This document shows positions 1-32,869 of a DNA stretch of 32,869 bases, piece by piece. The first letter of the stretch is position 1. Each line of letters starts with the position of its first letter. Both the position numbers and the translations under genes were made by a program. Source of the stretch: an uncultured bacterium (lineage in GTDB: Bacteria; Bacillota; Clostridia; Lachnospirales; Lachnospiraceae); assembly GCA_947381965.1 (NCBI GenBank), contig CANCXX010000047.1, forward strand, positions 1 through 32,869, written 5' to 3'. Below the pieces are notes generated by a model that ran no database searches, was not told the DNA's origin, and was given only the letters and a program-made list of their open reading frames with translations.

Positions 1-62
1 CAGACAGAATTTCCTCTGAGGAGAAAAGGCACCAGGAGGGACGGGAGCGGAACTATAAATAG
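1..62 (+). CDS. Possible 3' end of an upstream gene (partial)
   Basis: One reading frame (codons from base 3) is open from the window edge and ends in TAG at 60-62. It encodes a very charged C-terminus rich in Glu, Arg and Lys. The stop overlaps the AGGAG ribosome binding site of the next gene (61-65), the usual arrangement in this operon, which is the main reason to believe it. The fragment is too short to assign a family. The frame of the next gene is also open back to the edge but contains no start codon, so a non-coding leader remains possible. Confidence 0.35.
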   Translation, partial: DRISSEEKRHQEGRERNYK

Positions 63-72
63 GAGAACGAAA

Positions 73-1419
73 ATGAACGGAACGGTATATGTTGTGCATT
101 GTATTGACACGGAAGGTCCTTTGTATGAAGAGCCAAAGGTTCCTTTTGAACAGATTAAAAATATCTTTGGAATAGAGATTGCTCCCACAAGGGAGAATCT
201 TATAAAGCTCCAGAAGGGAGAACTTGATCTGGGAGGAAAAGAGGAAGCAGTCAGGAATCTGGTTGATATACATAAAATAACCACAAGGGGTTCCTGGGAG
301 GAAATACAGGAAATGCTTGCCCAGGTGACCAGTGAAAAATTCCGTCAGGAGCTTCCTGACTCTAAGGGGAATGGCTGGGTATTTAACTGGTTTTGTATGG
401 ACCATGTGGGGTTTACCGGAAACAATCCCCGCAGGCGGGACGGTGGACATCACAAGATTTTTGACCGTTACCGGGAAATGGTTTTGGAGCAAAAGCAGGG
501 GGATGGCATTGGTTTTCATCATCATCCAGTTCCTTTTTCAGGAAACTATAATGAGTCGGGCACTGCGTTTTGGGGAGGGGAAAACCTGAACCAGATTTTG
601 TGCAGAAAGATAATTGACCGACAGTGGTTTCCCACCACTTTCCGGCCGGGATTCCATACGGAACGTCCTGATTCCCACTGGTTTTTGGAACAGTGGATTC
701 CCTTTGACTTTGGAAACCAGTCAGTCAGAATGGAAGAGACGGACCAGCCGGATTTAAGCGAGGGACGGTTTGGGGACTGGCGCCATGCGCCTTTGGAGTG
801 GCATCCCTATCACCCTGCCCATGAGGATTATCAGAAAAAAGGAGCCTGCAACAGATGGATTACCCGGTGCCTGAACATGTATGCCCGTATCCGGCAGATT
901 ACCTTAAAAGATGTGGAGGAAGCCTTTGAGACGGCACAGGCGGGAGAAAATGTGATCTTAGCCTTTACGGACCATGATTATAAAGATATGTATTACGAAA
1001 TCAATAGGGTCAGAGACATGATTGGCAGGGCATCCCAAAAGTACAGGGACGTTTGTTTTGAATATGCGGATGCAGTCAGTGCAATGCGCAGGTGCCTGAA
1101 CCTGCCTTATGAGGATTTAAATCTGAATGTGGAAATACAAAAGGATGGCAATGTTTCCAGGCTGGTGGTAAGCACAGAGACAAAAATTTTTGGACCTCAG
1201 CCGTTTCTTGCCCTTAAGACAAAGCAGGGATTGTATTTGTGGGACAATTTTGATTTTGCAGTGCCGGGAAAGGAATGGAGTTATACCTTTGACAACAATA
1301 CGGTGGAGCTGGAAGCGGTTGAAGCCATTGGCATAGCAGCAAATAACAGTTATGGGATTTGTCAGGTAATATTATCGGATACAGAGGGACAACAGAAAAA
1401 GTATAAATACAATATGTGA
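73..1419 (+). CDS. Polysaccharide deacetylase-like protein
   Basis: Predicted 448-aa cytoplasmic protein without signal peptide or membrane segment. The N-terminus carries a short hydrophobic strand followed by C-I-D-T-E-G-P (Asp12, Glu14), and the middle has a triple-His segment (His149-151) followed by PVPFSG. An early acidic pair plus a later His cluster resembles metal-binding sites of the NodB-like deacetylase/carbohydrate-esterase barrels, so deacylation of a sugar intermediate is a reasonable guess; the canonical TFDDG motif is absent. A TDHDY segment lies near residue 300 and the last 100 residues look like a separate beta-rich domain. The ATG at 73 has AGGAG at 61-65. The next gene starts 13 bases after its stop. 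Family membership is inferred from motifs only; a glycoside hydrolase of similar fold is the main alternative. Confidence 0.55.
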   Translation: MNGTVYVVHCIDTEGPLYEEPKVPFEQIKNIFGIEIAPTRENLIKLQKGELDLGGKEEAVRNLVDIHKITTRGSWEEIQEMLAQVTSEKFRQELPDSKGNGWVFNWFCMDHVGFTGNNPRRRDGGHHKIFDRYREMVLEQKQGDGIGFHHHPVPFSGNYNESGTAFWGGENLNQILCRKIIDRQWFPTTFRPGFHTERPDSHWFLEQWIPFDFGNQSVRMEETDQPDLSEGRFGDWRHAPLEWHPYHPAHEDYQKKGACNRWITRCLNMYARIRQITLKDVEEAFETAQAGENVILAFTDHDYKDMYYEINRVRDMIGRASQKYRDVCFEYADAVSAMRRCLNLPYEDLNLNVEIQKDGNVSRLVVSTETKIFGPQPFLALKTKQGLYLWDNFDFAVPGKEWSYTFDNNTVELEAVEAIGIAANNSYGICQVILSDTEGQQKKYKYNM

Positions 1420-1432
1420 TGGTGCGGCGGAA

Positions 1433-2866
1433 ATGAAACTGGATGATTTTTTGGAAATTGAAAAGGAATACGGACTGGTAAATGACCAAATAGACGGGTT
1501 TGCATACTGGACTTTTTTTCGCTGTGATCTTAAATGGGATTTGGAAAAGCTGATTGATTCTTATGATGAAATGTATGTGCACCCGGAGTTTTCTTTTTGG
1601 AAAAAAATGAAGGCAAGGCTGGGAATGGTTAAGTATGCTTTATGCAATAGCCGGATCCCCAAAGGGCCTCACAAAGCGCTTATATTAAACCACGAGAGAA
1701 GGGTCTGGATGGATGACCATTATGAGTGCATTTATACAGACAAAATTGCAGCGGAATATCCGGGAAGTGTGGTACTGGAGCGGCCTTATTTTCAGCAGCA
1801 CAGCCAGCCGGTGCGGACAAAAAATCTGGTTTACACGGACAGGATTGAATTGAAAGCTATGCTGCATTTTTATATTCGCAGTTTCTTTTTCAAAAAGCAG
1901 ATTTCTGATTTAAGAAAAAGGCTGGAAGAGAGAATCCGGGAGCCTTTGGATAAAATCTGCAAAGCTTATCAGGTAAGCTATGACGGCCGCCGGATCATAG
2001 ACAGAATGGTATGCGGCTACTATATTTATCAGGTGAAAAAGAAGGACCTTGGAAGGCTGATTAAAAAAATAAATCCAAAGGTTATTCTTGAAGTGGTGGG
2101 ATATAATTTTGACTGTATGGTGGTCAATGAACTGGGAGCAGAGCTTCATATCCCTACAGTGGAGCTGCAGCATGGAGTGACGGGGGGAGAACACCTTCCT
2201 TATAATTATGCAAAGGGGACCAAGGTGAAGCAGTTTGCGCAGTACTTTTTTGCCTTTTCCAGATTTTGGATTGAGGCTGCCCGGTATCCTTTGCCTGCTG
2301 AGCGGTTGGTGGAGGCAGGGTTTCCCTACCTGGAGGAGAAGGCAGGGGAGGTAAAGAGGAAATATCATAAGGATGGGATTCATAAGATTATTTTTATTTC
2401 CCAGCCCATGATAGGGGACCGACTTGCAGAAATTGCAGCAACATTAAACCAGTTGATTGACAGGGAGAAATACCAGATTATTTTTAAGCTCCATCCGGGA
2501 GAGTATGAGAGATGGAAGGAAAGATATCCCCAGCTGGCAGGTTCTGATATAAAAGTGATTGACAACCGGCAGACAGATTTGTACGAGTTGTTTGCGCAGT
2601 CCGAGTATCAGGTAGGGGCATATGGCTCCACGGCGACCTTTGAAGGACTGGAATTTGACTTAAAAACGTTTATACTTAGGGAAGGGGCGTCTTCGGAAAT
2701 GAAGCTTTTGTGTGATACAACGTGGGCGGAATTTTTTGATACGGCGCAGGAGCTTTATGAAATGATACAAGATGGTACGAAAAATGCAGGGGCAGAGACG
2801 GGATTTTGGAAGAGGGATGCGCTGAAGACGGTGAAGAAAAGAATTGATGACATTGCGGGAAAATAG
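1433..2866 (+). CDS. GT-B-like surface carbohydrate biosynthesis protein
   Basis: Predicted 477-aa soluble protein. The C-terminal half reads like the nucleotide-binding half of a GT-B fold: a Q-H-G motif (His247), a K-L-H-P-G-E motif (His354), then a G-S-T-A-T-F-E-G turn about 50 residues later. This combination is known from CDP-glycerol glycerophosphotransferases, bacterial sialyltransferase-like proteins and KpsS/KpsC-type capsule enzymes. The N-terminal 200 residues are charged and not recognisable. It probably transfers a sugar or a phosphate-linked group to the growing glycan; donor and acceptor cannot be read from sequence. The ATG at 1433 is preceded only by a weak GGCGG site, so translation may depend on the gene just upstream. 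Composition is GC-richer than the right half of the window. Confidence 0.55.
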   Translation: MKLDDFLEIEKEYGLVNDQIDGFAYWTFFRCDLKWDLEKLIDSYDEMYVHPEFSFWKKMKARLGMVKYALCNSRIPKGPHKALILNHERRVWMDDHYECIYTDKIAAEYPGSVVLERPYFQQHSQPVRTKNLVYTDRIELKAMLHFYIRSFFFKKQISDLRKRLEERIREPLDKICKAYQVSYDGRRIIDRMVCGYYIYQVKKKDLGRLIKKINPKVILEVVGYNFDCMVVNELGAELHIPTVELQHGVTGGEHLPYNYAKGTKVKQFAQYFFAFSRFWIEAARYPLPAERLVEAGFPYLEEKAGEVKRKYHKDGIHKIIFISQPMIGDRLAEIAATLNQLIDREKYQIIFKLHPGEYERWKERYPQLAGSDIKVIDNRQTDLYELFAQSEYQVGAYGSTATFEGLEFDLKTFILREGASSEMKLLCDTTWAEFFDTAQELYEMIQDGTKNAGAETGFWKRDALKTVKKRIDDIAGK

Positions 2867-2891
2867 CAGTGTTTTATAGGATTTAAAAACA

Positions 2892-2920
2892 TTGACATTT
2901 TTTGGAGGCGGTGCTAGCAT
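2892..2920 (+). promoter_or_regulatory. Possible sigma-A promoter before the GT2 gene
   Basis: A perfect TTGACA -35 box (2892-2897) is followed after 17 bases by TAGCAT (2915-2920), which matches the -10 consensus at four of six positions. It lies in the 89-base gap between the stop at 2866 and the ATG at 2956, where a promoter would be expected. The weak -10 box keeps this tentative. Confidence 0.3.
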
Positions 2921-2955
2921 TAGGCTATGCTCAAATGACAGGAGGGAGCAAAGAG

Positions 2956-4014
2956 ATGTATCCGAAGGTAAGTGTAATTGTACCTGTATATAATGTTGAG
3001 AAATATATTGGAATTTGTATAGACAGCCTTCTGGGACAAACATTAAAAGATTTGGAAATTATATTGGTAAACGATGCCTCTCCTGATCAAAGTATTGACA
3101 TTTTACGCTCTTATGAAAAACAGTATCCGGACAGAATTGTTGTAATTGATTCCAGAGAAAATAAAAGGCAGGGAGGCGCACGGAACCTTGGCATCCGTAA
3201 GGCTCAGGGAGAATTTATTGGATTTGTGGACGGAGATGATTTTGTCAGGAACGACATGTACGAAGTGTTATTAAATAAAATACAGGAAACTTGTGCGGAT
3301 TTTGTCTGCATCCAGGCAGCCAGAGTTGGGGAGGACGCAGACAATACAAGTACAGATTTAGAAGACATAAGCCCCTATGTTATATGGAATGAGGAGCTTT
3401 GGAAGGCCAATAATAAGGAATTGACAGATATAGACCGGGAAAAGCTGATGGTTTACGGGACTGGCGGCGTATGGTCAAAGTTATATAAAAGAGACTGGAT
3501 TTTGCAAAATAATCTTTTTTTTCCGGAAAACACTGCATATGAAGATAATTATTGGGATACGATGATGTGTTTATATGTAAAAAAATATTTTCTTATTGAC
3601 CAGATAATGTATTACTATCGTACAAATCCGGAATCTACAATGAATAAAAAGGGTGTGTATCATTTAGACCGAATCAGCATTGAAGAGAAACTAAGCAGTG
3701 ATATGACTGAAAAGGGAGAAGGCGTAAGATATCATAATGGATTGGAATATATTTGTGCAGTCAGGTATTTTTCCAGCACCTTTTACCTGCTGGCGGGAAA
3801 GGTTGATTCAATGCCATGGGAACATGTGAAACGGCAGAAGAAGTTTTTAAAAACCAATTACCCAGACTTTAAAAACAATATCTATCTTAAAAAGCTGCCA
3901 GTTAAAGCCCGTTTACGGGTAATTTTTTCTTATGATTTTCCACATATTTGTTATTTTAAGGTGAAAAGTTATACGATGGCATTACAGCTTTATCATCTGT
4001 TGCGCAGGAGATAA
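2956..4014 (+). CDS. GT2 family glycosyltransferase
   Basis: Predicted 352-aa GT-A fold glycosyltransferase. It opens with the classic strand V-S-V-I-V-P-V-Y-N, has the first nucleotide-binding Asp in V-N-D-A-S-P-D, and a DXD-type metal site D-G-D-D at residues 92-95. The C-terminal 100 residues are basic and lack clear membrane helices, so it probably acts at the inner face of the membrane on a lipid-linked acceptor. The start at 2956 is chosen because AGGAGG lies at 2940-2945 and the GT2 strand begins directly after it; a TTG at 2902 would add 18 residues not typical of the family. Donor and linkage cannot be deduced. A promoter candidate lies just upstream. Confidence 0.88.
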   Translation: MYPKVSVIVPVYNVEKYIGICIDSLLGQTLKDLEIILVNDASPDQSIDILRSYEKQYPDRIVVIDSRENKRQGGARNLGIRKAQGEFIGFVDGDDFVRNDMYEVLLNKIQETCADFVCIQAARVGEDADNTSTDLEDISPYVIWNEELWKANNKELTDIDREKLMVYGTGGVWSKLYKRDWILQNNLFFPENTAYEDNYWDTMMCLYVKKYFLIDQIMYYYRTNPESTMNKKGVYHLDRISIEEKLSSDMTEKGEGVRYHNGLEYICAVRYFSSTFYLLAGKVDSMPWEHVKRQKKFLKTNYPDFKNNIYLKKLPVKARLRVIFSYDFPHICYFKVKSYTMALQLYHLLRRR

Positions 4015-4097
4015 GGCAGCAGAGGGGTTAATTTTTGTACAATGGGAAATGTTGTGAAGCAGGGGATGGAAACTGACAGATAAAATGTGTGGGTGAT

Positions 4098-5153
4098 ATG
4101 GTAGAAATAGAGTTATTTGTAGTTGGAAAGGGTACATCAATTAAAGATGGGATGCGGAAAATAGGAGAAAATAACAAAGGCGTTATTTTTGTATGCGAAG
4201 GGCGCAAGCTGTGCTCCTGTGTAACTGATGGCGATATCAGAAGACATTTGCTGGGCGGCGGTGGGCTTTTAGAGGATATTGCATCGATTGGAAATGAACA
4301 TCCCGTGTATCTTACAGTCCGTGATCAGGAAAGAGCGGAGAAGCTGATGATTGAAAAGGGAATTACAGCAATTCCTGTTTTGGATCATCGGGGCCGGATT
4401 ACGGACATTTTGTTCTGGCGTGACAGGCAGGCAGGTCCTAAAAGAAAACCATTTTTGGGTATTCCCCTTGTTATTATGGCTGGCGGGAAGGGAGAAAGGT
4501 TAAAGCCCTATACAGATATTTTGCCTAAGCCCTTAATTCCGGTGGGAGACAGGACAATCACGGAACACATTATGGAAAGATTTAAGTCCTATGGATGTGA
4601 AAATGTAACCATGATTGTTAACTATAAAAAAGATTTTATAAAAGCATATTTTAATGACCATGAGAGCAATAGAAATATTACATTTATAGAGGAACAGGAA
4701 TATCTGGGAACTGGCGGAGGTTTAAAACTGCTGGGCAATATTATGCACGGAACTTTTTTTATGTCCAATTGTGATATTTTAATTGATGCAGATTATGCAG
4801 AGATTTTAAAGTACCATAAAGAAGCAGGAAACATAATTACACTTGTGGGGGCAAAAAAAAGATTTGAAATTCCCTATGGGACGATTATGACAGATAAAAA
4901 AGGAAATGTTACAAAGTTACAGGAAAAGCCTGGATTTGCCTTCAGCATCAATACAGGATTATATTTGATAGAACCTGATTTTTTGGAGAGAATACCGGAT
5001 GGGACGTTTATTCATATTACTGATGTGATAGACGACTGTATCCGCAGAGGCGATAAGGTAGGCAGCTTTTTGATAGAAGATGAGTGTTTTATGGATATGG
5101 GACAGATGGACGAGCTGGAAAAAATGAAAAGAAGGCTTCACATAGAGGCATAA
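4098..5153 (+). CDS. ptmE: CBS-domain sugar-phosphate nucleotidylyltransferase (PtmE-like)
   Basis: Predicted 351-aa enzyme joining an N-terminal CBS pair (about residues 5-110, with the phrase C-V-T-D-G-D-I-R) to a sugar-1-phosphate nucleotidylyltransferase domain (about 123-351). The latter has the pyrophosphorylase signature G-G-K-G-E-R-L (129-135) and the substrate Lys in L-P-K-P-L (Lys144). Campylobacter PtmE has the same fusion and makes GDP-glucosamine for legionaminic acid. The next gene, 11 bases on, resembles LegB, the following step of that pathway, which supports the assignment. It could instead load another hexose-1-phosphate, for example mannose-1-phosphate. No strong ribosome binding site is visible: ATG 4098 is preferred, GTG 4089 is possible. 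The 83-base gap before it shows no clear promoter. Confidence 0.75.
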   Translation: MVEIELFVVGKGTSIKDGMRKIGENNKGVIFVCEGRKLCSCVTDGDIRRHLLGGGGLLEDIASIGNEHPVYLTVRDQERAEKLMIEKGITAIPVLDHRGRITDILFWRDRQAGPKRKPFLGIPLVIMAGGKGERLKPYTDILPKPLIPVGDRTITEHIMERFKSYGCENVTMIVNYKKDFIKAYFNDHESNRNITFIEEQEYLGTGGGLKLLGNIMHGTFFMSNCDILIDADYAEILKYHKEAGNIITLVGAKKRFEIPYGTIMTDKKGNVTKLQEKPGFAFSINTGLYLIEPDFLERIPDGTFIHITDVIDDCIRRGDKVGSFLIEDECFMDMGQMDELEKMKRRLHIEA

Positions 5154-5164
5154 GGAGCGGAAAT

Positions 5165-6148
5165 ATGGGAAAAAAGGTATTAGTGACAGGCGCTGACGGT
5201 TTTATCGGCAGCCATCTTACAGAAGAGCTGGTAAAAAAAGGTTATAAAGTCCGGGCATTTACTTATTATAACTCCTTTAATACATGGGGATGGCTGGATA
5301 CCATGCCGGAAGATATTATGAAGCATGTAGAAATTTTCAGCGGGGATATCAGAGATCCTAATGGTGTGAGAACAGCAATGAAAGGGATGGAGGAAGTGTT
5401 TCATCTTGCGGCGCTGATTGCCATTCCTTTTAGCTATCATTCTCCTGACTCGTATGTGGACACCAATATAAAGGGGACGCTGAACGTTTTGCAGGCAGCC
5501 CGTGATTGGGGAACAGACAGGGTTTTAATTACTTCCACGTCAGAGGTATACGGAACGGCACAGTATGTACCGATTGATGAAAAGCACCCATTTCAGGGAC
5601 AGTCACCTTATTCAGCGACAAAAATAGGAGCGGACAGGCTGGCGGAAAGCTTTTACCGCAGCTTTAACCTGCCGGTATCTATTGTACGTCCTTTTAACAC
5701 TTATGGGCCAAGGCAGTCCGCCCGGGCAGTGATCCCAACGATTATCACCCAGCTTCTGTCAGGGAAAAAAGAAATTAAACTGGGTTCGTTAACGCCCACC
5801 AGGGACTTTAACTATGTGAAGGATACGGCAAACGGTTTTATTGCCATTGCAAAGTCAGATAAGACCATTGGACAGGAAATCAACATTGCCACAAAAAAAG
5901 AAATATCTATCGGAGATTTGGCAAGGGAGATTATCAGCCAGATAAATCCGGATGCGGAAATTGTTTGTGATGAAGAAAGGCTCCGTCCGGAAAAAAGCGA
6001 AGTCAACAGGCTGCTGGGGGATAATGCAAAGATTATGGAGCTTACAGACTGGAAAATCCAGTATACCTTTGAAGAAGGCATCCGGGAAACAATAGAATGG
6101 ATTAGAAGAAATATTGACCAATACAAGGTTGATTGTTATAATATTTAG
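5165..6148 (+). CDS. legB: NAD-dependent 4,6-dehydratase, LegB-type
   Basis: Predicted 327-aa extended short-chain dehydrogenase. It has the Rossmann signature G-A-D-G-F-I-G (9-15), a T-S-T-S-E-V-Y-G active-site strand (around 123-130) and the Y-x-x-x-K pair at Tyr149/Lys153. The segment T-Y-Y-N-S-F-N-T-W-G-W-L-D after the first helix is, as I recall the family, characteristic of LegB, the GDP-GlcNAc 4,6-dehydratase of legionaminic acid synthesis. Product would be a GDP-linked 4-keto-6-deoxy-HexNAc, the substrate for a PLP aminotransferase. The start at ATG 5165 has AAGGAG at 5152-5157, which overlaps the stop of the PtmE-like gene; a longer frame beginning at 5084 has no such site. The last codons contain a promoter candidate for the next gene. 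Confidence 0.82.
   Translation: MGKKVLVTGADGFIGSHLTEELVKKGYKVRAFTYYNSFNTWGWLDTMPEDIMKHVEIFSGDIRDPNGVRTAMKGMEEVFHLAALIAIPFSYHSPDSYVDTNIKGTLNVLQAARDWGTDRVLITSTSEVYGTAQYVPIDEKHPFQGQSPYSATKIGADRLAESFYRSFNLPVSIVRPFNTYGPRQSARAVIPTIITQLLSGKKEIKLGSLTPTRDFNYVKDTANGFIAIAKSDKTIGQEINIATKKEISIGDLAREIISQINPDAEIVCDEERLRPEKSEVNRLLGDNAKIMELTDWKIQYTFEEGIRETIEWIRRNIDQYKVDCYNI
6114..6142 (+). promoter_or_regulatory. Strong sigma-A promoter candidate with extended -10
   Basis: TTGACC (6114-6119) is followed after exactly 17 bases by a perfect TATAAT (6137-6142), which is itself preceded by TG one base upstream (6134-6135), the extended -10 motif. It lies in the last codons of the LegB-type gene and would start transcription near 6149, about 70 bases before the ABC exporter's ATG at 6223. 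This is the best promoter match I found in the window and suggests the cluster is not read only from its upstream end. Confidence 0.55.
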
Positions 6149-6222
6149 AATGGTTAAAAAGTTTTGAGAAGATAAATTTGATGCAGTATCATGGGAAATT
6201 GGTGATATGCAGGGGTATATAC

Positions 6223-8055
6223 ATGGAAATCATAAAACAGATAAAAGATGTTGTATCAAAATTTTACTATATTTTTACACCAAAACAGAGAAAGGGAAGT
6301 TATGGTCTTCTTTTTCTGCTGTTGCTGGGCTCTGTTTTTGAGATGTTGGGCGTATCCGCCATTATCCCATTGGTTCAGGTAATACTGATGCCTGATAATC
6401 TGCTGCAGGATGCTGGTGTGGCATGGCTTTGGAATCTGCTTCACGTAAGCAGCGCCAGACAGCTTGTTTTGTGGGTTTCAGCAGGTACTATTTTAGTATA
6501 TGTGTTAAAAAACCTGTATATGTCTTTTTTATCCTATTACAAAAATAAATTTTACCGCAGAGTGGAAAAAGAGACTTCCCTGCGGCTGATGAATTCGTAT
6601 TTGAATCGTGAGTACACGTTTCATATCAATACAAACAGTACGATATTGCTTAGAAGTATTATTTATGACATAAATGGCGTGTCAGCTGCTTTGATGAGTG
6701 TGTTTACTGTTATAATGGAATGTATGTCGGTGGTTCTGATTATAACAGTCCTGATTTGGACAGACTGGTTGACTGCAATGGTTCTGGCAGTTTCCGCGTT
6801 AGTTGCTTTAGGGATTATAGTAAAGATTTTTTATAAAAAAATGCAGGTGGAAGGACAGAGCGCCATAAAGTACAGCCATTTGTGTCTGCAAACAGTTAAT
6901 GAGGCATTTAATGGCATTAAAGACGTGATGGTAACAAGGAGACAATCCTTCTTTGCAGATAATTACAATGTAGCTGTGACAGAAAAAAATAAATCAAATG
7001 CAGTGAAAAATTTTGCATCGGAGTGCCCTGCATATGTGATTGAGGCCGTCTGCATAACTACATTTATTCTGATGCTGTGTGTCAAATCACTGGCAGGACA
7101 AAATGGGTCAGAGTTTATTTCCCAGGCGGCGGCTTTTGCCGTGGCAGCATTTCGGATTTTGCCTTCTGTGGGAAAAATTACCAACAATTATAATGTAATT
7201 GTTTTTTACCAGGCAGTTCTTAATGATGTTTATAAGAATATATCAGAAGTCAATCAGTTTGATAGGGAGTTTCAGACGTTTTCCGGAATAGGTTCCGGGG
7301 ATGGAACCATCAGAATACAGGAAAATGAACATGCAGAAAAAGAATCAAAAATGAAAGCTGACAAATTTAAAGACTCCATCACTCTTGAAAATGTCAGCTG
7401 GAAATACCCGAATGCAGAGCATAAGGTGATAGATAATTTAAACATGAGTATTCATAAGGGGGAAGCAGTGGGTTTTATTGGCGCATCCGGCGCAGGAAAA
7501 ACTACTCTTGCAGATATGATTCTTGGACTGCTTCCGGCCCAAAGCGGAAGGATTTGCATGGATGGCACGGACATAAAGCTGATACCAGACTTATGGAGCA
7601 AAACCATAGGCTATGTGCCCCAGTCCGTTTATCTTACAGATGATACAATCCGCAGCAACGTAGCCTTTGGAATAAAAAGAGAACAGATAGATGATAAAGC
7701 GGTGTGGGAAGCGCTGGAGCAGGCACAGCTTAAGTCGTTCGTACAAAGCCTCCCCAAGGGACTAGATACTATAGTTGGTGAAAGAGGAATAAAGTTTTCC
7801 GGAGGACAAAGACAGCGGGTGGCGATTGCAAGGGCTTTATATTATGACCCTGCCATTCTGGTTCTGGATGAAGCCACTTCTGCTTTAGATAACGAAACAG
7901 AGTCGGCGGTAATGGAGGCGATAGAATCTCTCCAGGGGCACAAAACCCTGATTATCGTGGCGCACAGACTGACTACCATTCAAAGCTGTAACCATGTATA
8001 TGAAATCGTAGACGGAAAGGCCGTTTTACAGAAAGGTTTTGGGAAGTCATTGTGA
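6223..8055 (+). CDS. ABC exporter, PglK/MsbA-like lipid-linked glycan flippase
   Basis: Predicted 610-aa half-transporter with an N-terminal membrane domain (hydrophobic helices around residues 26-50, 80-98 and 155-200, and one or two near 270-300) and a C-terminal ATPase. Walker A is G-A-S-G-A-G-K-T-T (420-428), the signature is F-S-G-G-Q (525-529), Walker B ends at Asp549-Glu550 and the switch His is 581. All catalytic residues are present. In this company, and resembling PglK of Campylobacter N-glycosylation, the likely job is flipping a polyprenyl-pyrophosphate glycan outward. The ATG at 6223 has AGGGG at 6211-6215; an upstream TTG at 6178 lacks a site. A close relative lies at 24716. The next gene overlaps by four bases. 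Confidence 0.85.
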   Translation: MEIIKQIKDVVSKFYYIFTPKQRKGSYGLLFLLLLGSVFEMLGVSAIIPLVQVILMPDNLLQDAGVAWLWNLLHVSSARQLVLWVSAGTILVYVLKNLYMSFLSYYKNKFYRRVEKETSLRLMNSYLNREYTFHINTNSTILLRSIIYDINGVSAALMSVFTVIMECMSVVLIITVLIWTDWLTAMVLAVSALVALGIIVKIFYKKMQVEGQSAIKYSHLCLQTVNEAFNGIKDVMVTRRQSFFADNYNVAVTEKNKSNAVKNFASECPAYVIEAVCITTFILMLCVKSLAGQNGSEFISQAAAFAVAAFRILPSVGKITNNYNVIVFYQAVLNDVYKNISEVNQFDREFQTFSGIGSGDGTIRIQENEHAEKESKMKADKFKDSITLENVSWKYPNAEHKVIDNLNMSIHKGEAVGFIGASGAGKTTLADMILGLLPAQSGRICMDGTDIKLIPDLWSKTIGYVPQSVYLTDDTIRSNVAFGIKREQIDDKAVWEALEQAQLKSFVQSLPKGLDTIVGERGIKFSGGQRQRVAIARALYYDPAILVLDEATSALDNETESAVMEAIESLQGHKTLIIVAHRLTTIQSCNHVYEIVDGKAVLQKGFGKSL

Positions 8056-9578
8056 TAAATCTGTTGCTGAATTTAGTATTTGAGAAAGAGATAGGCAGTA
8101 GCATTGTAAAAGAAATAAAAGAAAGAGTATCTCCGGATCACTTTTATATGGTTGTTGGGGATACGAAAGAACTTTCCATTTTTGAAAAACTGGGAGACTG
8201 TATTTTGCGGGATAATGCGTACAGAGGTATTTATGATGACCGGCTGGAACTGGAGGAGAATATACCTATTGACGATTCACTGCTTCAGTTTATGAACCAG
8301 CACAGCCTGGAGATCATGCACCAGCAAAGGAGATTTGAACATTATCCGGTTGAGGAAGTTGACGAGTCATGGAACAGTCATTATACAATTTATATGCACA
8401 ATTTGTTTTTTTGGTATAATTTTTTAATAAAGAAACAGATAACCCATGTTTTTCTGTCTTTGATTCCTCATGAGGGGTATGATATAACGATATATTATTT
8501 ATGCAGGTATCTGAATATACAACTTCAAATGGTTCACAGCAGCATTATTCCATTTAGAAGATTTCCATTAAAAGATATTCTGGATATTGAACCTGTGATA
8601 AAAGAAGAATATGAAACGCTTCTGGCAAAATATAAGGAGTCTGATATTTCAGACATACCGCTGGAAGGCAAAACCATAGAAGTATTTGAACGCTGGTCAT
8701 CCCTTGAGCCTGACAAAATGAAGCCCTGGTATATGAGAGTTAATCCCTTTAAGAGAAGGCTGCGGCAGAGGTTTTTTGAAACCAATATTTTCAGAATCTG
8801 GAGAGGAATGCTTGGGGAGGATTATGTAAAGTATGGGCTTAGCGGTGCGTTTATAAAAGCAGCCTTTGGAAAATTTCCACAACTTATGGCTATGATTCCG
8901 GTGGCATTTAAAAGATGGCGGTTTGTACTGCCCATAAAGAGAAAAAGCATCCGGCTGAATGCTTTTTATGAGTCATTGGCCCAACTGCCTAAGGAGGGGG
9001 AGCAGTATATTTACTTTCCGCTTCATTACCAGCCGGAGGCCACTTCCAACCCTATGGGAGGAGATATGTATGCGGACCAGATCCTTGCGCTGAACATATT
9101 AAGTCAGGCTTTGCCGAAGCATATGAAAATATATGTGAAATCCCACCCGGAGCAGCTGGCCTTAATGATAACAAAAGAGTATTATAAGGATATGGCCAGA
9201 ATTCCAAGGGTTCATCTGATGAAAAAAGAATGCAGCACCTTTGACCTGATGAAAAATGCGGTAGCAGTATCTACCCTGACTGGTACGGCCATATGGGAAT
9301 GCCAGTTTTTTGGCATACCGGCCATTGTATTTGGTTATTCTTTAAAAAATCCTGCACCTTTATCCTATCCTGTAAGGACAGTGGAAGACTGTAAAAAGGC
9401 GATTGGAAAAATTCTGGACAAAGGTGTGGAAGATAAAACCAGGGAGCTGAAAATATACACAAAAGCAATGCACAATATCTCTTTTCCAATTGAAGAAAGG
9501 GAAAAAGTGCTGCCTGGGCTTATCAGTAACTTTATTGCAGGGAAAGATAATGTTTTAGAAGGAATAGAACATTGCTGA
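8052..9578 (+). CDS. Capsule-synthesis-like GT-B protein
   Basis: Predicted 508-aa soluble protein starting at GTG 8052, which shares four bases (GTGA) with the stop of the ABC exporter, indicating translational coupling. The C-terminal half has F-P-L-H-Y-Q-P-E, then K-S-H-P-E-Q (His365), then a T-G-T-A-I-W-E turn. These motifs recall the capsule-synthesis (KpsC/KpsS) group of Kdo transferases and other GT-B surface-glycan enzymes. No Kdo synthesis genes are present here, so another donor is likely. The N-terminal 280 residues are not recognisable and contain a basic stretch around 215-300 that could contact the membrane. Function as a glycosyltransferase is probable, the sugar unknown. Confidence 0.55.
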   Translation: MINLLLNLVFEKEIGSSIVKEIKERVSPDHFYMVVGDTKELSIFEKLGDCILRDNAYRGIYDDRLELEENIPIDDSLLQFMNQHSLEIMHQQRRFEHYPVEEVDESWNSHYTIYMHNLFFWYNFLIKKQITHVFLSLIPHEGYDITIYYLCRYLNIQLQMVHSSIIPFRRFPLKDILDIEPVIKEEYETLLAKYKESDISDIPLEGKTIEVFERWSSLEPDKMKPWYMRVNPFKRRLRQRFFETNIFRIWRGMLGEDYVKYGLSGAFIKAAFGKFPQLMAMIPVAFKRWRFVLPIKRKSIRLNAFYESLAQLPKEGEQYIYFPLHYQPEATSNPMGGDMYADQILALNILSQALPKHMKIYVKSHPEQLALMITKEYYKDMARIPRVHLMKKECSTFDLMKNAVAVSTLTGTAIWECQFFGIPAIVFGYSLKNPAPLSYPVRTVEDCKKAIGKILDKGVEDKTRELKIYTKAMHNISFPIEEREKVLPGLISNFIAGKDNVLEGIEHC

Positions 9579-9628
9579 CCGGATATTAGGATGGCAAATA
9601 TCATGAAACAATAACGGAGGCCGTATAA

Positions 9629-10438
9629 ATGCAGGATCACACCAACGATAAACAGTTCTGGAATAATTATGTCACCTACTGGGAGACAAAGGTACAGCAG
9701 GCAAATGAGGAAGAAAACCCAAAGGATAAAACCAATGACGACGGCATTCTGGAAACCTATTTTAAAAAACTGAGAGTAAACAGTAAGGATCAGGTACTGG
9801 ATTATGGGTGCGGGTCAGGAAGATTATACCCCATTTATAAAAAGATGGTAAACAGCAGTGTATGTAACTACACAGGAATTGACATTTCCGGCGTTAGTCT
9901 GGAACATGCCCAAGGTAAGAACCCGGATCTTGAAGTAAATAAAAACTTATTTGAATTTAATGGGAGAGAGATCCCCTTTGCAGATGAAACATTTGATAAA
10001 ATAAATTGTTTTGGTGTGTTTGATGCCTGCAGTCAGGAAATGGTTCTTGGAGAATTATTACGGGCGCTCAAGCAAGGCGGGCTTTTATTGCTGACAGGAA
10101 AAAATTACAAATACTGCAGCGAGGATGAAGAAGCGAAAATTGCTGAAGTGAATGCAAGAAAAAAGGAACATCCCAATTATTTTACAGATGCGGCATCGCT
10201 TATTGGTCAGCTGCCTGAGCATAATGCGGAAGTAGTGGAAGCCTGTTTTTTCAGAAAAAGAGGGGACTTTCCTAAAGACAGATACATGGATGAGATGCCG
10301 GAAACGTTTTATGAGTGGGCATTAATTATACGAAAAACCGGACAATATCAAAAGAAGGAATTCACAAAATTCAGTGATAAATTCTCTGAAAATTGTAAAG
10401 AAGAGCTGAAAGCAAATCAGCTGGCAGCGCAGGAATAA
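9629..10438 (+). CDS. Class I SAM-dependent methyltransferase
   Basis: Predicted 269-aa soluble enzyme. Motif I is clear: V-L-D-Y-G-C-G-S-G at residues 56-64, followed by the acidic ribose-binding strand Y-T-G-I-D-I-S about 25 residues later and a post-motif strand around C-F-G-V-F-D. This is the Rossmann-like methyltransferase fold of the methyltransferase-11/25 type. In this cluster it probably O- or N-methylates a sugar or caps a glycan chain; nothing in the sequence fixes the substrate. The start at ATG 9629 has a good GGAGG at 9616-9620. A 50-base gap separates it from the upstream gene and about 100 bases from the next, with no convincing promoter. Confidence 0.82.
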   Translation: MQDHTNDKQFWNNYVTYWETKVQQANEEENPKDKTNDDGILETYFKKLRVNSKDQVLDYGCGSGRLYPIYKKMVNSSVCNYTGIDISGVSLEHAQGKNPDLEVNKNLFEFNGREIPFADETFDKINCFGVFDACSQEMVLGELLRALKQGGLLLLTGKNYKYCSEDEEAKIAEVNARKKEHPNYFTDAASLIGQLPEHNAEVVEACFFRKRGDFPKDRYMDEMPETFYEWALIIRKTGQYQKKEFTKFSDKFSENCKEELKANQLAAQE

Positions 10439-10540
10439 TATGGCAGCTTTTAAGCTTTGCGGTGCAGGATTGCACACAGAGTCGGGCTTAAAGTCAGATA
10501 GCTATGGGCTGTGAAAAGGCCCTCCGGCATGGAGATTAAA

Positions 10541-11518
10541 ATGAAAAAAATCAGTGTTTTGATACCGTGTTTTAATGAAGTGGATAATGTGGAACCTATG
10601 AGCTTTGCAGTTGTCAATGTGCTGACGGAAGCTTTAAGTCAGTATGACTATGAACTTTTATTTATAGATAATTGCTCCACAGACGGAACACGGGAAAAGC
10701 TGGAAGAGATTTGTGCCAAAAATAAAAAGATCAAGGCAATATTTAATGTGACTAACTTTGGTCAGTTTAATTCGCCCTTTTATGGCATGTGCCAGACCAC
10801 AGGCGACTGTACCATATCCATGTGCTGTGATTTTCAGGACCCGGTGGAGCTTCTTCCTGAATTTGTGGAGGAGTGGGAAAAGGGCCATAAAATTGTAAGC
10901 GGAATTAAGACAAGCAGTAAGGAAAATCCGGTTATTTATTTTTTGCGGAGCATGTATTATAAGTTAATCAGAAACATGTCGGATACTCAGCTGATTGAAC
11001 ACTTTACAGGATTTGGACTGTATGATAAAACCTTTATTAACCTTTTGCGGGAGCTGGATGATCCGATCCCTTTTTTAAGGGGAATAGTGGCGGAATACGG
11101 TCATGGATTTAACCGGATGGAGATAGAGTATGAACAGGCAAAGCGCAGAGCAGGAAAGACCCATAATAATTTTTACAGTCTGTATGATGCGGCAATGTTA
11201 AGCATTACATCTTATACCAAAGTGGGACTCCGTCTTGCAACGCTGTTGGGATTTTTGTCTTCCGGTATCAGTCTTTTGATTGCGCTTATTTATCTGGTTA
11301 TGAAGCTGATTAACTGGAACGATTTCCAGGCAGGGAATACGCCGCTGATTCTGGGGGTTTATGTGATTGGGTCAGTGCAGCTGTTTTTTATTGGACTTTT
11401 GGGAGAATATATTTTGAATATCAATACCAGGGTGATACACAGGCCGTTGGTGGTGGAGGAGAAGAGGATTAACTTTGGCAGTGACCTGGGAGGGCAGGAA
11501 CAAAGTGAGCAGAATTAG
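10541..11518 (+). CDS. Polyprenyl-phosphate glycosyltransferase, DPM1/GtrB-like GT2
   Basis: Predicted 325-aa protein with an N-terminal GT2 catalytic domain (I-S-V-L-I-P-C-F-N-E, then D-F-Q-D at 97-100 as metal site) and two C-terminal membrane helices (about 229-255 and 268-293) ending in G-E-Y-I and a basic tail with R-P-L-V-V. This layout is that of dolichol/undecaprenyl-phosphate sugar synthases such as GtrB and ArnC, which make a polyprenyl-phosphate monosaccharide donor used by GT-C enzymes outside the cell. A GT-C-like protein occurs at 21959, so the two may work together. ATG 10541 is preferred because GGAG lies at 10531-10534; GTG 10511 would add ten residues. Its 3' end overlaps the next gene by 14 bases. 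Confidence 0.82.
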   Translation: MKKISVLIPCFNEVDNVEPMSFAVVNVLTEALSQYDYELLFIDNCSTDGTREKLEEICAKNKKIKAIFNVTNFGQFNSPFYGMCQTTGDCTISMCCDFQDPVELLPEFVEEWEKGHKIVSGIKTSSKENPVIYFLRSMYYKLIRNMSDTQLIEHFTGFGLYDKTFINLLRELDDPIPFLRGIVAEYGHGFNRMEIEYEQAKRRAGKTHNNFYSLYDAAMLSITSYTKVGLRLATLLGFLSSGISLLIALIYLVMKLINWNDFQAGNTPLILGVYVIGSVQLFFIGLLGEYILNINTRVIHRPLVVEEKRINFGSDLGGQEQSEQN

Positions 11519-12485
11519 TGTAATTGTTCCTGTGTATAATACAGAAAAGTATCTGGGCAGGTGTATTGAGAGTGTACAAAAACAGACATTTAAGGATTGG
11601 GAGTTGATTCTGGTAGATGACGGCTCTGACGATGGAAGTGGAAGTATTTGCGATAGGTATGGCAAAGGGGATGGACGGATAAAAGTATTTCATAATCAGA
11701 ATCAGGGACCGGCAGCTTCCAGAGAAGCAGGCATAAAACAGGCATCGGGAGAAAGAATTATGTTTGTGGATTCTGATGACTGGCTGGATGAAAATATGCT
11801 GAAGCTTATGGATGAACAGATGAATATATCTGGTGCGAATATGGTATGCTGTATTTTTAAAGATATAGATGATGCAGGCAGAATATCCCATCCCCAGATG
11901 TTTAAAGAAAACTGTATTGACTGTCAGACCGCACAGGAGTGTATGTATCAGATACATCATACACGGTATCTGACAGGATCCCCCTGCACAAAACTGTTTC
12001 GGAAAGAGTTGTTTGATGAAGTTGACTTTTGCAGTAATGTGACAATTGGAGAAGACTATTCCATGATTGTGCAGCTTGCAGAAAAAGCGGAAAGCGTCAG
12101 GATTCTTCCCTGGGAATTGTATTTTCGCTATGTGAGAAAGGGCAGTATTTCCCACGGGGGATTTTCGGAACGGCATAAACAGGCCTTTGATAATTATATG
12201 AAGGTACGGATGATGCTTATAAGGAAATATCCGGATCTGGCATCTGATATCATAGCATTTCATACAGAATATGAAATGGCAGTCATTACGGCCATGTGCA
12301 GAAATGATAAGTATGATAAAGAAGTAATTGGAAAACTAAAGGCGGATTTGCGGGAGAATATGAGAAATACATTAGGAAACGAAAAAATTCCGCTTTATAT
12401 GAAAGGATGTGCTGTGATGATTGCCTATGTACATCCGGTGTTTATTTTTTTGTTTCGTATATTATATCATTTGACAGGCAGATAG
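11505..12485 (+). CDS. GT2 family glycosyltransferase
   Basis: Predicted 326-aa GT-A fold glycosyltransferase: I-S-V-I-V-P-V-Y-N at the start, V-D-D-G-S-D-D-G as first nucleotide-binding loop, and D-S-D-D at residues 89-92 as metal site. A hydrophobic C-terminal segment (roughly the last 30 residues) may anchor it to the membrane. GTG 11505 is taken as start because AGGA at 11496-11499 precedes it and the first strand begins four residues later; a TTG at 11475 would extend it further into the upstream gene. It overlaps the GtrB-like gene, so the two are probably translated together. It resembles capsular transferases of the EpsJ/WcaA type; the sugar is unknown. Confidence 0.86.
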   Translation: MSRISVIVPVYNTEKYLGRCIESVQKQTFKDWELILVDDGSDDGSGSICDRYGKGDGRIKVFHNQNQGPAASREAGIKQASGERIMFVDSDDWLDENMLKLMDEQMNISGANMVCCIFKDIDDAGRISHPQMFKENCIDCQTAQECMYQIHHTRYLTGSPCTKLFRKELFDEVDFCSNVTIGEDYSMIVQLAEKAESVRILPWELYFRYVRKGSISHGGFSERHKQAFDNYMKVRMMLIRKYPDLASDIIAFHTEYEMAVITAMCRNDKYDKEVIGKLKADLRENMRNTLGNEKIPLYMKGCAVMIAYVHPVFIFLFRILYHLTGR

Positions 12486-12543
12486 TGCGCAGGGGATTTG
12501 ATTATAGCTGTAGTGTTACAGGTAAGCATATAGTAAGGAGGGC

Positions 12544-13314
12544 ATGCCCTTTGGCGTGTTTGGGAGTTTGAAAATTTCTGTTGTGACAGTATGTTTGAAT
12601 GCGGTTTTAACAATTGAAAAAACGATACAGTCTGTAATTTGCCAGGATTATAAGGATATGGAATATATAATAATTGATGGACAGTCTGTTGATGGAACAT
12701 TGGAAGTTATACGGAAATATAAAAGCATAAATGGGGTTAAAATAATTACAGAAAAAGATACTGGCTTATACAATGCCATGAATAAGGGAATTGATGTTTG
12801 CTCTGGAGATTATGTTGTATTTTTGAACAGTGGGGATGTACTTATTGATAGCGAAGTGCTTTCGAAGATTGCAGGCCAGATTGAGGAAAAAACAATAAAT
12901 GGAAAGACAGCAGGGCTGGTTTATGGAAATGTGATTAAAATATATGAATGTGGGAGCAGGATGGAGAAATATCCTGGGAGATATACAGTGTTTAAGCTGT
13001 TGATGATGGGGAAAATGCCCTGCCATCAGGCAATCTTTACAAAGCTTGATGTTCTTCGTAAATATCGATTTGATGAGTCTTACAAAATTTGTGCGGATTT
13101 TGATTTTTTGTTGCGGTGTCTGCATGACCGTATCAGGATGGAATATATTGATGTTGACGTCAGTAAAGTGGATTGTGTGATGGGCATTAGCTCCCAGAAG
13201 GCAAATTTGGATAGAATGCGGGCGGAGGATGACAGGAGTATAAAAAGGTATTATCCGGTCTGTTATTTGTTAATGTGGCCTGTGAAAAGAGTGGTTCGGA
13301 GAATTGCAAGATGA
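12544..13314 (+). CDS. GT2 family glycosyltransferase, WcaA-like
   Basis: Predicted 256-aa short GT2: K-I-S-V-V-T-V-C-L-N-A, then I-I-D-G-Q-S-V-D-G-T and a metal-site variant N-S-G-D (Asp98). The I-I-D-G-x-S-x-D-G-T loop with the N-S-G-D site is known from many short glycosyltransferases of O-antigen and capsule clusters. The start is uncertain. AAGGAGGG at 12535-12542 is only one base from ATG 12544; GTG 12556 or TTG 12568 in the same frame would give better spacing or a start right at the first strand. The stop overlaps the ATG of the next gene by four bases (ATGA). Confidence 0.83.
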   Translation: MPFGVFGSLKISVVTVCLNAVLTIEKTIQSVICQDYKDMEYIIIDGQSVDGTLEVIRKYKSINGVKIITEKDTGLYNAMNKGIDVCSGDYVVFLNSGDVLIDSEVLSKIAGQIEEKTINGKTAGLVYGNVIKIYECGSRMEKYPGRYTVFKLLMMGKMPCHQAIFTKLDVLRKYRFDESYKICADFDFLLRCLHDRIRMEYIDVDVSKVDCVMGISSQKANLDRMRAEDDRSIKRYYPVCYLLMWPVKRVVRRIAR

Positions 13315-14531
13315 TGCAGATAATAGAAAAATTTCTTGTACAGGTAGTATCGGCTGTAGATATTGCAATTATCAGAGTATGTAATAGAAAAGAGCGGAAT
13401 GACAGAGAGAATATTATATTAGTTCGCCTGGATGCAATTGGGGATTTTGTTATGTGGCTGGACTCTGCAAAAGAGTTTAAAAAACAGAACAGACAAAAAG
13501 TCATACTTATATGTAACCAGGTATGTTATGATATAGCCATAAGTACAGGATATTTTGATAAGGTAATTGGTATTGACTATGGAAAGCTCAGGCGTACTTC
13601 ACAAATAAGATACCGCTGGTCTATCCATAAAAGGTTAAAAAATATAAAAGCAGCTCAGGCGATACAATGTACTTATTCTAAAGAAATATTTTCCGATATG
13701 GTTATGTCTGCCATATCTGCAAGAGAAAAAATCACAATTGATTCTCCACAGATTATTGCTTCACGGTGGACCTATAAAATGGCACTGCCTATTTATCAGA
13801 AGGTGATAAAAACACCAAAGGACCATGTAATGGAAATACGCCGAAATGCTATTTTTACAGGAAAAATACTGCAAAGAGAGGTTAAGTGCGATGTGCCGGA
13901 ACTAAGAGAAAATAAAACGGCACAAGAAAAAGTTCCAAAGGAAGCATATTATGTATTATTTCCCGGAGCAAGCGAAAGGGAAAGAATGTGGCCAATAGAG
14001 CGTTTTGCACAGCTGGCAGAAAAGCTATATAATGAAGAGCGGTATAAGAATTTAAAGTGTTGCATCTGTGGAAGTCAGGGAGAAGTAAATTTATATAAAT
14101 TATTTATTAAAATGTTTAAATACCCCAATATGGTGATTAACAAAATGGGAAACACTTCTTTGACAGAGCTGATAGAAATTATTCGGGGCGCAAAGTTTAT
14201 TATTACGAATGATACCAGTGCGGTCCACTTTTCTGCCGCAGTTAATACGCCGGCAATATGTATCTGGGGGCCATGGGAATATGGAAGATTTTTGCCATAT
14301 GACGTGGAATCGGTGAAAGAAAAACATCTTCCAATATTGTGCTGGAAGGATATGGAATGCAGGAACTGTTTGCTGGATAAGCTGGAGAAAACACGGGAGT
14401 GTGAAAACCATATAGTGAGAGATGGCGTTAGAAAATGCATAGATTTGGTTACCGTTGAAGATGTTTTAAGCACATTATCTTCGTGTATATCTAAGACCTA
14501 CTGTAAAAAGGAAAAGAAAAATGAATATTGA
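13311..14531 (+). CDS. GT9 glycosyltransferase, heptosyltransferase-like
   Basis: Predicted 406-aa protein of the GT9/heptosyltransferase fold. After a 33-residue N-terminal extension comes I-L-V-R-L-D-A-I-G-D (Asp45), the family's N-terminal catalytic loop; the C-terminal half has F-P-G-A-S near residue 215 and T-N-D-T-S-A-V-H-F, the donor-binding turn. A Cys-rich stretch follows near the C-terminus. GT9 enzymes use ADP-heptose in lipopolysaccharide cores. The next gene, overlapping by 11 bases, encodes HldE, which makes the ADP-heptose precursor, so a heptose donor is likely here. ATG 13311 overlaps the previous stop (ATGA) with GGAG at 13298-13301; a longer frame from GTG 13275 lacks support. 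Confidence 0.85.
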   Translation: MMQIIEKFLVQVVSAVDIAIIRVCNRKERNDRENIILVRLDAIGDFVMWLDSAKEFKKQNRQKVILICNQVCYDIAISTGYFDKVIGIDYGKLRRTSQIRYRWSIHKRLKNIKAAQAIQCTYSKEIFSDMVMSAISAREKITIDSPQIIASRWTYKMALPIYQKVIKTPKDHVMEIRRNAIFTGKILQREVKCDVPELRENKTAQEKVPKEAYYVLFPGASERERMWPIERFAQLAEKLYNEERYKNLKCCICGSQGEVNLYKLFIKMFKYPNMVINKMGNTSLTELIEIIRGAKFIITNDTSAVHFSAAVNTPAICIWGPWEYGRFLPYDVESVKEKHLPILCWKDMECRNCLLDKLEKTRECENHIVRDGVRKCIDLVTVEDVLSTLSSCISKTYCKKEKKNEY

Positions 14532-15963
14532 TTTTTTATACAATATAGGTAAAAAAAAGATTCTGGTATATGGAGATCTAATGATAGATTACTATATTGA
14601 TGGGACCGTATCCAGAATTTCCCCAGAAGCTCCGGTACCGGTTCTGAAGGTAACAGGGGAAAAATCCGGAATGGGGGGTGCAGGCAACGTGATTGACAAT
14701 TTGCTTGCGCTGGGGGCATTAATTAAAGTGATGGGATGTATTGGAGTAGATGATGGCGGAAAATGGATTGTAGAAAAGCTTTCAGCAATGGGAGTTGACA
14801 CTTCCTATCTGCGTCGGTTGGATAAAATTAAGACTATCAGGAAAACTCGGATAATTTCAAAAAACCAGCAGTATATTCGGCTGGATGAAGAAGAAATTCA
14901 AAACATTCCGGAAGATATAAGACAAGAATATCAGGAAAAGGCGGAAGATATTCTTGAAGGAATAGATGCAGTTATTATTTCGGACTATGGAAAGGGAAAT
15001 ATTGTACCAGAAGTAGCACAGAAACTGATTGAACTGTGCCATTTAAAAAAAATTCCCTGCATTATTGACCCTAAGGGAACAGACTATCAAAAATACAGAG
15101 GCGCTACTGTGTGTACACCGAATATGCAGGAGCTTGCCCTTGCTGCAGGAAGAACACTGACAACAGAAGAAGACATTAAGGAAGCAGCAGAAGAGTTAAG
15201 GCGAAATTGTCAATTCCAATATCTTGTACTTACACGTTCTGAAAAGGGGATGATGCTTTTTGAGGACGGAAATGTGAACACTTTATTTCCAACAAGGGCA
15301 AAGGAAGTTATTGATGTAACAGGGGCAGGGGATACAGTTGCTGCTATGCTTACACTTGCTTTTTGTGTGGGATATGATATAAAAGAAGCCTGTATTCTGG
15401 CAAACCTGGCGGCTTCAATTGTATGTTCAAAGTTTGGAGCGGCGCATTTAAGCCTGGATGAACTGTTGGACACCTTGTCATTAGGCGGATTTTTAAAAAG
15501 CAGCTCTGTTTTGGAAGCGATAGGATTTGTGGAAAAAGAAAAACGAAAGGGAAAGAAGATAGTTTTTACAAATGGCTGTTTTGACCTGCTTCACGCGGGA
15601 CATCTCTCTTCTTTTGAACAGGCCAGAAAAAAGGGAGATGTTCTGGTAGTTGCTGTAAACAGTGATAGTTCTATAAAACGGATTAAAGGTGATAAAAGAC
15701 CGATTATTACACAAAAGGACAGGATTGCCATGGTATCAGCATTGCGGTGTGTTGATCATGTGGTTTTAATGGAGGATGATACCCCAGAATATATTATCAG
15801 CCAGCTGCATCCGGATATTGTGGTAAAGGGAAAAGACTGGGAAAACAAATATATACCGGAAAGAGAATTAATAGAGTCATATGGTGGAAAATTGTGTTTT
15901 GCTGAAATGGAAGGCAGTTTGTCGACTACTAATATTGTGAACAGAATTTTGGAGAATCAGTAA
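14521..15963 (+). CDS. hldE: Bifunctional heptose-7-phosphate kinase / heptose-1-phosphate adenylyltransferase
   Basis: Predicted 480-aa HldE (RfaE). The N-terminal PfkB-type kinase (about 1-320) has R-I-S-P-E-A-P-V-P (32-40), a glycine-rich M-G-G-A-G-N and the catalytic G-A-G-D (268-271). The C-terminal nucleotidyltransferase (about 345-480) has G-C-F-D-L-L-H-A-G-H with the H-x-G-H at 358-361 and V-K-G-K-D-W (435-440). Length and domain order match the Gram-negative bifunctional enzyme, which phosphorylates D-glycero-D-manno-heptose 7-phosphate and later adenylates the 1-phosphate. GmhA, GmhB and the HldD epimerase are not in the window. The ATG overlaps the GT9 gene. All key residues are intact, so function is likely. 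An A8 run lies near its 5' end. Confidence 0.93.
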   Translation: MNIDFLYNIGKKKILVYGDLMIDYYIDGTVSRISPEAPVPVLKVTGEKSGMGGAGNVIDNLLALGALIKVMGCIGVDDGGKWIVEKLSAMGVDTSYLRRLDKIKTIRKTRIISKNQQYIRLDEEEIQNIPEDIRQEYQEKAEDILEGIDAVIISDYGKGNIVPEVAQKLIELCHLKKIPCIIDPKGTDYQKYRGATVCTPNMQELALAAGRTLTTEEDIKEAAEELRRNCQFQYLVLTRSEKGMMLFEDGNVNTLFPTRAKEVIDVTGAGDTVAAMLTLAFCVGYDIKEACILANLAASIVCSKFGAAHLSLDELLDTLSLGGFLKSSSVLEAIGFVEKEKRKGKKIVFTNGCFDLLHAGHLSSFEQARKKGDVLVVAVNSDSSIKRIKGDKRPIITQKDRIAMVSALRCVDHVVLMEDDTPEYIISQLHPDIVVKGKDWENKYIPERELIESYGGKLCFAEMEGSLSTTNIVNRILENQ

Positions 15964-17253
15964 ATGAAAATTGTGTTTGATGGCACTATTCTTGTAAATA
16001 TACTGGATAAATCGGCAAGCCGAAGCGGGGTGTTTTTCTCTATATATAACATTTTTCAGGAATTGCTGAAAAGAGAACAGTTTGAAATTTGTCTGTATTG
16101 TAATGATAATTTTCCGGAGCAGGTATTTTTGTTAAATAAAGTTGCAGGACAATTTTTCCCTGAATATGATTTATCTGTTTTAAATTACACAAACCTGCAT
16201 GATTTGTATTATAAAGTCTGGGAAATAAGAAAAAATTATAAAAAACATAAACGATATCTTTCATGGATGGTTGAAACGGTAAAAATGATTTTCCTCTGGG
16301 GAGTTATCAAAACAAAAAGTATTTTTTTGTCCGGAAAAAGATTTCAATGTACGGAAGTATACTTTACTCCCTTTTTAAGGGTGCCGCCTTATATCCATAG
16401 AATGAAACGGATAAGAAAATATGTATATTTGCATGATGTACTACCACTGTTATTTCCGGAATATTACCCCAATGTGCAGAAAAGAACCCACTGGTTTCCA
16501 CGACTTATCCGGTCATTAAACAAAAATGATTTTTATTTTACAAATTCGGTTTCAACAAAAAACGACTTTATTAAATATGTCGACAGGGTAGACGCAAGCA
16601 GATATGAAGTGGCTTATCTTGCCTGTTCCGAAAAGTTTAAACAGGATAAAACACATTTAACGGATATACTAAAAAAGTATGGACTGCCCACAGATAAAAA
16701 ATATGTTTTCAGCTTATGTATTCTTGATCCACGTAAGAATCTGATAAGAGCGGTAAGGACTTTTCTTCAATTTATAGAAAAAAATCACATTGAAGATATG
16801 GTCTATGTTCTGGGGGGCGCCCAGGTTGATGGTTTTCTGGAATTGCTTCAGGCAGAATTAAACAGAGATACAGAAACCGATCACAAGATTTTAAGAGCAG
16901 GGTATATTGATGATGATGATCTGGCGGCTTTATACAGCGGTGCAGAATGGTTTGTCTATACGTCCATGTATGAAGGCTTTGGCATGCCAGTGTTAGAAGC
17001 TATGAAGTGCGGATGCCCTGTGATTGTAAGTAATAACTCTTCTCTTCCGGAGGTAGTTGGGGATGCTGGCATTTTGCTAAACTGGGAAAGTGATACAGAG
17101 CATATAGCAGCTTACGAGAAGTATTATTATGATGAATCTTACAGATTGGAAAAGGCACGGCAGGGAATGGAGAGGGCTGGTTTGTTTACCTGGAAAAGAA
17201 CGGTTGATATTATAACAGACAGGATGATGAAAGATAAAAAGCAAGAGGTGTGA
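15964..17253 (+). CDS. GT4 family glycosyltransferase
   Basis: Predicted 429-aa retaining GT-B glycosyltransferase. The second domain carries the GT4 signature E-G-F-G-M-P-V-L-E, with the two donor-binding glutamates Glu337 and Glu345, preceded by Y-V-L-G-G-A and G-Y-I-D-D-D-D-L-A-A-L-Y-S-G-A. The first domain is basic, with a hydrophobic stretch near residues 100-115. The ATG follows the HldE stop directly; GGAG at 15951-15954 provides the ribosome binding site. The V-F-D-G-T opening resembles mannosyl- and rhamnosyltransferases of capsule clusters, but the donor cannot be assigned. Position just after the heptose genes makes it a candidate to extend the heptose residue. Confidence 0.87.
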   Translation: MKIVFDGTILVNILDKSASRSGVFFSIYNIFQELLKREQFEICLYCNDNFPEQVFLLNKVAGQFFPEYDLSVLNYTNLHDLYYKVWEIRKNYKKHKRYLSWMVETVKMIFLWGVIKTKSIFLSGKRFQCTEVYFTPFLRVPPYIHRMKRIRKYVYLHDVLPLLFPEYYPNVQKRTHWFPRLIRSLNKNDFYFTNSVSTKNDFIKYVDRVDASRYEVAYLACSEKFKQDKTHLTDILKKYGLPTDKKYVFSLCILDPRKNLIRAVRTFLQFIEKNHIEDMVYVLGGAQVDGFLELLQAELNRDTETDHKILRAGYIDDDDLAALYSGAEWFVYTSMYEGFGMPVLEAMKCGCPVIVSNNSSLPEVVGDAGILLNWESDTEHIAAYEKYYYDESYRLEKARQGMERAGLFTWKRTVDIITDRMMKDKKQEV

Positions 17254-17259
17254 TTTAAG

Positions 17260-18243
17260 ATGTATTATGCGCCAGTGGTAATTCCGACTTTAAACCGATA
17301 TGATCATTTACAGAGGTGTATTGATTCCCTGAAAAAAAATGAATGTGCAAAAGACACCGATTTGTATATTTCGCTTGACTACCCTCCGGCAGAAAAATAT
17401 ATTTCAGGATATAAAAAGGTGGAATCATATCTGGATAAGGGAATATACGGTTTCCATAAAGTCCATATCTATAAACAGACGGAAAACCTTGGTCCATATG
17501 ACAATTTAAAGTTTGTGATAAGGGAAGCTTTAAAGGAATTTGACTATTTTATTCTGACAGAAGATGATAATGAGTTTTCACAAAATTTTCTTGCATTTAT
17601 GGATAAAGGGCTGGAAAGGTTTGAAAAAGATGAAAAAGTGATGAATATCTGCGGTTACTGTCATCCCGGATATGAATGGGACGCCGGAAGTGATAATGCA
17701 TTTCGGATGATTATGGCAGGCTGGGGAAGCGCTTTTTGGAAAGAAAAGTACCGGAAAATGGAACAGGAAATCAATATTGATTTTTTCTACGAGACAGCAC
17801 AGAGTTTTTCAAAAATGATAAAGTTATATAAAGAAAGCCGCTCACAATTCTGTTATTGTGTTAATGGTATTTTAACAGGACATTATCCGGCGCTGTTTGC
17901 AAAAAATGGTGAAATAACACTGATTGATGTTCCAATCAGCATATATTATATTATTAAAGAAAAATATTCTGTTCTCCCAACAGTATCGAAAGTGCGGAAC
18001 TGGGGAAATGACGGCAGTGGAGTGAACTGTCAGGGAGATGAAAAGGATAATCCAATGGATTATCCCCTTGATACAGAAACAGATTTTGAATATATTATCT
18101 GTGATAAGGATGGGGTGGCGGATAAAAATTTAGCGATAAGTTCCATGATAAACGCACCTTCGGTGGTTTTTAGAATGGCAACTATTGTAAGATATATTTG
18201 GTGGTATATAACGAAAGGGCATAAAAGGATAAAGGCAGAGTGA
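17260..18243 (+). CDS. GT-A-like glycosyltransferase with EDD motif, copy 1
   Basis: Predicted 327-aa protein opening with Y-A-P-V-V-I-P-T-L-N-R-Y, a GT2-like first strand, and carrying T-E-D-D-N-E-F-S (Glu101-Asp102-Asp103) as probable metal site. Further features are a G-W-G-S-A-F-W segment and N-D-G-S-G-V-N near the C-terminus. The layout recalls GNT-I/GT2-type transferases, and these proteins recur in polysaccharide clusters without known donor. A clear relative sits at 29510 with the same opening, the same EDDNEFS motif and the same D-G-S-G-V-N. The ATG at 17260 has AGAGGTG at 17244-17250. Its stop overlaps the GNAT gene by four bases. Confidence 0.72.
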   Translation: MYYAPVVIPTLNRYDHLQRCIDSLKKNECAKDTDLYISLDYPPAEKYISGYKKVESYLDKGIYGFHKVHIYKQTENLGPYDNLKFVIREALKEFDYFILTEDDNEFSQNFLAFMDKGLERFEKDEKVMNICGYCHPGYEWDAGSDNAFRMIMAGWGSAFWKEKYRKMEQEINIDFFYETAQSFSKMIKLYKESRSQFCYCVNGILTGHYPALFAKNGEITLIDVPISIYYIIKEKYSVLPTVSKVRNWGNDGSGVNCQGDEKDNPMDYPLDTETDFEYIICDKDGVADKNLAISSMINAPSVVFRMATIVRYIWWYITKGHKRIKAE

Positions 18244-18776
18244 AAACGTTAAAGTTAATTTCCGTTCAGTATCCGGACCTTGTTTTGGAATTGGCAAAAG
18301 AAAAAGATATTGAAAACCTCCGCATCTGGAAAAATGCAAACAGAAGAAGTTTTTTTTATCAGGAAGAAATTTCAGCGAAAGAGCAGGAAAAATGGTTTGC
18401 GTCCTATCAAAAACGGACTGAAGATTACATGTTTATAGTAAAAGAAGTGACAAAGGAATCGGCGGATGCCCATTCCATTGGCTGTCTGGCGTTTCGAGTA
18501 GAAGATGAGAGAACCATAGACCTTTACAATATTATCAGAGGGCAGAAAAGCAAAGGAACAGCGTCTATGAGGAATGCCATGTATGTTATGCTGAATTTCA
18601 TTAAAGAGAATTATCCTGAGAAGAGAATTAAATGTGATGTGCTAAAAGATAATCCGGCGGTTGGCTGGTATCAGAAATGTGGGTTTGCTATTTGGAAGGA
18701 AATGGAGTATTATATAATGGATATAGATAAAAAGGATATTCCGGCGGTAAAGGTTATAGCCAGTGAGGAGGAATAG
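18240..18776 (+). CDS. GNAT-family N-acetyltransferase, probable amino-sugar acylation
   Basis: Predicted 178-aa GNAT protein. It has L-R-I-W-K-N near residue 28, as in RimJ/RimL- and PseH-type enzymes, the acetyl-CoA pyrophosphate loop Q-K-S-K-G-T-A (102-108), and the terminal D-N-P-A-V-G-W-Y-Q-K-C-G-F, where the conserved Asn and Tyr of the fold sit. It begins at GTG 18240, overlapping the previous stop (GTGA), and ends three bases before an aminotransferase gene. The pair aminotransferase plus GNAT is the usual way to make an N-acetylated 4-amino-sugar nucleotide (compare WecE/WecD or LegC/LegH). Substrate is inferred from context. A run of eight T lies at 18350-18357. Confidence 0.8.
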   Translation: MKTLKLISVQYPDLVLELAKEKDIENLRIWKNANRRSFFYQEEISAKEQEKWFASYQKRTEDYMFIVKEVTKESADAHSIGCLAFRVEDERTIDLYNIIRGQKSKGTASMRNAMYVMLNFIKENYPEKRIKCDVLKDNPAVGWYQKCGFAIWKEMEYYIMDIDKKDIPAVKVIASEEE

Positions 18777-18779
18777 ATT

Positions 18780-19880
18780 ATGATTAATGTATTTGGATCC
18801 AAGGTAGGACAGGAAGAAATTGCACAAATAACGGAAAGTATCAACAATCAATGGATGGGGATGGGACCTAAAACAAAAGCTTTTGAAGCAAAGATGGCGG
18901 AAAGACTTCATCAGGATAAGTTTGTGCTGGTAGACAGCGGATCAAATGGACTTTATATGGCTCTGACCTTATTGGAGCTTCCGAAAGGCAGTGAAATTAT
19001 CATTCCTTCTTTTACATGGGTATCCTGCGCTCAGGTAGTTATGCTTGCTGGATGTGTTCCTGTATTTTGTGATGTGGATTTAGAATCCCAGAATGTGACT
19101 GCGGAAACCATTAAACCACATATTACAGAAAATACCAGTGCAATTATGGTGGTTCATTATGCAGGGCTTCCGGTAGATTTGGACCCCATTTTGGAGCTTG
19201 GATATCCGGTGGTAGAAGATGCCTGCCATGCGGTGGACTCTTTATATAAAGGGAAGCCCTGCGGAACAATCGGAGATGCAGGCGTTTACAGCTTTGACGC
19301 TGTTAAGAACCTTTCTATGGGAGAAGGCGGCGGTGTTGTTTCCAAGAATTCCAAGCTTTTGGAGAGAGCAAATGTTTTACGGTATTGTGGAATTGGAAAA
19401 TCGGGATTTGAGGCGTCAACTCACGGAAAAGATCGCTGGTGGGAATATAATATTGTAGAACCTTTTATAAAAATGAATCCTTCTGATATTGCAGCGGGCA
19501 TTGGTCTTGCTCAGCTTGGAAAACTGGACGAGCTACAGGCATACAGGAAGAAGATATGGGATATCTATCAGGATGAATTTGGAGCTGTGGACTGGATTGA
19601 AACACCCCAGGAAGCGTCAGAGGGGGACAGGCATTCTTATTTTACGTATTTTATACGCGTGCCCCGAAGGGATGAAATGGCAAAAAAATTGTTTGATGAA
19701 GGAATTTATACAACATTAAGATACCATCCGCTCCATTTAAATCCACTGTATAACAGTAAAGCAGAATTGCCGAACAGCGAACTATTAAATGAAACAGGAT
19801 TAAATATTCCGCTTCATCCAAGTCTTTCAATGGAGGATGTGGATAAAATTGTAGACCGTGTCAAAGCATTTGGAAAATAA
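18780..19880 (+). CDS. DegT/DnrJ/EryC1 family sugar aminotransferase
   Basis: Predicted 366-aa PLP-dependent fold-I aminotransferase. Lys176 in S-F-D-A-V-K-N is the Schiff-base lysine, Asp147 in V-V-E-D-A-C-H-A binds the PLP ring nitrogen, and the phosphate region reads D-S-G-S-N-G. The protein has normal family length. Such enzymes convert nucleotide 4-keto (or 3-keto) sugars to amino sugars. A GNAT gene lies immediately upstream, and a LegB-type dehydratase at 5165 could supply a 4-keto substrate. It does not look like the VioA-type paralogue at 30564, so a different substrate is likely. GAGGAGG at 18765-18771 is a strong ribosome binding site for ATG 18780. Confidence 0.86.
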   Translation: MINVFGSKVGQEEIAQITESINNQWMGMGPKTKAFEAKMAERLHQDKFVLVDSGSNGLYMALTLLELPKGSEIIIPSFTWVSCAQVVMLAGCVPVFCDVDLESQNVTAETIKPHITENTSAIMVVHYAGLPVDLDPILELGYPVVEDACHAVDSLYKGKPCGTIGDAGVYSFDAVKNLSMGEGGGVVSKNSKLLERANVLRYCGIGKSGFEASTHGKDRWWEYNIVEPFIKMNPSDIAAGIGLAQLGKLDELQAYRKKIWDIYQDEFGAVDWIETPQEASEGDRHSYFTYFIRVPRRDEMAKKLFDEGIYTTLRYHPLHLNPLYNSKAELPNSELLNETGLNIPLHPSLSMEDVDKIVDRVKAFGK

Positions 19881-19881
19881 A

Positions 19882-20814
19882 ATGACGGAAAAATTCAGTT
19901 GGGAATACTATAAATATAAGCGATATTGTGCAAGAATAAAGCAGCGCATTACAGGAACTTATTTTACACATTATGCAGGGAAAAAACTTATGTCCTTAAG
20001 TGAAGGAAATAAAAGGATAATAGACCTTCTTTCTTCACGGAAGCCATGTGCTGTAGCAAGGTTTGGGTCAGTGGAAGTAAGTGTACTTGCAGAAAGAGAA
20101 GCACAGAAATTAGGAAAGCGTGAAAAATGTAATGATCATATTTTATGTACATCAGCAGGTTTTTTCCCAGAAGATAAAAAAATGATTGATTTATTTGCAG
20201 ATACGATAATCAGGAATGTACATGAAATAGATTTGCTTGGCATCTGGTATAATCCTGCAGAAGAGTTTATTGCAGACAGATACATGAAAAATACAGCATT
20301 TACAGGAATTTCTGCAATTGAACCCTATGTTTTTACAGAGCCATGGAGCGCTTGTCTTGAGAATAAAAAAGTACTTGTAGTGCATCCTTTTGCGGAATCA
20401 ATCAAAAAACAATATGCGATTCACCACAAATTGTTTGACAATAAGAAAGTATTGCCGGATTTTGAACTTAAAGTTATTAAAGCTGTGCAAACAATAGCTG
20501 GGACGGTGGACGACAGGTTTTCAAACTGGTTCGAGGCTCTTCAGTATATGAAAGAGAGAATGGAAAATACAGACTTTGACGTTGCAATCATTGGCTGCGG
20601 GGCATATGGAATGCCCCTTGCTATTTATGCAAAGCAAATGGGAAAACAGGCTGTTCATATGGGAGGTGCAACCCAGATTTTGTTTGGCATTAAGGGACAC
20701 AGATGGGATGAAAACAGGACAATATCTAATCTGTATAACGAATATTGGATTCGACCAAATCAGAGTGAGACAGTAGAGCATCAAGAGAAAGTTGAGGGCG
20801 GATGTTATTGGTAG
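19882..20814 (+). CDS. GT-D-fold-like putative glycosyltransferase
   Basis: Predicted 310-aa soluble protein. It contains V-A-R-F-G-S-V-E (58-65), which lines up with the R-Y/F-G-D-G-E loop of the GT-D (DUF1792) glucosyltransferases, but the Asp of the D-x-E metal motif is Ser here and Gly is Val. Later motifs are D-V-A-I-I-G-C-G-A-Y-G and H-M-G-G-A-T-Q, both consistent with a Rossmann-like nucleotide-binding fold. Start ATG 19882 lies one base after the upstream stop; only a weak GGAAAA precedes it, so coupling is likely. A frame from GTG 19858 would overlap the aminotransferase. Assignment as a glycosyltransferase rests on fold resemblance and context. Confidence 0.55.
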   Translation: MTEKFSWEYYKYKRYCARIKQRITGTYFTHYAGKKLMSLSEGNKRIIDLLSSRKPCAVARFGSVEVSVLAEREAQKLGKREKCNDHILCTSAGFFPEDKKMIDLFADTIIRNVHEIDLLGIWYNPAEEFIADRYMKNTAFTGISAIEPYVFTEPWSACLENKKVLVVHPFAESIKKQYAIHHKLFDNKKVLPDFELKVIKAVQTIAGTVDDRFSNWFEALQYMKERMENTDFDVAIIGCGAYGMPLAIYAKQMGKQAVHMGGATQILFGIKGHRWDENRTISNLYNEYWIRPNQSETVEHQEKVEGGCYW

Positions 20815-21938
20815 ACAGAAAAATAAATGTGTTGATGATGCCAAGCTGGTATACAAATATTGATGCGACTAAATTTACAACTGGAATATTTCATTATGAG
20901 CAGGCGATGGACCTGAAAAAATACTGTAATGTGGTCATGTATTATCCATTTGACAGAGTGTTAAAAGATGATTTTACAGTAAATGATGAACGGGGGATAC
21001 GTACTTATCGTTCCCGTTTTGTTCAAAAGCAGAGAATAAGAAACAGAATTCGGATTTTTAAGGCTTTTAATAAAATAAGGAAAGAATTTAAACCGGATAT
21101 TATTCATGTACATGTAGCGGTGGAAGCTGGAAAGTATGCAGCTTTTTTAGGAAAACTTTTTCATATACCGGTGGTTATTACAGAGCACTCATCAGTAGAA
21201 GTCTCATTGACAGGTAAAGTAGGCGTTATCTTATCTAAATACGTATATGAACGGTGCAGCTATATCGCATGTTGCTCAGATGATTTACAGGGAAAACTCC
21301 AGAAATATTTTCCCCATATTGACTTTGGAGTGGTATATAATGGAATTCAACCTGAAACAATATTGGAGAAAAATGATAAAAATTATTATAAGCAGGGGTT
21401 CATAAATATCGTTATTGTTGCAGCGTTCTATAGTTTAGATATTAAAGGATATCAGTTTTTACTTCCAGCAATCAGACAGATTGTAAATGATGGGTACAAG
21501 GTTATACTCCATATTGTAGGGGATGGGGTTTATAAAGAGCATTATGAGAACCTAGTGAAAAATCTTAATATTGAAGAATATTGTATTTTTTATGGAGATT
21601 GTGAAAGAGAAAAGGTTTACCAGATTGTTTCACAAATGGATTTTTTTGTGTCATCCAGTATCTTGGAATGCTCCGGTGTTTCAGTTCAGGAAGCAATGCT
21701 CCTGGGAAAACCGATTTTGGTAACAAGGTCAGGAGGGGCTAATTCGCTGGTAACAGAGGATACAGCTATTGTTGTGGATAAGGAAAGCACAAATGCTTTG
21801 GTAGAAGGAATTAAAGAAATGATTGCAAGGCTTGGAGAATTTGACACTGATAAGATTAAGAAGTATGCTGTGAACAAATTTGAAATTACAAATATAAGTA
21901 AAAAATATATGAAAATATATGAAAATATATTAAAATAA
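20802..21938 (+). CDS. GT4 family glycosyltransferase, copy 1
   Basis: Predicted 378-aa GT-B glycosyltransferase. The N-terminal domain opens with N-V-L-M-M-P-S-W-Y and has I-T-E-H-S-S near residue 127; the C-terminal domain has I-H-V-H earlier, V-Y-N-G at the hinge, and the E-x7-E signature at Glu289/Glu297 in E-C-S-G-V-S-V-Q-E. Gene length is normal and the frame is intact, which makes it the reference for the broken relative at 31682. It overlaps the upstream gene by 13 bases. ATG 20802 has GAGGGCG too close in front; GTG 20829 matches the start of the paralogue better. The 3' end contains a short ten-base tandem repeat. Confidence 0.86.
   Translation: MLLVDRKINVLMMPSWYTNIDATKFTTGIFHYEQAMDLKKYCNVVMYYPFDRVLKDDFTVNDERGIRTYRSRFVQKQRIRNRIRIFKAFNKIRKEFKPDIIHVHVAVEAGKYAAFLGKLFHIPVVITEHSSVEVSLTGKVGVILSKYVYERCSYIACCSDDLQGKLQKYFPHIDFGVVYNGIQPETILEKNDKNYYKQGFINIVIVAAFYSLDIKGYQFLLPAIRQIVNDGYKVILHIVGDGVYKEHYENLVKNLNIEEYCIFYGDCEREKVYQIVSQMDFFVSSSILECSGVSVQEAMLLGKPILVTRSGGANSLVTEDTAIVVDKESTNALVEGIKEMIARLGEFDTDKIKKYAVNKFEITNISKKYMKIYENILK
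21901..21937 (+). repeat. Short 10-bp AT-rich tandem repeat
   Basis: About three and a half units of the ten-base phrase GAAAATATAT (first and last imperfect) cover the last codons and stop of the copy 1 GT4 gene. It encodes the K-K-Y-M-K-I-Y-E-N-I tail, which is similar in the paralogue where the DNA repeat is weaker, so it is probably a by-product of AT-rich coding. Confidence 0.5.
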
Positions 21939-21958
21939 GCTGGTTTGGAGAATTAAAA

Positions 21959-23698
21959 ATGAGGGGACAGTATCAAAAGGAAATAATTTGTGCTATTATT
22001 GCTATTGCAGTTTCAGCTGCGATAGGAATGATTTCGATACGTATTTGGGAAATAGACCTTACGGTATTGCCCAAGACTTTTGATGACGCAATGGGCATAG
22101 CGACAATATCAAAAAGTATTGCTGAAAATGGGATAGCTGGAATTTATTTTAATAATAGATGGGGAGCTCCGGAAACTGCTTCATTAATAGATTACCCGTA
22201 TATAGACCTATTACTTGCAGGAATGATTGTATTTGTTAATTTATTTACTTCAAATGGAATATGTACTGCTTATATTGTATATTTATTAGGGTTTCCTTTG
22301 ACAGCAGCGAGTATGTATTTTTTATTATCTTATTTAAATATTAACAGGGTGACTAAAATAGTAATCAGTATTATTTATGCAGTTTCTCCATTTCATTTTT
22401 TAAGGGGAATTGGACATTTGGCATTATCAAATTATTTTACACTGCCATTGGGGATTTATTTATCATTTATTATTTTAGACTATAAAAAATGGAAAGAAAG
22501 TAAAATTAGATATTGTGCCTACGCCTGTGCCGTATTGTTAGGATTGGGGAGTGCTTATTATGCGTTTTTTGTATCTGTTATTTTGGGAATCGCGCTCGTT
22601 ATAAAGCTTATAAAAGATAAAGATTTAAACATTATTTATAATGAAGCAAGATATCTATACATTATAGTGGTAGGAGTATTAATAGAAATGCTCCCTAAAA
22701 TAATATATAGTGCTCTAAATGGAAAAAACTATGAAGCGGCTGTTCGATATCCAAGTGAAGCGGAACATTTAGGACTAAAAATTATACAATTATTTTTGCC
22801 ACCTAGCTATTCAAGGATAGGTACATTTAGAAATATAGCAGAAACTTACCAAAATAGCGGTGTTGAAATTAATGAAAATGTTACATCTTCTATGGGTTTA
22901 ATAGCATCAGTTGGGTTTTTGTTATTATGCGTTTGGTTTTTTATTACGTATTTGCGGATTGATTTAAAATTTAAAGATATAAAAGAATATTGTGATTTTT
23001 TGACACTTAGTTTGCTTGTACTTCTTTTACTTAGTCTTGTTGGGGGATTTGGAGTTATATTTAATTCTTTTGTTACTCCATTAATTAGAGGATATTGCAG
23101 GGTAAGCATATTGATTACTGGTATTTGTTTAACCATGCTTGCGATATGTTGTGAATTTTTTTTATTGAAAATAAAAGGTAAAGTAATCTACTATATTGGA
23201 TTGATTATTATGCTTGGGGTAGGTCTGTATGATCAGGTTAAAATAGAGAAAGCCGGATGGCAGGATGCAAGGAAGAAGGATAAAGAAATTTATTCTGAAT
23301 TTTTTGGGAATGTAGAAAATATGCTTAAAGAAGGAGATATGATATATCAATTACCATATATGGATTACCCAGAAGCCGATTTCCCAATAGTAAAAATGGG
23401 TCACTATTCTCCTTTTTTAGGATATATTTATACAGATAATATTAGATGGAGTTATGGTGGGATGAAAGGAAGGAATACAATTGCAAAAGAAATAGTATGT
23501 GATAATGGAATGAGTGAAGAATTCCTCGAAAATCTTGAATGGTATGGATTTGCAGGGGTGTGCATTGACACATATGGATTTGAAGATGAAGGTGTGCAGA
23601 TTTGTAAGTATTATGATGGTTTAAATACTGAATCTTTGGTTTCGGGGGATGGTAGATTTTACTTTTACATATTGCCACCAAAGAATGGAGATAATTAG
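21959..23698 (+). CDS. Polytopic membrane protein, GT-C-like
   Basis: Predicted 579-aa integral membrane protein with roughly ten hydrophobic helices, the first at about residues 9-27, and a soluble C-terminal domain of about 150 residues. Directly after the first helix comes F-D-D-A (Asp42-Asp43) in the first outside loop, the place and kind of acidic motif used by GT-C glycosyltransferases that take polyprenyl-phosphate sugars as donors. The GtrB-like enzyme at 10541 could supply such a donor. No WWDYG oligosaccharyltransferase motif is seen. A polymerase or other polysaccharide membrane protein is the alternative. GGAG at 21947-21950 precedes ATG 21959. The gene is among the most AT-rich in the window. 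Confidence 0.55.
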   Translation: MRGQYQKEIICAIIAIAVSAAIGMISIRIWEIDLTVLPKTFDDAMGIATISKSIAENGIAGIYFNNRWGAPETASLIDYPYIDLLLAGMIVFVNLFTSNGICTAYIVYLLGFPLTAASMYFLLSYLNINRVTKIVISIIYAVSPFHFLRGIGHLALSNYFTLPLGIYLSFIILDYKKWKESKIRYCAYACAVLLGLGSAYYAFFVSVILGIALVIKLIKDKDLNIIYNEARYLYIIVVGVLIEMLPKIIYSALNGKNYEAAVRYPSEAEHLGLKIIQLFLPPSYSRIGTFRNIAETYQNSGVEINENVTSSMGLIASVGFLLLCVWFFITYLRIDLKFKDIKEYCDFLTLSLLVLLLLSLVGGFGVIFNSFVTPLIRGYCRVSILITGICLTMLAICCEFFLLKIKGKVIYYIGLIIMLGVGLYDQVKIEKAGWQDARKKDKEIYSEFFGNVENMLKEGDMIYQLPYMDYPEADFPIVKMGHYSPFLGYIYTDNIRWSYGGMKGRNTIAKEIVCDNGMSEEFLENLEWYGFAGVCIDTYGFEDEGVQICKYYDGLNTESLVSGDGRFYFYILPPKNGDN

Positions 23699-24685
23699 AT
23701 GCAGCCTAAGATAAGCGTGTTATTGCCAGTTTATAATGGGGAACGTTTTTTGGAAGAGTCTATAGATAGTTTATTAAATCAAACGTATAAAAGTTTTGAA
23801 TTATTAGTCTTGCTGGAATATGGAAGCAATCAAGCAAGTCGAAATATTGTATATAGTAAAACTGACCAAAGGGTCAGAATTATCGAAAACAGAGAATGTA
23901 AACTTGGTCTTGCACAATCCTTGAATCTGGGGATAAGGGAGGCGAAAGGTGAGTATATTGCAAGAATGGACGCAGATGATATTAGTCTCCCCAAGCGTTT
24001 TGAAAAACAAGTAAAGTTTTTGGACAGGCACTCACAAATTGTGATGTGTGGTACAGCAATGAAGGGTTTATATACTGATGGGCATACCGATAAAAGGGGA
24101 TACTTTACAGACCCAGAAAGTATTAAATTCGAATGTATGTTAGGAAATCCATTTGGTCATCCAACAGTGATGTGGAGGAGAAAGGAATTCTTAGAGGCAG
24201 GGCTTTTTTATAAGGATACACCTTACAGTGAAGATTTTGAATTATGGAAAAGAGTAGTGGAGATATATCCTTGTGCTAACTTGAAGGAATATCTTCTTAT
24301 ATATCGGATCCATGAAGAAAGTGCCAGTGCAGTTTTTAGTAATACTTTGGGTAATGTTAATAGTGTTCTTAACAAGGAATATCTAAAAAAACATAATATT
24401 GAATATAATTTGGAAGCCCCTTTTTTTAAGGGGAATTTGACAGAAGGAGAATTAAAGTACAGGGAAGATATTCTATGTCAAATATGCCAAATATGGAGTA
24501 AACCAAGAGAATGTCATAAGGCTTTGGAGCAGAGAGTAAGACAGCTTTATACAGTAAATAACGTATATAGTTATAAGCGGTATTGGGAGCGGTTTGGATT
24601 TGTGTATAAAAAAAATATATATGATAGATTAAGAATTATGGTGAGTGTAAATTTGCATAAAGTTATGTCTTCAGTACGAAAATGA
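23699..24685 (+). CDS. GT2 family glycosyltransferase with altered first Asp motif
   Basis: Predicted 328-aa GT-A fold protein beginning K-I-S-V-L-L-P-V-Y-N and carrying the metal site M-D-A-D-D at 90-94, then I-S-L-P-K-R-F-E, typical of GT2 enzymes of O-antigen clusters. The first nucleotide-binding loop, normally V-D-D-G-S-T-D, reads L-L-E-Y-G-S-N, so the usual Asp pair is replaced by Glu-Tyr. Glu may substitute; otherwise base recognition would be affected. The E-D-F-E-L-W motif downstream is intact. ATG 23699 follows the previous stop directly with GGAG at 23687-23690. The donor is unknown. Confidence 0.83.
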   Translation: MQPKISVLLPVYNGERFLEESIDSLLNQTYKSFELLVLLEYGSNQASRNIVYSKTDQRVRIIENRECKLGLAQSLNLGIREAKGEYIARMDADDISLPKRFEKQVKFLDRHSQIVMCGTAMKGLYTDGHTDKRGYFTDPESIKFECMLGNPFGHPTVMWRRKEFLEAGLFYKDTPYSEDFELWKRVVEIYPCANLKEYLLIYRIHEESASAVFSNTLGNVNSVLNKEYLKKHNIEYNLEAPFFKGNLTEGELKYREDILCQICQIWSKPRECHKALEQRVRQLYTVNNVYSYKRYWERFGFVYKKNIYDRLRIMVSVNLHKVMSSVRK

Positions 24686-24715
24686 CAAAAATAGAATTGT
24701 ATAGGTAATTTGAAA

Positions 24716-26518
24716 ATGAGTAAAGATTTTGCAACATTGATTTGCATGTGGAAGCATATCCAATATATTATGACAAAAAAACAGAGAAGGCAGGCAGGTG
24801 CAATTCTCTTAATGATTATTTTAGGTGCACTATTTGAAACTTTAAGCGTTTCGGCTATATTGCCTTTTATTCAATCTATTTTGAATCCTGAAGAATTAGC
24901 CAATAAGTGGTATATGAATATTATTATACAGACTTTCAATATTAGGAGTTCGTATGGTGTAATATTTATTTGTGGATTCTTGATAGCTGTGGTATATATT
25001 ATTAAAAATATATATTTATTTATTTCTTCGCGTGTTCAATCAAAGTTTCGATGTAGATTTCAAAAAAATTTGTCTACAAAGTTACTTGCATCATATATGA
25101 AAAGACCATATGTATTTTTTTTGGATATTAATAGTGCTGAAATTATGAGAACGTTGACTACAGATGTGTTTGGCGTATTTGAAATACTACAAAATGGGTT
25201 TAAGGTTTTTTCTGAATTTTTTGCGCTTGTATTAATTGGAATTTTTATATTGTATATTGATTTTGTTATGGCAGTGGGGGTTTTGACAATTGCTATTGTA
25301 TGTTTTGTGTGTATTACATGTTTTTTTAAAAAGAAATTGAGCAAAATAGGTGCAAAGCAGAGAGAAGCCAATGCAGAAAGGCAGAAGTGCGCATACCAGG
25401 CGATAAATGGATATAAAGAAGTTCAGGTTATGCAGCGGGCAGAGTGTTTTGTAGAGACATATGAAGAAGCATATGAAGAGCAAAGAAAGATAGAAGTGAC
25501 CTTTGAAACAATAAGCGCATTGCCAGAAAGATTAATAGAATCAATATGTATAGCAGGATTGATTTGTGTAGTTTGCATTCGTTTAGCTATGGGAGTTGAT
25601 GTAGAAAAGTTCGTGCCAGAACTAAGTGCCTTTGCGGTTGCAGCTTTTCGGATTTTGCCCTCTGTTTCTCGAATGACTGGTTATCTAAATAACTTGGTAT
25701 TTTATCGTCCTACGGCAGAAGCAGTTGCAAAAGAATTGTATGAGACTGAAGTGTATGGAAAAATAACTAAAGAAAAAACAAATCGGTTAATTGAAAATAA
25801 TTCAGATACAAAATATCAATTTAAAGAAAAGGTTGAATTATCCAATATTTGTTATAAATATCCACATAGTGAAAATTATGTTTTGAATGGACTGTCTATT
25901 TCAATTGATAAAGGTGATGCAGTTGCTTTTATTGGTGCGTCAGGGGCAGGGAAAACAACATTAGCAGATGTTATTTTAGGATTACTTAATCCTGAAAAGG
26001 GTGCTGCTACAGTTGATGGAATAAATATTGAGGCTATACCCAAAACATGGAGCCAGATTATTGGCTATGTTCCACAAACTGTGTTTTTGGTAGATGATAC
26101 AGTTAGGAACAATATAGCATTTGGAATTAAAAAAAGTAAAATTGATGATATAATGGTATGGAGGGCGCTTGAACAGGCACAATTAAAGGAATTTATTTTA
26201 AGTTTACCAATGGGGCTGGATACAGTGGTTGGAGAGAGAGGAGTTAAGTTTTCAGGTGGGCAGAGGCAGAGAATAGCTATTGCAAGAGCATTATATTGTA
26301 ATCCCTCAATTTTAGTTTTAGATGAGGCCACATCAGCACTTGATAGTGAAACAGAGAATGCTGTTATGGAGTCTATAGAAGCGTTACAGGGGCATAAAAC
26401 ATTAATTATTGTAGCACATCGTCTGACAACAATCAGGAAATGTAATAAAATATATGAAATAGCTGATGGAAGTGCGGTTTTAAGGAAAAAGGAAGAAGTC
26501 TTAGGCGGGGGAATGTGA
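24716..26518 (+). CDS. ABC exporter, PglK/MsbA-like, copy 2
   Basis: Predicted 600-aa half-transporter with the same architecture as the exporter at 6223: membrane domain first, ATPase second. Walker A G-A-S-G-A-G-K-T-T is at 407-415, signature F-S-G-G-Q at 512-516, Walker B ends at Asp536-Glu537, switch His is 568. The ATPase domains of the two copies are nearly superimposable, sharing for instance the 17-residue stretch around the switch His, while the membrane domains are more diverged. It likely flips a related lipid-linked glycan. ATG 24716 has only a weak site in front. The fucose block follows directly, so a fucosylated glycan is a plausible cargo. Confidence 0.85.
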   Translation: MSKDFATLICMWKHIQYIMTKKQRRQAGAILLMIILGALFETLSVSAILPFIQSILNPEELANKWYMNIIIQTFNIRSSYGVIFICGFLIAVVYIIKNIYLFISSRVQSKFRCRFQKNLSTKLLASYMKRPYVFFLDINSAEIMRTLTTDVFGVFEILQNGFKVFSEFFALVLIGIFILYIDFVMAVGVLTIAIVCFVCITCFFKKKLSKIGAKQREANAERQKCAYQAINGYKEVQVMQRAECFVETYEEAYEEQRKIEVTFETISALPERLIESICIAGLICVVCIRLAMGVDVEKFVPELSAFAVAAFRILPSVSRMTGYLNNLVFYRPTAEAVAKELYETEVYGKITKEKTNRLIENNSDTKYQFKEKVELSNICYKYPHSENYVLNGLSISIDKGDAVAFIGASGAGKTTLADVILGLLNPEKGAATVDGINIEAIPKTWSQIIGYVPQTVFLVDDTVRNNIAFGIKKSKIDDIMVWRALEQAQLKEFILSLPMGLDTVVGERGVKFSGGQRQRIAIARALYCNPSILVLDEATSALDSETENAVMESIEALQGHKTLIIVAHRLTTIRKCNKIYEIADGSAVLRKKEEVLGGGM

Positions 26519-26523
26519 GAAAA

Positions 26524-27396
26524 ATGATTATTGTAAATATACAGGGACGTTTGGGAAATCAGATGTTTGGCATTGCATTATATAAGCAGTTGCTAAAAAT
26601 GGGAAAAGATGTCTATGTAGATTTGTCATATAATAGATCAAGAAAAAAAAAGGAAAGAGCTGCATTTGCCATAGAACCTAATATAGGTCTTTTTGACTTC
26701 AATTATAAGGTAATTGATGATGAAACTGCCCTAGAATATTTAAGAGACAGGGAAAATAGAACGTTAATAAAAAGATGGGAATATCGTATTTTCCCACAAA
26801 GATGTAAATGCTATGAAGAAAAGGCAACAGCGGTATATGATAAAAACGTATTTAGACTTGATGATGTATATTTGAATGGTTATTGGCAATCAGAAAAATA
26901 CTTTTTAGATGCAGCAGATGAAGTGAGGAAGATGTATCAGTTTCCAGATTTATTTAGTGACTATCAAAAAAGAATGCTCGGAAAAATAGAAGAGACAGAG
27001 TCAGTTTCGCTTCATATCAGACGTGGGGACTATTTAAACTTTCCAGAAATATACGGAACAGTTACATTGGATTATTATAAAAGAGCAATGGCTTATTTAC
27101 AAGAAAGAAAAGAAAATATACACTTTTACGTTTTTTCTAATGATGTTTTATGGGCAAAAAGAAACTTTGTTGGAGATGATATTACTGTTATAGAAGAGAA
27201 TAATGAGTTAATTACAAGCAATCTGGACATGCATCTTATGAAAAGTTGTAAGGATAATATTATAGCAAATAGTAGTTTTAGTTGGTGGGCAGCCTGGTTA
27301 AATAGCCATGAGAAAAAGACAATAATTGCGCCTAAAGCATGGGAAGTTAATAATTCAACGAAGGACATATGGTGTAAAGGTTGGGTCAAATTATAA
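26524..27396 (+). CDS. GT11 alpha-1,2-fucosyltransferase family protein
   Basis: Predicted 290-aa glycosyltransferase of family GT11. Signatures: I-Q-G-R-L-G-N-Q-M-F at the N-terminus, L-N-G-Y-W-Q-S-E-K-Y-F in the middle, the donor-binding H-I-R-R-G-D-Y (164-170), and S-S-F-S-W-W-A-A-W-L near the end. Bacterial members such as FutC and WbsJ transfer fucose from GDP-fucose in alpha-1,2 linkage to galactose-type acceptors. The following gene makes GDP-fucose, which supports this. ATG 26524 puts the first strand at the N-terminus as usual for the family; GTG 26515 overlaps the previous stop (GTGA) and would add three residues. An A9 run lies at 26643-26651, in frame here. Confidence 0.9.
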   Translation: MIIVNIQGRLGNQMFGIALYKQLLKMGKDVYVDLSYNRSRKKKERAAFAIEPNIGLFDFNYKVIDDETALEYLRDRENRTLIKRWEYRIFPQRCKCYEEKATAVYDKNVFRLDDVYLNGYWQSEKYFLDAADEVRKMYQFPDLFSDYQKRMLGKIEETESVSLHIRRGDYLNFPEIYGTVTLDYYKRAMAYLQERKENIHFYVFSNDVLWAKRNFVGDDITVIEENNELITSNLDMHLMKSCKDNIIANSSFSWWAAWLNSHEKKTIIAPKAWEVNNSTKDIWCKGWVKL

Positions 27397-27406
27397 GGAG
27401 AGGGAA

Positions 27407-28375
27407 ATGCTAGAAAATAAAAAGATAATTGTTACTGGAGGAGCTGGTTTTTTAGGAAGACACATTGTAAAGCGGTTAGAACATCAAGGAAATCAAGTTT
27501 TTGTTCCAAGAAGTGTGGAATATAATTTAGAAAATAAAGAAGCTACAGAGAAAATGTTTGAAAAGTATCTTTTATATGGGGGGCATATTGATATTTTGAT
27601 TCATGCTGCAACAGATATTGGAGGGATAGGATATAGTAACTCTCATTCTGCTTCACAATTTTACAGCAACACTTTAATAAATTTAAATACAGTACATGGC
27701 GCTTATAAATATGGTGTTGAAAAGTTTGTAGGAATTGGGTCTGTATGTGAATATCCAGCGGTAACTCCATGTCCTTTTAAGGAGGAAGAATTGTGGAATG
27801 GTTATCCAGTAGAAAGTAATGATGCTTATGGATTGACGAAAAGAATGCTACTGGCTCAATGTGTAGCATATGAAAGACAATATGGATTTCGGTTCATACA
27901 TTTGTTGCCAGTAAATATGTATGGGCCTGGTGATAATTTTGATTTGGAGAATTCCCATGTTATTCCCGCTTTAATAAGAAAAATAGCTTATGCTATTGAC
28001 CATAATAGTGACGTGGTTGAAGTATGGGGAACAGGATTTGAAAGCAGGGAATTTGTTTATATTGAGGATGTGGCAGAAGCAGTAATTTTAGCATCAGAAA
28101 GATATGAATCATCTGCTCCTGTTAATATTGGCAGTGGGAAAGAAATTCGGATGAATGAGCTTGCTGAAATTTTAAAAGATTTGATGGGATATAAGGGGAC
28201 GTTTAAGTATCTTAATAATGGTCTAGGGGGACAAGTGCGAAGGCTATTGGATGTGAGCAAAGCTGAACAAGAATTTGGATTTAAGGCAAAAACAAACTTT
28301 TATGAGGGGCTTGAAAAAACAATCAGGGCATTTTATGATAATCGTGAAAAAATAGAGAATGGTGATTGTAAATGA
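27407..28375 (+). CDS. fcl: GDP-L-fucose synthase (GDP-4-keto-6-deoxymannose epimerase/reductase)
   Basis: Predicted 322-aa extended short-chain dehydrogenase. The Rossmann signature G-G-A-G-F-L-G is at 11-17. Ser112, Cys114, Tyr141, Lys145 and His184 all sit at the spacing of the E. coli Fcl residues Ser107, Cys109, Tyr136, Lys140 and His179, including the Cys/His acid-base pair needed for double epimerisation. The phrases N-M-Y-G-P-G-D-N-F and H-V-I-P-A-L-I are as in Fcl. It converts GDP-4-keto-6-deoxymannose to GDP-L-fucose with NADPH. The GDP-mannose 4,6-dehydratase that should precede it is not in the window. Strong AAGGAG (27395-27400) precedes ATG 27407; fucosyltransferase genes flank it on both sides. 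Confidence 0.88.
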   Translation: MLENKKIIVTGGAGFLGRHIVKRLEHQGNQVFVPRSVEYNLENKEATEKMFEKYLLYGGHIDILIHAATDIGGIGYSNSHSASQFYSNTLINLNTVHGAYKYGVEKFVGIGSVCEYPAVTPCPFKEEELWNGYPVESNDAYGLTKRMLLAQCVAYERQYGFRFIHLLPVNMYGPGDNFDLENSHVIPALIRKIAYAIDHNSDVVEVWGTGFESREFVYIEDVAEAVILASERYESSAPVNIGSGKEIRMNELAEILKDLMGYKGTFKYLNNGLGGQVRRLLDVSKAEQEFGFKAKTNFYEGLEKTIRAFYDNREKIENGDCK

Positions 28376-29424
28376 ATCAAAGTAAAAAATATTTAATTGT
28401 AAAAGGAACCTGTGGGCTTGGAAACCGTCTAATGACTCTTGCGAATGCTTTGGAGTATTGCGAAAAAACTGGAAGAACAATTTCAGTGGATTGGAGTGAT
28501 GGCATGTTTTCGCCAAAAGGTGAGAATGCTTTTACAAAATATTTCGTATTGAGAGGATGTAAATGGGAAAGTAATTTTAAAGTAGACAATAACTATAATG
28601 GAACTTTGTATCCGGATGTTGCAAGAAATTTACCAGATACTTTTGAGTTGGATGAATATTTTCATACATGTTCAGCAAATAAGAAGGGAAGTAAATTGCT
28701 CTCAAGGCTAATTCATTTTGGTAGCGGAGTTGCGCATACACTTTTAAGTGAAGATTGTTTTAAATATTATTTTGTTCTTTGGAACCACTGGGAGTTATTA
28801 GAGAGCCATAGAGATCTTAGAAGTCCTAAATTAGGAGGAAATATGTTTTGCCTTGGAGGAGATTTACCGCTTTCAAGGCGGGAAGATATTGTTTATTTTG
28901 GAGATTTCTGCCCAAGCTACCAACCTAAGTATTTAAGGGATAAAATTTTTTTAAAAGATGATTTAAGAAATGAAATAGATATATTTGCTAAAGAAAATAA
29001 TATAAGAGATAAAACGTTAGGTTTGCATATCCGTTGTACCGATAAAAACTTTAAGGAAAATTTGCAAAAAATTTTTTATGTAGCTGACAATTATATAAAT
29101 AAGTATAAACTAAAAAATATTTTTTTATCAACAGACCAATATGAAATTATAAAACATGCAACGAAATTTTTTGGAAGTAAGCTAGTTTTATATAACAAGT
29201 ACTTGCCACACCTGGAAAATGGAGGAAAGTATGGAATACACACATGGGCTTTGGGACAAGAGGATGAACAGCTAAAAGTCCAAATGTATCATGATGCTCT
29301 AATGGAAATGTATTTGTTAGCTGAGACAGAATATCTTTTGTATCAGGGTAATTCAACTTTTAGTAGTGTAAGCTGTGATATAAGTAAGTCTGAAATGTGT
29401 TTTGATTGGCAAAAATGTCTGTAA
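28372..29424 (+). CDS. NodZ/GT23-like putative fucosyltransferase
   Basis: Predicted 350-aa protein starting at ATG 28372, which overlaps the stop of the GDP-fucose synthase gene (ATGA). It opens with G-L-G-N-R-L-M-T-L-A-N-A-L, the donor-side loop seen in NodZ-like and related GDP-fucose transferases, and has L-G-L-H-I-R-C-T-D (His219, Arg221), matching the H-x-R motif that binds GDP-fucose in the alpha-1,6- and O-fucosyltransferase superfamily. F-L-S-T-D-Q follows, as in that group. A second fucosyltransferase next to the GT11 gene suggests two different fucose linkages or acceptors. Assignment to GT23 is tentative; a distinct family of the same superfamily is possible. Confidence 0.65.
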   Translation: MNQSKKYLIVKGTCGLGNRLMTLANALEYCEKTGRTISVDWSDGMFSPKGENAFTKYFVLRGCKWESNFKVDNNYNGTLYPDVARNLPDTFELDEYFHTCSANKKGSKLLSRLIHFGSGVAHTLLSEDCFKYYFVLWNHWELLESHRDLRSPKLGGNMFCLGGDLPLSRREDIVYFGDFCPSYQPKYLRDKIFLKDDLRNEIDIFAKENNIRDKTLGLHIRCTDKNFKENLQKIFYVADNYINKYKLKNIFLSTDQYEIIKHATKFFGSKLVLYNKYLPHLENGGKYGIHTWALGQEDEQLKVQMYHDALMEMYLLAETEYLLYQGNSTFSSVSCDISKSEMCFDWQKCL

Positions 29425-29509
29425 TTATTAGAAGCAATAAGGAAAAAATTATATAAGGAAGGAAACAGGATAGAATACTTTTTCTAATTTTATTTGGAAG
29501 AGGTATTTT

Positions 29510-30559
29510 GTGGTTATTGGAAAAAATATGATATATGCACCAATTATAATTCCAACTTTAAATAGATATGAACACTTGAAAAGATGTATTGAATCTTTGC
29601 AAAAAAATGAATGGGCGAAATACACTGAATTATATATTTCGGTAGATTATCCACCTAAGGAAGTTTATTGGGAAGGATATAAAAAGGTTAAGAGGTATCT
29701 TGATACAGGAATAAAAGGATTTAAGAAGTTTAATTTGTTCTATCAAAACAGTAATTTAGGGCCATATAAAAATTCTTTATTTTTAAAAAAAATTGTTTTT
29801 AAAAAATATGACAGATTTATTATTACAGAAGATGATAATGAATTCTCACCATGCTTTATTGAATATATGGATAAAGGATTGGAAATATTTGAGAGTGATC
29901 CAAACATAATGTTGATATGTGGACATAATGCAGATAAAAACTGGAATGCAAATGGAGGGAATGTATTAAAGCTATCATCATTACAATATTATTATGGTAC
30001 TGGGTTTTGGTATCATAAATGGGTAAAACTGAATGAAGGAGTTAATATTAAATTATTTAATTCTATTGGACGTAATCCTTATTATATATGGAAGCTTTAT
30101 TATAACAGCAGAAATATGCTTTGGTGGTACGTACATCGTTATCTTTGTGAGCCATATAATGCAATGTTTGATGAAAATGGAAATTTGATACCTATTGATA
30201 TAAATAACAATATATTTTGCATTATAAAAAATAAGTATATGATTGTTCCAGTTAAATCAATGGTTAGGAATCATGGCAGGGATGGGAGCGGAGTAAATGC
30301 TGGGACGGATAATGGTTATGACCCTATAAAGATAGATATAGATTCCCATAATAATTTTGAATATTGTATACCAGCTGACTTTAAGTTAAATAAGGATAAC
30401 AGGCTCATACAGGCAGGTATAGATGGAAAAATAAAGTTTAAGGATAATTTTAAGGTACTTCAAAACTTAGTATTAAGGGAAGCCTTGGGGGACAAAGGGT
30501 ATCATAAGTTTCTGCAAATACAAAATAAATATAGAGAAAAAAAAGTACGGAGAAAATAA
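29510..30559 (+). CDS. GT-A-like glycosyltransferase with EDD motif, copy 2
   Basis: Predicted 349-aa relative of the protein at 17260: same opening (Y-A-P-I-I-I-P-T-L-N-R-Y), same T-E-D-D-N-E-F-S (Glu107-Asp108-Asp109) and same D-G-S-G-V-N. The middle differs clearly (W-Y-H-K-W in place of F-W-K-E-K-Y), so acceptor or donor may differ. The C-terminus is 20-30 residues longer and basic. GTG 29510 has AGAGG at 29498-29502, whereas ATG 29528 matches the start of the paralogue; the true start is undecided. The 85-base gap upstream has no convincing promoter, but it is the largest break in the right half of the operon. Confidence 0.72.
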   Translation: MVIGKNMIYAPIIIPTLNRYEHLKRCIESLQKNEWAKYTELYISVDYPPKEVYWEGYKKVKRYLDTGIKGFKKFNLFYQNSNLGPYKNSLFLKKIVFKKYDRFIITEDDNEFSPCFIEYMDKGLEIFESDPNIMLICGHNADKNWNANGGNVLKLSSLQYYYGTGFWYHKWVKLNEGVNIKLFNSIGRNPYYIWKLYYNSRNMLWWYVHRYLCEPYNAMFDENGNLIPIDINNNIFCIIKNKYMIVPVKSMVRNHGRDGSGVNAGTDNGYDPIKIDIDSHNNFEYCIPADFKLNKDNRLIQAGIDGKIKFKDNFKVLQNLVLREALGDKGYHKFLQIQNKYREKKVRRK

Positions 30560-30563
30560 GCGG

Positions 30564-31673
30564 ATGAAAAGAATTTTGGTAGCACGTTCTTCTATGCCAG
30601 CTTTAAGTGAATATGTAGATGAAATTAGAAGTCTATGGGATTCCCATTGGCTTACTAATATGGGAGAAAAACATGAACAATTTGCAAAGGAATTGAAAGA
30701 TTATCTTTCAGTGCCGTATATTTCCTTATTCTGTAATGGGCATATGGGATTGGAACTATTAATTCAGGCAATGGATTTTCCAGCAGGCAGTGAAATTATT
30801 ACAACTCCCTTTACTTTTGCATCCACTACACATGCAATTGTAAGAAATAATCTTGTTCCGGTTTTTTGTGATATTAGAGAGGATAATTTTACAATAGATT
30901 CTTGTAAAATAGAAGAATGTATTACGGAAAAAACAGTGGCAATTCTTCCTGTACATGTATACGGAAATGTTTGTGATGTTGAAGGAATTGAAAGAATAGC
31001 GATTAAATATGGTTTGAAGGTTTTATATGATGCAGCGCATGCTTTTGGAGTAAGATATAAAGAAAAAGGAATTGGAAATTATGGAGATGCATCAATGTTT
31101 AGTTTCCATGCGACTAAAGTTTTTAATTCAATTGAAGGTGGAGGTGTTACATTTAAAGAAGAAAGGATTGGAAAAAGATTATATCAATTAAAAAATTTTG
31201 GTATTCGCTCTGAAGAAATTATAGATGCAGTTGGTGCAAATGGAAAAATGAATGAATTTGTTGCTGCCATGGGTATATGTAATCTACGACATATAGATGA
31301 AGAAATAGAAAAAAGAAAGCATGTATATGAAAGATATGTAAAAAATTTAAAAGGTGTGAATGGAATTAAAATACCTATACAAAATACGGACGTATTGCCA
31401 AATTTTGCGTATTTTCCTATAGTTTTTGAAGGATATAGGTTTGACAGAAATGAAATATATGAGAGTTTAAGAAATGAAAATATATATGTTCGAAAGTATT
31501 TTTATCCCTTGACAAATGAATTTGAGTGTTATAAGAAATTGTTTGATACGAAACAAATACCTATAGCGCATAATATTTCAAACCATGTGTTAACATTACC
31601 GATGTATGCGGATTTAGATTTTACAGATGTAGATAAAATATGTGATATTATATTAGGTAAGGGGAGGGCATAA
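30564..31673 (+). CDS. VioA/FdtB-like sugar nucleotide aminotransferase
   Basis: Predicted 369-aa DegT/DnrJ-family PLP aminotransferase. The Schiff-base Lys185 lies in F-S-F-H-A-T-K, Asp156 in V-L-Y-D-A-A-H-A-F-G, followed by E-G-G-G-V. The W-L-T-N-M-G entry, the H-V-Y-G-N segment and the F-H-A-T-K-V-F motif are as in VioA-type dTDP-4-amino-4,6-dideoxyglucose transaminases and the related FdtB/QdtB enzymes. Product would be dTDP-Qui4N or a 3-amino analogue; the dTDP-4-keto-6-deoxyglucose supply (RmlA/RmlB) and a matching acyltransferase are not in the window. CGGAG at 30548-30552 precedes ATG 30564. It lies between the EDD-glycosyltransferase and GT4 copies, as does the aminotransferase at 18780. 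Confidence 0.82.
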   Translation: MKRILVARSSMPALSEYVDEIRSLWDSHWLTNMGEKHEQFAKELKDYLSVPYISLFCNGHMGLELLIQAMDFPAGSEIITTPFTFASTTHAIVRNNLVPVFCDIREDNFTIDSCKIEECITEKTVAILPVHVYGNVCDVEGIERIAIKYGLKVLYDAAHAFGVRYKEKGIGNYGDASMFSFHATKVFNSIEGGGVTFKEERIGKRLYQLKNFGIRSEEIIDAVGANGKMNEFVAAMGICNLRHIDEEIEKRKHVYERYVKNLKGVNGIKIPIQNTDVLPNFAYFPIVFEGYRFDRNEIYESLRNENIYVRKYFYPLTNEFECYKKLFDTKQIPIAHNISNHVLTLPMYADLDFTDVDKICDIILGKGRA

Positions 31674-31681
31674 GGGAAGAA

Positions 31682-32810
31682 ATGAATGTATTAATGGTGC
31701 CAAGTTGGTATGCAAAAGATGAAAATGGGAAGTTTCTAAGTGGAAGATTTCATTATGAGCAGGCATTGAATTTACAGAAATACTGCAATATAGCGGTATT
31801 TTATCCATTTGACCAGAGAATGGAAGAGAACTTTGCTGGAAAAGAAGAGGGGGGGGGTGTTGACCTGGCGTAGTAAGTCCTGGCAGCGAAAACGAATAAA
31901 AAGTAATATACAGCTTTGTAAATCATTTCATAAAGTTGTAAAGCTTTTTAAGCCAGATATATGTTTTGTTCAGGTTGCAAGTGAAGCAGGTAGAAGTATG
32001 GCTGCACTATGTAAAATACTTTCAATACCAATAGTTTTAGCAGAGCATTCAAGCCCGGAAGCATTGGGATTGGTAGAGGGAGGTAAGAAAAAAGACTATT
32101 TATTACTGAAGTTCGTTTATAGTCAATGTGCCTATGTAACATGTGTTTCACAGAACCTAACAGATACTTTAATAAGCTATTATCCGAAATTGAAGCCTAA
32201 AACCATTTATAATGGAATACAGCCAGTTTCAATATACACTAAATCGGAAAAACGTTATAGAGTTGATAACATGATAAATATAGTTATTGTAGGTGGTTTT
32301 TATAATATGACGGTAAAAGGTTATCAATATTTATTGCCTGCAGTAAAGGAAATGATTAAGAAGGGCTATCACATTGTATTGCATATATGTGGTGGTGGAA
32401 CATATAAAGAATATTATGAAAATTTGGCAGAAAAATTAGATATTATGCAACAATGTTTATTCTATGGACAGTGTCAAAGAGAAAAAGTATATGAAATAGT
32501 TAGTCAAATGGATTTTTTTGTTTCGGCAAGCCTGTTTGAAAGTGGAGGAATGGCGGCACAGGAAGCTATGCTATTAGGAAAGCCAGTATTGGCTACGAGA
32601 TCTGGGGGAGTCAGTTCACTGATTAGAGAGGAGACAGGTATTATAGTTGAAGCAGGAAATATAGAATCATTAGCTGATGGAATGATCAAAATGATAAAAA
32701 TATATAAAAAATTTGACACAGAAAAAATTAAGAAATATGCAGAAGATAATTTTTTGATAGATAACATTACAAAAAAATATATGAAAATTTTTGAACGGAT
32801 ATTACAATAA
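31682..32810 (+). pseudogene. GT4 family glycosyltransferase, copy 2, frame broken at a G9 tract (possibly phase-off)
   Basis: The first frame from ATG 31682 encodes N-V-L-M-V-P-S-W-Y and runs 63 residues to a stop at 31871-31873. The rest of the protein continues in the +1 frame to 32810, including I-V-L-A-E-H-S-S, I-Y-N-G and the E-x7-E signature (E-S-G-G-M-A-A-Q-E). The switch falls at nine consecutive G (31849-31857). With eight G the two halves join into a 375-aa protein that aligns without a gap to the intact copy at 20802 across the junction. Eleven G would also restore the frame. As written, only a short non-catalytic peptide is made unless the ribosome or polymerase slips. A sequencing indel must be excluded. 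A downstream frame from TTG 31809 is unlikely to be a real start. Confidence 0.85.
31849..31857 (+). repeat. Poly-G tract (G9), candidate contingency locus
   Basis: Nine G in a row inside an AT-rich coding region, 167 bases after the start codon. The intact paralogue has only five G at the matching place. Tract length sets whether the glycosyltransferase reads through (G8 on; G9 off, as here; G10 off; G11 on). This is the arrangement of slipped-strand phase-variable genes such as those of Campylobacter. Confidence 0.8.
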
Positions 32811-32869
32811 GAGAAGGTAGTGTAAAATAGTTTGTGTCTTTGGAAAAAAATACCTCTTTTTTGGTAAGA

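What the first reader, a model, noticed from the sequence alone, without database searches (positions are those of the whole stretch)
31682..32810. A G9 homopolymer switches off a glycosyltransferase: candidate phase-variable gene
The reading frame of a GT4 glycosyltransferase breaks exactly at nine consecutive G (31849-31857). Removing one G joins both halves, giving E-E-G-G-V-L-T-W-R-S, which aligns without a gap to E-R-G-I-R-T-Y-R-S in the intact relative at 20802. Coding sequence on both sides is conserved with all signature motifs, so decay seems recent or reversible. Poly-G tracts are the classic phase-variation device of Campylobacter surface genes; I do not know of an established example of this type in Clostridia. 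Transcriptional slippage could also give some full-length product from G9.
Basis: partly seen in the sequence, partly recalled or inferred. Interest (0 to 1): 0.85.

Follow-up and report, generated by a model that had tools for sequence, protein, structure and literature searches.

The report
Poly-G switch in sugar-coat gene
A run of nine G letters splits a sugar-transferring enzyme gene into two reading frames, and because the same bacterium and several relatives carry many such runs, often in surface-sugar genes, this is most likely one of a set of random on/off switches, known from Campylobacter but apparently undescribed in this group.

Summary
G9 lies at 31849-31857; a GT4 glycosyltransferase runs from 31682 into the tract in one frame and continues in another to 32810. 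Both pieces match the intact paralog at 20802 (50% and 49%).
It is not isolated. The 4.31 Mb genome has 17 runs of G9-G10 but only 8 of G8 and 41 of G7; about 2 are expected. Across 37 genomes of the genus: 148 runs of nine or more, about 32 expected; the excess is significant one by one in 8. Where frames could be assigned, such runs are out of frame in 29 of 46 cases, against 7 of 100 for A/T runs of eight or more and 19 of 292 for G5. About two thirds is what free phase predicts. Tract genes are mainly glycosyl-, methyl- and acyltransferases and other glycan genes. One secreted-protein gene has a tract at the same place in five species: G8, G9, G9, G9, G10.
Best reading: a slipped-strand phase-variable locus, assembled OFF, one of a set in a Gram-positive genus (probably Lachnospiraceae, inferred). 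Switching itself is not shown: no reads or second strain were available.

The parts
31682..31873 (+). 5' part of the GT4 gene as assembled: 63 aa reading frame that enters the G tract and stops at TAG 31871-31873; AGGGAAG just upstream looks like a ribosome-binding site (by eye); starts 8 bases after the stop of the DegT gene (30564-31673)
   Evidence: 50% identity to residues 8-65 of the intact paralog
31849..31857 (+). G9 homopolymer, the proposed slipped-strand switch
31858..32810 (+). 3' part of the GT4 gene in a different frame, open to the stop; Glycos_transf_1 and Glyco_transf_4 domains
20802..21938 (+). intact paralogous GT4 gene without a long tract (cGGGGGata, G5, at the equivalent place)
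73..31673 (+). surrounding surface-glycan cluster: GT2, GT4 and GT9 glycosyltransferases, sugar nucleotidyltransferase, NAD epimerase/dehydratase, HldE-like heptose kinase/adenylyltransferase (14521-15963), DegT aminotransferases, methyltransferase, two ABC exporters
   Evidence: Pfam (20 of the 28 genes I listed; 4 of the 20 had no match) and NCBIfam

Best explanation
The G9 run is a contingency (phase-variation) tract. During replication the run of G slips and gains or loses single bases; only lengths of one class modulo three put the N-terminal and C-terminal parts of the GT4 glycosyltransferase in the same frame, so cells switch reversibly between making the enzyme and making a 63-residue fragment. 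The assembled genome shows an OFF length. The gene is the last one seen in a surface-glycan cluster, so switching would add or remove one sugar of that glycan (inferred). The tract is one of 17 such runs in this genome, and several other species of the genus carry comparable sets, mainly in glycan-type genes, so single cells could display many combinations. Shown: tract, frame break, homology on both sides, excess of long G runs, loss of frame specific to long G runs, recurrence in glycan-type genes, length difference at an orthologous site between species. Inferred: the slippage itself, reversibility, switching rate, effect on the surface.
For: Tract and break. Own genome G7/G8/G9+ = 41/8/17; 37 genomes of the genus 646/128/148, 30 of 37 with at least one run of nine or more, pooled excess p 9e-51. 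Frame: runs of nine or more G out of frame in 29 of 46 classifiable cases (86 scanned); G8 4 of 14; G6-7 5 of 64; G5 19 of 292; A/T of eight or more 7 of 100; A/T of six or seven 60 of 993, in the same fetched DNA (p 1.5e-12 against A/T of eight or more). Gene classes: of the 17 own tracts 12 are in or next to genes with glycosyltransferase, sugar-modifying or group-transfer domains; of 30 congener proteins scanned at tracts 22 match glycosyl-, methyl- or acyl/acetyltransferase families. Orthologous site: signal-peptide-like start of a secreted protein, own G9, G021 G8, G022 G10, G002 G9, G060 G9. Two further cross-species pairs with a tract at the same place. No sign of long decay of this gene. 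Precedent for G9-G12 tracts in a Gram-positive gut commensal: Bifidobacterium breve pilus genes with measured length mixtures (PMC9187656, abstract and passages).
Against: No reads, isolate or second strain of this species was available, so length mixing is not shown. The genome is a draft of 92 contigs with 7.31% estimated contamination. The GT4 gene has no known ortholog carrying a tract: the paralog at 20802 has only G5, congener G007, whose ortholog is 39% identical, has no run of nine or more anywhere, and in 397 genomes sampled from the family only the own genome matched at E 1e-30. MutS is present and full length, so hypermutability through loss of mutS is not supported. The excess is uneven: 7 of 37 genomes have no run of nine or more, and tested singly 8 of 37 are significant. 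Of the 17 own tracts 3 lie near 3' ends, 1 is intergenic and 3 I could not assign; 3 of the 7 automatic own out-of-frame calls are doubtful (L093:433, L095:5989, L102:8256). One automatic in-frame call (L122) used a spurious upstream frame, so the automatic calls err both ways.
Confidence: 0.85

Rival explanations
1. Sequencing or assembly error: the true tract has an in-frame length and the gene is intact and constant.
For: Draft assembly in 92 contigs; homopolymers are a common error source (recalled); only one length is seen.
Against: An error can make single tracts look broken but does not create an excess of runs of nine or more (17 against about 2), nor their placement in glycan-type genes. 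In the same DNA A/T runs of eight or more are out of frame in only 7 of 100 classifiable cases. A G-specific error at well over half of the classifiable tracts would be needed, in many assemblies.
Confidence: 0.06
2. Recent one-way inactivation: a chance slip in a G run has made a pseudogene, with no switching back selected.
For: A close paralog exists in the cluster (20802), so loss could be tolerated; no tract in the GT4 relatives. Differences specific to this copy are slightly, not significantly, more numerous (41 against 29).
Against: No other lesion in the 948 nt downstream and constraint kept; a run of this length should slip back as well as forth (established knowledge); the same picture in many other genes argues for upkeep of tracts.
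Confidence: 0.06
3. Transcriptional slippage or ribosomal frameshifting at G9 gives a steady fraction of full-length enzyme, so the tract is an expression device rather than a genetic switch.
For: Out-of-frame tract inside an otherwise intact gene.
Against: Tract lengths and frames differ between tracts and between species at the same site, as expected of a DNA-level switch; a slippage device would favour one fixed frame relation. Not tested directly.
Confidence: 0.03

Closest known systems
Poly-G contingency loci of Campylobacter jejuni surface-glycan genes (cgtB, Cj1295 and others)
   Same: G tract inside glycosyltransferase and glycan-modification genes, many per genome. PMC6437147 passages describe slipped-strand mispairing in the cgtB poly-G tract; [quoted passage not shown]
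   Different: Gram-positive genus (inferred) with MutS present; tracts G9-G10 in the own genome; switching not measured.
Replication-slippage G tracts of Bifidobacterium breve sortase-dependent pili (PMC9187656; abstract and passages)
   Same: Gram-positive gut commensal, intragenic G tract splitting a gene into two frames, lengths G9-G12 in the passages.
   Different: There one or two pilus clusters per genome; here 17 runs of nine or more, mainly in glycan-type genes.
Poly-A/T homopolymeric tracts near gene 5' ends (PMC2831843; abstract and passages), e.g. Bacillus subtilis swrA
   Same: Homopolymer slippage as reversible gene inactivation in Gram-positive bacteria; its survey of 99 genomes included Clostridia.
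   Different: Here A/T runs of eight or more are nearly always in frame (7 of 100 out); the G runs are the unstable class.
Invertible-promoter phase variation of Clostridioides difficile (PMC11868660 passages; PMC5386303 listing)
   Same: Random ON/OFF switching in Clostridia.
   Different: DNA inversion, not slippage in a coding tract.

Membership tests
Simple-sequence-repeat (poly-G) phase-variable locus | Homopolymer of about eight or more G/C in or next to a gene, longer than chance gives | tested here: met
Simple-sequence-repeat (poly-G) phase-variable locus | Length change alters the reading frame of an otherwise intact gene | tested here: met
   both pieces homologous, break at the tract, no other lesion
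Simple-sequence-repeat (poly-G) phase-variable locus | Tract position kept while length varies among relatives | tested here: inconclusive
   Met for another gene of this genome (C16 family, G8/G9/G10 in five species); no tract-bearing ortholog of the GT4 gene found
Simple-sequence-repeat (poly-G) phase-variable locus | Mixed lengths within a clonal population, reversible, at high rate | not testable with these tools
   no reads or strains held
Simple-sequence-repeat (poly-G) phase-variable locus | Set of such loci concentrated in surface structures | tested here: inconclusive
   Counts favour it: 12 of 17 own tracts, 22 of 30 congener proteins at tracts are of glycan or group-transfer type; no background rate of such genes was computed, so there is no enrichment test
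GT4 glycosyltransferase (GT-B) | Glyco_transf_4 and Glycos_transf_1 domains | tested here: met
   PF00534 1.5e-29, PF13439 1.6e-11 on the downstream piece alone
GT4 glycosyltransferase (GT-B) | E-x7-E motif (motif recalled) | tested here: met
   ESGGMAAQE in P0002; ECSGVSVQE in the paralog, read by eye

The most novel reading that the evidence does not exclude
Several species of one genus of Gram-positive anaerobes (probably Lachnospiraceae) run a Campylobacter-like phasome: about ten to seventeen slippery poly-G switches per genome, concentrated in AT-rich surface-glycan islands (nonulosonic-acid and heptose pathways, acyltransferases, methyltransferases, glycosyltransferases), plus a secreted-protein signal peptide and possibly a DNA methyltransferase, so clonal populations are mosaics of surface glycans although mutS is intact.
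Probability: 0.7. Interest if true: 0.8.

Novelty: new member of a known kind. Interest (0 to 1): 0.7.

Why it matters
Poly-G contingency loci are best known from host-adapted Gram-negative bacteria such as Campylobacter, Helicobacter and Neisseria. A set of them in a genus of Gram-positive anaerobes would mean that phage receptors, antibody targets and glycan signals of these bacteria can vary stochastically within a clone. Annotation would then mislabel switchable genes as pseudogenes. It is directly testable with reads of metagenomes or isolates.

Tried and rejected
Naming the organism: the search for related loci in genome contigs gave only a distant chlamydial hit; the phage and plasmid searches gave no near relative (no match; 68, 69: matches under 60% identity only). 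The family sample of 397 genomes covers 334 genera and the relatives sample spans 25 families of the order; with ribosome-binding sites of Firmicutes type (by eye) this suggests Lachnospiraceae, by inference only.

Idea that the tracts belong to a mobile element: several congener tracts are followed by TAAA and short palindromes, but 60 bases upstream and 75 downstream show no common element by eye; rejected.

Idea that missing mismatch repair explains the tracts: MutS1 is over the cut-off in 35 of 37 genomes, own included; rejected for MutS; MutL was not tested.

Idea that the window contig is foreign contamination: window protein 29510 is 78% identical over its full length to a C20 protein, 10511 is 81% identical to a protein of the G022 island. 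Tetranucleotide profiles of the own AT-rich stretches agree with the window (r 0.96-0.99), but congener islands agree too and the GC-richer own stretches less (0.78-0.91), so that measure mainly follows base composition. Contamination is less likely but not excluded for this contig.

'Genus-wide': my first wording was too strong. Tested singly with each genome's own G7 count, 8 of 37 genomes have a significant excess.

Poly-G at contig ends of other genomes (e.g. G043:C76:1-15, G052:C55:7-36) looks like a sequencing artefact and was not used.

Frame calls: for the C16 family the longest upstream frame was spurious in G021, G022 and G002; I used the signal-peptide-like frame, by eye. The same error counts L122 (G022) as in frame, where it should be out. 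The congener set (69 tracts) contains two own-genome duplicates (L138, L188), both unclassifiable, so 67 of the 131 congener tracts were covered. Those loci were fetched because they hold tracts, so they say nothing about tract density; the A/T and short-G controls come from the same loci. Unclassifiable and left out: own plus congener 40 of 86 G9+, 6 of 20 G8, 18 of 82 G6-7, 160 of 452 G5, 44 of 144 A/T of eight or more, 645 of 1638 A/T of six or seven.

Full report
What is there. The window is a whole contig (C47, 32,869 bp) of a 4.31 Mb draft genome of 92 contigs. It carries a surface-glycan cluster: GT2, GT4 and GT9 glycosyltransferases, a nucleotidyltransferase, an epimerase/dehydratase, an HldE-like heptose kinase/adenylyltransferase, DegT aminotransferases and two ABC exporters. 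The last gene is a GT4 glycosyltransferase. Its frame from ATG 31682 runs into nine G at 31849-31857 and stops at 31871-31873; the rest of the enzyme continues in another frame to 32810. Searched apart, the upstream piece matches the intact paralog at 20802 at 50% over 58 residues (8-65), the downstream piece at 49% over 333 residues; the latter alignment formally begins at residue 50, but similarity starts at residue 65, the tract. Pfam finds the GT4 domains on the downstream piece. An ortholog at 39% identity in congener G007 is intact too. At the tract the relatives read DEEEHGIRTFRS and VNDERGIRTYRS; the paralog has only five G there.

Is the gene decaying? The 948 nt after the tract hold no stop. 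Identity to the paralog by codon position is 0.64, 0.72 and 0.41 downstream of the tract, the pattern of constrained coding DNA. With G007 as outgroup there are 41 differences specific to the window gene and 29 specific to the paralog (p 0.19); upstream 8 and 3 (p 0.23). This leans towards decay but is not significant, and it cannot date the break.

Is the tract more than chance? G runs in the own genome, both strands: 41 of length 7, 8 of length 8, 14 of length 9, 3 of length 10, none longer. A steady five-fold fall per base would give about 1.9 runs of nine or more; 17 are seen. Over the 37 genomes held for the genus the counts are 646, 128 and 148 against about 32 expected; 30 of 37 genomes have at least one, 7 have none, and the own genome has the most. 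Tested singly, with each genome's own G7 count and the pooled ratio, 8 of 37 genomes have a significant excess at 0.01/37. So the trait is strong in some species and weak or absent in others.

Do the long runs break frames? In the fetched DNA I assigned frames on both sides of every homopolymer where one frame is clearly longest (at least 150 nt on each side, twice the next). G runs of nine or more: 29 of 46 out of frame (own 7 of 10, 7 of 17 unassignable; congeners 22 of 36, 33 of 69 unassignable). G8: 4 of 14. G6-7: 5 of 64. G5: 19 of 292. A/T of eight or more: 7 of 100. A/T of six or seven: 60 of 993. Out-of-frame calls can be gene boundaries in any class. Three of the seven own calls are doubtful (L093:433, L095:5989, L102:8256); without them the figure is 26 of 43 (p 2.5e-11 against A/T). 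One in-frame call (L122) should be out. The rate, 17 of 46 in frame, does not differ from one third (p 0.64), as expected if phase is free. This is the strongest evidence that these tracts switch, or at least that selection does not hold them in frame.

Which genes? Own genome, 17 tracts. Out of frame with support from domains or orthologs: the window GT4; C20:15994, a B12-binding domain split from its radical SAM domain; C7:78722, a Glft2_N domain split from a GT2 domain; C16:74004, a secreted protein; and, with no Pfam match on either piece, C20:35620. In frame: three in the C15 cluster (TylF-type methyltransferase, ADP-heptose 6-epimerase over the TIGR02197 cut-off, FkbM methyltransferase), a hexapeptide transferase (C9), and the start of a GT2 gene (C7:62988, in frame from an ATG 25 nt upstream). 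Near 3' ends: an SDR and a GNAT gene on C20 and a CotH gene on C5, the last as poly-C on the coding strand. Intergenic before a glycosyltransferase-like gene: C20:10793 (its Pfam scores are just under the cut-offs). Unclear: C21 (no Pfam match), C53 (not scanned), C59 (DUF1492). That is 12 of 17 in or next to genes with glycosyltransferase, sugar-modifying or group-transfer domains. C20 also holds NeuB, polysaccharide pyruvyl transferases and GtrII, and G8 tracts in a CotH and a DUF4956 gene. 13 of the 17 lie in fetched stretches of 34-41% G+C, four (C16, C21, C53, C59) in stretches of 44-46%.

Congeners. I fetched 14 stretches of nine congeners at tract clusters; 11 of 14 are at or below 40% G+C, three at 44-51%. 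Of 30 proteins scanned there at or beside tracts of eight or more (pieces counted apart), 22 match glycosyltransferase, methyltransferase or acyl/acetyltransferase families at E 0.001, some under Pfam's own cut-off; 4 match other families (DUF1796, radical SAM, DUF6020, C-5 DNA methylase) and 4 match nothing. In G001 an Acyl_transf_3 domain is split at a G10, profile 2-229 and 233-322 (the second piece scores under the cut-off).

Does length vary at one site? The C16 secreted-protein family has a tract in its signal-peptide-like start in the own genome (G9), G021 (G8), G022 (G10), G002 (G9) and G060 (G9). In the frame that reads as a signal peptide (by eye) only G021 is continuous. G001, close in identity, has none, and of the other 24 of 30 fetched loci none has a run of nine or more; one has a G8 upstream of its match, in L164, not examined further. 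In a comparison of 104 distinct tracts of eight or more, two further cross-species pairs keep a tract at the same place: an FkbM gene of G006 and its homolog in G028, and a gene of G010 and G034, all G9.

Mechanism. Slipped-strand mispairing at the G run, changing length by single bases, with the frame and therefore the enzyme switched on or off. The slippage step is inferred from established knowledge of such tracts. MutS1 is present, so the mutability would come from tract length rather than loss of mutS. The expected effect is a glycan with or without one sugar.

How tracts may arise. The C20 G9 at 10793 lies in a stretch homologous to the window (gene 29510, 78% protein identity), where the window reads TGGAAGAGG at equal length, i.e. 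four substitutions and no length change. The GT4 paralog already has five G at the homologous place. Both suggest that purine-rich seeds grow into tracts; two cases are few.

Literature. Ten searches of the open-licence PMC library listed, by title and start of abstract, no poly-G phase-variable gene set in Clostridia; in five of them only the best 15 or 20 of 40 to 108 papers were listed, and subscription papers and preprints are not held, so this is weak evidence of novelty. The closest Gram-positive case is Bifidobacterium breve (PMC9187656, abstract and passages). [quoted passage not shown] A 2025 review mentions Clostridioides difficile in the passages seen for inversion-type switching (PMC11868660). 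A 2026 paper on Clostridium flagellar glycosylation mentions phase variation, in the passages seen, as observed in Campylobacter (PMC13317340).

Verdict. Observation confirmed, interpretation supported and widened: one of a set of candidate poly-G switches in this genome and in several relatives. The kind of system is known; its occurrence here appears new. The direct proof, length mixtures in reads, is still missing.

Noticed in passing
L090-L093 (G000:C20:1-80000): 80 kb stretch (37% G+C) of glycan-type genes with five G runs of nine or more and three G8 runs, including NeuB, LuxE-like, B12-radical SAM, CotH and GtrII genes; Markov expectation 0.3 runs of nine or more.
   Followed up: partly
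L094:9520-10491 (G000:C15): ADP-glyceromanno-heptose 6-epimerase with an in-frame G9; with the HldE-like genes in the window and on C15 (38% identical) this points to heptose-containing glycans in a Gram-positive.
   Followed up: partly
L099:4104-5106 (G000:C16) and L139, L140, L142, L143: Secreted protein without a known family, with a G8-G10 tract in its signal-peptide-like start in five species of the genus.
   Followed up: yes
L205:4373-5488 (G035:C54): Three G9 runs within 1.1 kb, one inside a gene matching a C-5 DNA methylase; possible phase-variable methyltransferase.
   Followed up: no
G052, G039 (same order, other families): Very many overlapping G9 matches (407 and 142 in 3.5 and 1.9 Mb); either tract-rich genomes, or base composition and artefacts.
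   Followed up: no
L090:11865-12171: Broken remnants of a DegT gene, pieces 77-81% identical to window 30564-31673, beside a 78% identical copy of window gene 29510: apparently a decayed duplicate of the window's cluster end.
   Followed up: partly
L095:5989, L096:7723, L102:8256: G9/G10 followed by TAATG or TAAAATG between or at the start of genes; the run could also act as a ribosome-binding site of variable length.
   Followed up: no
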